Source: Micromonospora sp. WMMD1102
GTDB lineage: Bacteria; Actinomycetota; Actinomycetes; Mycobacteriales; Micromonosporaceae
DNA length: 64,000 nucleotides
Direction: 5' to 3'
Assembly (NCBI RefSeq): GCF_029626265.1
Contig: NZ_JARUBN010000001.1
Span: forward strand, 3,534,001-3,598,000
In this document: positions 1-64,000 of the stretch, piece by piece
How the letters are laid out: every line of letters starts with the position of its first letter
Position numbering within the stretch: position 1 is the first letter of the stretch
Notes under the pieces: model-generated
What the model was told of the DNA's origin: nothing
Seen by the model: the letters and a program-made list of their open reading frames with translations, nothing else
The model's database searches: none
Made by a program: the position numbers and the translations under genes

Positions 1-1241
1 AGCAGCATCCGGACCGCCGCCGGCAGCCGTTCGGGGCGCCGGGTCGGCAGTACGGCGCTGACCGACGGCACCGGGCCGAGCCCGGGAAACACCGTCGAGG
101 CGAGCCGGGGCAGGGCGAAGCCGGTGGCGTGCCCGCGCAGCGCCGCGCGCCGCTGCCGCACGCTGCGCGCCTCCAGCGCCAACGTCCCGCTCTCCGGCAG
201 CGGCGCGGCCAGCACTGCCCGCAGCTCCGGGGCGATCAGCGCGGCGACCCGCGGCGGCAGCGCCGGTACGCGGAGCACCGCGCCGGTCGTCGCGAGCTGG
301 ACCAGCAGCGCGGCCACCGCCACCGGCTCGGCGTCCGGCACCTCCGGGCAGTCGACCACGCCGGTCCGGCGCAGCGCGGCGAGCACCGGCGCGGTCAGTC
401 CGGGTCCGGCCAGCGGGTACGACCCGGCGGGGCGGCGCCCGGCAGGCACGAAGTCGAGGCGTACCCGGGGTGCGTCCGGGTGGTGGCAGTCGGGCCGCCG
501 GCCGCGCGGGTTGACCCGCAGGCCGTCGACAAGCACCACCGGGGCCGCCCCGGGCGGCCCGATCCCGTGCCGGCCGGTGGACCAGCCGACCGCGTAACCG
601 GACGGGTCGGATGGCTCGTTCCCGTGCCGGCTGCTGAACTCGTTCCCGTGCCGGCTGCTGGACCAGCCGACCGCATGCCCGGACGGGCCGGACGACGCGC
701 CCGTGCCGAGCGGCGCCCGCAGCAGCACGTCGTGTGCCCGGATCTCGGGTCTGCCGGCCAGCTCGCCGAGCAGCACCGTCCCAGCCGACCCCAGGTACGC
801 CGGCAGCGTCGCCTGGCTGGTCACGTCCGGCCCGGCCGGGGCCGGCAGCGGCCGGGACGGTGCCAGCGCGGCCAGCGCCGCCCGCAGTACCTCGCGCAGC
901 TGTACCGGCCGGGCGAGCCGGACGGTGACGACGGCGACCCCCCGGCCCCGACGAGGCAGCGCCACCCGGTGCCGGCACAAATGCTCCAGTGCCCCGATCC
1001 CGCCCGACCAGCCCCGCCGGGGCGCCCGCCAGTACGCCAGCACGACCATCGCGCCGCTGGTCGGCAGCACGGAGACGGGACGGGCCAGCAGGTCCCGGAG
1101 CCGGTCGGTGGAGCCGGCGACGACCAGCACCCTGGGTACGCCGGGGATGCGCAGCACGCGCAGCCCGACGAGCCGGCCGAGCCGCTCCGCCCGGCCGGGC
1201 GCCGGTGCGCCGACCAACCGCCAGTGACCAAGCGCCTTCAC
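1..1241 (-). CDS. Partial family 2-type glycosyltransferase (N-terminal part)
   Basis: An open minus-strand frame runs off the left edge. It begins at GTG 1241, with an AGGG stretch about 12 nt upstream; an in-frame TTG lies further upstream. The last residues inside the window read VSAVLPTRRPERLP, the usual first beta strand of a GT-A (family 2) glycosyltransferase, preceded by about 400 residues of poorly conserved Arg/Leu-rich sequence. The catalytic DxD would lie outside the window. The linker carries a tandem duplication (SSRHGNE twice, near 615-662). It is probably involved in cell-surface glycan synthesis (inference). The plus-strand open frames here are Arg/Pro-rich shadows. The family is likely; the substrate is unknown. 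Confidence 0.6.
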   Translation of the reverse strand, partial: MKALGHWRLVGAPAPGRAERLGRLVGLRVLRIPGVPRVLVVAGSTDRLRDLLARPVSVLPTSGAMVVLAYWRAPRRGWSGGIGALEHLCRHRVALPRRGRGVAVVTVRLARPVQLREVLRAALAALAPSRPLPAPAGPDVTSQATLPAYLGSAGTVLLGELAGRPEIRAHDVLLRAPLGTGASSGPSGHAVGWSSSRHGNEFSSRHGNEPSDPSGYAVGWSTGRHGIGPPGAAPVVLVDGLRVNPRGRRPDCHHPDAPRVRLDFVPAGRRPAGSYPLAGPGLTAPVLAALRRTGVVDCPEVPDAEPVAVAALLVQLATTGAVLRVPALPPRVAALIAPELRAVLAAPLPESGTLALEARSVRQRRAALRGHATGFALPRLASTVFPGLGPVPSVSAVLPTRRPERLPAAVRML

Positions 1242-1378
1242 GCCGTGACGATAAGCCCTGCCGCTGAGGCCAGCCGGCAACCGCGCCGAGCCGGATGTGA
1301 TCGGCGGCAGCCCGGCCCGTGATCGGCTACGGCGTCGGCCCGGCGACTGGGAGGGATGGCGTGGCCTATCGTGCACGG

Positions 1379-2551
1379 ATGACCGCACCTCCACCTGCCG
1401 GCGCCGGTCCGCTGGCCGGCGTCCGGATCGTCGAGCTGGCCGGGATCGGCCCCGGACCGTTCGCCGCGATGGTCCTCGCCGACCTGGGCGCCGAGGTGCT
1501 CCGGGTCGACCGGGTCACCGAGGTCCGGCCGGAACGCTTCGGCACCCCGCACCCCGACCTGCTGAACCGGGGCCGCCGGTCGCTCGCCGCCGACCTGAAG
1601 ACGCCGGAGGGCCGGCAGGTGGTGTTGGACCTGGTCCGTTCCGCCGACGTACTGATCGAGGGTTTCCGGCCCGGAGTCACCGAGCGGCTCGGGCTGGGTC
1701 CGGACGACTGCCTGGCGCTGAACCCCCGACTCGTCTACGGCCGGATGACGGGCTGGGGACAGGACGGGCCGAACGCCGGGAACGCCGGGCACGACATCGA
1801 CTACCTGGCCCTGACCGGCGTACTGCACGGGATCGGCCGTCCCGGCGAGCGACCGGTACCGCCGATGAACCTGGTCGGCGACTTCGGCGGCGGGGGCATG
1901 CTGCTGGCCCTCGGGGTGGTCTGCGCGCTCTTCGCCGTCCGGGGCGGCGGCACCGGGCAGGTGGTCGACGCGGCCATGGTGGACGGGGTGTCGCTGCTCG
2001 CCACGATGATCCATTCACTGCGTGGGATGGGCCTCTGGGGTGACGAGCGTGGCCGGAACATCTTCGACGGCGGCGCACCGTTCTACGACACCTACGAGTG
2101 TGCCGACGGCAGGCACCTGGCGGTGGGGGCGGTGGAGCCGCGGTTCTATGCCGAACTCGTCCGGCTGACCGGATTTCCGCTGCCGCCGGACGAGGCGCTG
2201 GACCGGACCGATCCGACGAACTGGCCGGCGCTGCACCGGGCCTGGGCCCGACTCTTCCGCACCCGCACCCGGGACGAGTGGGCCGCGCTGCTGGAGCACA
2301 CCGACGCCTGCGTGGTGCCGGTACTCGACTGGCGGGAGGCGCCCCGCCATCCGCACCTCGCCGCCCGGGAGGTCTTCGTGGACCACGCCGGAGCCGAGCA
2401 GCCGGCCCCGGCGCCCCGGTTCAGCCGTACGCCGGGGGCGATCCGCCGGCCGCCGCCGCAGCCCGGGGAACACACCGACGAGCTGCTCGCCGAACTCGGG
2501 CTCGACGCCGCCCAGATCAGCGAACTCCGCGAGACCGGCGCCGTGGCCTGA
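1379..2551 (+). CDS. mcr: Alpha-methylacyl-CoA racemase (CaiB/BaiF family)
   Basis: This 390-aa class III CoA-transferase-fold enzyme is expected to epimerise 2-methylacyl-CoA thioesters during branched-chain fatty acid or sterol side-chain catabolism. The N-terminal block has GVRIVELAGIGPGPFAAM and LGAEVLRVDR. GHDIDYLALTG supplies the catalytic His near residue 138, and NLVGDFGGGG supplies the catalytic Asp near 168. Both match the His/Asp pair of the mycobacterial racemase MCR and favour racemase over CoA transferase. ATG 1379 sits 7 nt after a TATCGT -10-like hexamer, suggesting a leaderless transcript. GTG 1361, with GGAGGG 5 nt upstream, is an alternative start that adds six residues. 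It is monocistronic, with converging neighbours. Confidence 0.88.
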   Translation: MTAPPPAGAGPLAGVRIVELAGIGPGPFAAMVLADLGAEVLRVDRVTEVRPERFGTPHPDLLNRGRRSLAADLKTPEGRQVVLDLVRSADVLIEGFRPGVTERLGLGPDDCLALNPRLVYGRMTGWGQDGPNAGNAGHDIDYLALTGVLHGIGRPGERPVPPMNLVGDFGGGGMLLALGVVCALFAVRGGGTGQVVDAAMVDGVSLLATMIHSLRGMGLWGDERGRNIFDGGAPFYDTYECADGRHLAVGAVEPRFYAELVRLTGFPLPPDEALDRTDPTNWPALHRAWARLFRTRTRDEWAALLEHTDACVVPVLDWREAPRHPHLAAREVFVDHAGAEQPAPAPRFSRTPGAIRRPPPQPGEHTDELLAELGLDAAQISELRETGAVA

Positions 2552-2929
2552 GGCAGTCGCCGTGCTAGTCGGTCCGGCCGTGCCGGCCGCGCCGGCCATG
2601 CCGTTCAGTCCGGCCACGACCGCTGCCAGTAGACGTCTCGAGCGCCGACTGTCGAGCTGGGCGCACGGATGGGACACTCGGCCCCGCTCGCGCTTCCTCC
2701 GAGCGGGTGCACAAGCGGGGCAGCTCGACAGTCTCGCCACCAGACACTCTTCTGGCGACCTGGCGACCTGGCGACCTGGCGGCCGCCGTCGCCCCGACAC
2801 CTTCCCCCTGACGCCGTCGCCCGACGCCGTCGCCCCCCAAGGCCGTCCCCCGGGCGCTGCCGTTCCGGGCGCTGCCGTTCCATGCGCCGCCGCCCGGCTG
2901 TACGCGACGCGCGGCCGGGATCGGTGCCG
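2552..2929. other. Convergent intergenic region with nested inverted repeats
   Basis: I see no credible gene in these 378 bases between two convergent genes. They hold an inverted repeat with 13-bp arms at 2647-2659 and 2721-2733 (GACTGTCGAGCTG). Inside it is a hairpin with arms 2684-2690 and 2700-2706. A 9-bp direct repeat (GGCGACCTG) follows near 2755-2780, then two copies of a GGGCGCTGCCGTTCC unit near 2850-2880. The hairpins could act as a bidirectional transcription stop. The plus-strand open frame through this region has shadow composition. Confidence 0.45.
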
Positions 2930-3835
2930 CTACGGCTGGTCGGCGTGTGCGCGGTGCAGCCAGGCGACCAGGTCCGGCGGGCCGAGCGTGGCCAGCCGAC
3001 GCCGGTAGTGCGCCAGTTCGTCGGGGCGCAGCAGTTCCCGGCCCGCCCCGGTGCCGCCGCGCCGGAAGAAGGCCGCCGGGCTCCTGAGCACCCCGGACCG
3101 GTCCGGCGCCAGCTCCGCGGCGCGGTCCCGCATCCGGGTGAAGCCGGCCGCCTCGACCAGCACGGGCCAGCGCTGCTCCGGGACCTCGATGCCGAGCCAC
3201 CGGGCGATCCGGCGCATCTGTCCGGAAAGGTCCGCCGACAGGTCGGCGTAGTGCACCAGCAGCACGTTGGGCCGGTGCCGGCGGCCCCAGGCGTCGGTGA
3301 GGTGCCACAGCACCCCCGGCAAGGAGTCGAGTTCGTCGGCCGGAGTCGCCTGGTGGTCGATCCAGGAGAGCAGCCACTCCCGGACCGGCGGGCGTACCCG
3401 GGGCGGGCCGGTCGGCGCGGGCTGGCCGGTTAGCCGCGCGACCCGCTCCCGGTCCAGGTTGCCGCTCTGGTGGTAGAGCGACACCGCCATGTCCAGCGGC
3501 TCCCGGGCCACCACGACGTAACTGGCGCGTTCGTCGAGCGGAATGCCGTCCAGCGGGGTGTGTGTCTTGACGAACCGGCGGTGCGGCTGTGCCTGGAGCG
3601 CGGCGACGACCTCGTCCCGGGGCTCGCCCAGCCAGTCGAACCAGGGTGACAGCTCGGCCAGCGGCGCCGGCAGTTCCGGGCGTTGGAAGACCAGCAGCGC
3701 GCAGATCATCTGCATCCAGGTGGTGCCGCTCTTCGAGCGGGTGCTGATCACGATGTCACCCGGGCGGAACGGAAAGTCGATCCACCGGCCGCTGTCCTCG
3801 TCACCGGACCGGTACCGGACGGGTGTTTCGCGCAT
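2930..3835 (-). CDS. Sulfotransferase family protein (PAPS-dependent)
   Basis: This 301-aa protein is predicted to move a sulfuryl group from PAPS to an unknown hydroxylated or amine acceptor in the cytosol. The PAPS 5'-phosphosulfate loop is TRSKSGTTWMQ near residue 30. The 3'-phosphate motif is VVAREPLDMAVSLYHQSGN near residue 100, and the C-terminal FFRRGGTGAGRE resembles the RKGxxGDW region. The length is normal for cytosolic-type bacterial sulfotransferases. ATG 3835 (MRETPVRYRSG) is chosen because it directly precedes the conserved start; ATG 3913 would add 26 Pro/Arg-rich residues and run into the divergent promoter. Nothing beside it suggests the substrate. Confidence 0.85.
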   Translation of the reverse strand: MRETPVRYRSGDEDSGRWIDFPFRPGDIVISTRSKSGTTWMQMICALLVFQRPELPAPLAELSPWFDWLGEPRDEVVAALQAQPHRRFVKTHTPLDGIPLDERASYVVVAREPLDMAVSLYHQSGNLDRERVARLTGQPAPTGPPRVRPPVREWLLSWIDHQATPADELDSLPGVLWHLTDAWGRRHRPNVLLVHYADLSADLSGQMRRIARWLGIEVPEQRWPVLVEAAGFTRMRDRAAELAPDRSGVLRSPAAFFRRGGTGAGRELLRPDELAHYRRRLATLGPPDLVAWLHRAHADQP

Positions 3836-3984
3836 TCGGTCGACGATACCGGGCGGGCTGATCGAACGGCGCCGGCCAACAGACGGCCCGGCGCGGGCCG
3901 GGGTGGTGGACATCGCCAGGCGTGCGGGCACGTACAACGGGTATCCGGCCGGTGAACCGGACGACCGGCGAGGAGCGGGATCCC

Positions 3985-4257
3985 ATGGTGACCAACGCGG
4001 ACGTGCTGCGGTATCTGAAGTCGATGGACTTTCCCGCGCCCAAGGAGGACATCGTCCGGGAGGCCGAGCGCGCGGGCGCACCCCGCGAGGTGCTCCAGGC
4101 GCTGCGCGGGATGCCGCCGGTCGACTACCAGAACACCGAGGAGGTGGCCCGGTCCGCCAGGACCGACCTGGCCCCGGACGCCAGCCCGGCGGAGCTGGCC
4201 GCCAAGACCCGCGACCGGACGCACCAGCGGGTCGCCCGGCACATGCGCCAGATCTGA
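3985..4257 (+). CDS. DUF2795 domain protein
   Basis: This 90-aa soluble protein begins MVTNADVLRYLKSMDFPAPK. It has the helical DUF2795 pattern (DVLRYLKSMDFP, then ILREA-like and LQALRGMPPVDYQN segments). Proteins of this family are small and uncharacterised in actinobacteria. The start at ATG 3985 has GCGAGGAG 10 nt upstream. The next gene (DUF1345) begins 16 bp after its stop, so the two are probably co-transcribed. A longer open frame upstream lacks family similarity. Confidence 0.8.
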   Translation: MVTNADVLRYLKSMDFPAPKEDIVREAERAGAPREVLQALRGMPPVDYQNTEEVARSARTDLAPDASPAELAAKTRDRTHQRVARHMRQI

Positions 4258-4273
4258 CCCGCCCGGTCCACAG

Positions 4274-4924
4274 ATGCGGGGGAAACCCTGGTACGACCCG
4301 CCCCGGGCCTCGATCCAGATGGCCGTGATCACGCTGGTCGGGCTCGGTGTCGGCATACCGAGCACACTCGTGCTGTCGCCGCTGCTCGGGCCGGTGATCG
4401 GCTGGGACGCGGCGGCGGCGACCTACCTGGCGTGGGCCTGGGCGGTGCTGTGGTACCGCGACCCCGGGCAGACCGCCGAGTTGGCCGTCCGGGAGGACCC
4501 GAGCCGCCCGGTACGCGACGTGGTGCTGCTCGGGGCCGGCCTGGCCAGCCTGCTGGCGATCGGCATCCTGCTCGCCACCGACCACGAGGTCCGGGGCCTC
4601 GACCGGGAACTGCACATCGGACTCGGCATCGTCAGCGTGCTGCTCTCCTGGACCGTCGTGCACACCGTCTTCACCGCCCGGTACGCCCGGCTCTACTACA
4701 CCGGCGACGACGGCGGGGTGGACTTCCACGACGACGAGCCGCCGAGGTACACCGACTTCGCGTACCTGTCATTCACCATCGGGATGACCTTCCAGGTCTC
4801 CGACACCGACCTGACCAGCAAGACGATGCGGACAACGGCGCTCGGACACGCGCTGCTGTCGTACCTGTTCGGCGCGGTCATCATCGCGGCGACCATCAAC
4901 CTGCTGGCCGGGTTGGCCCGCTGA
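4274..4924 (+). CDS. DUF1345 family integral membrane protein
   Basis: This 216-aa protein has about five hydrophobic segments: residues 15-35, 40-60, 75-95, 105-125 and a C-terminal one. It carries the DUF1345 signatures TVVHTVFTARYARLYY and PRYTDFAYLSFTIGMTFQVSDT. The family is predicted to be in the inner membrane and has no established function. The gene starts 16 bp after the DUF2795 gene and is followed by a strong hairpin at 4956-5010. No regulator is adjacent. Confidence 0.85.
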   Translation: MRGKPWYDPPRASIQMAVITLVGLGVGIPSTLVLSPLLGPVIGWDAAAATYLAWAWAVLWYRDPGQTAELAVREDPSRPVRDVVLLGAGLASLLAIGILLATDHEVRGLDRELHIGLGIVSVLLSWTVVHTVFTARYARLYYTGDDGGVDFHDDEPPRYTDFAYLSFTIGMTFQVSDTDLTSKTMRTTALGHALLSYLFGAVIIAATINLLAGLAR

Positions 4925-5286
4925 GCAGTAGACAGCAGAGCCCGGGACGAGGCACCGGACGGGGCGCCCGACACGTACGCGCTGTGCGCGTTTGCCGGGC
5001 GCCACGTCCGCCAGTACTCCGGTGAGGCCACACGTCCGAACCGGACTCGCTCACCGGATCGCGGGAGCCGGCCCGAACCGGGCTGGCTGACGCCGCGCAC
5101 CCATCCTACGATCCGGGATAGACCGTTCGGCCAGAAATCCGGGAAACTGTGCGGAAAGGCACGTTCTTTCGCTGCTCAAGGGGCGATTTCGTGGTATCTG
5201 TCCTCGCCCCGGCCGTGCTCGCGCAGCACCGCCGCCCGCGCCTCCGGGCGGGACCGGCGCGGCAGGACCGCCGGGCAGAGCACTGG
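4925..5286. other. Convergent intergenic region
   Basis: Apart from the hairpin annotated separately, I see no gene in this 360-base stretch between the DUF1345 gene and the convergent pirin gene. It is slightly less GC-rich around 5130-5210. A short plus-strand open frame starting at 5149 begins with non-Arg/Pro residues but soon becomes a shadow of the pirin gene. Confidence 0.4.
4956..5010 (+). terminator. Hairpin after the DUF1345 gene
   Basis: Arms 4956-4970 and 4996-5010 pair over 15 positions with a single mismatch (core GCGCCCG with CGGGCGC) around a 25-nt loop. There is no U tract, as is usual for high-GC actinomycetes. It lies 32 bp after the stop codon. Confidence 0.55.
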
Positions 5287-6270
5287 TCAGCCGACCGTAC
5301 GTCCGTGCCGGTCGCGGCTCTTCAGTCGGGTGGTCGGCATCGACGGGGCCGGCAGCGGGTCCGAGTCGTCGCCGTGTACCCGGCCGAACCGGAGGCTGCC
5401 GGCCGCCCAGTCCGCGCGGGCCTCGGCGATCTCCTCGTGCGACCGTCCGACGAAGTTCCACCACATCACCAGCGCGTCGTCGAACGGCTCGCCGCCGAGC
5501 AGCATCAGCCGGGTCGGGCCGGTCGCCCGCAGCGCCAGTTCCCGACGGCCGGAGCCGAGATAGAGCAGTGAACCCGGGCTCAGCGCGACCCCGTCGACCT
5601 CGGCGGCCCCGGACATCACCAGCAGGCCGTGCTCGAAACCGGCGGTCAGTGGCAACCGGGCCGGACCGCCCTCGGGCAGCCAGAGCTGCGCGCCGAGCAG
5701 CGGCGAGTGCACCACCGCTGGCGAGCGGACCCCGGCCAGCTCCCCGACGAGTACGGTCACCGAGTAATCCGGTTCGGTCAGCACCGGAAGGTCGGCGTGG
5801 TGGGCGAAGCCGGGCGGGCCGGAGCGGGCGGCGTCGGGCAGCGCCACCCACAGTTGCAGACCGTGCAGGGTCGGCGGATGCTCCGGCGGCGAGTACTCCG
5901 CGTGTGCTATGCCGTGCCCGGAGGTCATCACGTTGAGCTGGCCGGGCCGGATGAGCTGGTCGTTGCCGAGACTGTCCAGGTGCCGGATCTCGCCGTGGAC
6001 CAGCCAGGTCACCGTCTGGAGCCCGGTGTGCGGGTGTGGGCCGATCCCCATGCCGGGGCGGTTCGCCACGTCGTCCGGACCGAAGTGGTCGACGAAGCAC
6101 CAGGCGCCGACGGTGCGCAGCTGTCGCTGCGGCAACAGCCGGCGCACAGTGGTGTAGCGGCCCAGTGGCACGTCGTGACCGGGCAGCAGCAGGTTGGTCG
6201 GCTCGGTGTCGGCGCCCGCCCCCGTGCCCGGCGGCAGCGTCTCCCCCGGCATCGGCTCGGTGAGGCTCAC
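5287..6270 (-). CDS. Pirin family protein (bicupin)
   Basis: This 327-aa bicupin has the pirin N-terminal metal motif GPHPHTGLQTVTW (paired His) followed by TSGHGIAHAEYSP (third His and Glu). These are the four ligands of human and E. coli pirins. The C-terminal cupin contains GRSHEEIAEARADW, typical of quercetinase-type pirins. Pirins are cytosolic iron proteins with quercetin 2,3-dioxygenase or redox-sensing roles. The gene is divergent from the quinone oxidoreductase, with a SoxR-like operator between them, consistent with a redox or quinone stress context. The ATG 6270 start gives MSLTEPMPGETLPP. Confidence 0.88.
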   Translation of the reverse strand: MSLTEPMPGETLPPGTGAGADTEPTNLLLPGHDVPLGRYTTVRRLLPQRQLRTVGAWCFVDHFGPDDVANRPGMGIGPHPHTGLQTVTWLVHGEIRHLDSLGNDQLIRPGQLNVMTSGHGIAHAEYSPPEHPPTLHGLQLWVALPDAARSGPPGFAHHADLPVLTEPDYSVTVLVGELAGVRSPAVVHSPLLGAQLWLPEGGPARLPLTAGFEHGLLVMSGAAEVDGVALSPGSLLYLGSGRRELALRATGPTRLMLLGGEPFDDALVMWWNFVGRSHEEIAEARADWAAGSLRFGRVHGDDSDPLPAPSMPTTRLKSRDRHGRTVG

Positions 6271-6305
6271 CGGTCGAGCCTACGCCGCGCGGCGGGGCCG
6301 CCGGG

Positions 6306-6336
6306 TTGACCTCGACCGCGGTCGAGGTTGTTCACT
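6306..6336 (+). promoter_or_regulatory. SoxR/MerR-type operator-promoter
   Basis: A perfect 20-bp palindrome, ACCTCGACCGCGGTCGAGGT, occupies 6309-6328. It directly abuts a TTGACC -35 element (6306-6311). A 19-bp spacer would place the -10 at TTCACT (6331-6336). Known actinobacterial SoxR sites have the form TTGACCTCAAN(n)TTGAGGT inside a long 19-bp spacer, so the layout fits a SoxR-like MerR regulator. It lies 38 bp before the quinone oxidoreductase start. No soxR gene is in the window; the nearby MerR gene lacks the SoxR iron-sulfur Cys cluster. Confidence 0.65.
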
Positions 6337-6373
6337 GGCCGCGACGGGTGCCGGTGGGCCGGAGGGAGCTGTG

Positions 6374-7330
6374 ATGCGGGCGGTGTGGCTGCGGGAGTTC
6401 GGCGGGCCGGAGCGGCTGGTGGCGGCGGAGACCCCCGACCCGGTCGCCGGGCCGGGACAGGTGGTGGTGGCCGTCGAGTTCGCCAACATCACCTTCGTGG
6501 AGACCCAGTTGCGGGCCGGCACCGGCCCGTTCCCGATGCGGCTGCCGACGGTCCCCGGCAACGGGGTCGGCGGCGTGGTGGCCGAGGTCGGCCCGGACGT
6601 CGACCCGGCGCTGCGTGGCCGGCGGGTGGTCAGCGGTACGGGCGGGTCGGGCGGTTACGCCGAACGCGTGGCGGTGCCCGCCGACGGGCTGCTCGACGTG
6701 CCGGACGGGCTGCCGCTGGAGCACGCGGTGGCGTTGCTGGCGGACGGGCGTACCGCACTGCTGCTGTTGGAGACCGCCCAGGTACGCCCCGGGGAGCGGG
6801 TACTGGTCGAGGCGGCGGCCGGCGGCGTCGGCAGCCTGCTGGTGCAACTGGCCCGTACTGCGGGTGCCACCGTGGCGGCCGTCGCCGGTGGCGACCGGAA
6901 GGTGAAGTTGGCCCGGGATCTCGGCGCGGACCTCGCGGTCGACTACTCGGCACCCGGCTGGGCGGAGCGGGTCCGGGCCGGGGTCGGCGGGCTCGACGTC
7001 GTCTTCGACGGCGTGGGCGGCGTGCTGGGCCGGTCGGCGTTCGACCTGCTCGAACGGGGTGGACGCATGGTCACTTTCGGTCTGGCCAGCGGTAGCTGGA
7101 CGGAGATTCCGGACGAGGTCGCGAAGGAACGGGGGGCGGTCGTCGTCCGGTCGCCGGCCCGGTCACCGGAACAGTTGCGGGAGCTGTCCCGCCGTGCGCT
7201 GGCCGAGGCGGCGGCAGGGCGGCTGCGTCCGGTGATCGGGCAGCGGTTCCCGCTGGACCGGGCGGCCGACGCGCACGCGGCCATCCAGTCCCGCCGGACG
7301 CTGGGCAAGACGCTGTTGGAGGTCGGTTGA
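6374..7330 (+). CDS. Quinone oxidoreductase-like zinc-free MDR protein
   Basis: This 318-aa member of the medium-chain dehydrogenase/reductase superfamily resembles NADPH:quinone reductase (QOR). The N-terminal GroES-like domain includes ANITFVETQLRAGTGPF. The Rossmann domain has AAAGGVGSLLVQLAR (NADPH-binding AxxGxxG) near residue 150 and DVVFDGVGG near 215. Structural and catalytic zinc Cys clusters are absent, as in QOR. ATG 6374 has GGAGGGA 6 nt upstream. The SoxR-like operator upstream suggests induction by redox-cycling compounds, and SoxR regulons of Streptomyces include a comparable oxidoreductase (family knowledge). The actual quinone substrate is unknown. Confidence 0.87.
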   Translation: MRAVWLREFGGPERLVAAETPDPVAGPGQVVVAVEFANITFVETQLRAGTGPFPMRLPTVPGNGVGGVVAEVGPDVDPALRGRRVVSGTGGSGGYAERVAVPADGLLDVPDGLPLEHAVALLADGRTALLLLETAQVRPGERVLVEAAAGGVGSLLVQLARTAGATVAAVAGGDRKVKLARDLGADLAVDYSAPGWAERVRAGVGGLDVVFDGVGGVLGRSAFDLLERGGRMVTFGLASGSWTEIPDEVAKERGAVVVRSPARSPEQLRELSRRALAEAAAGRLRPVIGQRFPLDRAADAHAAIQSRRTLGKTLLEVG

Positions 7331-7391
7331 CCGCCGCTCCGACCTGACCACCGCCGACGGCCCCGGTCGGACCACCCGGTATGCCGTCCGG

Positions 7392-7946
7392 TCAGGCCGT
7401 GCGACGTGCGGCAAGCCGTTCGATCAGGCCGAGCCGGAGCCGGTCCCGGGCTTCGGCCACGAAGCCGAGTCGCAGGGCGAGGTCGGCGGGGCGCCCGCGC
7501 AGCCAGCGCCGTTCCGCGTGGTCGAGCAGCAGCAACCGGCCGCCCGGCCGGAGTACCCGGCGCATCTCGGCGAGTGCCGCGTGCCGGTCGGCGACCGCAC
7601 AGACCCCCAGGGTGCAGACCACCGTGTCGAAGGTCGTGTCGGGGAAGGGCAGCCGCTCCGCCACGCCCTCCCGGAACTCGACCCGCCGGCCGAGCACCGC
7701 CGCCCGGTGCCGGGCCGCCGTCAGCATGTTCGGGCTCAGGTCGATGCCGACCAGTTCCACGTCGTCGTCGTACCGGGAGATGTTGCGACCGGTGCCGACC
7801 GCGACCTCCAGCGTCCGGCCCCGGGCCCGCGCGCAGATCCACTCCCGGCTGTCACCGATCGTCAGCCGCTCCATCCGGTCGCCGGCCCTGTCGTAGCTCG
7901 CGGCCCGCCGGTCCCAGGCCCGGCGGGCGTTCTCTCGCTTGACCAT
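7392..7946 (-). CDS. Class I SAM-dependent methyltransferase
   Basis: This 184-aa methyltransferase is of the UbiE/Methyltransf_11 type. SAM motif I is TLEVAVGTGRNISRY; the acidic ribose-binding loop is VELVGIDLSPNML; post-motif FDTVVCTLGVC and motif III LRPGGRLLLLDH follow. The substrate is unknown. ATG 7946 (MVKRENARRAWDRRAASYDRAG) is preferred over upstream starts that would run through the divergent merR gene. Only 28 bp separate it from the divergent MerR start, so the MerR protein probably controls both. Confidence 0.85.
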   Translation of the reverse strand: MVKRENARRAWDRRAASYDRAGDRMERLTIGDSREWICARARGRTLEVAVGTGRNISRYDDDVELVGIDLSPNMLTAARHRAAVLGRRVEFREGVAERLPFPDTTFDTVVCTLGVCAVADRHAALAEMRRVLRPGGRLLLLDHAERRWLRGRPADLALRLGFVAEARDRLRLGLIERLAARRTA

Positions 7947-7974
7947 GGGGCCAACTCTGCATGTTAATGTCAAC

Positions 7975-8424
7975 ATGAAGTCAAGTCCTGATTCGGTCGG
8001 AGCGGCCGGGGCCGACCGCACCGAGCTGACCATCGGCGAGTTGGCCGCCCGGTTCGGGCTGGCCACGCACGTGCTGCGGCACTGGGAGTCCGTCGGACTG
8101 CTCACGCCGGGCCGGCGGGTCAACGGCCGACGCCGCTACAGCACCGCGCACCTCACCCGGGTGGCGATCATCATGCGCGGTCGCGAGGTCGGCATCGGCC
8201 TCGACCAGCTCCGGCTGATGCTCGGCGCCGAGGACGGCGCGGACCGCCGGGCGGTACTCCGGCGGCACCGCGACGAACTGGATCGCCGGATCGCCGTCGC
8301 CACCGCCTCCCGGGACCTGATCGACCATGCGCTGCACTGCCCGGTGGCGGACTTCCTCCAGTGCCCCGACTTCCAACGACTGGCCCAGGGACCTGGCTGC
8401 CGGCTCGACTCCGGACCGGCATAG
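7975..8424 (+). CDS. MerR family transcriptional regulator
   Basis: This 149-aa regulator has an N-terminal winged helix, LTIGELAARFGLATHVLRHWE, with the usual RRYSTAHLTRVAIIMRGREVG wing and second helix near residues 55-75. A long dimerisation helix follows, then a short C-terminal segment with two Cys (HCPVADFLQCPDF) that could bind an effector. It lacks the CxxCxC cluster of SoxR. The 28-bp divergent promoter region contains ATGTT/AACAT half sites (7961-7976), a plausible autoregulatory operator. ATG 7975 is used. The stop region is tandemly duplicated (8411-8453). Confidence 0.83.
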   Translation: MKSSPDSVGAAGADRTELTIGELAARFGLATHVLRHWESVGLLTPGRRVNGRRRYSTAHLTRVAIIMRGREVGIGLDQLRLMLGAEDGADRRAVLRRHRDELDRRIAVATASRDLIDHALHCPVADFLQCPDFQRLAQGPGCRLDSGPA

Positions 8425-8453
8425 CCACCGTTACCGGACCGGCATAGCCACCG
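8411..8453. repeat. 20-bp direct repeat spanning the merR stop codon
   Basis: Two identical 20-bp copies (8411-8430 and 8434-8453, period 23 bp) of CCGGACCGGCATAGCCACCG. The first contains the TAG stop codon of the MerR gene. It is one of several 3'-end duplications in the window. Confidence 0.8.
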
Positions 8454-8520
8454 CCACCCCGGAGCGGCACGGCCGGTACCACCCCGGACCGGAGCGCCGG
8501 GAGCGTCACCGGTACGGACG

Positions 8521-8561
8521 CGGGCGCCTGCCGGACGAACAGTTCGTCCGGCAGGCGCCCG
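8521..8561. terminator. Bidirectional hairpin terminator
   Basis: A perfect 19-bp stem (8521-8539 with 8543-8561, core GGGCGCCTGCCGGACGAA) encloses a 3-nt loop. It lies between the convergent MerR gene and the LPVTG protein gene, so it can stop transcription from both sides. Confidence 0.8.
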
Positions 8562-8593
8562 TCAGTACGTCAGTCGACCGCGGTGCCGCGGTC

Positions 8594-9304
8594 TCAGCCG
8601 ACCGGGCTCAACACCCGGGACCGGCCACGCCTACGGGACTTGGCCCGCCATGCGAATGCCACGAGAACCAGCAGTACACCGACGGCCAGCAGCGTCGCGC
8701 CGAGCGTGATCTGCGAGCCCGTGCTGCTGCCGGTGACCGGCAGCGGATGCGGGTGGTGCTGCCGCAGGACGGTGACCGTGGTGCTCGCCGTCCGACCGGT
8801 GATCAGCCCGCGTGCCGTGATGGTCAGCTGACCCGAGCGGCAGAACTGGACCCGGAACTGGAAGTTGCCGGTCACGTTGGCCCGGACCGTGATGACCTGA
8901 GGGTCGCGGTACACGTTCGGCACCCGGCGGCAGACGGGGTGTCGGCCGTCCTTGCCGTCCTCGCCGTCCTTCCCGTCCTTGCCGGTCCAGCCGTCCTTGC
9001 GCAGCATGGCACCGACTCCGCCGGAGTTCGGTGCGGCGTTGCGCTGCGTGCCGAGCACCGGCGCGGCGAGCGGAGCGAACGTGAAGGTGACCTGGACGGG
9101 CTCGTTCCCGCCGAATCCGGTGCCGAAGACGGTGAACACCTCACCCACGACCACGGTCGAGGAGCTGGTGGTCAGCGTCGGCGGCTGCGGCGGGTACGGC
9201 GGTTGTGGCAGTGGTTGTGCCTGTGCGGGCGAGCCCGCGACGGCGAACGTGCCCACCATGGCGAGCATCGCCATGGCCGGGCCGATGATGCGGGATAGCC
9301 GCAT
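8594..9304 (-). CDS. LPVTG-anchored cell-surface protein with short collagen-like insert
   Basis: This 236-aa secreted protein has an N-terminal signal peptide (IIGPAMAMLAMVGTFAVAG, likely cleaved after AQA near residue 30). A Pro-rich linker and an Ig/IPT-like beta domain (VVVGEVFTVFGTGFGGNEPVQV) follow. In the middle are about six Gly-X-Y triplets (GKDGKDGEDGKDG). The C-terminal sorting signal is LPVTG, a hydrophobic helix (TLLAVGVLLVLVAFAW) and a basic tail. This is a sortase substrate architecture, although no sortase gene is in the window. ATG 9304 has AGAGAGG upstream. It lies 90 bp downstream of the DUF4012 gene, on the same strand. Confidence 0.78.
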   Translation of the reverse strand: MRLSRIIGPAMAMLAMVGTFAVAGSPAQAQPLPQPPYPPQPPTLTTSSSTVVVGEVFTVFGTGFGGNEPVQVTFTFAPLAAPVLGTQRNAAPNSGGVGAMLRKDGWTGKDGKDGEDGKDGRHPVCRRVPNVYRDPQVITVRANVTGNFQFRVQFCRSGQLTITARGLITGRTASTTVTVLRQHHPHPLPVTGSSTGSQITLGATLLAVGVLLVLVAFAWRAKSRRRGRSRVLSPVG

Positions 9305-9393
9305 GACGGAACCTCTCTCTACTGATCGCATGACGTTCGTTTCGAATCGCATGTCGTGTTCACTTCGAATGGCTGGCCCGCTTTGACGTGTGC

Positions 9394-11187
9394 CTATCGG
9401 CCACACGCCGGTGCGGAACCGACCCGGGTGGTCCATGGTGTGACGCCGGGAGTCAGCCACAACCCGACCTCGCCGCTGGTCTTGGGCGGGGTGAGCAGGC
9501 TGACCTCCAGTACGCGGGTACGTCCCGGTCCGATGTCGACGGATGTCACGCCGACCTGGCGCCCCCGCTCGACGCCACCGCCCATCGGGACCGGCCGACC
9601 GTCGAGCCGGGCGTTCAACGGTGAGCCGCGTACCGGGCTGAACACCGAGACCAGCACCCGGATGGTGTACGGGTCGCCGGACATCGCCAGCCCGCGGACG
9701 CTCTCGCTGAGCCCGGAGGCCGGGGCGGAGGAGCGCAGGGTGAGCCGGAGCCGGAGTTCTCGGCTGCCGTCGTCCCGACAGTCGCCGACGCCGAGTTCGG
9801 CGGAGCGGTGCAGGTAGTAGCCGAGCTTGGCGCCGCTGCCGTCGTTGAGGAAGACACCGACGTTGCTCACCGTCTCCTGCTCCGGCAGTACGCCGGCCAA
9901 CCGGGTGTCGACGAATTCCCGCTGTTCGTCGGGGTGTGCGCTCCAGAACAGCAGCCGGCGTTCGGTGACGGCCTTGTCGACCGCCTGGGCCACCGCCTGG
10001 GGATTCAGCGTCCGCTTCAGCAGGGCGTCGAAGACCGCCCGTGCGGACGCGGCGAAGTACCGGTCCTGCTGGGCCGGCTTTTCGATCCGCTGGTAGGTGT
10101 CGGAGAGCAGGGCCCGGACGACCGTCGGCCCGGTGAGTTTCGGGTAGCCGGGCACCGCCACCGGTCCGGTCGCCTTGAGCAGGTAGGAGAGGGCGACCGG
10201 GTCGGTGGCCAGTACGCCGTCGACGGTGCCGCCGACGACCCGGAGGTACATCTCCCGGAAGAGCCTGGCCGCGGTCGGGAAGTGCGGGGTCAGGTTCACG
10301 TCCGCCGGATAGATCCCGAGCAGGTCGGTGTAGAGCGCCCGCTGCTGCCTGCTCAGCGGTGCCACCGGTCGCTTGAACGCGTTCAGGTCGGTGGCGGCGC
10401 CCTGCCGGACCAGCTTGACCTCGCCCTTCTCGGCCCGGACGACCGCGAAGGCACCGAAGATCCCTCCGGTGGCCCGGGGTTCGGCGAGGTTCTGGAAGAG
10501 CACCAGGTAGGTCCGTGGGCGGTCGGCGCCGAGCAGGGTGGGCAGCAGGGTCGCGGCGCGCCGGGCGACGCCGGTGGCCGCGGCCAACCGGTCCAGCTCG
10601 ACCCGCAGCCGGGTCACCGCCTGCTCGACCGCGGGGACCAGTTCCCCGCTCGGCAGGCCGGCGATCCGGTCGCGCACCTCGCGTACCGCGGTGTCGGCCT
10701 CGACCAGGCTCGGCAGCGCGCCGCGCAGGGTGGCCAGGTCGAGACGCCCCTGGCTGGGCAGCAGTGTCCGGGGGTTCAACTCGACCAGGGCCGGGAACGC
10801 CCGCCGGGCGAGTTCGTCGAGCCCGGCCGCCAGCTCCCGGACCGCCGACATGCTCGGGCCGCCGTACGGCGCGGAGCTGGCGGCCCGCCATCCGACGTCA
10901 CCGGTCCGGGACCGGGCGGCGGCGGTCTGCTGTTGCAGCGCCTCCAGCGTGCGGCGTGCCTGTGCGGTCTCGCCGTCCAGCACCTGCTGGCTGAGGTCCT
11001 GGGCGAGGCTGGCGGCGTTCTCCAGGTGTCCCCGGGTCTGCCAGCCGCGCAGCCCGAGCCACCCGCCGAGCAGGGCCAGCAGGCAGCCCACGACGAGCGT
11101 GGTGAGCAGGATCCGGCGGACGGTACGCCGAACCGCTCGGCGACTCCTCGTCCGCCGCACCGGGGACTTCTCCCCCACTGCCACCAC
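9394..11187 (-). CDS. DUF4012 family membrane protein
   Basis: This 597-aa protein has a short basic N-terminus, one transmembrane helix near residues 27-49 (LLTTLVVGCLLALLGGWLGL) and a large extracytoplasmic part. The DUF4012 core signature is TYLVLFQNLAEPRATGGIFGAF near residue 230, continuing with DVNLTPHFPTAARLF and VDGVLATDPVALSYLLKATGPV. DUF4012 proteins are common beside exopolysaccharide and glycosyltransferase genes in actinobacteria but have no proven activity. The GTG start at 11187 is the longest plausible choice. The next gene upstream on the same strand is a glycosyltransferase/Wzc pair, separated by an AT-richer 170-bp promoter region. Confidence 0.85.
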   Translation of the reverse strand: MVAVGEKSPVRRTRSRRAVRRTVRRILLTTLVVGCLLALLGGWLGLRGWQTRGHLENAASLAQDLSQQVLDGETAQARRTLEALQQQTAAARSRTGDVGWRAASSAPYGGPSMSAVRELAAGLDELARRAFPALVELNPRTLLPSQGRLDLATLRGALPSLVEADTAVREVRDRIAGLPSGELVPAVEQAVTRLRVELDRLAAATGVARRAATLLPTLLGADRPRTYLVLFQNLAEPRATGGIFGAFAVVRAEKGEVKLVRQGAATDLNAFKRPVAPLSRQQRALYTDLLGIYPADVNLTPHFPTAARLFREMYLRVVGGTVDGVLATDPVALSYLLKATGPVAVPGYPKLTGPTVVRALLSDTYQRIEKPAQQDRYFAASARAVFDALLKRTLNPQAVAQAVDKAVTERRLLFWSAHPDEQREFVDTRLAGVLPEQETVSNVGVFLNDGSGAKLGYYLHRSAELGVGDCRDDGSRELRLRLTLRSSAPASGLSESVRGLAMSGDPYTIRVLVSVFSPVRGSPLNARLDGRPVPMGGGVERGRQVGVTSVDIGPGRTRVLEVSLLTPPKTSGEVGLWLTPGVTPWTTRVGSAPACGR

Positions 11188-11359
11188 CGCTTTCGATTAA
11201 GTCGGATGAACTGGACACAACGGTGTTTCTGTCTCATATCTCTATAGCACGCCTGAGAGTTCGCTGTTCGCTTTTCCAGGCTCTTATGGTGCGCCGAGCC
11301 TTTTACAGTGAGAAAGCCTCGCAAATAAGGCCGATATCCATTGAGAAAGAGCCGGCCGA
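11188..11359 (-). promoter_or_regulatory. AT-richer promoter region before the DUF4012 gene
   Basis: These 172 bases are visibly poorer in GC than their surroundings, with runs such as CTCATATCTCTATAGC and GCAAATAAGG. They separate the DUF4012 gene from the end of the glycosyltransferase gene. The composition is typical of a promoter; I could not assign -35/-10 boxes with confidence. Confidence 0.4.
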
Positions 11360-12607
11360 TCAACGCCGTCGACGTCGGCCGGCCGCCTCGGCCAGCATCT
11401 GCTCCATCTGGTCGACACCGGCGCGCAACGACATCCGGGACAGGTAACTGTCCCGGGCCCGCTGGGCCATCTCCGCCCGAGCGGTGTTCGGGATGAGCGC
11501 CGCCAGGGCGAACCGGTCGGCCAGCGCCTGCCAGTCCTCAGGCGGACAGGAGAGGCCGGCTCGGGCCCGCTCCACCAGGTCGACGGTGTCCCCGCTCGCG
11601 GAGGCCACCACCGGCGCCCCGGCCGAGAGCGCCGCCTGCAACTTCGCCGGCACCGACCCGCGCAGCACCGGAAGATCGCGCAACATGACCAGTTGGTATT
11701 CGGCGGCGGCGTAGAGGTCGGCCATCTCGGCCGGTGGACGCCAGCCGAGGAACCGGACGTTCGTCGCGCCGAGCTGCTCGGCCAACTGCCGGGTCTGCCC
11801 CTCCTCCGGGCCGGACCCGACGAGTACGAGGTCGAGGTCGACCTTGCCGTTGACCGCCGCGGCGGCCCGGACCGCAGTGTCGACCCGCTGGAACGGACCC
11901 ATCGTGCCGGCGTGCATCACCGTGGTGTGTCCACGGTGCCCGATCGCCCGGCGAGCCGCCGGAGTGGTTCCCATCGGCCGGAACAGCCGCTCGTCGGTCC
12001 AGTTGAGTACCACCCGCACCCGCTCCGGATCGGCACCCCGCTCGATCACCACGTCCCGCATCGAGGGCGAGATGACCGCGATCCCGGCCGCCGACCGGTA
12101 GATCGTCCGCATCGTCCGGTCGAGCAATCCCCGGATGAACCCGCCCGGGGTGTCCCGACCCGACTCCCCGGGTGGCGGCGTCACCGCCTCCGGCCAGATG
12201 TCCTGCACGTGCACCACCGCCGGTACCCGGCGCAGCGTCCGGAGCAGGGCAGCCGCCGCGTAGGCACCGGCCGGGGGGAAGTAGACGTAGAGGGCGTCCA
12301 CTCCGGCGAGGAAGCCGGGCGCGGCCAACGCGCTGCTCAGCGCGTACGTGAGCTGCCGGGCCGCACGCCGGGCCGCCGTACCGTCGTGGCTGGCGTACAC
12401 CGGCACCCGCCGGATGGTGATCCCGCCCTCCTCGCTGCGGTGCCGCCATCCCTGCCGGTAACCGGGATAGACCTGACCGGTCGGATAGTTCGGGAACCCG
12501 GTGAGCACCCGCACCTCGTGACCACGGGCGGCGAGTTCCTCGGCCAGGCAGCCCGGTATGAACGCCGGCTCCGGCGGGAACCAGTACGAGATAACGCCGA
12601 TCTTCAT
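11360..12607 (-). CDS. GT4-family glycosyltransferase (WbuB-like)
   Basis: This 415-aa retaining GT-B glycosyltransferase has the N-terminal donor/acceptor entry MKIGVISYWFPPEPAFIPG and RGHEVRVLTGFPNYPTG, as in WbuB/WcaI enzymes of O-antigen and colanic acid synthesis. VVHVQDIWPEAV lies mid-domain. The C-terminal lobe contains HAGTMGPFQRVDT and the nucleotide-sugar site LPVLRGSVPAKLQAALSAGAPVVAS. The protein is predicted to be cytoplasmic or membrane-associated. It lies 40 bp after the Wzc-type kinase gene, so both probably belong to one exopolysaccharide operon. Confidence 0.87.
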   Translation of the reverse strand: MKIGVISYWFPPEPAFIPGCLAEELAARGHEVRVLTGFPNYPTGQVYPGYRQGWRHRSEEGGITIRRVPVYASHDGTAARRAARQLTYALSSALAAPGFLAGVDALYVYFPPAGAYAAAALLRTLRRVPAVVHVQDIWPEAVTPPPGESGRDTPGGFIRGLLDRTMRTIYRSAAGIAVISPSMRDVVIERGADPERVRVVLNWTDERLFRPMGTTPAARRAIGHRGHTTVMHAGTMGPFQRVDTAVRAAAAVNGKVDLDLVLVGSGPEEGQTRQLAEQLGATNVRFLGWRPPAEMADLYAAAEYQLVMLRDLPVLRGSVPAKLQAALSAGAPVVASASGDTVDLVERARAGLSCPPEDWQALADRFALAALIPNTARAEMAQRARDSYLSRMSLRAGVDQMEQMLAEAAGRRRRR

Positions 12608-12647
12608 TTCTCATCCCCCGATCACCCCGCGACCGGGCGAGCCCGCG

Positions 12648-14123
12648 TCATCGCGGTACCCGGTCGAGCTCCTCCGTCTTGTCCGCGGACGCGGCGGCCA
12701 CGGTGCCGTTCGGGGGGACCCGGACCGGCCCGGCGGCAGCCGGTTCCTCGGCTCGGGCGGTGCGGACCGTCTCCGCCGGGGCACCGCGCCGGTACGCCCG
12801 GTACTGCTCGACGTCGATCCGGTTCTCCTTGGACATGTTCAGCACGCAGCCGAGCACCCGGGCGGAGACCGAGTGCAGCGCCTGGGCGGCGGCGGCGGTC
12901 TGCGCGCTCGGGGTCCTGCCCTGCCGGGCCACCAGCAGCGCGCCGTCGGCCTGCACCGCGACCACCACACCGTCGGTGAAGGCCAGCAGCGGCGGGGTGT
13001 CGATGATGACGATGTCGGTCAACTCACGCAGCGAGAGCAGCAGGTCGGCCATGGCCTTCGAACCGAGCAGCTCGCTCGGGTTCGGCGGTACCGAGCCGGC
13101 GGGCAGCACGAGCAGGGACTTGTCACCCCACGGTTGCAAGACGTCCTCGACCGCGACCTCGCCGATCAGCACGTCGGTCAGGCCGGCGCCGGCGCCGAGC
13201 CCGAGGTAGCCGGCGACCCGAGGATGGCGCAGGTCCGCGTCGACGAGCAGCACCTGCCAGCCCGCCTCGGCCAGCGTGATCGCCAGGTTGGCGGCGAGGG
13301 TGGACTTTCCCTCGGCCTGCACCGCACTTGTCACCGCGATCACCCGGGCGGGTTCCTGGGCGTCCACGAACCGCAGGTTGGTACGGAGCTTCCGCATCGC
13401 CTCGGCCCGGGCCGTCTGGGCGGCGGGACCCACGATCAGCGGGTTCGACCGGGCCTGCCCGTCGTACGGGATGGAGCCGAGCAGCGGCGCCGAGGTGACC
13501 TTCTCCAGCGCCTCGCCGTTCTGCAGGGTGGTGTCGGTGAGCCTGCGCAGCAGGGCGAGCGCGATGCCCAGCATCAGGCCGAGCGCGCCGGCCAGCACGA
13601 GGTTGCGGACCGGGCGTGGCGAGACCGGCTGGGCCTCCACCCGGGGACCGCCGACCACCTCGATCTTGATCGCCGGGTCCTTGACCCCGGGTGGCGTCTC
13701 GATGGCCTGCACCAACCGGATGAAGTGCTTCGCCAGCGCCTCGGTGATCCGCAGGGCCCTGGTCTGGTCGCTGTCGGTGACGGTGGCTGCCAGCAGCACC
13801 GTCTCCGCCTCGACCCGCGCGCTGACCCGGGAACGTACCCCGTCCGCGGTGAGCCCGATCCGCTCCTCCGCCACGACGCTCTGGGCCAGCCGGTCGCTGG
13901 TCAGCAGGTCGACGTAGGACTTGACCCGCTGCTGGAGGAGGAAGTTTCCCTGGTACGCGTTGACCGTGCCGGAGCCGGCCGTGACGAAGAACGTCACCGA
14001 CGACGCGTACTGGGGGGTCGCCCGTACCGTGACGAACCCGGCTGCGCCCAGCGCCGCCATCACGGTCACCACCACCACCCACCAGCGTTGGCGCAGTGCG
14101 CGCAGGTAAGTCTGCAGATCCAT
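12648..14123 (-). CDS. Wzc/CpsD-type polysaccharide biosynthesis tyrosine autokinase
   Basis: This 491-aa fused Wzz-chain-length/BY-kinase protein starts MDLQTYLRALRQRWWVVVV, the usual Wzz N-terminus with a first membrane helix. A second helix near residue 175 is NLVLAGALGLMLGIALALL. The BY-kinase domain has Walker A SAVQAEGKSTLAANLA near residue 265, Walker A' VLLVDADLRHPRV and Walker B DIVIIDTPPLL. A Tyr-rich stretch, DVEQYRAYRRG, near the C-terminus may be the autophosphorylation site, but it is shorter than in Gram-negative Wzc. The function is control of exopolysaccharide polymerisation and export. GGAAGG lies just before ATG 14123. Confidence 0.88.
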   Translation of the reverse strand: MDLQTYLRALRQRWWVVVVTVMAALGAAGFVTVRATPQYASSVTFFVTAGSGTVNAYQGNFLLQQRVKSYVDLLTSDRLAQSVVAEERIGLTADGVRSRVSARVEAETVLLAATVTDSDQTRALRITEALAKHFIRLVQAIETPPGVKDPAIKIEVVGGPRVEAQPVSPRPVRNLVLAGALGLMLGIALALLRRLTDTTLQNGEALEKVTSAPLLGSIPYDGQARSNPLIVGPAAQTARAEAMRKLRTNLRFVDAQEPARVIAVTSAVQAEGKSTLAANLAITLAEAGWQVLLVDADLRHPRVAGYLGLGAGAGLTDVLIGEVAVEDVLQPWGDKSLLVLPAGSVPPNPSELLGSKAMADLLLSLRELTDIVIIDTPPLLAFTDGVVVAVQADGALLVARQGRTPSAQTAAAAQALHSVSARVLGCVLNMSKENRIDVEQYRAYRRGAPAETVRTARAEEPAAAGPVRVPPNGTVAAASADKTEELDRVPR

Positions 14124-14190
14124 CAGCCCCGGCCTTCCGTCTCAGCACCAACCGGTCGGGGTGCAAAGACCTTCATTTGATCGAAAAACG

Positions 14191-14222
14191 TGCGACAGTG
14201 TGAAAAGATCCCACTTGTCGCA
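14191..14222. promoter_or_regulatory. Inverted repeat in the exopolysaccharide promoter region
   Basis: Arms TGCGACA (14191-14197) and TGTCGCA (14216-14222) flank an AT-rich 18-bp centre about 70-100 bp upstream of the tyrosine autokinase gene. This is an operator-like layout; the cognate protein is unknown. Confidence 0.4.
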
Positions 14223-14363
14223 GACGGTTCCCACCGAATGTAGATGACCGAACGCCCTGAGTAGCGTCAGTCCCGCACAATCCTGTCGACAAGTACCACC
14301 GGAGTCGCCGCCGTCGGGTCCGCAGCACCCCTGCCGGGCAGAGCCGCCGGCATCCGGAAACGC

Positions 14364-14400
14364 CGACGGCGCCGACCCCCTGGCGGGGCCGGCGCCGTCG
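14364..14400 (-). terminator. Hairpin terminator after the 71-aa gene
   Basis: Arms 14364-14379 and 14385-14400 form a 16-bp stem with one mismatch (core CGACGGCGCCG) around a 5-nt loop. It lies 13 bp past the stop of the small minus-strand gene. Confidence 0.7.
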
Positions 14401-14412
14401 ACGGTGCCGTGA

Positions 14413-14628
14413 CTACCGCGACGAGGACCCGGGCGTGCCGTCGTCCGCGTCGTCCACCTGGTCCGAGTCGGCGAGCGCCTCCCGGAACTCGCGCGACAGG
14501 TCCGAGCCGGGGACCGCCACCTCCTCGGCCTCCTCCTCGACCACGTCGCGCTTGTGCGGACGTTCCGGCTGGGGCAGCGCCACGTCGCCGGCGAACCCGT
14601 ACTCGTTCGGCTCATCGTGCCTGGTCAT
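14413..14628 (-). CDS. Small acidic hypothetical protein
   Basis: This 71-aa hydrophilic, strongly acidic protein (MTRHDEPNEYGFAGD at the N-terminus, VVEEEAEEVAVPG in the middle) has no membrane segment and no Cys. ATG 14628 has GGAGGA 8 nt upstream, and a strong terminator follows, which supports a real gene. I do not recognise a family. It lies 98 bp downstream of the GDT1-type transporter gene on the same strand. Confidence 0.65.
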   Translation of the reverse strand: MTRHDEPNEYGFAGDVALPQPERPHKRDVVEEEAEEVAVPGSDLSREFREALADSDQVDDADDGTPGSSSR

Positions 14629-14726
14629 GCAGTGATCCTCCGTTCGGACCGCCGGCCGACCCGCCCGACCGCCGGCCACCGGGACGGCTACCCGTATCCC
14701 GGCCCTCCCACACCCGCCGGCGCTCC

Positions 14727-15314
14727 TCAGGTCAGTTGGTGGACCGCGTCCACCAGCAGCCAGACACCGCAGATCCCGAACAGCACGCTGGCGCCGTACC
14801 GGATGGTCCGCTCCGGCAGGCGGCGGCCGAGCACCCGGCCGAGGATGATGGCCAGCGCGTCGGCGGCGACCATCCCGACGGTGGAGCCGAGCCAGGTGCC
14901 GAACCAGCCGTACCGGGTGGCCAGGGTGATCGTCGCGAGCATGGTCTTGTCGCCGAGTTCGGCCAGGAAGAAGGCGATCGAGACCGCGATGATCGCGGAA
15001 CGGCGGGTCCGTTCCGCCTTGCGCCGCTCCTCCTCGGTGAGCGAGTCGCCGCGCAGCGTCCAGATCCCGAAGCCCAGGAAGGCCAGCCCGGCGACCAGGG
15101 CGATCCACCCCGTCGGCAGCGCGGAGCCGAGGCCGACGCCGAGGGCGACCGAGGCCAGGTGGACGACCGAGGTCGCCACCGTGATGCCGATGATCACCGG
15201 TAGCGCCTTGAACCGGGTGGCGAAGGTGAGCGCCATCAACTGCGACTTGTCGCCCAACTCGGCCACGAAGATGACGCCGAAGCTGATCGCCAAGGCGGTG
15301 TTGAAATCCTCCAT
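14727..15314 (-). CDS. TMEM165/GDT1 family cation (Mn2+/Ca2+) transporter
   Basis: This 195-aa membrane protein has six predicted helices and the two hallmark repeats of UPF0016/GDT1: FVAELGDKSQLMALTFATR near residue 17 and FFLAELGDKTMLATITLATR near residue 113. The paired E-x-G-D-K/R-T/S motifs line the cation path. Family members export Mn2+ (bacterial MneA type) or transport Ca2+/H+. A yybP-ykoY manganese riboswitch precedes it on the same strand, which points to Mn2+ export induced by excess manganese. The start at ATG 15314 (MEDFNTALAISFG) has GGAGG-poor but AAAGGG-containing upstream sequence. Confidence 0.9.
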   Translation of the reverse strand: MEDFNTALAISFGVIFVAELGDKSQLMALTFATRFKALPVIIGITVATSVVHLASVALGVGLGSALPTGWIALVAGLAFLGFGIWTLRGDSLTEEERRKAERTRRSAIIAVSIAFFLAELGDKTMLATITLATRYGWFGTWLGSTVGMVAADALAIILGRVLGRRLPERTIRYGASVLFGICGVWLLVDAVHQLT

Positions 15315-15339
15315 GTCACCCTTTCCCGGTCGACGCCGG

Positions 15340-15485
15340 GCGAGGGTATGGGCGACCTCGACCCGGCATTTCTGCCTGAGTCGAAGGTCTCGCCCGCCCC
15401 ACCTGAGGTGAGGCCGCGTGGCCGGGTGCACGAACACGCGCGCACCAGTGTGTCGACCACGACGTTGGGAGCTACTCCCCTTCGC
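15340..15485 (-). promoter_or_regulatory. yybP-ykoY manganese riboswitch
   Basis: Read on the minus strand, the leader starts GCGAAGGGGAGTAGC, the conserved yybP-ykoY 5' element. It later shows GCGAGACCTTCGACTC paired with GGGTCGAGGTCGCC, and it closes with CCCTCGC (15340-15346), which pairs with GCGAAGGG (P1, one bulged A). It ends about 25 nt before the transporter start. This family binds Mn2+ and commonly precedes TMEM165/GDT1 and MntP genes. Assigned by eye from motif order; a covariance search was not possible. Confidence 0.82.
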
Positions 15486-15592
15486 TGCGGACGAGCCTAC
15501 CCGAGCAGCTCGGCGGCGGCGAATGCCCCGCCCTGGTGACACTGACGGTGGCGCTGACGGTGTGCGTGTGTGCCTGTGCCTGCGCCTGACGC

Positions 15593-16558
15593 TCAGCCGG
15601 CCTGGGCGAGCGTCACCGCGAACAGTCCGTCGTCGTCGGTCCACCGGACAGGTCCGGTGAAACCCGCGGCAGCCAGCTCCGCGTCGACGTCCGCCGGCCG
15701 GAACTTCGCCGAGATTTCGGTCCGCAGCTCCTCCCCCTCGGCGAAGGCCAGGTCGAGGTCGAGGACCCGGACCCGCATCGGGCGGCGGGCCCGCAGCCGC
15801 ATCTCGATCCAGCGCTCGTCCGGATCCCAGAGCGCGACGTGGTCGAACTCGTCCACCTCGAAATCCGCACCCAGCTCGCGGTTGAGCACCCGCAGCACGT
15901 TGCGGTTGAACTCGGCGGTGACCCCGGCCGCGTCGTCGTACGCCGGTACCAGCACGCCGGGGTCCTTGACCAGGTCGGTGCCGAGCAGCAGCCAGTCGCC
16001 CCGCTCCAGCGCCGCGCGGAGTGCGGCCAGGAATCCGGCCCGCTCGGTTGGCAGCAGGTTGCCGATGGTGCCGCCGAGGAAGGCCACCAGCCGCCGCCCA
16101 CCGGTGGGCAGCCGGTCCAGGTGCCGGGTGAAGTCACCGACGATGCCGCGCACCCGCAGCCCCGGGTACGCGGCGGCGATCTCCGCGGTCGACTGCTCCA
16201 GCGCACTGACCGAGACGTCCAGCGGTACGAAGGTGCCGAGGCTGCCCCGGGCGGTCAGCGCGTCGAGCAACAGGCGGGTCTTCTCCGACGAACCCGAGCC
16301 CAGCTCGATCAGGGTCTTCGCGTCGGTGATCCGGGCGATCTCCCCGGCCCGGGCCGCCAGCACCGCCCGCTCGGCCCTGGTCGGGTAGTACTCGGGCAAC
16401 CGGGTGATCTCCTCGAACAGCTCGCTGCCCCGGGCGTCGTAGAACCACTTCGGTGGCAGCCAGCGGGGGCTGGCGCCGAGCCCGGTGCGGACGTCCGTCC
16501 GCAGTGCCCGGTCCAGCTCCCCCGCCTCCAGGTATATCTCCAACGGATCCGCGGTCAC
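15593..16558 (-). CDS. egtD: L-histidine N-alpha-methyltransferase EgtD
   Basis: This 321-aa enzyme transfers three methyl groups from SAM to His, giving hercynine, the first committed ergothioneine intermediate. The signatures are PPKWFYDARGSELFEEIT near residue 37, the SAM loop TLIELGSGSSEKTR near 80, GDFTRHL and AFLGGTIGNLLP near 145-165, and the C-terminal EMRLRARRP. The length matches mycobacterial EgtD. It is the last gene of egtABCD, 115 bp after egtC, and starts at GTG 16558. Confidence 0.95.
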   Translation of the reverse strand: MTADPLEIYLEAGELDRALRTDVRTGLGASPRWLPPKWFYDARGSELFEEITRLPEYYPTRAERAVLAARAGEIARITDAKTLIELGSGSSEKTRLLLDALTARGSLGTFVPLDVSVSALEQSTAEIAAAYPGLRVRGIVGDFTRHLDRLPTGGRRLVAFLGGTIGNLLPTERAGFLAALRAALERGDWLLLGTDLVKDPGVLVPAYDDAAGVTAEFNRNVLRVLNRELGADFEVDEFDHVALWDPDERWIEMRLRARRPMRVRVLDLDLAFAEGEELRTEISAKFRPADVDAELAAAGFTGPVRWTDDDGLFAVTLAQAG

Positions 16559-16673
16559 CCTGCACTCCCTCGTTCGACACCGCCGCCCCGGGCGGCGGTC
16601 CTGTCTCCGGGCGGGACCCAGCTGTCCGGGTCCGGCCGGTCTTCCTTCCAGTCACCCGCTTCCAGCTCCCGCC

Positions 16674-17435
16674 TCACCCGTCGTCCGCCGGCCGTCCGCC
16701 GGTCGGGATGAAATCGAGCCGGCCGGCGGTGGCCACCGCGAGGTGGCCGTCCGGCACGGGTCGCCAACCCGGTTCCTCGTCCAGCGGCTCGGAGCTGACC
16801 AGCACCGACCCGCCGGTGGCCCGGACCGACAGCGCGTGCCCGCCGGCGCTCGCCACCACCAGCCGACCGTCGGTGAGCAGCAGGTTCAGCCGGGAACCGG
16901 GAGCCGCGGCCGCCACCTCCCGGACGGTCCGTCCGACCGCCTCGGCCGGGTCGGCCCCGGCCCGCAACCGGTGCCGGACCAGGGCCCAGAGCAGGGCCGC
17001 GTCGGTCGGGGCATCCAGGGTGAGCAGGTCCCGGGTCGGCAGCCCGGCGGCCAGGCTCGCCACCGAGTCCGGCCAGCCGGCCACCACCCCGTTCAGGCTG
17101 AACAGCCACCGTCCCTCGCCGAACGGGGCGGCGGCGGTCTCCACCACCGGCATGCCGACGGTGGCCGAGCGCACGGCCGCCAGTACCGCGCCGGCCGAGG
17201 TCGCGGCGGCCAGCGCCGGCAGGGTGGCGTCGGACCAGATCGGGGTGGCCCGCCGGTAGCGCACCGGCGGGCCGTCCCCGGGGTACCAGCCGACGCCGAA
17301 GCCGTCGGCGTTGACAGTGCCGCCCCCGCGCATGTCCCGGGGCGCCCAGGACTGCCGGGCCAGCGAATGCGGCGGATCGAACAGCAGCGCGGCCAGCGGC
17401 AGCGCCGGACCGAGATAGGCGAGATGCCGGCACAT
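16674..17435 (-). CDS. egtC: Gamma-glutamyl-hercynylcysteine S-oxide hydrolase EgtC
   Basis: This 253-aa class II glutamine-amidotransferase-fold (Ntn) hydrolase removes the glutamyl group from the EgtB product. It begins MCRHLAYLG, so Cys2 becomes the N-terminal nucleophile after Met removal. NADGFGVGWYPGDGPPVRYRR follows near residue 43, and FSLNGVVAGW matches the substrate-pocket loop. The length is normal. It lies between egtB (70 bp upstream) and egtD. Confidence 0.94.
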   Translation of the reverse strand: MCRHLAYLGPALPLAALLFDPPHSLARQSWAPRDMRGGGTVNADGFGVGWYPGDGPPVRYRRATPIWSDATLPALAAATSAGAVLAAVRSATVGMPVVETAAAPFGEGRWLFSLNGVVAGWPDSVASLAAGLPTRDLLTLDAPTDAALLWALVRHRLRAGADPAEAVGRTVREVAAAAPGSRLNLLLTDGRLVVASAGGHALSVRATGGSVLVSSEPLDEEPGWRPVPDGHLAVATAGRLDFIPTGGRPADDG

Positions 17436-17505
17436 CAGCGGATCCGGTCCCGCCGGGCGGGTACGGCGCCGCCCCGGTCCCGCCCGTCGGCGGGGTCTGC
17501 ACCGG

Positions 17506-18837
17506 TCACGCGGTCTCGTCCGGCCGGACGTCGCGGGCACAGCGGAAGCCGCTGAAGATCTGCCGGCGGATCGGCAGGTCCCAGTTGCGGAACGTGCCCC
17601 GGCAGGCGACCGGGTCGGTGCCGAAGGAGCCGCCCCGCAACACCCGGTAGCCGGAGCCGAAGAAGACCTCGGAGTACTCCCGGTAGGGGAAGGCCGCGAA
17701 CCCGGGATAGCCGAGGAACGGACTGGCGGTCCACTCCCAGACGTCCCCGACCAGCTGGTGCACGCCGAGCGGCGAGGCACCCGCCGGGTACGCCCCGACC
17801 GGTGCCGGGGCGAGGTGCCGCTGCCCCAGGTTGGCGTGCTCCGGCGTCGGGTCCTCGTCGCCCCAGGGATAGCGGCGGGAACGGCCGCTGACCGGATCCC
17901 AGCGGGCGGCCTTCTCCCACTCGGCCTCGGTCGGCAGCCGCCTGCCGGCCCAGGCGGCGTACGCCTCGGCCTCGTAGAAGCTGACGTGCACCACCGGCTC
18001 GTCCGGGACCAGCGGGGCGAACCGGCCGAACCGGGTGTAGCCCCAACCGGCGCCGTCGGGCCGCCAGTGCATCGGTGCCGTCAACCCGGCCGAGCAGCGG
18101 TGCTGCCAGCCCGGCTCGCTCCACCAGCGCGGGTCGGCGTAACCGCCGTCGGCGACGAAGGCGAGGTAGGCCGCGTTTGTCACCGGCGCCGCGTCGATGG
18201 CGTACGCCGGCAGTTCGACCGGGTGCCCGGGTCGCTCGTTGTCCAGCGCCCACGGGTCGGTGGAGGTACCCATGTCGAACCGGCCGGCCGGGATCAGCAC
18301 CTCTCCGGCGACCTGCACGGCCGCGGCCGGCGGTGCGGGTGCGGCGAGCACCGGCGGGCCGGCCCGGAGCTGGTGGGTGGCGAGCATGGTCTCGTCGTGC
18401 TGCTGCTCGTGCTGGGCGATCATGCCGAAAGCGAACCCGTCGGCGACCAGCCGGCTCCCGTCGAAGCGGATGCCGTCGAGCAGGTCGAAGACCTTGTCCC
18501 GGACGGTCGACACGTACCGCCGGGCCTCGGCCGGGCCGAGCAGCGGCAGGGCCGGCCGGTCCCGGCGGGGATGCTTGAAGGCGTCGTAGAGGTCGTCGAT
18601 GTCCCGCCGTACCGGCTCGCGGCCGCCGACGTCGCGGACCAGCCAGAGTTCCTCCTGGTTGCCGACGTGGGCGAGGTCCCAGACCAGCGGGGACATGATC
18701 GGCGAGTGCTGCCGGACCAGGTCGTCGTCGTCGACCGCCTCGGTGAGCCGGACACTGCGCTTCCGGGCCAGGGTCAGTTCGGCGGCGATCCGGTCGCGCA
18801 GCGACTCGCTCGGCGGGCTGTCCGATCGGGTGGTCAT
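17506..18837 (-). CDS. egtB: Hercynine oxygenase EgtB
   Basis: This 443-aa non-heme iron sulfoxide synthase couples gamma-glutamylcysteine to hercynine with O2. The N-terminal DinB-like domain carries the iron ligands: WDLAHVGNQEE (His57) and QHEQQHDE (His143, His147). The C-terminal FGE-sulfatase-like domain has RLPTEAEWEKAARW and VWEWTASPFLGYPG, and ends GSGYRVLRGGSFGTDPV then FSGFRCAR. Start ATG 18837 overlaps the egtA stop by 4 nt, so the two are translationally coupled. Confidence 0.95.
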   Translation of the reverse strand: MTTRSDSPPSESLRDRIAAELTLARKRSVRLTEAVDDDDLVRQHSPIMSPLVWDLAHVGNQEELWLVRDVGGREPVRRDIDDLYDAFKHPRRDRPALPLLGPAEARRYVSTVRDKVFDLLDGIRFDGSRLVADGFAFGMIAQHEQQHDETMLATHQLRAGPPVLAAPAPPAAAVQVAGEVLIPAGRFDMGTSTDPWALDNERPGHPVELPAYAIDAAPVTNAAYLAFVADGGYADPRWWSEPGWQHRCSAGLTAPMHWRPDGAGWGYTRFGRFAPLVPDEPVVHVSFYEAEAYAAWAGRRLPTEAEWEKAARWDPVSGRSRRYPWGDEDPTPEHANLGQRHLAPAPVGAYPAGASPLGVHQLVGDVWEWTASPFLGYPGFAAFPYREYSEVFFGSGYRVLRGGSFGTDPVACRGTFRNWDLPIRRQIFSGFRCARDVRPDETA

Positions 18838-20063
18838 GTCGATCCCTTCCGCGCGGCGGCGAGCCGCCGCGCCACGATCCGGGTGATCTCCTCGCGGGTC
18901 GCCGGAGGCAGACCGGTGCGGTCCAGCGACCGCAGGGCGAGGTCGAGCAGGGTGTCGGCCGCTCCGGCCAACAGCGGGTCGCGCAGCCCGTGCCGGGCCG
19001 CGTTCCACCACCGACCGGCGACGGGTTCGCAGGCGGCCTGGGCGGCGTCCCGGGTCCGGTCGTCGCCGAGCAGCGCGGCGAGCACGCCGACCGGGGCGAT
19101 CCACTCCGGGCCGGGCTGCGCGTCGAGATAGCGGATCTCCAGGTAGCCCCGGGGCCGTACCGGCGGGAAGAGGGTGCTGAGGTGGTAGTCGAGGTCGTCG
19201 GTGGTCGGCGGTCGGGGCAGCGCGCCGGCCAACCAGTCCCGGAAGGTGATCCCGGGCGGGACGGTCCAGTCCGCGCCGTCCCGGCGTACGCAGAGCAGCG
19301 GGGCGGCCAGCGCGTAGCGGACCCAGGCGCCGACCGGGTCCGTCGAGCTCGACGCGGGCGACCAGGCCGGACGGGTCCGGGCCGGGTCGATGAACTGCCA
19401 GGCGGCCATCCGGGCCGACGCCCAGCCGGTGTCCCGACCGGCATGCCGGCGGGCGGTGCCGAAGGCCGCGAGCAGCGGCGGACCGAACGCGTGCGCGGCG
19501 GCCCACCGCCCGGCGAAGTCGGCGGCGGTGCCGGCGTCCAGGCAGACCTGGAGGCCGGCGGTGCTGTACATCATGGTCCGGCCGGCGGCGCCGAGCCGGT
19601 CGAAGGCACAGCGCATCGCGCGGTACCGGGGGGTGTCGACCACCGGCGTCGGCGGCCGGTGCGGATCGATGCCGGTGGCGCCGGTGACCAGGCCGGCGGT
19701 GCCGAGCAGTTCGGTGAGGTGGGCGAGGTCGGAGCTGGCGCTCTCGTGCAACTCGCCGAGGGAGCGACGCGGGGCGGTGGAGATCTCCACCTGGCCGCCG
19801 GGCTCCACGCTCACCGTGCCCGAACGGGGCAACGGTTGGGCGGGGCTGTGCTGGTCGAGGGTGGTCGGGGCGTACGGGCCGAGTGCGGTGCGCAGCCGGA
19901 CCGGGTCGAGCGGCCGGCTCGGAACGGCCGCGTCGTGCACGGTCCATTCCAGTTCCACGCCGGTGAGGGCGGGTGGTCCGGTCTTGAAGCAGATCTTGGC
20001 GACGTAACCCTCGGCGTCCTCCATCGCCCGCAGGATCGTGCCGCTGTCCAGGTCGGATGGCAT
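18834..20063 (-). CDS. egtA: Glutamate-cysteine ligase EgtA
   Basis: This 409-aa GCS2-type ligase supplies gamma-glutamylcysteine for EgtB. The visible family motifs are GVELEWTVHD near residue 35, EPGGQVEISTAP near 90, MMYSTAGLQVCLD near 160, and RYLDAQPGPEW near 315. AGGGAGGGG lies 8 nt before ATG 20063. It is first in the egtABCD operon. The fifth gene of the mycobacterial pathway, the PLP lyase egtE, is not in this cluster and must be elsewhere or replaced. Confidence 0.93.
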   Translation of the reverse strand: MPSDLDSGTILRAMEDAEGYVAKICFKTGPPALTGVELEWTVHDAAVPSRPLDPVRLRTALGPYAPTTLDQHSPAQPLPRSGTVSVEPGGQVEISTAPRRSLGELHESASSDLAHLTELLGTAGLVTGATGIDPHRPPTPVVDTPRYRAMRCAFDRLGAAGRTMMYSTAGLQVCLDAGTAADFAGRWAAAHAFGPPLLAAFGTARRHAGRDTGWASARMAAWQFIDPARTRPAWSPASSSTDPVGAWVRYALAAPLLCVRRDGADWTVPPGITFRDWLAGALPRPPTTDDLDYHLSTLFPPVRPRGYLEIRYLDAQPGPEWIAPVGVLAALLGDDRTRDAAQAACEPVAGRWWNAARHGLRDPLLAGAADTLLDLALRSLDRTGLPPATREEITRIVARRLAAARKGST

Positions 20064-20157
20064 CAGTGCGGACCCCTCCCTTCGTGGAACCGACTCCCCT
20101 TACCCGGATCTCGGGAGCCCAATCTCCGGGGTACTGCCGATGACGAGCCTATATGCC

Positions 20158-20187
20158 TTGACAGGAATATTACTGAGCCGGTATGTT
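20158..20187 (+). promoter_or_regulatory. Consensus promoter of the arsR-SRPBCC operon
   Basis: TTGACA (20158-20163), an 18-bp spacer and TATGTT (20182-20187). ATG 20195 follows after 7 nt, so the transcript should begin at or next to the start codon (leaderless). This decides the ArsR start in favour of 20195 over the ATG at 20183, which overlaps the -10 box. Confidence 0.65.
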
Positions 20188-20194
20188 CTCGGTC

Positions 20195-20554
20195 ATGGCC
20201 ACGCCCTTCGAAGTGCTCGCCGAACCCGTCCGGCGACACATCCTGGACCTGCTGCGGGAACGCCCGCGCTCCGTCGGCGAGCTGACCGAGCAGTTGGGGC
20301 TGACCCAGCCGGGCACCTCGAAACACCTCCGGGTGCTGCGCGACGCCGGGCTCGTCCGGGTCCGCCCCGAGGCGCAGCGTCGCTGGTATGAACTCTGCCC
20401 CGAACCGCTGGCCGAGCTGGACGCCTGGCTCGCACCGTACCGCTGGATGTGGTCCGGTCGACTCGATGCCCTTGAACAGCATCTGAACACCATGCCATCG
20501 GGGTCCGACACTTCCACCCACCCCGGGCAGCCGCAATCCGAGGAGTTGACGTGA
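20195..20554 (+). CDS. ArsR family transcriptional repressor
   Basis: This 119-aa winged-helix protein starts MATPFEVLAEPVRRHILDLL and has the recognition helix region GLTQPGTSKHLRVLRDAGLVRV near residue 45. It lacks the Cys metal-binding motif of ArsR/SmtB sensors and belongs to the SRPBCC-linked subgroup that pairs with an AHSA1-domain gene. Its stop overlaps the GTG start of that gene by 4 nt, which gives coupled expression. It is likely autoregulated. Confidence 0.88.
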   Translation: MATPFEVLAEPVRRHILDLLRERPRSVGELTEQLGLTQPGTSKHLRVLRDAGLVRVRPEAQRRWYELCPEPLAELDAWLAPYRWMWSGRLDALEQHLNTMPSGSDTSTHPGQPQSEELT

Positions 20555-21444
20555 ACGAGAGTCTGGAGACCGCGGACGGGCGCCAGGTGCTGCGCATCGA
20601 GCGCCGGCTGCCGCATCCGCCGGAGAAGGTCTGGCCGGCCGTCACCGAGCCCGGACACCTCCGCGAGTGGTTCCCCGCCGAGGTGCGGCTGGACCCCCGG
20701 GTCGGCGGGCGGATGACCTTCAGCTTCGGGTCCGCCGCCGAGGACGCGCCGGAGTCGGTCGGCCGGGTCGACGCGTACGACCCGCCCCGGCTGTTCGCCT
20801 TCAGCTGGGAGGAGGAACTCTTCCGGATCGAGTTGCATCCGGACGGTCCCGGATGCCTGCTGGTGTTCAGCCACGTCTTCGACGACCGGGCCGGCGCGGC
20901 GAGCTTCGCCTCCGGTTGGCAGATCTGCCTGGACACCCTGGACGGCCTGCTGGACGGCCGGGCGACCGACCACTCGCCACGCCCGTCGGCCCGGCTGCAC
21001 GAGTCGTACGTCGAGCGGTTCGGGCTGGCCGACGGCGTCGTCGAGACCACCGACGACGGCTGGCGGGTGCGCTTCGAACGCCAACTGACCCGGCCCGCCG
21101 AAGCGGTCTGGGCGGCACTCGGCGGGACCACGCCACAGGACGGGACCGGCACGCTGGGCGGGCCGCCGCCGGCGGGCTTCACCAGCGCCGAGTTCCCGGC
21201 CGGGCCGGTCACCGCGCTGGACGCCCCGAGCCTGCTGGAGTACGCCTGGGAAGCCGCCGGAGCACCCGCCGGCCGGATCCGCTGGCAACTGGCCGAGGGC
21301 ACCGGACACGGCGCCCGGCTGCTACTCGAACAGACCGGCCCGGCCGGCACCGCCGGGGACGGGGCGACCGCGCTGACCGCCTGGCGGGCCCGGATCGAAC
21401 CACTCGCCCGGCAGCTGGCCGAGGAGGCCGACCGGCGACCGTAG
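20551..21444 (+). CDS. Tandem SRPBCC (AHSA1-like) protein
   Basis: This 297-aa protein has two START/Bet v 1-like domains. The first (residues 1-145) has LPHPPEKVWPAVTEPGHLREWFP and a GGRMTF strand. The second (155-290) starts RQLTRPAEAVWAALGG but has lost the typical LxxWW segment, so it may be diverged. Such proteins bind hydrophobic ligands in a central cavity; those downstream of ArsR genes have no fixed substrate. The GTG start at 20551 overlaps the arsR stop. Confidence 0.85.
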   Translation: MNESLETADGRQVLRIERRLPHPPEKVWPAVTEPGHLREWFPAEVRLDPRVGGRMTFSFGSAAEDAPESVGRVDAYDPPRLFAFSWEEELFRIELHPDGPGCLLVFSHVFDDRAGAASFASGWQICLDTLDGLLDGRATDHSPRPSARLHESYVERFGLADGVVETTDDGWRVRFERQLTRPAEAVWAALGGTTPQDGTGTLGGPPPAGFTSAEFPAGPVTALDAPSLLEYAWEAAGAPAGRIRWQLAEGTGHGARLLLEQTGPAGTAGDGATALTAWRARIEPLARQLAEEADRRP

Positions 21445-21566
21445 CCGCGCTCCCGACTTGACACCAAGCTTGCGAATATGTGCACTTGTGACACTCCGCT
21501 CCAGCCGGCACCGGTGCCCGCTCAGCAGTCGACCCGGGCCGGTGACCACCGTCACGGGGAGGCACG

Positions 21567-22919
21567 ATGGCACGTCACGCAGGCACGCCCGGCCCGGAAC
21601 CACGGCTCGACCGGCGACGGCTACTCGGGCTCGGCCTCGCCGCCGGGGCCGCTCCGTTACTGGGCGCCTGTGGCGGCGCCTCGACCACCGGGTCCGACGC
21701 CGAAGGGGCGATCACCTTCCTCTCCACGCAGTTCACCCCGGTCGAGGAGCGGCAGCGCTTCGAGCAGATCCTCCGGGACCGGGTCGGCGGCGGCGCGGTG
21801 GCGTACAACACCGTGGAGCCGAACATCTTCTCCTCGACCATCACGTCGCAGCTGGCCGCCGGCCGGGTCGAGGTGAGTCTGGCCGGCGGGCTGCACGGCG
21901 ACTTCGCCCCGCACGCCGACAAGTTCGCCAACCTCGACGAGCTGGCCGGCAAGCTGGCCGACCGCGGCTTCCCGCCCGAACTCGCCGAGCTGGGCAGGCT
22001 GGCCGGCGGCGCCACCACCTACCTGCCGTGGATGCAGGCCTCCTACGTGCTCGCCGTGAACAAGCGGGCGTTGCAATGGCTGCCCAGCGGCACCGACGTG
22101 CAGAACCTGACGTACGACCAGTTCCTGACCTGGGTCGGCGACGCCCGGCGGGCCAACGGCAACAGGCCGGTCCTCGGCCTGCCCTGCGGCCCGAAGGGGC
22201 TCTACCACCGGTTCTTCCAGGGCTACCTGCTGCCGAGCTTCACCGGCGGCCAGATGACCACCTTCCGCAACCCGGACGCGGTGCGGGCCTGGCAGTACAT
22301 GCTCGAGCTGTGGGCGCAGACCGCACCGGCGTCGACGAACTACGACAACATGCAGGAGCCGTTGCAGCGCGGTGAGGTGCTGATCGCCTGGGACCACGTC
22401 GCCCGGCTGGTCAACGCCCCGGCCGACAAGCCCGACGACTGGGTGATGGCACCCGCGCCGCGCGGGCCGAAAGGGCTCGGCTACATGCTGGTGGTGGCCG
22501 GCCTGGCGATCCCGGAGGGCGCACCGGAGCCGGACCGGGCGCGCCAGGTGATCGAGGCGTTGACCACGCCGGACGTACAGCTCGAGGTGTTGCGCCGCAA
22601 CGCCTTCTTCCCGGTGGTCTCCGCCACCCTCCCGGACGACCTGCCACCGGCGGTGGCGCTGGAGGCCGAGGCGGTACGCCGGCAGCAGGACGCCGAGGGT
22701 GCCGTGGTCGCGCTGCCGCCGGTCGGTCTGGGTGCCAAGGACGGTGAGGTCTCGCAGATCTTCAAGAACTGCTTCAAGGAGATCTGCCTGGACCGCCGGC
22801 CCGTGCAGCAGGTCCTGGACCGGCAGGCGCAGCAGCTCGACACGATCCTGGCCGAGGTGAAGGTGCCGTGCTGGCGCCCGGACCCGGTCGAGGCGGGGCA
22901 GACGTGCCGGGTGCAGTGA
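21567..22919 (+). CDS. ABC transporter extracellular solute-binding lipoprotein
   Basis: This 450-aa family 1 (sugar-type) binding protein has a twin-Arg region (RLDRRRLLGLGLAAG) and the lipobox LLGAC with Cys35 as the lipidation site, so it is probably Tat-exported and membrane-anchored. The mature part contains the usual NTVEPNIFSSTITSQLAAGRVE hinge segment. The substrate is probably a carbohydrate or glycoside, but this is not readable from the sequence. It is the first gene of a four-gene importer operon. A TTGACA element lies about 110 bp upstream (21457-21462). Confidence 0.9.
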   Translation: MARHAGTPGPEPRLDRRRLLGLGLAAGAAPLLGACGGASTTGSDAEGAITFLSTQFTPVEERQRFEQILRDRVGGGAVAYNTVEPNIFSSTITSQLAAGRVEVSLAGGLHGDFAPHADKFANLDELAGKLADRGFPPELAELGRLAGGATTYLPWMQASYVLAVNKRALQWLPSGTDVQNLTYDQFLTWVGDARRANGNRPVLGLPCGPKGLYHRFFQGYLLPSFTGGQMTTFRNPDAVRAWQYMLELWAQTAPASTNYDNMQEPLQRGEVLIAWDHVARLVNAPADKPDDWVMAPAPRGPKGLGYMLVVAGLAIPEGAPEPDRARQVIEALTTPDVQLEVLRRNAFFPVVSATLPDDLPPAVALEAEAVRRQQDAEGAVVALPPVGLGAKDGEVSQIFKNCFKEICLDRRPVQQVLDRQAQQLDTILAEVKVPCWRPDPVEAGQTCRVQ

Positions 22920-23830
22920 GCACCGCGCCCGATCCGGCACCTGCCGGACCGGCGCCGCCGAGCCGGCCGCCGGGCCGCTCCCGTCGGCGGCCCCGGGTGC
23001 CGACGGCTGCCCTCCTGGTCGCCCCCTCGGTGGTGTTCCTGGCCGCGCTCTTCCTCTGGCCGATCGTGGTCGGCGTCGGGCAGGCGTTCACCGGCACCGA
23101 CGGGCCCACCACGGCACACCTGCGCCGGATGCTGGACGACCCGTACTTCTGGACGGCGACCAGGAACACCGCGCTGCTGATCGTGGTGCTGATCCCGTTG
23201 CAGTTCGCCTTCGCGCTGGCCATGGCGCTGCTGCTGCGGGAGCGGCCGAGGCTGTCGTCGTTCTACTTCTACGTCTGGTGCGTGCCGCTGGCGATCAGCG
23301 ACCTGGCCGCCGGGCTGGTCTGGCTGTCCATCTTCGCCGACCGGGGGTACCTCAACTCGGTGCTGTCCCAGCTCGGGCTCGGCGACGGCTACGCCTGGCT
23401 GTCGTACGACAGCACCGGCACCATGTTCCTGGCGATCCTGCTGGCCGAGCTGTGGCGGGCCACCTCGCTGGTACTGGTGATCGTGGTGGCCGGGCTGCAG
23501 AACATCCCCCGCGACTACGACGAGGCGGCGGCGGTCTTCGGCGCCACCTACTGGCAGCGGCTGCGGCACGTCATCCTGCCGCAGCTGCGGCCGAGCCTCC
23601 AGGTGGCGCTGATCCTGCGGACCATCCTCGGGTTGCAGACCTTCGCCGTCGCCCAGGCGCTGACCGGGCGGAGCTTCCCGCTGCTGGTCGGCGAGACCTA
23701 CCAGTGGTACGTGACGTTGCAGAACGAGCGGGTCTCGGCGGCGATCGCCCTGGTGATCCTGCTGATGTCGCTCGGCACCGCGGTGGTCTACCTGCGGGTG
23801 CTGCGTGATCCGGCGGGAGGTCACCGGTGA
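22904..23830 (+). CDS. ABC transporter permease (MalF-like)
   Basis: This 308-aa permease has six predicted membrane helices and the EAA loop DYDEAAAVFGATYWQRLRHVILPQLRP near residue 205. Start GTG 22904 is preferred because GAGGCGGGG lies 6 nt upstream. GTG 22916, which would form a GTGA overlap with the lipoprotein stop, is an alternative. Either way the reading frames overlap. It partners the next permease and the ATPase. Confidence 0.9.
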   Translation: MPGAVSTAPDPAPAGPAPPSRPPGRSRRRPRVPTAALLVAPSVVFLAALFLWPIVVGVGQAFTGTDGPTTAHLRRMLDDPYFWTATRNTALLIVVLIPLQFAFALAMALLLRERPRLSSFYFYVWCVPLAISDLAAGLVWLSIFADRGYLNSVLSQLGLGDGYAWLSYDSTGTMFLAILLAELWRATSLVLVIVVAGLQNIPRDYDEAAAVFGATYWQRLRHVILPQLRPSLQVALILRTILGLQTFAVAQALTGRSFPLLVGETYQWYVTLQNERVSAAIALVILLMSLGTAVVYLRVLRDPAGGHR

Positions 23831-24648
23831 GCCGGTCCCGGGCGGCCCGGCGGCGCACCGTCGCGATCCAGGCCGCCTGCGTGCTTGTCACCCTCTTCAT
23901 GGGGCTGCCGATCTATCTGATCGCGCTGGCCGCGCTCTCCAGCCGGGAGTCGCTGAACCGGTTCCCGCTCTCGCTGCTGCCCACCGACGTCTCGACCGAG
24001 ACGATGCGGGTCTTCCTGGACAGCACCGGGGTGGTCGGCGGGTTCCAGAACTCGGTCGAGGTGGGGCTGCTCAGCCTGACCCTCTCGCTGCTGCTCGGCG
24101 TGCCGGCCGGTTACGCCGTCGCCCGGTACGCCTTCCGGGGCCGGGAGCCCTACCAGCTGTTCCTGCTGCTCACCCGGGCGCTGCCGATCGTGGTTCTCTC
24201 GGTGCCGCTGGCCCGGGTCTTCCTGGCCACCGGCCTCTACGACAGCACGTACGCGGTCGCGCTGCTGCACACCGCGCTGACCCTGCCGACCACCGTGCTG
24301 ATCACGTCGGCGATCTTCGTGGCGGTGCCGGTGGAGCACGAGGAGGCGGCGATGGTCTTCGGGGCCAGCGCACCGCGCGCCTTCGCCCGGGTGGTACTCC
24401 CGCAGGCGCTGCCCGGGATCGCCGCCGCCGCCATCTTCGCCTTCGTCACCTCCTGGAACGAGGTGCTCGGCGCGGCCGTGCTCACCCTGAACCGGCGTAC
24501 GCTGCCGGCCCAGGTGCTCTCGACGCTCGCCGACTCGCCGCTGGCGTTCCGGTTCGCCGGAGGCTTCGCGCTTGTCGTACCGGCGCTGGTCTTCATCGCG
24601 TTCATGCGCCGCTACCTGTTGAACATGTGGGGAACCACGATCCGCTGA
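23827..24648 (+). CDS. ABC transporter permease (MalG-like)
   Basis: This 273-aa permease has six hydrophobic segments and the EAA motif EHEEAAMVFGASAPRAFARVVLPQALPG near residue 175. Its GTG start overlaps the previous stop by 4 nt. It is the second half of the heteromeric sugar-type channel, ending MRRYLLNMWGTTIR. Confidence 0.9.
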   Translation: MSRSRAARRRTVAIQAACVLVTLFMGLPIYLIALAALSSRESLNRFPLSLLPTDVSTETMRVFLDSTGVVGGFQNSVEVGLLSLTLSLLLGVPAGYAVARYAFRGREPYQLFLLLTRALPIVVLSVPLARVFLATGLYDSTYAVALLHTALTLPTTVLITSAIFVAVPVEHEEAAMVFGASAPRAFARVVLPQALPGIAAAAIFAFVTSWNEVLGAAVLTLNRRTLPAQVLSTLADSPLAFRFAGGFALVVPALVFIAFMRRYLLNMWGTTIR

Positions 24649-24660
24649 AAGGGACGAGCG

Positions 24661-25752
24661 TTGGCCGAGATCGTGCTGCGGAACCTGGTGAAGACGTATC
24701 CGGGCACCCGCACCCCCGCCACCGACGACATCAGCCTGGAGGTTCGCGACGGCGAGTTCCTGGTGCTGGTCGGGCCGAGCGGCTGCGGCAAGACCACCCT
24801 GCTCCGGATGATCGCCGGACTGGAGACCCCGGACTCCGGCACCGTGCGGATCGGCGACCGGGACGTGACGGACCTGCCGGCCCGGCAGCGCGGCCTGTCG
24901 ATGGTCTTCCAGTCGTACGCCATCTGGCCGCACATGCGGGTGCGGCAGAACATCGCGTTCGGGCTGGCGATGCGGAAGACCCCGAAGGCGGAGATCGACC
25001 GGCGGGTCGGCGAGGCGGCCGAGCTGCTGCACCTGACGGAGTTCCTGGACCGCTATCCGGCGCAGCTCTCCGGCGGGCAGCGGCAGCGCGTCGCGGTGGC
25101 CCGGGCGATCGTCACCGACGCCGACGTGCTGCTGATGGACGAGCCGCTGTCCAATCTGGACGCCCTGCTCCGGATGGAGTTCCGCACCGAGCTGAAGCGG
25201 ATCGTCGGCAAGCTCGGCACCACCACCGTCTACGTCACGCACGACCAGGCCGAGGCACTCTCCCTCGGCGACCGGGTCGCGGTGCTCCGCGACGGCCGGG
25301 TCGCCCAGGTCGGTCCGCCGCTGGACGTCTACGACAGCCCGGCCGACGAGTTCGTCGGCGGCTTCCTCGGCGCCCCGCCGATGAACTTCCTGCCGGCCCG
25401 GCTGGAGCGCGCGGACGGCGTCCCCCGGCTGCGCATCGGCGACCAGTCCACCGCCGCACCGGCCGGGCTCGCCGACCATCCGGGCACCGACGTGACGGTC
25501 GGGGTGCGGGCCGAGAACATCGAGGTCTTCGACGCCGACGGGCCGGGCCGGTTGGCCGCCCGGGTCGAGGTGGTGGAGCCGACCGGGGCGGCCATCCTGC
25601 TGACCGTGGAGCTGGCCGGCCGGCAACTCAAGGTGCAGGCGCCGCCGACGTTCCGGATCGGCCCCGGCAGCCCGGTCTGGCTCGCCGTCGACCCGGACCG
25701 GATGCGCTGCTACGACCCGGCCGACTCGACCGCGATCACCGTCGCCGGCTGA
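24661..25752 (+). CDS. ABC transporter ATP-binding protein (MsmK/UgpC type)
   Basis: This 363-aa ATPase has Walker A GPSGCGKTT near residue 38, a Q-loop VFQSYAIWPHM, signature LSGGQRQRVAVARAI near 138, Walker B DVLLMDEPLSNLD and H-loop TVYVTHDQAEA. A C-terminal TOBE/MalK-type regulatory domain runs from about residue 240 to 355. TTG 24661 is the start, with AAGGGA upstream, 12 bp after the permease stop. Unlike many sugar importers that share one MsmK, this operon has its own ATPase. Confidence 0.93.
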   Translation: MAEIVLRNLVKTYPGTRTPATDDISLEVRDGEFLVLVGPSGCGKTTLLRMIAGLETPDSGTVRIGDRDVTDLPARQRGLSMVFQSYAIWPHMRVRQNIAFGLAMRKTPKAEIDRRVGEAAELLHLTEFLDRYPAQLSGGQRQRVAVARAIVTDADVLLMDEPLSNLDALLRMEFRTELKRIVGKLGTTTVYVTHDQAEALSLGDRVAVLRDGRVAQVGPPLDVYDSPADEFVGGFLGAPPMNFLPARLERADGVPRLRIGDQSTAAPAGLADHPGTDVTVGVRAENIEVFDADGPGRLAARVEVVEPTGAAILLTVELAGRQLKVQAPPTFRIGPGSPVWLAVDPDRMRCYDPADSTAITVAG

Positions 25753-25891
25753 GCGGGCGGGCGCGGCGACGGCCTGCCGGAGCGGTCGGGCCGCCTCGCG
25801 GGTACGCTGTGCGGCGCCGCCCCCGCCGACCGCCGCAACCTCGTTACGCCGCGATTGCGTGTCCGGCCGCACCGCTGGGTACGGTGTGCAC

Positions 25892-27325
25892 GTGCTGGAA
25901 TCGGGAGTCCTGCTGAGCGGGCGTTACCGCCTGGACGAGCGTGTCGCCACGGGCGGAATGGGCGACGTGTGGTGCGGTACCGACGTGGTGCTCGGCCGCC
26001 GGGTCGCCGTCAAGGTGCTGCTTCCCTCGCTGCTGGCCGACCCCGACTTCATCGCCCGGTTCCGGGCCGAGGCGCGGATGCTGGCCACCCTGCACCATCC
26101 GGGCATCGTGCAGGTCTTCGACTACGGCGAGGACGAACTCCCCTCCGGCCGCACCGACTACCTGGTGATGGAGTACGTCGACGGCGAGCCGCTGTCGGCC
26201 CGGATCAAGGACAGCGGGCGACTCAGCGTGGTCGACTCGATGCACGTGGTGGCCCAGGTCGCCCAGGCACTGCACGCCGCGCACCAGGGCGGGATCGTGC
26301 ACCGGGACGTCAAGCCGAGCAACCTGCTGGTGCAGGCCGACGGCACCGTCCGGCTGCTCGACTTCGGCGTCGCCCGGTCGGTGGACATCACCAGCATCAC
26401 CAGCTCGAACGCCGTGCCGGGCACGGCGCTCTACATGGCGCCGGAGCAGGCCGCCGGGAAGCCCGTCTCGGCAGCCACCGACATCTACGCACTCGGCGCG
26501 GTGGCATACCAGTGTGTTGCCGGGCAGCCGCCGTTCACCGGGGACAACCCGTTGCAGGTCGCGGTCAAGCACCTGCACGAGGAGCCGGATCCGCTGCCGG
26601 CCGACGTACCCGGGCCGGTGGCCGCGCTGATCGGGCGGGCCCTGGCCAAGGATCCGGCCGACCGGTATCCGGACGCCGCCGCGCTGGCCAGGGCGGCCCG
26701 GTCCGCCGCGATGCACCCGGCGGTGGTGGCGGCGGAGGCCACCGGCGAGGTCTCCGGTGGCGGCATCGCCCCGGCGGAGCCGACCGCGGTGACCGGTCTC
26801 GGCGTCCGGGCCGCCGCCGCGGCCGGTGCGGGCCGGGCCGGTGGTGCCGGCCGGGACGACGGGCCGGGCACCCTGACCGACAACCCGGTGGTCGGCTCCG
26901 GGGGCCGGGACCGGGGCCGGGAGCCCGGGCTCGGCGTGCTCACCCTGGCCGGGCTGGCCGCTGTCGTCGGGGTCGGTGCGGCGGTGGTCACCGTCGTGAT
27001 CGCCCTTGAGATGTCCGGCGACGCCCCGGCGAAGAACGCACCGCCCTCCCCGACCCCGAGCAGCACCGCGACCCTCGGTGCCGAGGTGCCGGAGCAGCCG
27101 TCGGCGGCGGCGCCGAGCGGGCAGGACCCGGACTCGCCCCGTCCCCGGGACAATCCCCGGCCGCGCCCGTCGGCCTCGTCGAAACCGACCGCGACCCCGG
27201 ACGGCGAGCCGACCAGTGAGCCGACCCAGTCGGCGGCGCCGACCAACCCGGCGCCGAGCAACCCGCCGACCGGCCCGGCCGACCCGCCGGGCAGTGGCGG
27301 CCCGGTCGAGCCCGGAAACGGCTGA
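25892..27325 (+). CDS. Membrane Ser/Thr protein kinase (PknB family)
   Basis: This 477-aa Hanks-type kinase has a Gly-rich loop (VATGGMGDVW) near residue 20, the VAIK-type lysine (RRVAVKVLL, Lys41), catalytic loop IVHRDVKPSN and DFG (LLDFGVARS). The activation segment ends GTALYMAPEQA. A transmembrane helix near residues 348-370 (TLAGLAAVVGVGAAVVTVVI) leads to a Pro/Ser/Thr-rich outer tail with no PASTA repeats. GTG 25892 follows a TACGGT -10-like box by 6 nt (leaderless). It lies between an importer operon and a polysaccharide gene; its targets are unknown. Confidence 0.9.
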   Translation: MLESGVLLSGRYRLDERVATGGMGDVWCGTDVVLGRRVAVKVLLPSLLADPDFIARFRAEARMLATLHHPGIVQVFDYGEDELPSGRTDYLVMEYVDGEPLSARIKDSGRLSVVDSMHVVAQVAQALHAAHQGGIVHRDVKPSNLLVQADGTVRLLDFGVARSVDITSITSSNAVPGTALYMAPEQAAGKPVSAATDIYALGAVAYQCVAGQPPFTGDNPLQVAVKHLHEEPDPLPADVPGPVAALIGRALAKDPADRYPDAAALARAARSAAMHPAVVAAEATGEVSGGGIAPAEPTAVTGLGVRAAAAAGAGRAGGAGRDDGPGTLTDNPVVGSGGRDRGREPGLGVLTLAGLAAVVGVGAAVVTVVIALEMSGDAPAKNAPPSPTPSSTATLGAEVPEQPSAAAPSGQDPDSPRPRDNPRPRPSASSKPTATPDGEPTSEPTQSAAPTNPAPSNPPTGPADPPGSGGPVEPGNG

Positions 27326-27442
27326 GAAAGGTCGAGCGGTCCGACCGGATCGCGAAATACGTTCCTTTATCCAGTTTCGACTGTGATCAACGATAAATGC
27401 TCCTAAGGTGTGCACCGTCGTCAAAGTACGGTGGGAGCCCGC

Positions 27443-28705
27443 ATGAGCAGGGAAAAGCTAGTTGTGGTCGGCCAGGGGTACGTCGGCCTGCCGCTCGCGA
27501 TGGCCGCGGTGGAGTCCGGTCTGGACGTCGTCGGGCTCGACCTCGACACTGACCGGATAAAGCGGCTCGGCAGCGGGGAGTCCTTCGTCGAGGACATCTC
27601 CGACCAGCGCCTCGGTGCCGCGCTCGCCACCGGCCGTTACCTGCCGACAAGTGACTACGCCGACGCCCGGGACTTCGACGTCTGCGTGATCAGCGTGCCG
27701 ACACCACTGCGGGACGGCGTACCGGACCTCAGCTACGTGGAGCAGGCCGGTTCGGCGCTCGCCCCGTACGTCAGGCCGGGCTGCACCGTGATCCTGGAGT
27801 CGACCACCTATCCCGGCACCACCGAGGAACTGCTCCGGCCACTGCTGGAATCCGGCAGCGGACTGCACAGCCCGGAGGACTTCCACCTCGGCTACAGCCC
27901 CGAACGGATCGACCCCGGCAACCCCGTCTGGAGGCTGGAGAACACCCCGAAGGTGGTCTCCGGGATGGGACCGGCCGCCCTGGACCGGGTCGACTCGTTC
28001 TACCGCCGGATCGTGCGGCAGACCGTACCCGTCGACTCGACCCGGGTCGCCGAGCTCACCAAGCTGATCGAGAACACGTTCCGCCAGGTCAACGTGGCGC
28101 TCGTCAACGAACTGGCGACCTTCAGCCACCAGCTCGACATCGACATCTGGCAGGCCATCGACGCGGCGGCGACCAAGCCCTTCGGGTTCATGTCCTTCCG
28201 GCCGGGCCCCGGCATCGGCGGGCACTGCCTGCCGATCGACCCGTGCTACCTCTCCTGGCAGGTGAAACGCCGGCTCGGCCGGCAGTTCCGGTTCGTCGAG
28301 CTGGCCAGCGACATCAACCACGCCATGCCGGAGTACGTGGCTCAGCGGGTGATGGCCGGGCTGAGCAGCCGGGGCCGGGCACTGCGCGGGGCAAGGTTGC
28401 TGATGATCGGGCTCGCGTACAAGAAGAACACCGGTGACCTGCGGGACTCCCCGGCGATCGACCTGGCCGCCCGGCTGCACGCGCTCGGCGCCCGGATCAG
28501 GGCGGTGGAGCCGCACGCCGATCCGCGACACGTACCGACCGAGTTGTCGGTCGTCGAGTTGACCGAGTACGAGGTCCGGGCCGCCGACGCGGTGGTGGTG
28601 GTCACGGACCACGACGGGCTCGACTACGACATGATCATCAGAACCGCCCGGTACGTCTTCGACAGCCGCGACCGCTGCCGTGGCCCGGTGGTCGAACGCC
28701 TCTGA
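27443..28705 (+). CDS. Nucleotide-sugar (UDP-hexose/HexNAc) 6-dehydrogenase
   Basis: This 420-aa member of the UDP-glucose/GDP-mannose dehydrogenase family makes a UDP-uronic acid with two NAD+. The N-terminal Rossmann motif is VVVGQGYVGLPLAMAAVESG, the linker is ESTTYPGTTEE, and the active-site Cys is in GIGGHCLPIDPCYLSW near residue 262. GLAYKKNTGDLRDSPA marks the C-terminal domain and is typical of the WbpA/WecC/TviB subgroup, so an N-acetylhexosamine substrate is more likely than UDP-glucose. ATG 27443 has GTGGGAG upstream. The likely role is exopolysaccharide precursor supply. Confidence 0.9.
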   Translation: MSREKLVVVGQGYVGLPLAMAAVESGLDVVGLDLDTDRIKRLGSGESFVEDISDQRLGAALATGRYLPTSDYADARDFDVCVISVPTPLRDGVPDLSYVEQAGSALAPYVRPGCTVILESTTYPGTTEELLRPLLESGSGLHSPEDFHLGYSPERIDPGNPVWRLENTPKVVSGMGPAALDRVDSFYRRIVRQTVPVDSTRVAELTKLIENTFRQVNVALVNELATFSHQLDIDIWQAIDAAATKPFGFMSFRPGPGIGGHCLPIDPCYLSWQVKRRLGRQFRFVELASDINHAMPEYVAQRVMAGLSSRGRALRGARLLMIGLAYKKNTGDLRDSPAIDLAARLHALGARIRAVEPHADPRHVPTELSVVELTEYEVRAADAVVVVTDHDGLDYDMIIRTARYVFDSRDRCRGPVVERL

Positions 28706-28789
28706 CGCCCCGCCCGGGGCGCGCACCGCGCACCGCGCGTCGTCGACGGCGACCGGCTACCCGACGTCGACGACCACGGGCTGCACGGC

Positions 28790-28832
28790 GTCAACGGGCC
28801 CGGGCCACCCGACGTCAACGGGCCCGGGCCAC
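28790..28832. repeat. 19-bp direct repeat at the glycosyltransferase 3' end
   Basis: GTCAACGGGCCCGGGCCAC occurs at 28790-28808 and 28814-28832 (period 24 bp). The second copy contains the glycosyltransferase stop codon (28815-28817, minus strand) and the last codons. Confidence 0.8.
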
Positions 28833-29993
28833 GGCGCCGACGGGCTCGGCGTGTTCCGCCGGCCAGCAGCACCGGGCCGTCGCGAGCTGGTGGTAGAGGT
28901 CCCGGGTGGCGGCCACCAGCCTGGGCGTGCCGAACGCCTCCCTGGTCTCGGCCTGCGCGGTCCGGCCCATCCGGCGCCGCAACCCGTCGTCGGCCAGCAG
29001 GAGCAACACCGCGCGAACCAGCCCGTCGACGTCCCGCCGCTCGCAGAGCAGCCCGGTGCGGCCGTTCCGGACCACCTCGGCCGTGCCGCCGACGTCGGTG
29101 GCCACCACCGGCCGGCCGGCGTGACCGGCCTCGACAAGCGTCAGCGGCGTACCCTCGTGATCCGAGGTCTGCACCACCAGGTCGGCTGCGGCATAGACCG
29201 TCTCCAGGTCCGACCGCCAGGGCAGGAAGGTCACCGGAAGCCGGCTGGCGGCGGCCGTACGGACCGTCTCGGCCAACCGGTCGCCCTCGCCGCAGACCAC
29301 GATCCGGGTCTCCGGGCGGGTATGCCGGACCGCCTGGGCCACCCGGAGAAACCGTTCCGGCCGTTTGACCGTGCTGAGCGGGCCGACGTACGCCACCACC
29401 GGCCCGTCACCGGGCAGCCCGAGGATTTGCCGGGCGTGCTCCGGTTCGGGCAGCGGAGACAGGCTCGCCGCCGGTGGCATCACCGTGTACTGGTCGGGTC
29501 GGCCGATCGAGGCGGCCAGGAGTTCGTCGCGTACCCGGGCACCGACCGCGACCAGGGCGTGGCTGGTCCGGGCCAGCGTCCGTTCGGCAGCCGCGACCGC
29601 CCGGCCGGCGCCGGCCAGCGGGTGTGTGTGGAAGCTGTGCACCCGGATCGGCACCCGGCAGGCGGCTGCGGCGACCCGACCCAGCGCACCCGCCCGCAGA
29701 TCGTGGCTGTGCAGCAGGTCCGGCTGGAACTGCCGGATCTCCGCGATCAGCGCGGCCAGCGCCCGGAGGTTGTCGGCCGGCCGGACCGGTCGCCGGAGCG
29801 CGGGCAGCACCCGGACGGGTACGTCGGTGGCCCGCAACCGGCGGTAGTCGCTGGTGCCCGGCTCGACCGGGCCCGTGTACAGCCGCTGTTCGAAGCGGTC
29901 CGGGTCCAACCCCCGCATGAGCGCACCGACCTGCGGCGCGGCCTCGCCCACAGCCATTCGGGAGATGATCCGCAGCACCCGAAGCGGTCGCAT
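28815..29993 (-). CDS. GT4-family glycosyltransferase
   Basis: This 392-aa GT-B enzyme has the N-lobe MRPLRVLRIISRMAVGEAAPQ and LLHSHDLRAGALGR. The C-lobe has VVAYVGPLSTVKRPERFL and the donor-binding E-x7-E region TSDHEGTPLTLVEAGHAGRPVV. The activity is transfer of an unidentified sugar during surface glycan or glycolipid synthesis. It converges on the nucleotide-sugar dehydrogenase gene. Its last codons are duplicated just beyond the stop (28790-28832). Confidence 0.87.
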   Translation of the reverse strand: MRPLRVLRIISRMAVGEAAPQVGALMRGLDPDRFEQRLYTGPVEPGTSDYRRLRATDVPVRVLPALRRPVRPADNLRALAALIAEIRQFQPDLLHSHDLRAGALGRVAAAACRVPIRVHSFHTHPLAGAGRAVAAAERTLARTSHALVAVGARVRDELLAASIGRPDQYTVMPPAASLSPLPEPEHARQILGLPGDGPVVAYVGPLSTVKRPERFLRVAQAVRHTRPETRIVVCGEGDRLAETVRTAAASRLPVTFLPWRSDLETVYAAADLVVQTSDHEGTPLTLVEAGHAGRPVVATDVGGTAEVVRNGRTGLLCERRDVDGLVRAVLLLLADDGLRRRMGRTAQAETREAFGTPRLVAATRDLYHQLATARCCWPAEHAEPVGAVARAR

Positions 29994-30135
29994 GACCAGA
30001 CCTTTCGCGCGTCGGGACGCGTCCGATCCGATGACCGGTCGCGCCGGAATCCGCCTTTTGATCCCGTTATACGCCTATCCGTCCGGGTCGGCCGATGATC
30101 GGAGAAATTAGGAGGGTCGAGAGTGGGAGGGTAGG

Positions 30136-31233
30136 GTGCCGAGCCATGGCGGCGCGATGCGTGACCGGCCCGGGTGCCGGTCGGGCGCGGTGAGCGTACT
30201 CCGGGTCCGTGGACGGGCCCTCCCCGACGGCGAGTGGATCGACCTGTACGCCGACGGCGACCGCTGGACCACCGATCCGGTGGGTGGCGCGGACCTGGTC
30301 GCCGAGGGCTGGTTGCTGCCCGGCCTGGTCGACGCACACACCCACCCCGGTGCCGAGGCGCCCGGCCAGGCGCTCGACGAGGAACTTCTCCGGCACGACC
30401 TGGGTCTGCACGCCGCGCAGGGTGTGACCCTGATCCGCGCCCCGGGTCTGGCCGCCGAGCCACCGCCCTGGTTCGGCATCGACCCCGAGCTGCCGCGTGC
30501 GTTCCACGCCGGACCGTGGATCGCCCAGCCCGGACAGTTCTTCGCGGACTGGGGCCGGCGGGCGTCGCACGACGACCTGCCGGGTGTCGCCGCCGCGCAG
30601 GCCGCCCGGACCGGCTGGGCCAAGGTGATCGCCGACTGGCTCCCGGGCGACGACCCGCTGCCGGTGGAGGTGCTCCGGGCGGTGGTGACCGCGGTGCACG
30701 CCGTCGGCGGCCGGGTCGCGGTGCACAGCCAGCACGCCCAGGGCGGTGCGGCGGCGGTGGCGGCCGGTGTCGACTCCGTAGAGCACGGCATGCACCTGGA
30801 CCCGGCCCTGTTGCACCGGATGGCCGACCAGGGCATCGCGCTGACACCGACACTGGCGGTGATCGCCGGCATACCGCAGCGGCTGCGCGACGACACCGAC
30901 GCCCCGCGCCGACGCTGGGCCCTCGGCGGTGCCGCCGCACACGGACCGCTGGCGGCGGCCGCCGCCGAGGCCGGGGTGACGCTGCTGGCCGGCACCGACT
31001 CCCGGCCGCACGGACGGGTCGCCGACGAGGTGCGCGCGCTGGTGGCCGCCGGCGTACGCCCGCACGTGGCGCTCGGCGCCGCGTCCTGGACCGCCCGGGC
31101 CTACCTCGGGCTGCCGGGTCTGGTGCCGGGCGCCCCCGCCGACGTCGTCGTCTACCCGGACGACCCGCGCGAGGATCTCGACCTGCTGGACCGGCCCAGC
31201 AGGGTGGTGCTGCGCGGACGGGTCGTCCGGTAG
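30136..31233 (+). CDS. Amidohydrolase family protein
   Basis: This 365-aa metal-dependent hydrolase of the imidazolonepropionase/prolidase-like group has the HxH motif LVDAHTHPGAEAP near residue 70, then a Lys in GWAKVIADW, further metal His residues in VHSQHAQGG and EHGMHLD, and the catalytic Asp in LLAGTDSRPHG. The substrate is unknown. GTG 30136 lies 4 nt after GGGAGGG; downstream GTG 30190 is an alternative start. It is divergent from the glycosyltransferase, with a 142-bp shared promoter region. Confidence 0.85.
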   Translation: MPSHGGAMRDRPGCRSGAVSVLRVRGRALPDGEWIDLYADGDRWTTDPVGGADLVAEGWLLPGLVDAHTHPGAEAPGQALDEELLRHDLGLHAAQGVTLIRAPGLAAEPPPWFGIDPELPRAFHAGPWIAQPGQFFADWGRRASHDDLPGVAAAQAARTGWAKVIADWLPGDDPLPVEVLRAVVTAVHAVGGRVAVHSQHAQGGAAAVAAGVDSVEHGMHLDPALLHRMADQGIALTPTLAVIAGIPQRLRDDTDAPRRRWALGGAAAHGPLAAAAAEAGVTLLAGTDSRPHGRVADEVRALVAAGVRPHVALGAASWTARAYLGLPGLVPGAPADVVVYPDDPREDLDLLDRPSRVVLRGRVVR

Positions 31234-31426
31234 CGACCGGCACCACGGACCCGCACCGGGCCGACCCGGCCGAGGGTGCCCGGCGGGGGAGCGCGGCCGT
31301 GGCGTTTGCGCGGGTTCGGGCGGTGGGTATCAGGTCGCCAACACCCCGGCGCGCCGGGGCCGGCGGGTCGACATCGCCGGCCGCGCGCGCCGGGTCGATC
31401 CGCATTCCACCCCCGAGGAGGCTCTC

Positions 31427-31633
31427 ATGCGTTTCGGATCGATAGGCGGCGTCATCGTACTGCTATGGCTGATCATCGGCGCGATCGCCGCCGGGCAGCG
31501 CGGCTACTTCGACCGCAGCAACGACAACTGCGCCGAGGTCGGCACCACCCTCGTGACGGTGGTCGCCGGACCGCTGAACTACGTCGGACTGAACCCCGAG
31601 ATCGAGTGCGACGTGCCCGAGCCGTCGCAGTAA
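31427..31633 (+). CDS. Small single-helix membrane protein
   Basis: This 68-aa protein has an N-terminal helix (IGGVIVLLWLIIGAIAAGQRG) and a short outer domain with two Cys (NDNCAEVG and PEIECDVPE) that could form a disulfide. GAGGAGG lies 6 nt before ATG 31427, and a perfect hairpin follows. Similar short proteins are widespread in actinobacteria without known function. Confidence 0.78.
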   Translation: MRFGSIGGVIVLLWLIIGAIAAGQRGYFDRSNDNCAEVGTTLVTVVAGPLNYVGLNPEIECDVPEPSQ

Positions 31634-31647
31634 CCGATCGGCGACAC

Positions 31648-31679
31648 CGCGCCGGGCCGACCCGAGTCGGCCCGGCGCG
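31648..31679 (+). terminator. Hairpin terminator after the small membrane protein
   Basis: A perfect 14-bp stem (31648-31661 with 31666-31679, CGCGCCGGGCCGAC) encloses a 4-nt loop, 15 bp after the stop codon. Confidence 0.8.
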
Positions 31680-31881
31680 TCGCGTTCCGGGGCCTTCGGG
31701 CCGGGACAGTCCGAGCCGATCGGTCAGCCGGATCTCGCTGTCCAGCCGGTCCCCCGGGACGGGTCCTCCGCGCATGATGGCAGCGGCGAGCCGCGGCTTG
31801 GCGGACGTACCGGAACAGACGTCGCCAACGCGCGTTGATTCGTATATCCGGATTTAGCAATATAGATGATTCCCATCCGCT

Positions 31882-31914
31882 CACGGGTACTGACATTTGT
31901 CATGAGTACCCGTG
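31882..31914. promoter_or_regulatory. Inverted-repeat operator upstream of ramC
   Basis: Perfect 10-bp arms, CACGGGTACT (31882-31891) and AGTACCCGTG (31905-31914), flank a centre that itself contains GACA/TGTC. It is centred about 130 bp before the LanKC start. This could be a binding site for a dimeric regulator or a 5'-leader hairpin; a RamR-type regulator is one candidate (inference). Confidence 0.5.
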
Positions 31915-32027
31915 CATGACGCACCGCGAGGAATGACTTAACACACTAGTAACACCTCGGATGCGACCGGGAGACTCGAATGTGTCGATGAAGCATCGGT
32001 CGACCAGAGACCATCCGAGGAGTCGCA

Positions 32028-34859
32028 ATGGACGAGAGGTACGACGCGTACTGCGCGGTCGATCCGCTGTTCTACGACTCCCTCGGCACGACCTCCGCCA
32101 CCGCCTCCGGCGGGTTCGCGGCTGCCGGCCGACCCGTGCCGGCCGGCTGGCAGCGCGAGCCCAAGGACGACTGGCTGGTCTACGGCCCGGTCGACGGCAA
32201 GCTGCCCCAGCAGGGCTGGAAAATTCACGTCTCGGCCTGCCTGGACAACGCCGACCGGATCCTGGACGACGTCTTCGACTACTGCGTACCCCGGGGAATG
32301 TCGTTCAAGTTCCTCCGTGGCCCGCGGATGCTGCTGATGCGCAACTCGAAGTACGCCCGGCGCGGCTCCAGCGGCAAGTTCGTCACCATCTATCCCCGGG
32401 ACGAGGCCGAACTCGAACTGGCCTGCAAGGAACTCGCCGAGCGACTCGACGGCGAGTCCGGCCCGTACATCCTCAGCGACCTGCGCTACGGCACCGGCCC
32501 ACTCTACGTCCGGTACGGCGGATTCGCCGCCCGGTACTGCGTCAGCGCCGACGGCCAGGTGGTGCCCGCCGTCGAGGACGGCACCGGCACCCTGGTACCG
32601 GACCGGCGCGACCCGGTCTTCCACGTACCGGACTGGGTGAGCCTGCCGGAGTTCCTCGGCCCGCACCTCGCCGCCCGGAACGCGACCACCACAAGCGACC
32701 TGCCGTACCGGATCGAACGGGTGATCCACTTCTCCAACGGCGGCGGCCTGTACGTCGGCCGGGACACCCGCACCGACACCCAGGTGGTGCTGAAGGAGGC
32801 CCGCCCGCACGCCGGGCTGGACGCCAACGGCACCGACGCGATGACCCGGCTGCACCGCGAGGCGGAGATGCTGCGCCGGCTCGCCGACGTGCCAGGCATC
32901 GCCCGGGTGCACGACGAGTTCGTCCTCGGCGAGCACCACTTCCTCGCCCTGGAGTTCGTCGAGGGACGGGCGCTGAACAAGCTGGTCGTCGAGCGCTACC
33001 CGCTGGTCGACGCCGACGCCACCCCGGCCGAGCTGGCCGACTACACGGAGTGGGCGCTGCGGATCCACGCCCAGGTGGAGCGGACCGTACGCGCGATCGC
33101 CGCACACGGCATCGTCTACGGCGACCTGCACCTGTTCAACATCATGGTCGGGCCGGACGACCGGGTCACCCTCGTCGACTTCGAGGTCGCCGCGCCGGTC
33201 GCCGAGGCGGGCCGACCCGCCCTGCGCAACCAGGCGTTCGCCGCCCCGCGCGACCGGACCGGGCTCGCCGTCGACCGGTACGCCCTGGCCTGCCTCCGCC
33301 TCGCCCTGTTCCTGCCGCTGACCCAGATGGTCCGGCTGGCCCCGGCAAAGGCCGGGCACCTCGCCGACGTCGTCGCCGCGCACTTCCCGGTGCCACGCGA
33401 CTTCCTGGACGCGGCGGTCGCCGAGATCACCGGCAGTACCGCCCGCCCCGGCGACCGACCGGCCCAGCGCGCCGACGCGGAGACAGCAGCCCGACCCGAG
33501 CACCCGGCGCGGGCCGGTACGAGCCACCAGGTACCCGGGGCCGACGACTTCGCCACCGGCCGTTCGGCCTGGCCACGGCTGCGCGACCGGATCGCCGGCG
33601 CGATCCTGGCCAGTGCCACACCGGAGCGCGACGACCGGCTCTTCCCCGGCGACATCGAGCAGTTCCGCACCGACGGCCTGAACCTCGGTTACGGCGTGGC
33701 CGGAGTGCTGTACGCCCTGCACGCCGCCGGCGCCGGCCGGCACCCGGAGCACGAGGACTGGCTGGTGAAGCGGGCCCTGCACCCGACCTCCGGCACCCGC
33801 TGCGGCTTCTACGACGGCCTGCACGGGGTGGCGTACGCCCTGGAGCACCTCGGCCGGCGGCAGGACGCGCTCGACGTACTCGACATCTGCCTCGGAGAGC
33901 CCTGGGAAGAACTCGGCGAGGACCTGGTGAGTGGGCTCTCCGGCATAGCGCTCAACCTCGCCGAGATGGCCGGCCGGACCGGCGAACCGACGTTGCGGCA
34001 GGCTGCCTGGCGCGCCGCCGAACTGGTCGCCGACCGGTCGACCGACGGCGCCGGTGCGCCGGCCGGAGGCGACACCGCCGGCAGCACCGGCGCCGGAGTG
34101 CCGCAGGTCAGCGGCGGCCAGCACCCGTACGCGGGACTGACCCGCGGACGCAGCGGCCCGGCCCTGATGTTCCTCCGGCTCTACGAGTGCGGCGGAGACA
34201 CCGAACTGCTGGACCGGGCCGGCGACGCACTCCGGGCCGACCTGCGCCGCTGCGTACTGCGCCCGGACGGTGCGCTGGAGGTCAACGAGGGCTGGCGGAC
34301 CATGCCCTACCTGGCGCACGGTAGTGTCGGCATCGGAGCGGTGCTCGACCAGTATCTCCGGCACCGACCGGACCCGGAACTCGCCGAATCCGCCGCCGCC
34401 ATCCGGCGGGCCGCCCGCGCCCCGTTCTACGCACAGTCCGGACTCTTCGCCGGGCGGGCCGGCATCATCGCCTACCTCGCCGCACGGACGGCCCAGCAGA
34501 GCCGGCCAGATCATGCCGAACTGGACGGCGCTGAGCAGCACCACGCTGAGCAGCACCACGCTGAGCAGGACCACGCTGAGCAGGACCGGGCCGAACTGGA
34601 CCGCCAGGTGCGGCGGCTGGCCTGGCACGCGCTGCCGTACCGGGGCTTCCTCGCCTTCCCCGGCGAGCAACTGCTCCGGCTGTCGACGGACCTGGCCACC
34701 GGGAGCGCGGGCGTACTGCTCGGCACCGCGGCGGCCTGGCACGACGAGCCGGTGACACTGCCCTTCCTCGCGCCGCTTACCGGCGCGACCAGACTCCCTT
34801 CGCTGCCGCGAGGGGCACACCCTTCGCTGCGGCGAGGGGCACATCGGACCGACATCTAG
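32028..34859 (+). CDS. ramC: Class III lanthipeptide synthetase LanKC (RamC-like)
   Basis: This 943-aa trifunctional enzyme phosphorylates Ser/Thr of the precursor, eliminates phosphate to dehydro residues and cyclises with Cys. The N-terminal lyase domain (1-220) includes WKIHVSACLDNADRILDDVF. The kinase domain (about 235-440) has VVLKEARPH (Lys256), IVYGDLHLFNIMV (Asp366, Asn371) and LVDFEVA (Asp384). The LanC-like cyclase domain (about 530-920) has GLNLGYGVAGVLYAL and HGSVGIG but lacks the LanC zinc ligands, as expected for class III. A 6 x 5-residue repeat interrupts the C-terminal part. GAGGAG precedes ATG 32028, and the precursor gene follows by 16 bp. Confidence 0.95.
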   Translation: MDERYDAYCAVDPLFYDSLGTTSATASGGFAAAGRPVPAGWQREPKDDWLVYGPVDGKLPQQGWKIHVSACLDNADRILDDVFDYCVPRGMSFKFLRGPRMLLMRNSKYARRGSSGKFVTIYPRDEAELELACKELAERLDGESGPYILSDLRYGTGPLYVRYGGFAARYCVSADGQVVPAVEDGTGTLVPDRRDPVFHVPDWVSLPEFLGPHLAARNATTTSDLPYRIERVIHFSNGGGLYVGRDTRTDTQVVLKEARPHAGLDANGTDAMTRLHREAEMLRRLADVPGIARVHDEFVLGEHHFLALEFVEGRALNKLVVERYPLVDADATPAELADYTEWALRIHAQVERTVRAIAAHGIVYGDLHLFNIMVGPDDRVTLVDFEVAAPVAEAGRPALRNQAFAAPRDRTGLAVDRYALACLRLALFLPLTQMVRLAPAKAGHLADVVAAHFPVPRDFLDAAVAEITGSTARPGDRPAQRADAETAARPEHPARAGTSHQVPGADDFATGRSAWPRLRDRIAGAILASATPERDDRLFPGDIEQFRTDGLNLGYGVAGVLYALHAAGAGRHPEHEDWLVKRALHPTSGTRCGFYDGLHGVAYALEHLGRRQDALDVLDICLGEPWEELGEDLVSGLSGIALNLAEMAGRTGEPTLRQAAWRAAELVADRSTDGAGAPAGGDTAGSTGAGVPQVSGGQHPYAGLTRGRSGPALMFLRLYECGGDTELLDRAGDALRADLRRCVLRPDGALEVNEGWRTMPYLAHGSVGIGAVLDQYLRHRPDPELAESAAAIRRAARAPFYAQSGLFAGRAGIIAYLAARTAQQSRPDHAELDGAEQHHAEQHHAEQDHAEQDRAELDRQVRRLAWHALPYRGFLAFPGEQLLRLSTDLATGSAGVLLGTAAAWHDEPVTLPFLAPLTGATRLPSLPRGAHPSLRRGAHRTDI
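34515..34604 (+). repeat. Six 15-bp tandem units inside ramC
   Basis: Six in-frame 15-bp units encode AELDG, AEQHH, AEQHH, AEQDH, AEQDR and AELDR near residues 830-859. The central units differ by one or two bases. They form an insertion in the cyclase domain, between YLAARTAQQS and QVRRLAW. Confidence 0.9.
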
Positions 34860-34875
34860 GAGGAGGTGAACACAC

Positions 34876-35004
34876 ATGGCGCTTCTGGACCTTCAGGGGA
34901 TGGAGCTGACCGACCGCACCGGTGGTGGCGGCGGTGGCGGCGGTAGCCGCGCGAGCCTGCTGCTGTGCGGCGACAGCTCGCTGTCCGTGACGACCTGCGA
35001 CTGA
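34876..35004 (+). CDS. ramS: SapB-like class III lanthipeptide precursor (RamS)
   Basis: This 42-codon gene encodes MALLDLQGMELTDRT, then eight glycines (16-23), then the core SRASLLLCGDSSLSVTTCD. As I recall it, the S. coelicolor SapB core differs only at V/I and D/N in this stretch. Two Ser-x2-Ser-x3-Cys units (Ser24/Ser27/Cys31 and Ser34/Ser37/Cys41) are the class III ring-forming pattern. The leader has the LLDLQ recognition motif. A strong GGAGGAGGTGAA site lies 7 nt upstream. The product, after modification by RamC and export, should be an amphiphilic peptide that lowers surface tension for aerial growth. Confidence 0.95.
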   Translation: MALLDLQGMELTDRTGGGGGGGGSRASLLLCGDSSLSVTTCD

Positions 35005-35017
35005 TCAGGTCAGCATC

Positions 35018-35057
35018 GGGGCCCTGGGTGGGCAGACGTCCCCACCCAGGGCAACCC
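35018..35057 (+). terminator. Attenuator-like hairpin between ramS and ramA
   Basis: CCCTGGGTGGG (35022-35032) pairs with CCCACCCAGGG (35041-35051) around an 8-nt loop, and flanking GGGG/CCCC can extend it. It starts 13 nt after the ramS stop and ends before the ramA ribosome-binding site. It could terminate part of the transcripts, or protect the ramS 3' end, so that precursor is made in excess of transporter. Confidence 0.7.
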
Positions 35058-35081
35058 CGTGTCCGAAGGAGGGTGGTACGC

Positions 35082-36941
35082 GTGGCCGCCGACCGGAACC
35101 GACCGCCCGGAGCAGACGGGAACCGGCTGTTCCGGCAGGCTGTCGCGTACGGCGGCGGTTGGACCGTCACCCTCGCTGCCGCCGCGCTGCTCGGCGCGGC
35201 GGCCGAACTGCTGTTGCCGGCCGCCCTCGGGCTGGCCGTGGACGCCGCGCTCGGCGGGGCGGACCGGTGGTGGCCGCTCGCCGCCTGCGGCCTGGTCCTG
35301 CTGATCGTCGCCACCGACACGCTGGGCAACCTGGCCGGCGGCGCCGGTACCGCCCGGACCACCGCCCGGCTGCGGCACCGACTGCTGGGTCACGTGCTCG
35401 CGCTCGACCCGCGCCGCGCCGCCCGCTATCCGGTGGGCGACCTGGTCGGCCGGCTGGCCGGGCAGGCCGCCGACACCGGGCAGGCCGGCGCCACGGTCGT
35501 GACCGGAGTGGCCGCCGCACTTCCCCCGCTGGGCAGCGTCGTCGCGCTGCTGCTGCTCGACTGGCGCCTCGCCGTCACCTTCGGCGCCGGGCTGCTGGTG
35601 CTCGCCGTCGGCCTGCGCGCCTTCGTCGCCGACGCCTCGACGGCCGCCGCCGGCTACCTCGGGGCGCAGGGCCGGATCGCCGGGCGGCTCGCCGAGGCGC
35701 TGCACGGTGCCCGTACGATCGCCGCCGCCGGGACCGTCCGGGCCGAGATCGACCGGGTACTGGCACCGCTGCCGCTGCTGCGCGCACACGGTACCGGCAC
35801 CTGGGCCGCACTGGCCAGGGCCTCGGGTCGGACTGCCACGGTGGCCCCGCTGCTGCAACTGGCGATCGTCGCCGTCGGCGGCTGGTCGGTGGCCGACGGG
35901 CGGCTCACTCCCGGCCAGCTCTTCGCCGCGATGCAGTACGCCGCGCTCGGCGCCGGCCTCGGCAGCATCGTCGCCACGCTCAACCGGCTGGTCCGGACCC
36001 GGGCCGGAGCGCGCCGGGTCGCCGCCGTACTGGCCGAACCGCCCCGGTCGTACGGGACGGCGCCGCTGCCTCCGGGCAACGGTCGGCTGGTCCTGGCCGG
36101 GGTGAGCGTCTACGCCGACGACGGCCGGCCGGTGCTGGACGGGATCGAGCTGCGGGTGCCGCCCGGCGCCACGATCGCCGTCGTCGGCCCGTCCGGGGCC
36201 GGCAAGTCGACCCTGGCCGCGCTCGCCGGCCGGCTCCGCGACCCGGATGCCGGCGAGGTGCTGCTGGACGGGACGCCGCTGCGCCGGCTGAGCCGCGCCG
36301 CCCTGCACCACGCGGTCGGGTACGGCTTCGAGCGGCCGGTGCTGATCGGCGACACGATCGCGGAGGCGGTCACGCTGGGGCGGTCGGAACCCGGGCAGCC
36401 CGGGACCGGACAGGCGAGTACCAGGCAACCCGAGAGTGGGCAGGCGAATACCGGGCAGCCCGAGGATGGGCAGCCGGAGACGGCGCAGGTCGCCGGGGTG
36501 GTCCGGGCCGCCGCGATCGAGGAGTTCGTGCAGCGGCTGCCGGACGGCTACCACAGCCGGCTCGACGCGACGCCGATGTCCGGGGGTGAGGCGCAGCGCC
36601 TCGGCCTGGCCCGGGCGCTGCACGCCGATCGGTTGCTGGTCCTCGACGACGCGACGTCCAGCCTGGACACCGCGACCGAGCACCGGATCGCGGCGGCGGT
36701 CGCCGCGCACCCGGATCGACGTACCCGACTGGTCGTGACCCACCGGGTGACCACCGCCGCCGCCGCCGACCTGGTCGCCTGGCTGGACGGCGGCCGGTTG
36801 CGTGACCTCGGCCCGCATCGGGAGCTGTGGCGGGACGCGGACTACCGGGCGGTCTTCGCGGCCTCGGACCCACCCGCGACGGAACCGGCGGAACCGGCGC
36901 CCACGGCGGAACCGGCGGTCACGGTCAGGGTGGTCCGGTGA
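35082..36941 (+). CDS. ramA: ABC half-transporter, permease-ATPase fusion (RamA-like)
   Basis: This 619-aa exporter subunit has an N-terminal six-helix ABC membrane domain (about residues 20-310) and an ATPase domain. Walker A is GPSGAGKSTLAALAG near residue 368, the signature MSGGEAQRLGLARAL near 499. Walker B is LLVLDDATSSLD, where the catalytic Glu is Asp, so this site may be weak; the H-loop VVTHRVTT is intact. A repeat-rich insert of about 33 residues (GQPGTGQASTRQ and similar) lies between the Q-loop region and the signature. GTG 35082 has AAGGAGGG 8 nt upstream. It probably forms a heterodimer with RamB to export the lanthipeptide. Confidence 0.92.
   Translation: MAADRNRPPGADGNRLFRQAVAYGGGWTVTLAAAALLGAAAELLLPAALGLAVDAALGGADRWWPLAACGLVLLIVATDTLGNLAGGAGTARTTARLRHRLLGHVLALDPRRAARYPVGDLVGRLAGQAADTGQAGATVVTGVAAALPPLGSVVALLLLDWRLAVTFGAGLLVLAVGLRAFVADASTAAAGYLGAQGRIAGRLAEALHGARTIAAAGTVRAEIDRVLAPLPLLRAHGTGTWAALARASGRTATVAPLLQLAIVAVGGWSVADGRLTPGQLFAAMQYAALGAGLGSIVATLNRLVRTRAGARRVAAVLAEPPRSYGTAPLPPGNGRLVLAGVSVYADDGRPVLDGIELRVPPGATIAVVGPSGAGKSTLAALAGRLRDPDAGEVLLDGTPLRRLSRAALHHAVGYGFERPVLIGDTIAEAVTLGRSEPGQPGTGQASTRQPESGQANTGQPEDGQPETAQVAGVVRAAAIEEFVQRLPDGYHSRLDATPMSGGEAQRLGLARALHADRLLVLDDATSSLDTATEHRIAAAVAAHPDRRTRLVVTHRVTTAAAADLVAWLDGGRLRDLGPHRELWRDADYRAVFAASDPPATEPAEPAPTAEPAVTVRVVR
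36391..36490 (+). repeat. Degenerate tandem repeat inside ramA
   Basis: About 100 bp of imperfect repeats of the type GGGCAGCCCG(G/A) and ACAGGCGAGTACC encode a Gly/Gln/Pro/Thr-rich insert (TGQ, SGQ, DGQ triplets). The insert sits in a surface loop of the RamA ATPase domain. Confidence 0.75.
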
Positions 36942-36973
36942 ACGGGGTGGTCCGGTGAACGGGGTGGTCCGGT
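36929..36973 (+). repeat. 17-bp tandem duplication at the ramA/ramB junction
   Basis: GGTGGTCCGGTGAACGG occurs at 36929-36945 and 36946-36962, with a third partial copy (36963-36973). The first copy holds the ramA stop (GTGA), the second the ramB start codon. Confidence 0.9.
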
Positions 36974-38781
36974 TCAGCGTCGCCGCGCTGCGTCGTCGGG
37001 CGGGTCCGCTCGGCCGGCTCGCCGGTTGGTCGATCGCCGAGGCGTTGCCGGTCCTGCTCGCCGGTTACCTGACCGCCCGGGCCGTCGACGACGGGTTCCT
37101 GGCCGGCCGGCCGGGCACCGGGCTGGCCTGGCTGGGCGTACTGGCCGTCGCGGTGCTGATCGGTGCGGTCGGCACCAACCGGGCGTACGCCCGGCTCGGC
37201 GACGTGGTCGAGCCGTTCCGGGACGAGTTGGCGCAGCGGGTGGTCGCCGGGGCGCTGTACCGGTCGACCTCCACCGGGGCCCGGCCGGAGACCGCAGCGG
37301 TGGCCCGGCTGACCCATCAGGTGGAGATCGTCCGGGACACCTTCGCCGGACTGGTGATGGTGGTCCGGGGTTTCCTGTTCAGCGCCGGGGCGGCCCTGAT
37401 CGGCCTGAACTCGCTGGACCCGCTGGTCGCGGGCGTGGTGGCGGTACCGCTGGTCGCCGGGCTGGCACTCTTCGCCGCCGCCCTGCCGGCGATGGTGTCG
37501 CGGCAGCGTGACTACGTGCACGCCGACGAGCGACTCGGTGAGGCGGCCGGGGCGGCGTTCACCGGGCACCGGGACGTGGTGGCCTGCGGCGCGCAGCGGT
37601 TCGTCGCCGAGCGGGTGGGCCGGCAGGTGGACCGGCAGGCCGACGCCGAGCACGCGCTGGCCCGGATGGCCGCGCTGCGCAGCCTCAGTCTGGCGGTCGG
37701 CGGCTGGCTGCCGCTGGCGGTACTGCTGCTGGCCGCACCCTGGCTGGTCCGGCGCGGCCTCACCGCCGGTGCGGTGCTCGGCGCCCTGGTGTACGTCGCC
37801 ACCGGTCTCCAGCCCGCCCTGCACGCCCTGGTGCAGGGGGTCGCCGGCGGCGGACTCCGGTTCGCGGTGACCCTGCACCGCATCCTCGCCGCCACCGCAC
37901 CCCCGACCCCCGCACCCTCAGCCGCACCCGGCGGCACACCCCCGGGGTACGCCAGCACCGCGCTACCGACCGGATCCGGCAGGGCGCTTCCGACCGGACC
38001 CGCCGCGACGGCCCGGATCGACACCTGTCGGGGTCCCGCCCCGGTCCGGGCCGAACTGCGCGGGGTGACCTTCCGATACGGCCCGCGCGCCCGCCCGGTC
38101 CTCGACGGCTTCGACCTCACCCTCGCCGACGGGGCGCACCTGGCGGTGGTGGGGCCGAGCGGTGCCGGCAAGTCCACCCTGGCCGGGTTGCTCGCCGGGC
38201 TGCTCCACCCGCAGGCCGGCACGGTGCTGCTCGGCGGGACACCGGTCGGTGCCGCCGACCCCGCGACCCTGGCCCGGCACCGGGTACTCATCCCGCAGGA
38301 GGCGTACGTCTTCACCGGCAGCCTGCTGGACAACCTGCGCTACCTCCATCCCGACGCGCCGGACGACCGGGTGGACGAGGCGGTGCACCGGCTCGGCCTA
38401 CTGCCGCTGGTACGCCGCCTCGGCGGGCTCTCCGCGACGCTGGACCCCGGCACGCTCTCCGCCGGTGAACGGCAACTGGTCGCGGCGGCACGCGCCTACC
38501 TCTCCCCCGCCCCGCTGGCGGTCCTGGACGAGGCGACCTGTCACCTGGACCCGGTGGCCGAGGCGACGGTCGAGGAGGCGTTCGGCAGTCGACCGGGTGC
38601 GCTGGTGGTGGTCGCCCACCGGATCAGCTCCGCGCTGCGCGCCCGGCACGTGCTGATCCTGAACGGCGGTCGCCCGTTGCACGGCCGGCACGACGAGCTG
38701 CTGACCCGCTCGGCGACCTACCGGGAGCTGGTCGGGCACTGGCAGGGCCGGCCGGTTTCCGCCGAGGCGCCCGCTATATAG
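36955..38781 (+). CDS. ramB: ABC half-transporter, permease-ATPase fusion (RamB-like)
   Basis: This 608-aa partner of RamA has a membrane domain at about residues 15-310 and an ATPase with Walker A GPSGAGKSTLAGLLAG near residue 403. It has the atypical signature LSAGERQLVAAAR, Walker B LAVLDEATCHLD with the catalytic Glu, and H-loop VVAHRISS. A Pro/Ala/Thr-rich linker (about residues 312-355) joins the domains. GTG 36955 (VNGVVRFSVAALRRR) is the only start consistent with the frame. It lies 13 bp after the ramA stop because of the 17-bp duplication, whereas the first copy would have given a GTGA overlap in a different frame. Confidence 0.9.
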   Translation: MNGVVRFSVAALRRRAGPLGRLAGWSIAEALPVLLAGYLTARAVDDGFLAGRPGTGLAWLGVLAVAVLIGAVGTNRAYARLGDVVEPFRDELAQRVVAGALYRSTSTGARPETAAVARLTHQVEIVRDTFAGLVMVVRGFLFSAGAALIGLNSLDPLVAGVVAVPLVAGLALFAAALPAMVSRQRDYVHADERLGEAAGAAFTGHRDVVACGAQRFVAERVGRQVDRQADAEHALARMAALRSLSLAVGGWLPLAVLLLAAPWLVRRGLTAGAVLGALVYVATGLQPALHALVQGVAGGGLRFAVTLHRILAATAPPTPAPSAAPGGTPPGYASTALPTGSGRALPTGPAATARIDTCRGPAPVRAELRGVTFRYGPRARPVLDGFDLTLADGAHLAVVGPSGAGKSTLAGLLAGLLHPQAGTVLLGGTPVGAADPATLARHRVLIPQEAYVFTGSLLDNLRYLHPDAPDDRVDEAVHRLGLLPLVRRLGGLSATLDPGTLSAGERQLVAAARAYLSPAPLAVLDEATCHLDPVAEATVEEAFGSRPGALVVVAHRISSALRARHVLILNGGRPLHGRHDELLTRSATYRELVGHWQGRPVSAEAPAI

Positions 38782-38791
38782 GGTTGCCTCG

Positions 38792-40270
38792 ATGGCAGCC
38801 ACCCACGTACTCGGTCTCAGCGCGCTGTCGCACGACGCGTCGGCGTGTGTGGTCCGGGGCGACGAGATCCTCTTCGCCGGCCACGCCGAGCGGTACTCGC
38901 GCCGCAAGAACGACCCGGACCTCGCCCCCGGCCTGCTGGCCGAGGCGCTCTCCTGGGGTCGTCCCGACCTGGTCGCCTGGTACGAGCGTCCGCTGCGCAA
39001 GAAGCTCCGACACGTACGCGCCGGGCAGTTCCGGCACGCCGTCGCCGTCGACGACCTGCCCCGCCGGCACCTGGCCCGGCTCGGCCTGCCGGAGCTGCGC
39101 GGCGTCCCGGTCCGGTACGTCGGGCACCACCACTCGCACGCCGCCGCCGGGTACTTCACCAGCGGCGAGCGGCATACGGCGGTGCTCACCGCCGACGCGA
39201 TCGGCGAGTTCGAGACGCTGACCCTGGGCGAGTTCCGGGACGGCGTCTACCGGGTCTTCGCCCGCTGCCGCTATCCGCACAGCCTCGGCCTGCTCTACAG
39301 CGCCTTCACCCGGCGCTGCGGGTTCAGCCCGAACGAGGAGGAGTTCATCGTGATGGGGCTGGCGGCGCTCGGCCGGCCCCGGTACGTCAGGCAGCTCAAG
39401 GCGGATCTGATCGAGTTGACCCCGCCCACCTTCCGGCTGCGCCGCAACGTGCACCGGGGTATCGGCGACTGGCAGCCCCGGGCCGATCTGGCGGACCTGG
39501 CCGCGAGCATCCAGGTGGTGACCGAGGAGGTACTGCTCACGGCGGCGCGCTGGCTGCGTGCCCGGGTCGATGCCGGGACGCTTACCGTGATGGGCGGACT
39601 GGGTCTCAACTGCGTCGCCAACGAGTTGCTCGCCCGGCACAGCGGCTTCGACCGGGTCACCCTGTTGCCGAACCCCGGGGACGCCGGGTCGAGCCTCGGC
39701 GCGGCGGCGGCGGTGCTGCGGCACCAGCTGAACTGGGCCGGGCCGTACCTGGGCACCCTGATCGGCGGTGACTATCCGGTCGCCGCCCTGGCCGAGGCGC
39801 TGGCCGCCGGGGCGGTGGTCGGGGTGGCGCGGGGTCGTGCCGAGTTCGGTCCCCGGGCGCTGGGCAACCGCTCGCTGCTGGCCGATCCACGTGCCGCCGA
39901 CAGCCGGGACCGGGTGAACCAGGTGAAGGGGCGGGAGCCGTTCCGCCCGTTCGCCCCGGTGGTCCGGCAGGAGCTGGCCGGACGGTACTTCGAGATGCCG
40001 GTCGACGCGTCGCCGTACATGCAGTTCACCGCCCGCTGCCGGGATCCACGGGCCTTTCCCGGCATCGTGCACGTGGACGGGACGTCCAGGGTGCAGACCG
40101 TGACCCGGGCCCAGCACCCCGGCCTCTACGACCTGCTCGGCGAGTACGAACGGCGGACCGGCTGCCCGATCCTGCTGAACACGAGCCTGAACCTGAAGGG
40201 TGAACCGCTGGTCAACGACGTGTCGGACGCCCGGCGGTTCAGCACCCGGACCGGGGTACCCGTGCTGTGA
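38792..40270 (+). CDS. NodU/CmcH-type O-carbamoyltransferase
   Basis: This 492-aa enzyme is predicted to transfer a carbamoyl group from carbamoyl phosphate, via carbamoyl-AMP, to a hydroxyl. The Kae1-like domain opens VLGLSALSHDASACVV and has the metal-site VGHHHSHAAAGYFTS and MGGLGLNCVAN. The C-terminal YrdC-related domain has ARGRAEFGPRALGNRSLLADPR and LNTSLNLKGEPLVND. It is slightly shorter than typical NodU/CmcH. It begins 10 bp after ramB with no clear ribosome-binding site; TATATA (38775-38780) overlapping the ramB stop could be a -10 box. Its acceptor may be the lanthipeptide or a sugar (inference). Confidence 0.88.
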   Translation: MAATHVLGLSALSHDASACVVRGDEILFAGHAERYSRRKNDPDLAPGLLAEALSWGRPDLVAWYERPLRKKLRHVRAGQFRHAVAVDDLPRRHLARLGLPELRGVPVRYVGHHHSHAAAGYFTSGERHTAVLTADAIGEFETLTLGEFRDGVYRVFARCRYPHSLGLLYSAFTRRCGFSPNEEEFIVMGLAALGRPRYVRQLKADLIELTPPTFRLRRNVHRGIGDWQPRADLADLAASIQVVTEEVLLTAARWLRARVDAGTLTVMGGLGLNCVANELLARHSGFDRVTLLPNPGDAGSSLGAAAAVLRHQLNWAGPYLGTLIGGDYPVAALAEALAAGAVVGVARGRAEFGPRALGNRSLLADPRAADSRDRVNQVKGREPFRPFAPVVRQELAGRYFEMPVDASPYMQFTARCRDPRAFPGIVHVDGTSRVQTVTRAQHPGLYDLLGEYERRTGCPILLNTSLNLKGEPLVNDVSDARRFSTRTGVPVL

Positions 40271-40320
40271 TCCGGACTCGGGCGTCGTAGGGCGGGTCGG
40301 TGCGGTGCCGGTGGGTCGGG

Positions 40321-40953
40321 TCAGCGCGGTGCCGGTGGCCGCCGGTAGACCCCGTACCACCAGATCGACGCGAGTTCGCGGGCGAAGGCGGCATCGCCGT
40401 CGGGACCGGCACCGGAGCTGGTGACATGGTCGACGATCGCGGCCTGGCCGCCGGCCACGATCACCCGGCCGGCGGAGGGGACGTCGACATCGGCCGGCGC
40501 CCGCCCGGCCCGCTGCTCCTCGGCGAGCAGCCGTACCGTGTTGTCCAGGAAGCGGACCAGGCCAGCGCCCCAGAACTCGCGTACCGCCGGGTCGTAGGCG
40601 GCGACCTCGTTGACTGCGTTGATCACGGCCGCGTACCTGCGGTAGATCCCGACTATCCGGTGGAAGGCGTCGGCCAGCGCGTCCACGCCGTCCTCCGGCC
40701 GCCACGAGCTGGCGACATCGAAGCCGGCCGACTGCATCGTGCCGGCCAGCCGCATCAGCAGTTCGGACTTGTCCCGGAAGTGGGTGTAGAAGGTCGACCG
40801 GGCCACTCCGGCCGCCGACGCGATCCGCTGCACCCCGAGCTCGGTGAAGCTCGCCCCCTCGACCAGCAGCCGCTCGGTGGCGGCGAGGACCTGAGCCTCC
40901 ACCGAGGCCCGGCGGTCGGGATCGGGCGCACGGCGCCGGGTGATCGATGGCAT
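40321..40953 (-). CDS. TetR family transcriptional regulator
   Basis: This 210-aa regulator has an N-terminal HTH (VQRIASAAGVARSTFYTHFRDKSELL near residues 38-63) and an all-helical ligand domain. The start ATG 40953 gives MPSITRRRAPDPDRR; a longer upstream frame would run into IS remnant sequence. It converges on the carbamoyltransferase gene, with 50 bp between the stops. There is no adjacent divergent target on the promoter side, only the IS remnant, so its regulon is unclear. Confidence 0.88.
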   Translation of the reverse strand: MPSITRRRAPDPDRRASVEAQVLAATERLLVEGASFTELGVQRIASAAGVARSTFYTHFRDKSELLMRLAGTMQSAGFDVASSWRPEDGVDALADAFHRIVGIYRRYAAVINAVNEVAAYDPAVREFWGAGLVRFLDNTVRLLAEEQRAGRAPADVDVPSAGRVIVAGGQAAIVDHVTSSGAGPDGDAAFARELASIWWYGVYRRPPAPR

Positions 40954-40968
40954 GCCGGAAATCTTAAA

Positions 40969-41129
40969 GCGTGTTTGGGATGGGGGTTGTTCAGGTGCAG
41001 GTGAGGGTGCGGATGCTTCTCCCTCCGGCCGTCCGTGTTCGGCTCCGGCGACAGCGGCTCGATCAGCGCCCACTGGGCATCGGTCAGGTCCGAATCGGAT
41101 AATCGACGACAGCCGTCGCGGCTGTGCAC
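40969..41129 (-). pseudogene. IS5-family transposase remnant
   Basis: On the minus strand the frame from about 41129 reads RRLSDSDLTDAQWALIEPL then PEPNTDGRREKHP, the characteristic N-terminus of IS5-group actinobacterial transposases. After about 42 residues the homology stops at HP, and sequence resembling an element end (AACAACCCCCATCCCAAACA) follows. The rest of the transposase, including the DDE catalytic core, is missing. It looks like an internally deleted element. Confidence 0.7.
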
Positions 41130-41196
41130 TCGTCAAACCTCCGACAGCGTCAGCATCGCCGCGACGCAACTGTTGCGGATCCCTTTCGCGCCCTGC

Positions 41197-41727
41197 TCAG
41201 TCCTCGTCCTGCCACCTGCGTAGATCCGTCTGGTCATGATAGGCCATGCGGTCCGGCGTGGTGATGAATTCCATCGTCGTGCCCCAGGGCATGCGGCAGT
41301 AGCAGACCTTGTTTCCAGGACCATTCTCGGTTGCATAGGGAATAGTGCGAGGCGCCGTGAGTGGGGTGCCTCCGGCCCTTTCGAAGCGCTCGACCGAGGC
41401 GTCGATGTCGTCAGTGTAGAGAGCGAAGTGCGTGATGCCGAAGTCGCTCGCCCGGATCGGCTGGGCTTGTTCGGGGCCGTGCATCTCGAAGAGCTCGATA
41501 TCGGGTCCGGTTCCGATCTTGACCATCGCCTGCGCGCGCACGGCCGTTCCAGGGAAAGCGCCAACGGCCCGCTCGAATTCGGGTCCCTGCCGCGGCGGAT
41601 CCTGCGGTCCGAAGGACTGATAGATCACCTGGCCGCCGAAAGCTTCCACCAGGAACGATTTTGCGGCTTCGATGTCGGGCACCGTGATACCGATATGATT
41701 GACGCCGCGAATGACAGGTGCGGTCAT
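41197..41727 (-). CDS. VOC (glyoxalase/bleomycin-resistance fold) family protein
   Basis: This 176-aa protein has the VOC pattern GVNHIGITVPDIEAAKSFLVEAFGG at the N-terminus and FGITHFALYTDDIDASVERFERAGG in the second half, with the usual His and Glu metal-ligand positions. The function is unknown; lyase, dioxygenase or isomerase are possible. Codon use is less GC-extreme than in flanking genes. It lies 105 bp after the alpha/beta hydrolase gene on the same strand, between an IS5 remnant and a degraded region, so it looks horizontally acquired. Confidence 0.82.
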   Translation of the reverse strand: MTAPVIRGVNHIGITVPDIEAAKSFLVEAFGGQVIYQSFGPQDPPRQGPEFERAVGAFPGTAVRAQAMVKIGTGPDIELFEMHGPEQAQPIRASDFGITHFALYTDDIDASVERFERAGGTPLTAPRTIPYATENGPGNKVCYCRMPWGTTMEFITTPDRMAYHDQTDLRRWQDED

Positions 41728-41832
41728 GACAGTTCTCCTTTCTTATTCAATCGATCGATCGGGATAGGCGCGGGCGCAACTTGCCCGCAGTGTCGCGATC
41801 CGCCCGGCCCACGACGGCACGGTCGCAGAGCT

Positions 41833-42681
41833 TCACTTGGCCTCGAGGAGATCGATCAGAGCGGCCGTGACCTCATCCGGCCGTTCGTCCGCGACGAAGT
41901 GGCCGCACCGCGCAATCGAGCCGCCCGTCACATTGCTGGCAAACTCCTTGAGCATCGGCACCATCTGCGCACCGAAGCGCTGATCCCCGCCGAGTCCTAG
42001 CACCGGCATCTCGAGCGGTTGCTTCTTGTACTCGAGCGCCGCCGCATGGTCGGCGGCGAGGGTCCGATACCATTCCATGCCGCCGCGGGTGCGGCCAGGA
42101 AGCGCCATCGCTTCCGCGTAGATCTCGATGTCCGCCGGGTCGAGGGTGCTGTGATCATAGAACCGCTCAGACATGAAGGCCGAAATATAGTCATATTCAC
42201 GGCCATGGAGCAGGCGCTCGGGTAGATCCCGGTTCATATGGAAGCTGAAGTGCCAGAGTCCTGCGGTCGTCGCCTCCCATCCGGTCCAGCCGGGAAGCGG
42301 AACGTCGAGGACGGCCAGGTGGGTAACAGCCTCCCGATAGATGGCGGCCTGCGGCAGGGCGACCATTCCGCCGATGTCATGTCCGCACACGGCGTAGCGT
42401 TCATACCCAAGGGCAACCATGACTTCGTGCGCGTCGCGCGCCATCGTCGCCTTGTCATAGCCGTCGAGCGGGCAGTCGGAAAAGCCCGCGCCGCGCAGAT
42501 CGACGGCCACCACGCTGAAATGCTCGGCCAGCAGTGGCATCACCTTGTGCCATCCCCACCATGTTCCCGGCCAGCCGTGAAACAGAAGGATCGGCGGGCC
42601 TGAGCCTCCCGTGACAGCATTGATCTTGATGCCATTCGCCGGCACCAGTTGCTGGGTAAAACCCTTCAGAGTTGCGATCAT
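41833..42681 (-). CDS. Alpha/beta hydrolase, epoxide hydrolase-like
   Basis: This 282-aa enzyme has the oxyanion motif LLFHGWPGTWWGW near residue 35. The nucleophile elbow is VCGHDIGGMVAL, so the nucleophile is Asp as in epoxide hydrolases and haloalkane dehalogenases, not Ser. The cap region has FHMNRDLPERLLHGREYDYI, and the catalytic His is probably in IARCGHFVADERPDEV. ATG 42681 gives MIATLKGFTQQLVPANGIKIN. Composition and codon choice are unlike the surrounding actinomycete genes and look proteobacterial (impression, not calculated). It is co-oriented with the VOC gene. Confidence 0.85.
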   Translation of the reverse strand: MIATLKGFTQQLVPANGIKINAVTGGSGPPILLFHGWPGTWWGWHKVMPLLAEHFSVVAVDLRGAGFSDCPLDGYDKATMARDAHEVMVALGYERYAVCGHDIGGMVALPQAAIYREAVTHLAVLDVPLPGWTGWEATTAGLWHFSFHMNRDLPERLLHGREYDYISAFMSERFYDHSTLDPADIEIYAEAMALPGRTRGGMEWYRTLAADHAAALEYKKQPLEMPVLGLGGDQRFGAQMVPMLKEFASNVTGGSIARCGHFVADERPDEVTAALIDLLEAK

Positions 42682-42733
42682 GATCGCTTTCCAGTTCAGA
42701 TGTTGACGTTCAAACAGAGCTCGCGACCAGCGC

Positions 42734-42811
42734 TCAGGGCTGGCCGAAATCGGTGGCGATCGTGATGTCGCGCCAGGCGTCGATATCACTGCGGAAGGCA
42801 GCAGCTTCCGC
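42734..42811 (-). pseudogene. C-terminal coding remnant
   Basis: A 25-codon minus-strand fragment reads EAAAFRSDIDAWRDITIATD and ends FGQP-stop. It looks like the C-terminus of a longer protein from the same foreign segment as the hydrolase gene. It is preceded in frame by a stop codon and has no start. The family is not recognised. Confidence 0.35.
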
Positions 42812-43000
42812 TCAGATCGACCAGTCCTTACGCGTCCGAGACCAAGCTACCGCGACCAGGTAGCTTCCGGGCACATAACTGGTCAGGTCCCGTGAGAGGG
42901 GCGTCGCCCCAAGTTTGGCCAGGGCGGGGTGCACGGTGGTGGCCTGGTCGAGCAGGTCGATGCCGATGGTGTTGTCGCTGGCCTGGCGGCGATAACGATG
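42812..43000 (-). pseudogene. Second coding remnant, truncated at its 5' side
   Basis: The minus-strand frame ending at TGA 42812-42814 reads IGIDLLDQATTVHPALAKLG then TPLSRDLTSYVPGSYLVAVA. It has coding-like amino acid use but no identifiable start. The upstream boundary is approximate. The family is not recognised. Confidence 0.35.
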
Positions 43001-43122
43001 ACGCGAGCAGCAGGCCGAGGGTGTCGGTGAACGAACCGGGGGACCCGGGGACCCGGGGGCCGAGGAGAACGTGGTTTACCGGTGCACGCCGAGCCGTCGA
43101 CCACGACACGAAGGGGCAGAGA

Positions 43123-44160
43123 GTGAAATACCGCCTGTTGGGGCGTACCGGAGTGTGGGTTTCCGAGATCTCGCTGGGGGCGATGACCTTCGGTGGGGTG
43201 AACCACCCGATCTACCGCCAGTTGGGCGCCCTGGGCCGGGCCGAGGTGGACACGGTCGTCGGCACCGCCCTCGATGCCGGGATCAACTTCGTCGACACCG
43301 CAGACGTCTACAGCGACGGCGAATCGGAGGAACTGCTCGGCGAGGTACTCGGGCGTCGACGCCGGGACGTCGTACTCGCCACCAAGGTGCACGCCCCGAC
43401 GGGTCCGGGCCCCAACGACCACGGCCAGTCCCGACTGCACGTCATGCGGGCCCTGGAGGACAGTCTGCGCCGGCTGCGCACCGACCATATCGATCTTTAC
43501 CAGCTCCACAACTTCGACCACCTGACCCCGTTCGAGGAGACGCTGCGCGCGCTCGACGACGCCGTACGCCAGGGCAAGGTGCGCTACATCGGTTGCGCCA
43601 ACCTGGCCGCCTGGCAGGTCAGCCGCGCACTCGGCGTCTCCGCCCGGCACGACTGGGCCGGTTTCGTCTCCGTGCAGGCCCACTACTCGCTGGTCGGTCG
43701 GGACGCCGAGCGGGATCTGCTGCCGATGGCCGAGGCGGAGGGCGTGGGGCTGACGGTGTGGAGCCCGCTGGCCGGCGGCTTCCTCACCGGCAAGGCCGAC
43801 CGGACCGGCACGGTGAACGACGGCGGTTCCCGGCGGGCACATCCGGAGTACTCCCAGTTCCCGCTGATCGATCCGGCCCGCGGGCACGACGTACTCGATG
43901 TGCTGCGAGCGGTGGCCGCGCGGCACGAGGTGAGCCCGGCCCGGGTCGCACTCGGCTGGCTGCTGCACCGACCGGCGGTCACCAGCGTCATCGTCGGTGC
44001 CCGCCGGGTCGACCAGCTGGCGGACAACATCGCCGCCACCGAGCTGACCCTGGACGCCCGGGACCTCGCCGAACTCGACGAGGTGAGCAGCCTGCCGCCG
44101 GCTTATCCGAACTGGATCCAGCAGGCGTTCGCCCCGGCCCGGTCACCCCGGCAGACCTGA
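43123..44160 (+). CDS. Aldo/keto reductase
   Basis: This 345-aa NADPH-dependent reductase starts VKYRLLGRTGVWVSEISLGAM and contains the catalytic tetrad regions: Asp/Tyr in FVDTADVYSDGESEELLG, Lys in VVLATKVHAPTG and His in IDLYQLHNFD. The C-terminal NADPH loop is SVIVGARRVDQLADN. It belongs to the AKR family of YghZ/YajO-like enzymes with broad carbonyl substrates. GTG 43123 has AAGGGG 8 nt upstream. It is monocistronic and followed by a strong terminator. Confidence 0.9.
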   Translation: MKYRLLGRTGVWVSEISLGAMTFGGVNHPIYRQLGALGRAEVDTVVGTALDAGINFVDTADVYSDGESEELLGEVLGRRRRDVVLATKVHAPTGPGPNDHGQSRLHVMRALEDSLRRLRTDHIDLYQLHNFDHLTPFEETLRALDDAVRQGKVRYIGCANLAAWQVSRALGVSARHDWAGFVSVQAHYSLVGRDAERDLLPMAEAEGVGLTVWSPLAGGFLTGKADRTGTVNDGGSRRAHPEYSQFPLIDPARGHDVLDVLRAVAARHEVSPARVALGWLLHRPAVTSVIVGARRVDQLADNIAATELTLDARDLAELDEVSSLPPAYPNWIQQAFAPARSPRQT

Positions 44161-44191
44161 ACCGGCAGACCTGACTCGGCAGACCTCGTGC

Positions 44192-44225
44192 GTGGCGGGT
44201 GGGACGCGCACGTCCCACCCGCCAC
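44192..44225. terminator. Bidirectional hairpin terminator
   Basis: A perfect 15-bp stem (44192-44206 with 44211-44225, core GGCGGGTGGGACG) encloses a 4-nt loop. It lies between the aldo/keto reductase and the convergent LuxR-type regulator. Confidence 0.82.
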
Positions 44226-44297
44226 CGGTCCACGGCGCCACCGGTCAGCTATGGCGGCCGGTCGGGTCGGCAGTGGAGCCGGCGACCCGGCTCCGGG

Positions 44298-44897
44298 TCA
44301 GATCCAGCCCTTCTCCCGGGCGATCCGGATCGCCTCGATCCGGGTACGCGCTCCCGTCTTGCCGGCGATCCGGGACAGATGGTTACGGACAGTACCGGCG
44401 GACAGAGACAGCTTGCTGGCGATCTCCACCACCGGCCATCCTTCGGCAGCGATCTCCAGCACCTCCACCTCCCGTGCGGTGAGCGGGTTGTCGCGGTTGA
44501 GCGCCGCGACCACCAGGTCCGAGTCCACCACGGACCCCCCGCAGGCGAGCCGGCGGACCGCCTCGATCACCCGTTCCGGGGCGACGTCGCTGCCGAGGAA
44601 GCCGAGTCGCTGGCAGGTGGCACGCAAGGCGTTCCCCAGCACCCGTGGCCGGCGCGGGTCCACCAGGACCAGCACCGGAGGCGGTTCGGACGGCGCGACC
44701 GCACCGGAGAGTACCCCCGCTCCGAAGAGTTTGAGGTCCGCGACGGCCACGTCGGGACGCTGCATCCGCAGCGCCACGCCGATATCCTCGGCTCGATCGA
44801 CCTCCGCCACCACCTCGATGTCGTCCTGAGTGGTCAGTACGAAGGCCAGGGCGCCACGGACGAGAGCGCCGTTCAGCGCGAGCAGCGTTCGGATCAC
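44298..44897 (-). CDS. Orphan LuxR-type response regulator with degenerate receiver
   Basis: This 199-aa NarL/FixJ-type regulator of the RamR/DesR-like group has receiver residues 1-115 and the LuxR HTH LTAREVEVLEIAAEGWPVVEIA with SAGTVRNHLSRIAGKTG near residues 140-185. The phosphoacceptor Asp54 is present (AVADLKLFG). The acidic pair normally at positions 8-9 is Leu-Asn, however, so phosphorylation is doubtful. There is no histidine kinase nearby. It is the paralogue of the gene directly upstream. Confidence 0.85.
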   Translation of the reverse strand: MIRTLLALNGALVRGALAFVLTTQDDIEVVAEVDRAEDIGVALRMQRPDVAVADLKLFGAGVLSGAVAPSEPPPVLVLVDPRRPRVLGNALRATCQRLGFLGSDVAPERVIEAVRRLACGGSVVDSDLVVAALNRDNPLTAREVEVLEIAAEGWPVVEIASKLSLSAGTVRNHLSRIAGKTGARTRIEAIRIAREKGWI

Positions 44898-44995
44898 GTT
44901 CCCCCCTGCTACTTTGTCATCGCTAGATCACCCCGCGTGAACATTCAAACACGAGCTGGCCGACCGCGCCCGTTGGAGCGGCCGGCCCGTCATGG

Positions 44996-45601
44996 TCAGA
45001 TCCAGCCCGCACGCTGTGCCTGCCGGACCGCTTCCAGCCGGTTACGCGTACCGGTCTTGCGCAGGATCGCCGACAGGTGGTTGCGCACCGTCCCGTGGGC
45101 CAGGAAGAGCCGACCGGCGATCTCCTTCAGCGGCAGACCCTCGGCGGCCGCCCGCAGCACCTCCAGTTCCCGCTTGGTCAGCGGGCTCTCCGGTGGATTC
45201 AGCGCGGCGACGGCGGCGACCGGATCGAAGACCCGCTCACCGAACGCGACCGCCCGGACCAGCCGGGCGAGTTCCGCCGGCGGCAGGTTCTTGTCGACGA
45301 AACCCCGGGCGCCGGCCCGGATCGCCCGTTGCAGCGCCTCCGGCGTCAGCTGGGTACTCAACGCCAGCACCCCGCTGCCCGGCGCCTCCGTTCCGAGCCG
45401 CGCCACCACCTCCAGCATGTCGGCACCCGGCAGTTCCATGTCGACCACGACCACGTCCGGCCTCCTCCGGCGGGCGATTGTGACCAATTCACCCGGCTCG
45501 TGGAGGTCCGCCACCACGTCCAGGTCCTCCTCACTCGACAACACCGCGCGCAACGCCCCCCGTAACAAACCCATCTCCTCCACGATCACAATGCGGATCA
45601 C
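44996..45601 (-). CDS. LuxR-type response regulator (RamR/DesR-like)
   Basis: This 201-aa NarL/FixJ regulator begins MIRIVIVEEMGLLRGALRAV, with acidic Glu8-Glu9 and phosphoacceptor Asp54 (VVVDMELPG). The Lys of the receiver is in GFVDKNLPP. The HTH is LTKRELEVLRAAAEGLPLKEIA with HGTVRNHLSAILRKTG. The length and N-terminal pattern resemble RamR/AmfR, the activators of SapB operons. A role on the ram operon 10 kb away is possible but not shown. The 98-bp gap to the paralogue suggests separate or shared transcription. Confidence 0.87.
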   Translation of the reverse strand: MIRIVIVEEMGLLRGALRAVLSSEEDLDVVADLHEPGELVTIARRRRPDVVVVDMELPGADMLEVVARLGTEAPGSGVLALSTQLTPEALQRAIRAGARGFVDKNLPPAELARLVRAVAFGERVFDPVAAVAALNPPESPLTKRELEVLRAAAEGLPLKEIAGRLFLAHGTVRNHLSAILRKTGTRNRLEAVRQAQRAGWI

Positions 45602-45835
45602 GAGGTCACTCCGATCTCGTACACAGACTCAGCGAGAAGGCGACGCCCGAGCGGGTCAACACCCGACCCGGCGTCGATCACGAGCACGATCGAGTACGGC
45701 ACCGTCGGTCGGGCCCGCCCACTGGACGGGTACGGCGGTGCCCGGTGCACCGACGGAGATTTCCACCGGGCGCGCAGAGGTCAGCGGCGGCCACGGTGGA
45801 GAGGAAGAGCGACCGGAGTACGGCCGCGGAGCGGG

Positions 45836-47128
45836 TCAGCCAGGCAACGCCGGTACGCCCGGCGACCGGCCGGTGGGACCGGTGTCCGCGTGCGGAAGAG
45901 TCGACAGAGATCTGGGCGGCGACTGCCAGCCGATCGTGGCCGGCAGCGCGGCGGACTGTCCCCCGCCGGACTGCGCCGATCCGGCCTGCTGGCCACGGGC
46001 GCCGGTCTCGACGGGTGAGTCGGGAGTGGACGGCAGGCCCGGGGTGGCGGTCCCGAGCACGGCACGCCGGACCGCCGGACGGTTCGGGTCCGGCATGCCC
46101 CCGGAGGCCGGGCCGAACGACTGCCACAGCGGCGAGGGCGTCCAGAGCGGCTGGGCCGCGACCGGAACCGGCGGGTGCTGCTGGGTCGGGACCGGCAGCG
46201 GCACCGGAGGCGGCGGCAGGCCGGGACTGGGTGCCCATCCGGCGGGCTGGTCCGGCACGACCCGGGGTGCGGGTGTCCCCCGGAAGCTGTGGTAGGGCAC
46301 CTCGGCCACCACCCCCGGCACGGCGCCAACCACTTCGGGCACCGCTCCGACCAGCCCGGGCAGGCCGCCGAGCGTCCGCGCAGTTCCCCCGAGCACCTTC
46401 GGCACGCTGCCGACGACCTCCGGTAGAACCCTGGACACCTCAGGTACGCCGCTGACGGCCACCGGCACGACCTCGACCACCTCAGGTACGCCGCCGACGG
46501 CCACCGGCACGACCTCGACCACCTCAGGCAGGTCGCCGACGGCCACCGGCACGCCCTCGACCACCTCAGGCAGGTCGCCGACGGCCATCGGCACGCCCTC
46601 GACCACCTCAGGCAGGTCGCCGACGGCCACCGGCACGACCGGAGCCCGACCGGGGCGCAGCGCGGCGCTCCGGCCCTCCGACCGGGGCACCGGGCGCACG
46701 CGTTCCGGGCCGGGTCGGGCAACAGCGACTCGCTCCGGACGGGTCCGCTCCGGACGGACCCGCCCCGGACCGCCGACCTCAGCACGCGCGCGCTCCAGAC
46801 CGGCATGCTCCCGAGCGGTGCGCTCCGGGCGCGATGCGTGGCGATCGGTCTCGGGTGTCGCTTTTCGAGTCAACTGAACGTGATCGTCGAGGAGGGCGGG
46901 CAGCCCCGGCGCGACCGACTCGACGATCGTGCCGAGCGGCTGCCTCCGGGCTGCCGAGGCGGCACCTTCACCGGCGAACGCCGGCCCGTCCAGCGCGGCC
47001 AGGAGGACGTATCCGGCCAGCGCACCGCCGCCGAGCAGGGCGATTCTGGTCAGCAGTCGGACGGCTCGCCGCCCCGGGTCCGGTCGGCCCGGACCCGGCA
47101 CGCGCCGGACTGCTGAGACCACGGCCAT
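45836..47128 (-). CDS. Membrane-anchored repeat protein, unknown function
   Basis: This 430-aa protein has an N-terminal membrane helix or signal anchor (ALLGGGALAGYVLLAALDG, about residues 30-50), an Arg/Glu/Pro-rich stretch, and then five 14-residue repeats of the type VPVAVGDLPEVVEG. More degenerate versions (VPEVSRVLPEVVG, VPKVLGG) follow. The C-terminal third is Pro/Ser/Gly-rich. I recognise no family. The valine-rich amphipathic repeats suggest a structural or surface role (inference). It lies 234 bp upstream of the LuxR-type gene on the same strand. Confidence 0.6.
   Translation of the reverse strand: MAVVSAVRRVPGPGRPDPGRRAVRLLTRIALLGGGALAGYVLLAALDGPAFAGEGAASAARRQPLGTIVESVAPGLPALLDDHVQLTRKATPETDRHASRPERTAREHAGLERARAEVGGPGRVRPERTRPERVAVARPGPERVRPVPRSEGRSAALRPGRAPVVPVAVGDLPEVVEGVPMAVGDLPEVVEGVPVAVGDLPEVVEVVPVAVGGVPEVVEVVPVAVSGVPEVSRVLPEVVGSVPKVLGGTARTLGGLPGLVGAVPEVVGAVPGVVAEVPYHSFRGTPAPRVVPDQPAGWAPSPGLPPPPVPLPVPTQQHPPVPVAAQPLWTPSPLWQSFGPASGGMPDPNRPAVRRAVLGTATPGLPSTPDSPVETGARGQQAGSAQSGGGQSAALPATIGWQSPPRSLSTLPHADTGPTGRSPGVPALPG
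46437..46646 (-). repeat. Five 42-bp tandem repeats inside the repeat protein gene
   Basis: Units begin at 46437, 46479, 46521, 46563 and 46605 and are nearly identical. Each encodes 14 residues, so the frame is kept. The plus-strand unit starts ACCTCAGG(T/C)A. Confidence 0.92.
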
Positions 47129-47354
47129 GTCGCGAAGGCACTCCTCGATTCGGCGGACAGGAACGGTAGCGTAACGCAGTGTCTATCATGGCGCACCCGG
47201 TGCTCCGGGTCGGCTCGCGACACGTTCGGAGGCACCCGTCACACGTTCGGAGGTACCCGTTCACCCACCGCCTCGTCCCGCCCGGAGGTCGAGTCGCCGG
47301 ATCCGCCGCCGCAGAGCGTCGTGCCGGGCCGGTGTCGCTGACTATGGTGAGCGG

Positions 47355-48554
47355 ATGACGGCCCCCCGCCCACCAGTACTGCCCGTCGTGCAGTTCCGGA
47401 GCCGGGCCGGAAGCATCGACCTCGGCTGGGGGCACCCACATCCGGCCGCGCTGCCGGTGGACGCCTGGGCCGAGGCGACCCGGTCCGCCCTGCGCCGCTA
47501 CGGTGCCGCCGCGCTCACCTACGGCCACGCGGCCGGGCCGGGGCCACTTGTCGAGTGGCTCTGCGAGCGACTGGGCGAGGTGGACGCCGTACCGCCCGAG
47601 CCTGGCCAGGTCTTCGTCAGCGCGGGTGCATCGCACGCGCTCGACCTCGTCGCCGCCGTGCTCTGCCGCCCCGGCGACGTCGTCCTGGTCGACTCGCCCA
47701 CCTATCATCTGGCGCTGCGGGTCATCGCCGACCACCGGGTCGACACGGTACCCGCCCCCGCCGACCAGGACGGGATCGATCCTGCCGCCACCGGCGACCT
47801 GATCCGGGCGATCACCCGGCAGGGCCGCCGGGTCGCGATGCTCTACCTGGTGCCGACGTTCAACAACCCGACCGGGCGGTCGCTGCCGGCGGAGCGCCGG
47901 GCCGCTCTGCTGGCGATGGCCGCGGGCACCGGCGTGACGGTGGTGGAGGACGACACCTACCGGGAACTCGCCTACCCGGCGCCGGCGCCGCCCTCGCTGT
48001 TCAGCGCCGCCGAGCCGGGGACGGTCGTCCGGATCGGGTCGTTCGCCAAGAGCGTCGCGCCGGGGCTGCGGCTCGGCTGGCTGACCGGGGCCCGGTCGAT
48101 GGTCGGGGCGGTGACCGAGCGCGGGTACGTGGACAGTGGCGGCGGGGTCAACCACGCCAGCGCGCTGGCCATGACCGAGTTCGCGGCCGGCGGCGCCTAC
48201 CGGCGGCACGTGGCGGCGATCCGGGTCAGGTACCGCCGGCAGCGCGACGCGCTGGTGGCCGCCGTACGCGAGGAGTTGCCGCAGGCCGAGTTCGTGGTGC
48301 CCGGCGGCGGCTGGTTCCTCTGGCTGCGGCTGCCGCATCCGAACGCCGGTACCGCGCTGCTGCCGTACGCGGAGGCTGCCGGGGTCGGCTACCTGCCCGG
48401 TCGGCAGTTCTTCGTGGCCGACACCGGGCACCGTCACCTGCGACTGTCCTACTCGATGTGTGATCCGGAGACGTTGGCCGAGGCGGTGCGCCGGCTGGCC
48501 GTGGCGTACCGGGACGCCGGATTCCCGGCCCGCTCGACTCCGTTGCCGGGCTGA
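47355..48554 (+). CDS. PLP-dependent aminotransferase (class I/II, MocR-like catalytic domain)
   Basis: This 399-aa fold-type I enzyme has the PLP phosphate and substrate region FVSAGASHALDLVAAVL near residue 95, YLVPTFNNPTGRSLP near 170, and VVEDDTYRELAYP. The Schiff-base Lys is in RIGSFAKSVAPGLRLGW near 235. There is no N-terminal GntR domain, so it acts as a free aminotransferase (2-aminoadipate/aromatic type). Its neighbour, the convergent asparagine-synthetase homologue, may or may not be linked. Confidence 0.88.
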   Translation: MTAPRPPVLPVVQFRSRAGSIDLGWGHPHPAALPVDAWAEATRSALRRYGAAALTYGHAAGPGPLVEWLCERLGEVDAVPPEPGQVFVSAGASHALDLVAAVLCRPGDVVLVDSPTYHLALRVIADHRVDTVPAPADQDGIDPAATGDLIRAITRQGRRVAMLYLVPTFNNPTGRSLPAERRAALLAMAAGTGVTVVEDDTYRELAYPAPAPPSLFSAAEPGTVVRIGSFAKSVAPGLRLGWLTGARSMVGAVTERGYVDSGGGVNHASALAMTEFAAGGAYRRHVAAIRVRYRRQRDALVAAVREELPQAEFVVPGGGWFLWLRLPHPNAGTALLPYAEAAGVGYLPGRQFFVADTGHRHLRLSYSMCDPETLAEAVRRLAVAYRDAGFPARSTPLPG

Positions 48555-48629
48555 GCCTCGCGGCGCCGCCCCGCCCCGCTGCGCCCCGCCCCGCCCCGCC
48601 CCGCCGTCGAGGATTCAGCCGTCGGCGGT

Positions 48630-50210
48630 TCAGCCGTGCCGGCCGGAGCCGGTCAGCCGACGCCAGGCCGGGCCGACCTTCCACCTTGCCATCCCGGCCA
48701 GGTCGCGGGCGTGGTCGAGGACGTCCGGCCGGGCCGTGCCGGTGGCCACCGCGCGGTCGAGGTCGTGGCCGCAGCGCCGCAGTACGGTGTCGAAGTCCCG
48801 GCGCACCGGTTCCAACAGCTCGTAGCCGAACGCCCGGTACTGGCGGGCGAAGATCGCCCGGTACGGCCGCACTCCCTCGTACAACCCCGTGGCGTACGCG
48901 AGCTGCTCCGCCGGCCGGTCCCGGACGTACTCCGGCAGCAGGTCGGCGAACGCGTGCCGGAGGATCCAGCTCCGCCGGCCGTCCCGCAGTTTCACCCCGG
49001 CGGGCAGCCGCATCGCCAGCTCGACGAGCGACAGGTCGAGGAAGGGCAGCCGGGCCTCCACCCCGTGCCCGAACCCGGTCCGGTCCACCCGCTGCAACCC
49101 GGTACGGCACAGGTTGCGGATGCGGTGCCGGAAGAGCTGGCCGGCGGCTTCCGGGCCCACCGGGTCCGAGCCCGGGTGTCCACCGAAGAGGTGGTCGGCG
49201 CCGTCGCCGGTGAGCACCACCCGGACGCCGAGGTCCCGGACCCGCCGGAACAGTGGCACCGAGACGACCGCGTCGATCAGGTCGGCGTACTCGGTCAGCT
49301 CGGAGATCCGGATGGCCGCCCGGACGTCGTCGAGCTGGATGTCCCGGGGCCGCACCTCGATCACCTCGTGGTGCACGCCGAGTTCGGCGGCCAGCCGGCG
49401 AGCGTACCGCACGTCCGGGCTGTCCGCGGCGCCGACGGTGAACGCCACGCAGTCGTGGTGCAGTTGCTGGACGTGCAGCAGGGCGATGGTGCTGGCCAGG
49501 CCGCCGGAGAGGAGTACCCCGACGGTGAGGTCGGTGTCGACACGGGCCCGGACGCTGTCCCGGACGGCGGTGCGGAGCAGTTCCGCCGCCTCCTCGACGT
49601 CCCGCAGCGGCGGTTGCCCGGTGCCGAGCCGGGCCAGGTCCAGATAGGGCACCAGATCGGGTCCGCCGGTCGCGTCGGCCCAGCCGTGCTGCCCTGGCGG
49701 CAGTTCGGAGATCGGTGCGCCGACCGGTGCCAGCGCCTTGACCTCCGAGGCGACGTGCAGCCGGCGCAGGTGCCGGGACCAGTAGAGCGGACGCACGCCG
49801 AGCGGGTCGCGGGCCAGGTAGAGCCGTCCGGTGGCGGTGTCGGCGAGGGCGAGGGCGAACTCGCCGCGCAGCCGGGTGACCGCCTCCGGCCCCCAGGCCA
49901 GGAATGCCTCCAGCACCACCTCGGTGTCGCTGTCGGTGCGCGGCGGCCGGCCGAGCCTGGACAGCTCGGCCGCGAGTTCGCGATGGTTGTAGACCTCGCC
50001 GTTGTAGCAGAGCAGCCACCGGCCGTCGGCGGAGCACCAGGGCTGGACCGCCCGTTCCCGGTCGACGATCCGCAGCCGCTGCACGCCGGCCAGCAGTTCG
50101 GGACCGAGCCGGGTCTCGGCGAGGTCGCCACGCGGGGTGAGCTCCGCCATCATCCGGTGGAAGGTGCGGCGATCGGCGCCGGAACCGAGGGTTAGGACGA
50201 TGCCGGACAT
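48630..50210 (-). CDS. Asparagine synthetase-like protein with altered active sites
   Basis: This 526-aa homologue of AsnB keeps the glutaminase-domain fold motifs (CYNGEVYNHRELAAEL near residue 68, RTDSDTEVVLEAF near 91) and the synthetase domain (GVLLSGGLAST near 231, VVLTGDGADHLFGG, GVEARLPFLD). Position 2 is Ser instead of the glutaminase nucleophile Cys (MSGIV), and the PP-loop SGGxDS has Ala239 for Asp. It therefore probably does not hydrolyse glutamine and may act as an amide or beta-lactam-synthetase-like ligase, or be inactive. ATG 50210 has GGGAGG 9 nt upstream. Confidence 0.85.
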   Translation of the reverse strand: MSGIVLTLGSGADRRTFHRMMAELTPRGDLAETRLGPELLAGVQRLRIVDRERAVQPWCSADGRWLLCYNGEVYNHRELAAELSRLGRPPRTDSDTEVVLEAFLAWGPEAVTRLRGEFALALADTATGRLYLARDPLGVRPLYWSRHLRRLHVASEVKALAPVGAPISELPPGQHGWADATGGPDLVPYLDLARLGTGQPPLRDVEEAAELLRTAVRDSVRARVDTDLTVGVLLSGGLASTIALLHVQQLHHDCVAFTVGAADSPDVRYARRLAAELGVHHEVIEVRPRDIQLDDVRAAIRISELTEYADLIDAVVSVPLFRRVRDLGVRVVLTGDGADHLFGGHPGSDPVGPEAAGQLFRHRIRNLCRTGLQRVDRTGFGHGVEARLPFLDLSLVELAMRLPAGVKLRDGRRSWILRHAFADLLPEYVRDRPAEQLAYATGLYEGVRPYRAIFARQYRAFGYELLEPVRRDFDTVLRRCGHDLDRAVATGTARPDVLDHARDLAGMARWKVGPAWRRLTGSGRHG

Positions 50211-50466
50211 GCCAGTCAACCTCCCAGTGCGGTCAGGGAAGTCCGGGCGCCGGTAGCGGAACCGCAGCAGGTCGGTCGCGGTCCCTCTCCGGCGTCGGTG
50301 TGCCCCCGAGAAACGCTGCCGGTTCTGACCGTAACACCCGGTAAACCCGAAAAATCCACGTTACTGCGGTTGCTCCCCCGCAGCGTACGAGGCTGTACTC
50401 CGGTTCCCGGCGTAGCTGAGTAGGGGTACTCGGGTCCGGGCCCGGCCGGTGGTGAAGAGTCTTGGT

Positions 50467-50877
50467 ATGACCGAACGGCAGCCGGGGAACACCCGGCAGA
50501 CCCCGCTGTGGATCGTCGGGCTCGCCGCCCTCACCGCGCTCGCCTGGTGGGCGTTCCTCGGCTGGGACCAGCAGAAGGAGACCGATCCGGTCACCGGGGC
50601 GCAGACCGGGCCGTACTCGGCGTGGCAGGTGCTCGGCCTCGGGCTGGTACTGGCCCTGCTGGTGTTCGAGACGGGGCGCCGGGGCCGGCCGTGGCTGGCC
50701 GGTCTCGTCGTACCGGCGGTGCTCACCGTGGCCTTCTCGGTCGACGCCGCCACCGATCCGGACGCCGACGGGCTCTGGGTGGTCGGTGCGGTGCTGGTGG
50801 CGCTCGGCTCGGCTCTCGGCGCCGGCCTGGTCGCGGCGCTCGGCGCCTACGCGGGCCGGCGGTCGGGCTCCCGCTGA
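50467..50877 (+). CDS. Hypothetical membrane protein, four helices
   Basis: This 136-aa protein starts MTERQPGNTRQTP. It has hydrophobic segments at about 20-40 (LWIVGLAALTALAWWAFLG), 60-78, 85-100 and 110-130. The end is basic (GRRSGSR). I recognise no family; similar short proteins occur in actinomycetes. The 256-bp region upstream is less GC-rich (AACCCGGTAAACCCGAAAAATCC) and probably carries divergent promoters for this gene and the asparagine-synthetase homologue. Confidence 0.7.
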   Translation: MTERQPGNTRQTPLWIVGLAALTALAWWAFLGWDQQKETDPVTGAQTGPYSAWQVLGLGLVLALLVFETGRRGRPWLAGLVVPAVLTVAFSVDAATDPDADGLWVVGAVLVALGSALGAGLVAALGAYAGRRSGSR

Positions 50878-50930
50878 GCGCAACACACCGCCGGGCCTGA
50901 CGACCGGCCGCCTCGGCCGGGGTTGGTCAG

Positions 50931-51024
50931 CATCGTCAACGCTGCCCGACCGGTTCGGCGTCGAGCAGCGGGTCCGGCATCGTCAACGCAGCCCGACCGG
51001 TTCGCCGTCGAGCAGCGGGTCCGG
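50931..51024. repeat. 47-bp tandem duplication at a gene 3' end
   Basis: Two copies (50931-50977 and 50978-51024) differ at about two positions. The second contains the stop codon and last 14 codons of the 89-aa gene, so the copy beyond the stop is a duplicated gene end. Confidence 0.88.
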
Positions 51025-51252
51025 CTCCTGCCGCCGGATCATGTACTGCGCGGTGAGGGTGTCGACCCCGGTGCCCCGGGCACTGTTCGGCCGGTACGTG
51101 ACCGTGGCGGCCAGCGCCGAGGCGGCCTCGACCACCCCCGCGCGCCAGGTGCCGGACCGGTAGACCCAGACCGGGTCGGTCGGCCGGTAACTGGCGGTGG
51201 AGTCGATCTCCGCCGGGTCGCGTCGGTGCGGATCCACGTTGGGTACTGGCAT
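50983..51252 (-). CDS. Hypothetical 89-aa protein
   Basis: A small soluble protein (MPVPNVDPHRRDPAEID; DPVWVYRSGTWRAGVVEAAS in the middle, resembling an SH3-like or KOW-like strand pair). ATG 51252 has GGAGGG 9 nt upstream; GTG 51279 is a longer alternative without a site. It lies 4 bp after the GGDEF gene stop, so the two are co-transcribed. The last 14 codons are duplicated just beyond the stop. No family is recognised. Confidence 0.68.
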   Translation of the reverse strand: MPVPNVDPHRRDPAEIDSTASYRPTDPVWVYRSGTWRAGVVEAASALAATVTYRPNSARGTGVDTLTAQYMIRRQEPDPLLDGEPVGLR

Positions 51253-51256
51253 GTCG

Positions 51257-52033
51257 TCACTGCCCTCCTGACTCGGCACCGGGTGTCGTCGTCTCGATCA
51301 GTTCGCGGGGCACACGGGGCGTGCCGGTGGTCTCGCCGGGCGTACCGCTCGGCAGCCCGAGATGCGCCTGGTTCTGCACGTACCCCGTGATCGGGTTGGT
51401 GCAACCGGCGACGTCCACGTCGGCCGGGGCGAGCCGGGCCCGTCTGGTCTTCACCCGGTACATCGCGGCGTCGGCGTGGTCGAGTACCTCGGCCAGTTGC
51501 GCGCAGCCGTGCACCGGGGCGAGTCCGATCGAGGCGGTGACCCGCAGGTCCCGCTCGGCGACCTGGATCGGCGCCGCGAGCAACTCCGCGAGCCGTCGCG
51601 CGGACTGGTGCAGCCAGCGTCCGTCGGCGCGGGTGCCGGCGAGCAGGCCGGCGAACTCGTCGCCGCCGAGCCGGGCCACCAGGTTGTTGCCGGCGTACGC
51701 GGCGAACCGCCAGGCGACCGCGACGAGTACCTGGTCGCCGACGGCGTGGCCGAACCGGTCGTTCACCTGCTTGAAGTCGTCGAGGTCCAGCACCACCGCG
51801 ACCAGCGGCGGCCGGCCGGGGTCGGCGACCAGCGCGGCACCGATCTGGAAGAAGGCCCGCCGGTTGAGCAGGCCGGTCAGCGGGTCGTGGGTGGCGGCGT
51901 GCCGTTCCGCCTGCAACTCCTCGCGGAGCCGGTCCACCTCCGCCTGCACGGTCCGGACCCGGCCACGCATCTGCCAGGCCGCACCGAGTCCCGCGACCGC
52001 GGCGGCCCCGGCGGCGAGGGTGAAGGGATCCAC
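51257..52033 (-). CDS. Diguanylate cyclase (GGDEF domain) membrane protein
   Basis: This 258-aa protein has a short N-terminal membrane helix (FTLAAGAAAVAGLGAAW), a coiled-coil linker (VQAEVDRLREELQAERHAA) and a full GGDEF domain: DPLTGLLNRRAF, VVLDLDDFKQVNDRFGH, ARLGGDEFAGLL. The intact GGDEF and metal Asp residues argue for an active cyclase making c-di-GMP. No RxxD inhibitory site is seen in front of GGDEF, and there is no EAL domain. GTG 52033 has AAGGGA about 9 nt upstream. In sporulating actinomycetes c-di-GMP controls development through BldD. Confidence 0.87.
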   Translation of the reverse strand: MDPFTLAAGAAAVAGLGAAWQMRGRVRTVQAEVDRLREELQAERHAATHDPLTGLLNRRAFFQIGAALVADPGRPPLVAVVLDLDDFKQVNDRFGHAVGDQVLVAVAWRFAAYAGNNLVARLGGDEFAGLLAGTRADGRWLHQSARRLAELLAAPIQVAERDLRVTASIGLAPVHGCAQLAEVLDHADAAMYRVKTRRARLAPADVDVAGCTNPITGYVQNQAHLGLPSGTPGETTGTPRVPRELIETTTPGAESGGQ

Positions 52034-52507
52034 TGTGCCGTGTCCCTTCAGGAGACCCGGCTCGAGAACGGGTCGTGGGCCGGACCGTATCCCTGTCCGA
52101 AGGGCGGTGGCGGGGAGTAAACGGTTACGGTCTGTGATCCATCTTTGCGTACGCCAGCACGAGCCGGAACCGAGCCGTTGCGATGCGTTGGCGCGCATCC
52201 GCCCAGGCAGGCGGGCACGCCAGCGATCTTGCCTGGTCCCCGACGCTTCGGTTGCGCTGGCAACGGCCCTCCGCCTCCATTACGAAAAGTGAACAAACGG
52301 ACACACCCTTACCGCGCTATCATGCTCGCTGTCAGGTGCAGACGCAAGAGCGAATGCACGTGCAGATGGTCATGCAGAGATGACCGGACGCGGTGCTCCG
52401 CACCGCACGGCTGAGGACGCGTCCACGGGGAGGAATTCGGAACGTAGTTCGGGCCTACGCGACGCCCACCGCCTCCAGCCCTTACGGGAACTCCAGAAAG
52501 ACTGGCG
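52034..52507. other. Divergent intergenic region
   Basis: This 474-base gap between the GGDEF gene (minus) and the DUF397 gene (plus) holds a weak hairpin with CCAGGCA/TGCCTGG arms (52203-52209, 52230-52236). An AT-richer stretch (TTACGAAAAGTGAACAAACGG, about 52279-52299) is the likely divergent promoter core. The open frames that cross it have no coding character. Confidence 0.4.
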
Positions 52508-52747
52508 ATGTTTCAGACGTACAACGGCATGCCCACCGGCCAACTGCCCGCCCTCGCCTGGCAGAAGAGCCGCCGCAGCAACCCCAGCGGGAACTGCGTC
52601 GAGGTTGCCGAGTTGCCCGGCGGCGCCGGTTTCGCCGTCCGCAACTCCCGGGACCCCGACGGGCCGGCGCTGATCTACACCACCGACGAGATCACCGCGT
52701 TCATCCTCGGTGCCCGGGACGGCGATTTCGACAACCTCATCCGCTGA
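52508..52747 (+). CDS. DUF397 domain protein
   Basis: This 79-aa protein has the DUF397 pattern LAWQKSRRSNPSGNCVEVA, then FAVRNSRDPDGPALIYT and ITAFILGARDGDFD. These small proteins are typically encoded beside XRE/DUF5753 regulators in actinobacteria and form toxin/antitoxin-like or developmental control pairs (whiJ/bldB-related loci in Streptomyces). The XRE gene follows 221 bp downstream on the same strand, but in the reverse of the usual order. Confidence 0.9.
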   Translation: MFQTYNGMPTGQLPALAWQKSRRSNPSGNCVEVAELPGGAGFAVRNSRDPDGPALIYTTDEITAFILGARDGDFDNLIR

Positions 52748-52968
52748 ACCGGCGGTACCTAGGACGTCTGGTACCCCGCCACCGGCGTCCGGCACCCCAC
52801 CACCACCGTTCGCCACCGCTCCGACACGCTCCCATGATCCCGACTGGACAAGGGTCGAGAAAAATAGCGCGTTGGGTCTACCCTCCTCACCGTCCAGCCA
52901 TGGCATGCTTACCGACGGATTTGGCCCAGCCTTCGGTGGGCTGCGTCGAGCATGTGTGGAGGCGACAC

Positions 52969-53937
52969 GTGACGATGGCTCCATCCGGCCAGGGATCGGT
53001 CCCGGACGGCGAGGTCGCCGACGGCGAACCTCTCGTCGACGGTGGGCCGGTCTTCGCGGGCGGAGCCGCCGACCCCGGCATGTCGGGTGGTCCCACCGTG
53101 CTGCGGATCCTGCTCGGCAGCCAGCTGCGCAAGCTGCGCGAGGCCAGGGGCGTCAGTCGCGAGGACGCGGGCTGGGAGATCAGGTCGTCCGGGTCCAAGA
53201 TCAGCCGGATGGAGCTGGGCCGGGTGGGATTCAAGGAACGCGACGTCGCCGATCTGCTGACCCTCTACCAGGTGACCGACGAGACGGAGCGAAACGCCCT
53301 GCTCTCGCTGGCTCGCCAGGCCAACAACCCCGGCTGGTGGCACCGGTACGGCGACGTGCTGCCCAACTGGTTCCAGTCCTATCTGGGGCTGGAGGCCGCC
53401 GCGGCACTGATCCGGGCGTACGAGGTGCAGTACATCCCCGGGCTGTTGCAGACCCGGGACTACGCCCGGGCGGTCGTGCTGCTCGCCCACGACGGAGCGC
53501 CGCCGGACGAGATCGACCGCCGGGTCGAGCTCCGGATGGACCGGCAGAAGGTGCTGACCCGGCCCGGCGCGCCCCAGCTCTGGGCCGTGGTGGACGAGGC
53601 GGCGCTGCGCCGGCCGATCGGTGGGCCCGAGGTGATGCGCGGCCAGATCGAGCACCTGATCGAGGCCGGCAAGCTGCCCAACGTCACCGTCCAGGTGATC
53701 CCGTTCCGGGCCGGCGGACACGCCGCCGCCGGTGGCGCGTTCAGCCTGCTCCGCTTCCCCGACCAGGAACTCCCCGACGTCGTCTACATGGAACAGCTCA
53801 CCAGCGCGCTCTACCTGGACAAGCGCGACGACGTCGACTACTACGCGGCGGCGATGGAACGGCTCTGTGTCGAGGCCGTGCCGCCGACCGAGACCCCGGC
53901 CTTCCTCCGCGCCACCCTGGCCGACCTCACCCCCTGA
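52969..53937 (+). CDS. XRE family regulator with DUF5753 domain
   Basis: This 322-aa protein has a Gly/Pro-rich N-terminal extension, a helix-turn-helix (LRKLREARGVSREDAGWEI then SGSKISRMELGR, about residues 50-85) and the DUF5753 domain (YEVQYIPGLLQTRDYARAV and VTVQVIPFRAGGHAAAGGAF). It is of the WhiJ type and likely antagonises or is controlled by a DUF397 partner. GTG 52969 has GGAGG 6 nt upstream. A run of four 17-bp repeats follows its stop. Confidence 0.9.
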   Translation: MTMAPSGQGSVPDGEVADGEPLVDGGPVFAGGAADPGMSGGPTVLRILLGSQLRKLREARGVSREDAGWEIRSSGSKISRMELGRVGFKERDVADLLTLYQVTDETERNALLSLARQANNPGWWHRYGDVLPNWFQSYLGLEAAAALIRAYEVQYIPGLLQTRDYARAVVLLAHDGAPPDEIDRRVELRMDRQKVLTRPGAPQLWAVVDEAALRRPIGGPEVMRGQIEHLIEAGKLPNVTVQVIPFRAGGHAAAGGAFSLLRFPDQELPDVVYMEQLTSALYLDKRDDVDYYAAAMERLCVEAVPPTETPAFLRATLADLTP

Positions 53938-53954
53938 CCCGCTTCCGACGGCTC

Positions 53955-54021
53955 GCCGGTCCACCCGGTCCGCCGGTCCACCCGGTCCGCCGGTCCACCC
54001 GGTCCGCCGGTCCACCCGGTT
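53955..54021. repeat. Four 17-bp tandem repeats downstream of the XRE gene
   Basis: GCCGGTCCACCCGGTCC is repeated at 53955, 53972, 53989 and 54006 (the last copy diverges at its end). The array fills most of the 130-bp gap between the XRE gene and the SDR gene. Confidence 0.9.
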
Positions 54022-54068
54022 CGGCGCTGCGTCCGGTTCGGCCGGCTCGGATGGGCGACACTACCGGT

Positions 54069-54830
54069 ATGACTTCCCGTCGCCTGGCCGGCGCCGTCGC
54101 CCTGGTCACCGGGGCGTCCTCCGGAATCGGCGCCGCCGCAGCCCGCCGGTTGGCCGGAGCCGGCGCACGGGTCTTCCTCAGCGGCCGCGACCCCGAACGG
54201 CTGGCGGCGGTCGCCGCCGAGTCCGGCGGTACGGCGATCCCGTGCGACCTCACCGACCCGGACCGGACGGCCGAACTCGCCACCCGGGTGCTGGACACCG
54301 CCGGTCGGGTGGACCTGCTGGTCAACAACGCCGGCCAGGGCTTCGCCGGGCCGCTGACCGGGATGACCGACGCCCAGATCCAGGCACTGGTCGCGGCGAA
54401 CCTGACCGCCCCGATGCTGCTCGCCCGAGCGGTGCTGCCCGGAATGCTGGCCCGGGGCAACGGCCGGCTCGGCTTCGTCGGCTCCATCGCCGGCCGGCTC
54501 GGCGTACGCGAGGAGGCGGTCTACGCCGGCACCAAGGCCGGGCTGAGCGTCTTCGCCGACAGTCTGCGCAAGGAGACCACCGGCCGGGGCATCGTGGTCA
54601 CCGAACTCGTCCCCGCCGTGGTGGACACCCCGTTCTTCGACCGGCGCGGCCGGCCGTACCCCCGCCGCCGTCCCCGGCCGGTACCGGCGGAACGGGCCGC
54701 CGAGGCCCTGCTCACCGGCATGCTCACCGGCCGGCACGAGGTCTGCCTGCCCCGCTGGATGGTGCTGCCGATCGCGGTCCGGGCCACCCTGCCGGCCACC
54801 TACCGCCGGCTCGCCGACCGGTTCGGCTGA
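54069..54830 (+). CDS. Short-chain dehydrogenase/reductase
   Basis: This 253-aa classical SDR has the cofactor motif VTGASSGIGAAAARRLAGAG near residue 13, NNAG near 86, the catalytic Ser in GFVGSIAGRLG and YxxxK in YAGTKAG. Arg in SGRDPERL after beta 2 favours NADPH. The C-terminal part has a basic PYPRRRPRPVP insert. The substrate is unknown. Its TGA stop forms the first bases of the 21-bp palindrome that ends on the hpnH stop codon. Confidence 0.9.
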   Translation: MTSRRLAGAVALVTGASSGIGAAAARRLAGAGARVFLSGRDPERLAAVAAESGGTAIPCDLTDPDRTAELATRVLDTAGRVDLLVNNAGQGFAGPLTGMTDAQIQALVAANLTAPMLLARAVLPGMLARGNGRLGFVGSIAGRLGVREEAVYAGTKAGLSVFADSLRKETTGRGIVVTELVPAVVDTPFFDRRGRPYPRRRPRPVPAERAAEALLTGMLTGRHEVCLPRWMVLPIAVRATLPATYRRLADRFG

Positions 54831-54893
54831 GGTGTAAGGAAGGGCCCCCTATTATCGTTTTCTGTTGTACAAGGGGCCCTTCCTTACACCTCA
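54828..54893. terminator. Palindromic terminator spanning both convergent stop codons
   Basis: A perfect 21-bp stem (54828-54848 with 54873-54893) includes AGGAAGGGCCCC and encloses a 24-nt AT-rich loop (ATTATCGTTTTCTGTTG). The outermost three bases on each side are the TGA stops of the SDR gene and of hpnH. Related AAGGGGCCCTTCCT palindromes are, to my knowledge, repetitive in Micromonosporaceae genomes. Confidence 0.88.
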
Positions 54894-55895
54894 GTTGGCG
54901 CGGATCGCTCGGATCGACTCGCGCAGCGAGGACATCGTGGCGAGTACGGCGGTCGGCTCGTACCCACAGTGCGCCATGCAGTTGGCGCAGCGGCTGTCCC
55001 GGCCCCGGCCGTACGACGACCAGTCCGTCGTCTCGACCAACTCCTGGTACGTCTGCGCGTAGCCGTCGCCGAGCAGATAGCAGGGGCGCTGCCAGCCGAA
55101 GAGCGAGTACGACGGGATCGCCCAGGCGGTGCAGGGGAAGTCGACCCGGCCCTCCAGGAAGTCCAGGAAGAGCGGCGAGTGGTTCAGCCGCCACTTCTTC
55201 CGACGGCCCTCGCCGAACGCCTTCCGGAACATCGCCCGGGTCTCCGCCACCCCGAGGAAGTGCTCCTGGTCCGGCGCCTTGTCGTAGGCGTACGCCGGGG
55301 AGAGCATCATCTGGTCCACGCCCAGGTCGTCGTTGAGATAGTCGAGGACCTCGATCACGGTCTGCGGGGTGTCGGTGGAGAAGAACGTGGTGTTGCTGGT
55401 GACCCGGAAGCCGCGCCGCTTCGCCTCCTTCACCGCCTCGACCGCCTCGTCGAAGACGCCCTCCTTGCAGACCGAGGCGTCGTGCCGCTCCCGCAGCCCG
55501 TCGATGTGCACCGCGAACGAGAAGTACCGGGACGGGGTGAACTTGTGCAGCTTCTTGCGCAGCAGCGCCGCGTTGGTGCAGAGGAAGACGTACTTGCGGC
55601 GCTTGACGAGTTCGTCGACCAGCCGGTCGATCTCCGGGTGCATGAGTGGCTCGCCGCCGGCGATCGAGACCATCGGCGCCCCGCACTCCTGGATCGCGGC
55701 AAGCGCCTGCTCCACCGGCATCCGCCGCTTCAGCACGTCCGCCGGATGCTGGATCTTGCCGCAGCCGGCGCAGGCGAGGTTGCAGGCGAAGAGCGGCTCC
55801 AGCTCGACGAGCAGCGGGAAGTGCGTCCGCCGGCGCAGCTTCTGCTCCATCAGGTAGCGGCCGACCCGCAGGCTCTGGCGCAGTGGCATGCCCAT
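54891..55895 (-). CDS. hpnH: Adenosyl-hopene transferase HpnH (radical SAM)
   Basis: This 334-aa radical SAM enzyme joins the 5'-deoxyadenosyl group to diploptene, the first step towards bacteriohopanetetrol. The [4Fe-4S] motif is ACNLACAGCGK (Cys38, Cys42, Cys45), followed by VSIAGGEPLMHPEIDRLV (the GGEP SAM motif). A C-terminal Cys-rich SPASM-like stretch has RCANCMAHCGYEPTAV. ATG 55895 (MGMPLRQSLRVGRY) has GAAGGGG 8 nt upstream. It is the last gene of the hopanoid operon. Confidence 0.94.
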   Translation of the reverse strand: MGMPLRQSLRVGRYLMEQKLRRRTHFPLLVELEPLFACNLACAGCGKIQHPADVLKRRMPVEQALAAIQECGAPMVSIAGGEPLMHPEIDRLVDELVKRRKYVFLCTNAALLRKKLHKFTPSRYFSFAVHIDGLRERHDASVCKEGVFDEAVEAVKEAKRRGFRVTSNTTFFSTDTPQTVIEVLDYLNDDLGVDQMMLSPAYAYDKAPDQEHFLGVAETRAMFRKAFGEGRRKKWRLNHSPLFLDFLEGRVDFPCTAWAIPSYSLFGWQRPCYLLGDGYAQTYQELVETTDWSSYGRGRDSRCANCMAHCGYEPTAVLATMSSLRESIRAIRAN

Positions 55896-55971
55896 GTTCA
55901 GCACCCCTTCCCGGTCGGCCTGTCGATCGGCGCGCGGCGGTCCCGCGCGACGCTGCGCGTACTGGTCCCCG

Positions 55972-57468
55972 TCATGGCGTTCGGATCTCCTTGGGAAGGG
56001 TGAAGTGCACGTCCTCGGTCCGGGTGGTGTGCTCCCGTACCGCGTCGGCGCCGAGCCCGGCCAGCGCCGCCACCGTCTGGTCGACCAGCCAGGGCGGCGC
56101 CGAGGCTCCGGCGGTGACGCCGACCGTCCGTACCCCGGCGAGCCAGCGCAGGTCGACCTGCCCGACGTCGTCGACCAGGTGGGCCGGGGTGCCGCCGCGC
56201 TCGGTCACCTCGACCAGGCGCCGCGAGTTCGAGGAGTTGGCCGAGCCGAGCACCAGCACGACGTCGGCGACGGCGGCCACCTCGCGCAACGCCGCCTGCC
56301 GGTTCGTGGTGGCGTAGCAGATGTCGTCCGAGCCCGGTCCGGTCAGCGCGGGGAACCGCCGCCGGAGTACGTCGAGGACCTCGGCCACCTCGTCGACGGC
56401 CAGGGTGGTCTGCACCAGGTAGGAGACCCGGTCCGGGTCGACCACCTCGACCCGCTCGGCGTCCCGGACCGACTCCACCAGGGCGATCCGGCCGGGCGCC
56501 TCGCCGAGGGTGCCCTCGGTCTCCTCGTGCCCGGCGTGCCCGATGAAGAGCACCGTGTTGCCCCGGCCGGCGAACCGGCGGGCCTCGCTGTGCACCTTCG
56601 TCACGAGTGGACAGGTCGCGTCGATCACCGGCAGTCCCCGGTCGGCGGCGGCCTGCCGGACGGCCGGCGCCACCCCGTGCGCGGAGAAGACCGTGGTCGC
56701 ACCGTCCGGGATCTCGGCCAGCTCGTCGACGAAGACCGCGCCCCGGCGTTGCAGGTCGGCGATGACGTGCAGGTTGTGCACGATCTGCTTGCGGACGTAG
56801 ACCGGCGGGCCGTGCCGGTCGAGCGCCTGCTCCACCACGCTTATCGCCCGCTCCACCCCGGCGCAGAACGACCGGGGCGCGGCCAGCACGACCTGCCGGG
56901 CGGTGGTCGCCGCCGCCCACTCGACAAGCGCCGGGCCGAGCCGGGGCAGTACCCGCAGCGCGGCGATCACCCGGCCGAGCGTCGCCGGCCGGTACAGCGG
57001 GTGCGGCGGCACGTCGGCGATCACCCGTACGCAGGCGACGGGGCGGCCGGCGGCACCGGCCAGCAGCGCCGCCGACTCGGTGTCCACCGCGATCGCGCCG
57101 GTGCCGGCGAGCCGCGCCCGGTCCGCGCCGGCCACGATCCGCCGGCTGGTCACCACCGGTCCGAGGTGGACGGTCAGGCCGCGCCGCCGCAGCGCCGCCG
57201 CGATCATCGGGGCGGCGGGGCAGGCTACCGGGGCGCCGCCGAGCACGCCGGCCCGGCGTACCTCGGTGGCCACCACCACGTCCCCGGTGCGCAGCGTCGG
57301 CACCAGGCCGCCGGCGATGCCGGCCACCGCCAGCGCGGCCGTGTCGCGGTGGCCGGCGGCCACCCGGGTGGCCCGGGCCGGTCCCCTGCCGGTACGCCGC
57401 AGCGGTGCGCCAGGTGGCAGACCGCGCCGCAGCGCGTGCGCCTCCGCCCGCATCGGTGCGAAGAGCAC
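55972..57468 (-). CDS. HpnG-type phosphorylase fused to IspH reductase
   Basis: This 498-aa two-domain protein has residues 1-185 matching hopanoid-associated phosphorylase HpnG (nucleoside phosphorylase fold: [20 protein letters not shown] and [11 protein letters not shown]). HpnG releases adenine from adenosylhopane. Residues 190-498 are 4-hydroxy-3-methylbut-2-enyl diphosphate reductase, with cluster Cys202 ([12 protein letters not shown]), Cys286 ([12 protein letters not shown]) and Cys384 ([11 protein letters not shown]), plus SAHGV and [11 protein letters not shown]. One protein would thus combine the last MEP-pathway step with hopanoid side-chain processing. GTG 57468 has GGGGAG 6 nt upstream and lies 14 bp after the cyclase stop. 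Confidence 0.88.
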
Positions 57469-57482
57469 CCAGTTCTCCCCGC

Positions 57483-59507
57483 TCAACTGGGCGCTCCGGG
57501 CTCGGTACCCGACCGGGCCGCCTCGCCCGGCCCGCGAAGGCCGGCGACGTCGGCCGGATCGTGCAGCAGCCGGCCGAGCGCGCTGACCGGGAACACCAGC
57601 CGGTACAGGTGGTAGTTGATGTAGAAGTCGCCGGGGAAGCCGGTGCCGGTGTACTGCGGCTCGTCCCAGCCCCCGTCCGGCCGCTGGGTACGCACCAGCC
57701 AGTCCACCCCGCGCCGGACCGACGCCGAGTCGCCGGAGTGGGCGGCGTGCAGGGCCAACAGCGCCCAGGCGGTCTGCGAGGCGGTCGAGTCGCCCTTCCC
57801 ACGCCAGGCCGGGTCGCGGTAGGAGCGCATGTCCTCGCCCCAGCCGCCGTCGGCGTTCTGCCGCCGGTGCAGCCAGCAGACCGCCCGGACGATCCTCGGG
57901 TCGTCCCGGCGTACTCCGGCGGCGACCAGCGCCGGGACGACCGCGCCGGTGCCGTAGACGTGGTTGGACCCCCACCGGCCGAACCAGGAGCCGTCCGCCT
58001 CCTGGTGGCGCAGCAGCCAGGCCACCCCCCGGCGGACCGGGACCGACCCCGCCAGCCCCTCCGCGCAGAGCGCCTCCACCACGTGCGCGGTGACGTCCGC
58101 ACTCGGCGGGTCGATCACCTCGCCGAAGTCACAGAACGGCAGGTCACGGGCGATCCTCCGGGTGTTGTCGGCGTCGAACGCCGCCCAGCCGCCGTCGGCG
58201 GACTGCATCCCGCACAACCAGCGGACACCGCGCTCCATCGCCGGTCGCATGGCCGGCGGGGCACCGACCCGGCGCAGCGCCAGCAACACCTCGGCGGTGT
58301 CGTCGGTGTCCGGATAGCCGTCGTTGTCGAACTCGAACGCCCAGCCGCCCGGCGCGAGTCGGGGCCGGCGGACCGACCAGTCGCCGGGCACCCGAACCTC
58401 CTCGGCGAGCAGCCAGTCGGCGGCGGTGCCCAGCGCCGGGTGCTCGGCCGGCAGCCCGGCGTCGGCGAGTGCCACCACCGCCAGCGCGGTGTCCCAGACC
58501 GGGGACTGGCACGCCTCCAGCCGGCGTACCGGGCCGTCCGGGGTCTCCTCCCGGACGGTGAACCGCTCCAGCCCGGCCAGTCCGCTGCGCAGCACCGGAT
58601 GGGAGAGCGGATAGCCGAGCAGGTGCAGCGCGATGAGCGAGTAGACCCAGGGCGGCTGGATGCCGCCCCAGGAGCCGTCCGCCTCCTGCCGGGCCACGAT
58701 CCACTCGGCCGCCCGGCGCAGCGCGTTGCGGCGTACCGGGCCGACGGGGTGGCGCTCGTAGCCGCGCAGTGCACCGTCGAGGCGGTGCATCCAGCGTGCC
58801 CTGCCGGTCGCCGTCTCCCGCTCCGCCGGCAGTCCGGTACGCAGCTCGCCGAGCGAGAAGCCGAGCGGGCGTACCGGACACAGGGCGCGGACCACCGACA
58901 GCGGCACGATGGTCTGCCGGGCCCAGCAGGCGAAGTCGTAGACGTTGAGCGGGAACCAGGACGGCAACAGCACGACCTCGGGCGGGATCGCCGGCAGCCG
59001 GTGCCACGGCCACTCCCCGAACAGCGCCAGCCAGAGGCGGGTGAAGACCCGGCTCCGCTCGATACCACCGTGCGCGAGGACGAACTCCCGGGCCCGGCAC
59101 ATGTGTCCGGCCTCCGGCGGGTCACCGGCGAGCCGCAGCGCCGCGTACGCCTCGATGGTGGTGGAGAGGTCGCCCGGCCCGCCGTGGAAGGTCGCCCAGG
59201 CGCCGTCGGCGCCCTGCTTCGACCGGATCCACCGGGCCGTCGGCGCGGTCTCCAGCTCGGTACGGATGCCCAGGAACTCCCGCAGCAGCAGGTCCTCGGC
59301 CTCCATCGTCACGTTCGTCTCCAACTCGCCCTGCCACCAGCCGCCCGGCTGCTGGCGGGCCAGCAGCAGGTCCCGGGCCCGCTCCAGGGCCGCTTCGACG
59401 GACGAGAGGGTCCCCCGCCGGGCGTCCGCCGGACGGATGGTGCCCCCGCCCGGCCCCTCGGGCGCGAGGGTGGGGCTGCCGTCGTCGGTGGAGAGTGTCG
59501 AGGCCAT
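57483..59507 (-). CDS. shc: Squalene-hopene cyclase
   Basis: This 674-aa class II triterpene cyclase converts squalene to hopene and hopanol at the membrane. The catalytic DxDD is at residues 400-403 ([10 protein letters not shown]). Several QW repeats are visible: [42 protein letters not shown] and PDGGWDE. It begins [13 protein letters not shown], with start ATG 59507 overlapping the polyprenyl synthase stop by one base. The length is normal. Confidence 0.95.
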
Positions 59508-60538
59508 CAGTGGTCCCGTCCCGTCATGAAGTGCGCGACCGCCACCAGGTCGGCGTGCACGCCGGAGCGGTCCCCGGCCGTGCCGGGCTCGCCCAACCGG
59601 TCCAGCTCGGCCAGCGCCTCGGTGAGCAGCCGGTCGGCCTGCTTCTCGGTCCAGTCCCGGGCGCCGGTCTCCTCGATCAACGCGGCGGCCAGGCCCAGGT
59701 CGGCGTCGGAGAGCTCGTCCGGCCGGACGTACAGGTCGGCGAGCTGCTCCCCGGCCGGACCGCCCGAGGTGAGGGCCCGGACCACCGGCACCGACTTCTT
59801 CCGGGCCCGCAGGTCGGCCAGCACCGGCTTGCCGGTCACCGCCGGCTCGCCCCAGATGCCGAGCAGGTCGTCGACCAGCTGGAAGGCCAGGCCGAGCCGT
59901 TCGCCGTACCGGGCCAGGCCGTCGACGAGCGTCGCCGGTGCGCCGCAGAGCACCGCGCCCAGCGTCGCGGAGCAGGAGAGCAGGGCGGCCGTCTTGTCCC
60001 GGGCCATCGCCAGGCACTCGTCGAGCGTGACGTCGGAACGGGACTCGAACGCCACGTCGGCCGCCTGGCCGGCGATCAGCCGGCGTACCGCCGTGTGCAT
60101 CGTGGTCAGTCCGGCCCGGACGTCCAGGTCCGGGTCGTCGGCGAGTACCTCGTCGGCGAGGCTCAGCATGGCGTCCCCGGCCAGGATCGCCGGCCCGATC
60201 CCGAACGCCGCCCAGGCCGTCGGCCGGTGCCGCCGCTCCCGGTCACCGTCGATCACGTCGTCGTGCAGCAGCGAGAAGTTGTGCACCAGTTCGACCGCGA
60301 CCGCCGCCGGCAGGCCCCGGTGTACCGGCTGGCCGGCGGCCTGGGCGGAGAGCAGCGCCAGCGCCGGGCGCAGCCCCTTGCCGCCCCGGCCGGCGGGCTC
60401 ACCGGACGCGTCCCAGTAGCCGAGCTGGTAGCCGGCGACCAGCCGGGTACGCTCGTCGATCCGTTCCAGCGCCGCCCGGATCTCGGGCTGGACGAGTTCG
60501 TCCACCTGGGCGAGGGCGCTGGGCAGCATCACGGTCAT
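59507..60538 (-). CDS. Polyprenyl diphosphate synthase (trans-isoprenyl)
   Basis: This 343-aa all-alpha prenyltransferase has the first Asp-rich motif in FSLLHDDVIDGDRERR near residue 90, preceded by GKGLRPALALLSAQ. The second is LAFQLVDDLLGIWGEP near residue 220. The most likely product in this operon is farnesyl diphosphate for squalene synthesis; chain length cannot be read reliably by eye, and GGPP is also possible. It lies 22 bp after hpnE and overlaps the cyclase start by 1 nt. Confidence 0.9.
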   Translation of the reverse strand: MTVMLPSALAQVDELVQPEIRAALERIDERTRLVAGYQLGYWDASGEPAGRGGKGLRPALALLSAQAAGQPVHRGLPAAVAVELVHNFSLLHDDVIDGDRERRHRPTAWAAFGIGPAILAGDAMLSLADEVLADDPDLDVRAGLTTMHTAVRRLIAGQAADVAFESRSDVTLDECLAMARDKTAALLSCSATLGAVLCGAPATLVDGLARYGERLGLAFQLVDDLLGIWGEPAVTGKPVLADLRARKKSVPVVRALTSGGPAGEQLADLYVRPDELSDADLGLAAALIEETGARDWTEKQADRLLTEALAELDRLGEPGTAGDRSGVHADLVAVAHFMTGRDH

Positions 60539-60560
60539 GTCGTCTCCTCGCTGCGCTCGG

Positions 60561-61907
60561 TCATGCCGGTGCCTCCGCCGGTGATGTCGACCCGAGGTGG
60601 CCGAGCACCACGTCGGCGGCGCGGTGCCCGCTGCGTACCGCGCCCTCCATCGTGTCCGGCCAGCCGGTGTCGGTCCACGCGCCGGCCAGGGCCAGCCCGG
60701 GTGCCCGGGTCCGGGCCGGCGGCCGGGCGCTGCGGGACCCCGGCTCCTGCCGGAACGTCGCCCGGGGTTCCCGGGTCACGAACGCGTCCCGGACCCGGAC
60801 CCGCCGGGCCGCCGGGAAGAGTTCCGCCAGCGCGGTCAGGTGGGTCCGGACCAGGTCGCCCGCCCGGACCGCGAGCACCTGCTCGGCGGCGGAGATGGAG
60901 ACCACCAGGTACTGCCCGGAGCCGCCGGGCGGGGTCCGGTCGAAGACCCACTGCACCGGAGTGTCCAGCCCGGCCGCGAACTCCAGCTCGGTGACCCGCT
61001 GCTCGTAGTGCACGTGCACGTTGACGATCGGTGCGGCACCGAGGCGGGCCCAGCGCGCCCGGTCCGGCGCAGCCTCGGCCGGCACCAGCCGGGCGGCCTG
61101 CGGATGCGGCACGGCGAGTACCACCGCGTCGGCGGTCAGCTCGATGCCGTCCCCGGTGACCTGGAACCGGCTCCCCTCGGGGCGGATCTGCTGGACGCGT
61201 ACCCCGGTGCGGACCGTCGCGCCGCGCCGCCGGAGCAGTACGGCGGCCGGCGCACCGTGCAGTTCGGCCAGCGGCGCGGTCGGCCGGCCGATGTCGGCGG
61301 CGTCCGCCCGGTCGAGCAGTCCGGTCCGGAACACCCGGGCGGCCAGCGCCAGCGAGGCCCGCTCCGGCGGGGCGTTCAGCGCGGCGGTGCAGATCAGTTC
61401 CCAGAGCCGGGCCACGGTCGGCGCGTCCTGCCCGTGCGCGGCCAGCCAGGCGCCGAAACTGACCCGGTCGGCGGCCGGGTCGTCCGGCTCTATCCGGCGC
61501 AGCGCCGCCGCCGCCCGGACCGCCGCCAGCCGTTGACCGACCCGCAGCGGACGATAGCCGAGCAGCGCCGGCAGCAGGTGGGCCGGGGCCGGCAGCCGGC
61601 GGTTGCGGGCCAGCACGTGCGGCGGCCCGCCGACCCGGACGATCGGCACCGCGAACCCGTCCTGCACGGCCGCCCGGTCGGCGCTGCCGAGCCGGACCAG
61701 CAGGTCCCGGTACTGCTGGTAGCAGCGGAGGAAGACGTGCTGGCCGGTGTCCACGGTCAGCTCGCCGCGCCGGAACGAGTAGGTGGCGCCGCCGAGTGCC
61801 GGACGCGCCTCCACCAGGGTGACCCGGTGCCCGGCGTCCAGCAGCCGCACGGCGGCGGCGATACCGGCCAGTCCACCCCCGACCACGCAGACTCCCCCGT
61901 CGGTCAC
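60561..61907 (-). CDS. hpnE: Hydroxysqualene/squalene oxidoreductase HpnE
   Basis: This 448-aa FAD-dependent amine-oxidase-fold enzyme reduces hydroxysqualene to squalene. The dinucleotide motif is VCVVGGGLAGIAAAVRLLDAG at the N-terminus, followed by LVEARPALGGATYSFRRG and VDTGQHVFLRCYQQYRDLL. The C-terminal FAD signature is LALAGAWTDTGWPDTMEGAV. GTG 61907 overlaps the hpnD stop by 4 nt. Confidence 0.93.
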   Translation of the reverse strand: MTDGGVCVVGGGLAGIAAAVRLLDAGHRVTLVEARPALGGATYSFRRGELTVDTGQHVFLRCYQQYRDLLVRLGSADRAAVQDGFAVPIVRVGGPPHVLARNRRLPAPAHLLPALLGYRPLRVGQRLAAVRAAAALRRIEPDDPAADRVSFGAWLAAHGQDAPTVARLWELICTAALNAPPERASLALAARVFRTGLLDRADAADIGRPTAPLAELHGAPAAVLLRRRGATVRTGVRVQQIRPEGSRFQVTGDGIELTADAVVLAVPHPQAARLVPAEAAPDRARWARLGAAPIVNVHVHYEQRVTELEFAAGLDTPVQWVFDRTPPGGSGQYLVVSISAAEQVLAVRAGDLVRTHLTALAELFPAARRVRVRDAFVTREPRATFRQEPGSRSARPPARTRAPGLALAGAWTDTGWPDTMEGAVRSGHRAADVVLGHLGSTSPAEAPA

Positions 61908-62782
61908 GGCGCGCTCCGGGTCATCGCCCGCGCCGCGACGTACGCCTTCTCCCAGCCGGGCAGCGAGATCCGCTGCCGGGTCGCCGCCAGCGGGTCGGCC
62001 ACCATCCGGGCCAGCAGCCGGTGGTAGATGCCGGCCATCGCCGCCACGCAGGCCGCGCTGCGCCGGTCCAGCAGGGGCAGCAGGCGCAAGCCGGTCTGGT
62101 AGTACCGCTCGGCCCGGCGGGCCTGCCAGCGGACCAGTCCGGCGAGCCGGTCCGGCGGGTCGGTCAGCCCGCCGTCCGGGCCGAGTTCCAGGGTGCAGCC
62201 GAACCGCTCCAGGTCCCGGCGGGGCAGGTAGGTCCGGCCGGCGGCACCGTCCTCCAGGATGTCCCGCAGGATGTTCGTCAGTTGCAGCGCGATCCCCAGG
62301 GTGTCGGCGAGTTCGGCGGCGGCCGCCCGGTCCACCGAGGGACGCAGCGCGAAGACGCCGAGCGAGAGCCGGCCGATCGACCCGGCGACGCAGCGGCAGT
62401 AGCCGACCAGTTCCTCGAAGGTCTCGTAGCCGACGCCCCGGACGTCGGCCACGCAGCCGTCGACCAGTTCGTCGAAGGCGGCCACCGGAATCGGCAGCCG
62501 GGCGGCGGCGTCGGCCAGGGCGACGAGTACCGGGTCGCCGCCGGTCTCCGGCAGCCGGTGCAGGGCCGCCCGGACCTGGTCGAGCCGGGCCAGCTTGGTG
62601 GCGGCGGGCAGGTCCCCGTCGCCGATGTCGTCGATGCGGCGGGCGACCGCGTACACCGCGCAGAGCGCGGCGCGTCGGTCGGGGCGGAGCAGCCGGATCC
62701 CGTACGAGAAGTTGCGGGCCTGGCTGCGGGTCACCCGGGCGCACTCCCGGTAGGCGCGCTCCAGCCCGGCGTCGGCGGTCAT
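61904..62782 (-). CDS. hpnD: Presqualene diphosphate synthase HpnD
   Basis: This 292-aa trans-head-to-head prenyltransferase condenses two FPP to presqualene diphosphate. The aspartate motifs are YAVARRIDDIGDGD near residue 45 and LTNILRDILEDGAAGRTYLP near 170. ATG 62782 (MTADAGLERAYREC) overlaps the hpnC stop by 4 nt, and its own stop overlaps hpnE. The operon is thus translationally coupled through hpnC, hpnD and hpnE. Confidence 0.93.
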   Translation of the reverse strand: MTADAGLERAYRECARVTRSQARNFSYGIRLLRPDRRAALCAVYAVARRIDDIGDGDLPAATKLARLDQVRAALHRLPETGGDPVLVALADAAARLPIPVAAFDELVDGCVADVRGVGYETFEELVGYCRCVAGSIGRLSLGVFALRPSVDRAAAAELADTLGIALQLTNILRDILEDGAAGRTYLPRRDLERFGCTLELGPDGGLTDPPDRLAGLVRWQARRAERYYQTGLRLLPLLDRRSAACVAAMAGIYHRLLARMVADPLAATRQRISLPGWEKAYVAARAMTRSAP

Positions 62783-63708
62783 CCGCGCGCCCCGCTCGGG
62801 TGCAGCGCGACCCGGAACGGCCGGTACGACCGCAGCCACGCGGCGGCGACGCCGGCCCGGGTCGGCTTCGGCGGTCCGGGCAGCGGGTCGTGGTCGGCCC
62901 GGGCCAGGGCGGCCAGCGCGGCCCGGCCACCGGCGAGGTAACCGCCGACCGCCAGCCGGGCCCAGCCGTGCAGGTCACCGACGAGCGGCGCGCCCGCGTC
63001 GAGCAGGTCGGCGGCCCGCCTTGCCTGGCGCCGGACCACCGTCCGGAGCCGGTCGCCGGCCCGGGGTGCATCCAGGTCCTCCTCGGCCACCCCGGCCGCC
63101 GCCAACTCCTCGGTCGGCAGGTAGATCCGGCCCCGGCGGCGGTCCTCGGCGACGTCCTGGAGGTGCTCCACCACCTGCAACGCGGTGCAGATCCGGTTGG
63201 AGAGCCGGATCCGGTCCGGCGAGGCGGCACCGAAGACGTGCAGCACCAGTTCGCCGACCGGGTCGGCGGAGAAATGGCAGTAGTCGACGAGCGCGCCGAA
63301 GGTCGGGTAGCGGTTCACCACCTGGTCGCGGCGGTTCGCCTCGATCAGCCGCAGCAGCGGGTCGATCGGCAGCCGGCAGTCGACAACGGTGGGCGCCAGC
63401 CGGACCAGTACCGGGTGCCGGGGCAGCCGGCCGTGGTAGAGGGCGCGTACCTCGCGGTCGAACCGGTCCAGTCCGGCGAGCCGGGCGGCCGGCGACTCGT
63501 CCCGGCCGGAGATGTCCGGCTCGTCGCCGAGGTCGTCGACGTACCGGGCGTACCCGTAGAGGGCGAGCAGGTGCCGGCGGATCCGGGCCGGCAGGACGCG
63601 GAGCGCGACCGGGAAGTTCTCGCCGGCCAGTACGGTGTCCGGCTGCCGCCGCCCACCCGGCCGGTCCGCGGACGGATGGTCGGAGGCATCGTCGGTCAGA
63701 TGAAGCAC
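62779..63708 (-). CDS. hpnC: Hydroxysqualene synthase HpnC
   Basis: This 309-aa squalene/phytoene synthase-fold enzyme is the partner of HpnD and converts presqualene diphosphate to hydroxysqualene. It has NFPVALRVLPARIRRHLLAL, YARYVDDLGDEPD (first Asp motif) and HLQDVAEDRRRGRIYLP (second). GTG 63708 is chosen because GAGAGG lies 7 nt upstream and the length then fits the family. GTG 63807 would add 33 residues. It is the first gene of the hopanoid operon, with a TACTCT box about 100 nt upstream. Confidence 0.9.
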   Translation of the reverse strand: MLHLTDDASDHPSADRPGGRRQPDTVLAGENFPVALRVLPARIRRHLLALYGYARYVDDLGDEPDISGRDESPAARLAGLDRFDREVRALYHGRLPRHPVLVRLAPTVVDCRLPIDPLLRLIEANRRDQVVNRYPTFGALVDYCHFSADPVGELVLHVFGAASPDRIRLSNRICTALQVVEHLQDVAEDRRRGRIYLPTEELAAAGVAEEDLDAPRAGDRLRTVVRRQARRAADLLDAGAPLVGDLHGWARLAVGGYLAGGRAALAALARADHDPLPGPPKPTRAGVAAAWLRSYRPFRVALHPSGARG

Positions 63709-63938
63709 GCTGCCGCCTCTCGCGAGGTCCAGTCGGCTCAGCGGGGCCGCGCCAGACCGCCGCGCCGGATCGGTCGTAACCCACCACTCGCGCTCAGTAA
63801 TCTTCACCGAGAGTACCGAAATTCCCACGCTGGGCGGTGCGGCCTGCCGAATTCCTCTCGGCGTGTTCGACGGCCCGTGTCGGTGTAGCCCGGACCGGGC
63901 CGACCAGGGCGGCGGATCGACCGTCACCGGTCGGCGTG

Positions 63939-64000
63939 TCATCTTGACTGGGTACGCCGGGCCATCCAGATGCCGATCACCATCGCCGCCACCGCGACCA
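63939..64000 (-). CDS. Partial membrane protein (C-terminal end)
   Basis: A minus-strand frame enters from the right edge and ends at TGA (63939-63941). The last residues are VAVAAMVIGIWMARRTQSR, a hydrophobic helix with a basic tail. Too little is present to name a family. It lies about 230 bp upstream of hpnC on the same strand. Confidence 0.5.
   Translation of the reverse strand, partial: VAVAAMVIGIWMARRTQSR

Follow-up and report, generated by a model that had tools for sequence, protein, structure and literature searches.

The ramCSAB and amf gene orders are those of SapB and AmfS, which are class III lanthipeptides. The locus studied here raises the question of whether a carbamoyltransferase encoded directly behind such an operon modifies its peptide product, or has other partners. 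The window (the whole 64-kb stretch of DNA analysed, 3.534-3.598 Mb of an 8.9-Mb assembly) carries at 32028-40270, in this order, genes for a class III lanthionine synthetase (LanKC), a 42-aa precursor, two ABC half-transporters and a NodU/CmcH-type carbamoyltransferase (hereafter CT). A carbamoylated SapB-like peptide, if true, would be new, and it would be notable because carbamoyltransferases are very rare in RiPP pathways. The locus is an obvious candidate for genome mining, and it is one at which proximity may mislead.

The ramCSAB cluster is genuine and standard for the SapB type, and its product is predicted to be morphogenetic. LanKC scores 1099.5 bits against the class III model NF038151 (cut-off 575) and is accompanied by a SapB/AmfS precursor, two half-transporters and a LuxR-type response regulator, the set expected of a ram operon. 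The precursor contains two Ser-x-x-Ser-x-x-x-Cys motifs, SRASLLLC and SSLSVTTC. The five frames from LanKC to CT are open and free of internal stops, and third-position GC is high in the four long ones (LanKC, both half-transporters and CT). Family models and open frames thus confirm the gene order described in the sequence-only reading, and CT does lie on the same strand 10 bp after the ramB stop codon. Its LanKC and precursor belong to the same families as those of ramCSAB and amf, and like them it has two half-transporters, with a LuxR-type response regulator nearby; it differs from them in having CT between ramB and the regulators, an arrangement found in 6 of 7 Plantactinospora genomes and in 0 of 59 other LanKC loci fetched. 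By its domains and position only, the response regulator can be called RamR-like; it has relatives beside ram in other Micromonosporaceae.

Table 1. Features of the ram block and its surroundings, in window coordinates.
Feature	Position	Strand	Evidence
LanKC / RamC-type class III lanthionine synthetase, 943 aa	32028..34859	+	PF25816 RamC_N, Pkinase, LANC_like; NF038151
SapB/AmfS-type precursor, 42 aa, core SRASLLLCGDSSLSVTTCD	34876..35004	+	PF19402 RamS, NF033212 SapB/AmfS, both over cut-off
RamA-type ABC half-transporter, 619 aa	35082..36941	+	PF00005, PF00664
RamB-type ABC half-transporter, 608 aa	36955..38781	+	PF00005 (scanned as 36940-38781)
TAGGGT-N7-ATG, candidate leaderless promoter (-10) of CT	38779..38794	+	Upstream sequences and alignment
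NodU/CmcH-type carbamoyltransferase (CT), 492 aa	38792..40270	+	PF02543, PF16861, over cut-off
TetR-family regulator, between CT and the LuxR pair	40321..40953	-	PF00440 (scanned as 40321-40956)
LuxR-type regulator, 199 aa (LuxR-199), downstream border of the ram block	44298..44897	-	PF00196; shared gene order
RamR-like response regulator, 201 aa	44996..45601	-	PF00072 and PF00196

CT appears to be a competent NodU-type carbamoyltransferase with the full two-domain fold, and its carbamoyl-transfer activity is predicted. The structure model, made with 33 sequences, has a pLDDT of 92.6 and a pTM of 0.90 and contains no extra domain. It matches VtdB, GdmN, NovN and TobZ over the full length (TMq 0.83-0.90), the best PDB match being VtdB (7xb6, TMq 0.90) and TobZ (3ver) scoring 0.85. 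Among the 33 sequences H112, H116, D135, K379 and S465 are invariant and H14 is kept in at least 90%. Positions H14, K443 and S530 of TobZ, which were varied in solved structures, align with CT H14, K379 and S465, the numbering having been worked out by hand from the alignment, where the chain is offset by six. CT shares with TobZ, VtdB, GdmN and NovN both domains, the full fold and the aligned catalytic residues, but it is shorter (492 aa) and only about 30% identical to them. Its assignment to the NodU/CmcH type, made earlier from the letters of the DNA, holds by the two Pfam domains, the full fold and the retained catalytic residues. A degenerate enzyme, or one fused to a peptide-binding domain, is ruled out by the full fold without an extra domain. 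These closest solved structures are small-molecule O-carbamoyltransferases. The family is very large: at least 7999 candidates were scored, none of them weaker than E 1e-40. Averaged over the genus (five genomes for LanKC, six for the other genes), dN/dS is 0.151 for CT, 0.136 for the RamR-like regulator and 0.156 for LuxR-199, as against 0.294 for LanKC, 0.284 for RamA, 0.310 for RamB and 0.270 for an aminotransferase. CT is under strong constraint, which argues that it is functional, and its evolutionary rate does not track that of the lanthipeptide genes (0.284-0.310).

The association of CT with ram was examined in seven Plantactinospora genomes, the window genome being one of six that carry CT. 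The orthologues in these six are 89-93% identical to the window CT and lie beside ram in 6/6; the species with close matches are P. mayteni, P. endophytica, P. alkalitolerans and P. soyae. CT directly follows ramB in four genomes, with gaps of 10, 30, 10 and 10 bp, and in the other two (G058 and G113) the pair is separated by a divergent gene of the GtrA family, about 190 aa long. The seventh genome, G092, lacks both CT and the DUF6071 gene described below; its ram genes are present and have the same LuxR pair beside them. Behind its ramB there is a 420-aa ORF (L044:11740-13002), which was rejected as a counterpart of CT: it is antisense to both LuxR genes, and G092 therefore represents a CT-free arrangement. 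A strain-specific accident is ruled out, since CT adjoins the LanKC cluster in 6 of 7 genomes of the genus; the neighbourhood comparison put forward in the sequence-only reading thus came out in its favour within the genus, and its own refuting condition, a pairing in this strain only, falls away. Two points count against the reading preferred below, that CT belongs to a different unit. The gap of 10 bp in three genomes and 30 bp in a fourth permits read-through from ramB, and the retention of CT beside ram in all six could mean selection for co-expression.

In the orthologous loci examined outside the genus, CT has a different set of neighbours. Together they make up a putative three-part unit of a tiny basic peptide with the C-terminus DP-F/H-L/M/I-Y-K/E, the NodU-type CT, and a DUF6071 protein with a GDSL/SGNH fold. 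Among 300 Micromonosporaceae genomes a CT orthologue (at least 62% identity) occurs in seven, the other matches listed at E 1e-60 being 39-46% identical, and DUF6071 occurs in the same seven of the 300. The tiny-peptide pattern was found in 6 of 140 genomes, exactly the six CT-bearing Plantactinospora of that draw; it was found 0 times in G092, and a reversed control pattern gave 0 matches. All three genes are thus present in every CT-positive Plantactinospora genome. They are split in this genus and contiguous in six loci of other lineages, and because the six Plantactinospora form one clade the split arrangement counts as one event. In the genome studied here the tiny peptide and DUF6071 are about 3.1 Mb from CT, at either end of a sugar-type locus that encodes a DHQ-synthase-fold cyclase fusion, GFO/IDH/MocA oxidoreductases, a xylose-isomerase-like protein, a ROK/ADH fusion and a GH5 protein.

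Three of the contiguous loci are L036 (S. hoynatensis), L037 (G168) and L104 (G497), in each of which a CT about 60% identical to ours is followed by DUF6071 and preceded, by 9-22 bases, by a tiny basic ORF ending DPFLYK or DPHLYK. A plasmid collection yielded six CT records at E 1e-60, four from Streptomyces (59%) and two from Mesorhizobium (50%); DUF6071 adjoins CT in 3/3 of those examined, namely two of the Streptomyces plasmids (L131, L132) and one of the Mesorhizobium records (L133, with DUF6071 on the other side), and in the same three a frame ending DPFMYK or DPFIYE lies at the CT start. The extent of the Mesorhizobium frame is uncertain, as its only start codon is a TTG 12 residues from the end. 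No LanKC or RamS match was found at E 1e-3 in these six loci, L104 being only 8.9 kb long. Nonomuraea SMC257 (locus tags 24335 and 24330) adds to the evidence for the unit, and the closest named orthologue outside the genus, among the matches listed, is P0006 from Actinosynnema sp. NPDC050436 (73%). In 397 order-level and 396 phylum-level genomes, with G000 counted in each, G497 was the one further genome to match at E 1e-120. With a single DUF6071 sequence as query, a database search gave only nine relatives at E 1e-5, far fewer than CT has; a single-query search misses distant members, and many CT relatives may lack DUF6071. Two of the tiny peptides matched no Pfam family at E up to 1, and DUF6071 gave nothing convincing by sequence among solved structures. 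We found no paper on DUF6071, and the titles listed for micropeptides with GDSL proteins held nothing to the point on such a unit.

We consider CT most likely to be a displaced member of this three-part carbamoylation unit, one that probably acts on a sugar or other small molecule and stands beside a standard ramCSAB operon. On this account, CT would have come to lie between ramB and the LuxR-type regulators in the ancestor of the six Plantactinospora species, leaving the tiny peptide and DUF6071 apart from it at the flanks of the sugar-type locus. Like TobZ and VtdB, CT would form carbamoyl adenylate with carbamoyl phosphate and ATP as substrates. The carbamoyl group would then go to a hydroxyl on a product of the sugar, cyclitol or other small-molecule type, and the SGNH protein would trim or edit an ester or carbamate. 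From their co-occurrence we infer that the three parts are linked in function. A small-molecule or sugar hydroxyl is the suggested acceptor because of the sugar-type locus, the closest solved enzymes, and gene sets elsewhere that combine a carbamoyltransferase with a GDSL/SGNH gene. Such sets, with hypothetical genes alongside, appear in passages of the published accounts of the saxitoxin cluster (sxtI, sxtJ, sxtK, sxtL; PMC2684587) and of a Pantoea cluster (pnp1B, pnp1D; PMC4010436), and are likened to the unit by gene content. The presumed tie between CT and the sugar locus is drawn from neighbourhood, and that locus shares with the G168 locus domain types and weak similarity only (DHQ synthase 34-35%, GT2 29-31%). 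The S. hoynatensis CT adjoins an NRPS and the Streptomyces plasmid CTs have no annotated sugar-biosynthesis operon alongside, so different lineages may use different acceptors. The better-supported partners of CT are the tiny peptide and DUF6071, found together from Streptomyces to Mesorhizobium, and the unit offers a testable way into one part of a very large enzyme family and into the protein family DUF6071. Its biochemistry is predicted, and as an observation it appears more novel than a CT beside a SapB operon.

Whether CT is expressed with ram bears on a related, unlikely alternative: CT would still work with DUF6071 and the tiny peptide, the target being a glycan or small molecule, but would have been relocated beside ram so as to couple formation of its product to that of the morphogenetic peptide in aerial growth. 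In its favour, the position of CT between ram and the RamR-like regulators is kept in 6/6 genomes despite gene gains nearby. The upstream sequences speak against it. The element TAG[A/G]GT-N7-ATG precedes CT in 6/6 Plantactinospora, including the two with an intervening GtrA gene, in which the sequence further upstream is unrelated. The TAGGGT of the window begins with the TAG stop codon of ramB, and the strict pattern occurs once in the 64 kb (both strands), the loose TANNNT version 13 times. This element looks like a leaderless promoter of CT's own; the CT mRNA would be leaderless because the putative -10 box lies at N7 from the ATG. No conserved -35 box was seen upstream of CT in the six genomes. 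When the regions upstream of ramC and CT were compared by eye, no common element and no ram-type element before CT was seen, nor was the CT element seen by eye upstream of DUF6071 or the tiny peptide. In the window, the AGGG within this element admits a second reading, as a weak ribosome-binding site; the remaining five genomes have AGAG at that place.

The proposal of the sequence-only reading, that CT tailors the ram product by O-carbamoylating the SapB-like core, once dehydrated, at a Ser/Thr hydroxyl left free, is distinctly unlikely. In SapB the residues that stay free are one Ser and, in the second ring, both Thr. The proposal draws on the same-strand position 10 bp behind ramB, on the adjacency within the genus and on the strong purifying selection on CT, but it does not fit LanKC loci elsewhere. 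A RamC_N family match is present in 87 of 150 family genomes. Sixty-five matches were listed, down to E 1.1e-71, of which five are the main loci of CT-bearing Plantactinospora. The other 60 loci were fetched; one (L102) is a fragment of G113's own LanKC at the end of a contig, with CT on another contig, which leaves 59 that count, G092 included. None of the 60, and hence 0/59, has a CT match at E 1e-3, and 52/59 run on downstream for 9.5 kb or more from the LanKC start. Among the loci compared, CT is thus conserved with the lanthipeptide cluster in one genus only. The motif ASLLLCGDSSLS is encoded in 22 of the 60 fetched loci, and SRASLLLCGDSSLSVTTC is found in 6/6 CT-positive loci as well as in nine CT-free ones, among them G092, which has the same core without CT. 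A core altered to suit CT, or an acceptor gained where CT is present, is thereby ruled out.

Precedent for the proposal does exist among RiPPs. CgnI of the crocagin cluster and StdF of the std cluster are reported to be carbamoyltransferases encoded near a ribosomal precursor, as CT is here; StdF, however, carries a fused peptidase domain and acts on lysine, and CT has no fused domain. One paper mentions carbamoyltransferases fused to RiPP recognition elements, and a 2026 preprint names crocagin, apart from the preprint's own case, as the sole well-characterised RiPP that has a carbamoyltransferase. A survey of lanthipeptide clusters (PMC7268733) names no carbamoyltransferase in its section 8 on other enzymes, and "carbamoyl" occurs 0 times in its main text; titles, abstract starts and passages returned by a literature search described no carbamoylated lanthipeptide. 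The sequence-only reading stands in part. Its premises hold, namely the genuine ramCSAB operon, the competent-looking CT and the adjacency in 6/7 genomes. The step from these to a modified peptide is opposed by the 0/59 count, the unchanged core, the GtrA gene between ramB and CT in 2/6, the promoter-like element in 6/6, and the six loci outside the genus that pair CT with DUF6071 and a tiny peptide and have no LanKC or RamS match.

We give little credence to the idea that CT, DUF6071 and the tiny peptide make up an undescribed mobile carbamoylation system, present in Actinomycetota and Alphaproteobacteria, that uses the peptide itself as carrier or acceptor of the carbamoyl group, RiPP-like as in crocagin, and whose genes have here been scattered, with CT landing beside a SapB operon. 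Least probable of all is its more specific form, a minimal RiPP-like pathway in which CT would carbamoylate the conserved C-terminal region of the peptide and the SGNH-fold DUF6071 would cut or edit it. The model for this is the crocagin pathway, with CgnD as hydrolase, CgnI as carbamoyltransferase and a precursor of 21 aa.

Outside Plantactinospora, the NodU/CmcH-type carbamoyltransferase gene (CT) is immediately preceded by a tiny basic ORF (S. hoynatensis, G168, G497, the Streptomyces plasmids L131 and L132, and Mesorhizobium L133); in Plantactinospora, this ORF adjoins the sugar-type locus. Its product is 30-40 aa long, counting cases with a clear start, and ends in DP-F/H-L/M/I-Y-K/E at these six loci and at L121-L126. 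Neither of two such peptides tested had a Pfam match. On L131 and L132, both large and linear, the unit formed by the tiny ORF, CT, and a DUF6071 gene lies 6-13 kb from the plasmid end, a position that suggests mobility.

Near the ram genes, a divergent GtrA-family gene splits ramB from CT in two of the six CT-bearing Plantactinospora genomes, P. soyae and P. alkalitolerans. Gene content between CT and the downstream pair of LuxR-type and RamR-like regulators varies by species, P. mayteni and P. endophytica being without any of the genes tabulated for this stretch, which therefore looks like an insertion spot. GC is 0.669 for window positions 40001-44000.

Locations of features discussed
Feature	Sequence	Position	Strand	Setting
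GtrA-family gene	L038	9429-10001	divergent	ramB-CT interval
GtrA-family gene	L040	5040-5624	divergent	ramB-CT interval
TetR, glyoxalase, alpha/beta hydrolase, aldo/keto reductase genes	window	40321-44160		between CT and LuxR pair
RamR-like response regulator (201 aa)	window	44996-45601	-	LuxR pair
Aminotransferase and asparagine-synthetase-like genes	window	47355-50210		adjoin ram block in Plantactinospora
Tiny basic ORF	L036 (S. hoynatensis)	9850-9972		
Tiny basic ORF	L037 (G168)	end at 10602	-	

The RamR-like regulator carries a TTA codon at position 13 and would thus require the rare leucyl tRNA for its translation. Outside Plantactinospora, the tabulated aminotransferase also sits next to LanKC at three loci, all from a single genus (g11). 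Elsewhere in Micromonosporaceae, two or three SapB-type precursor genes follow LanKC (L046, L047, L050, L051, L052, L055, L059, L062).
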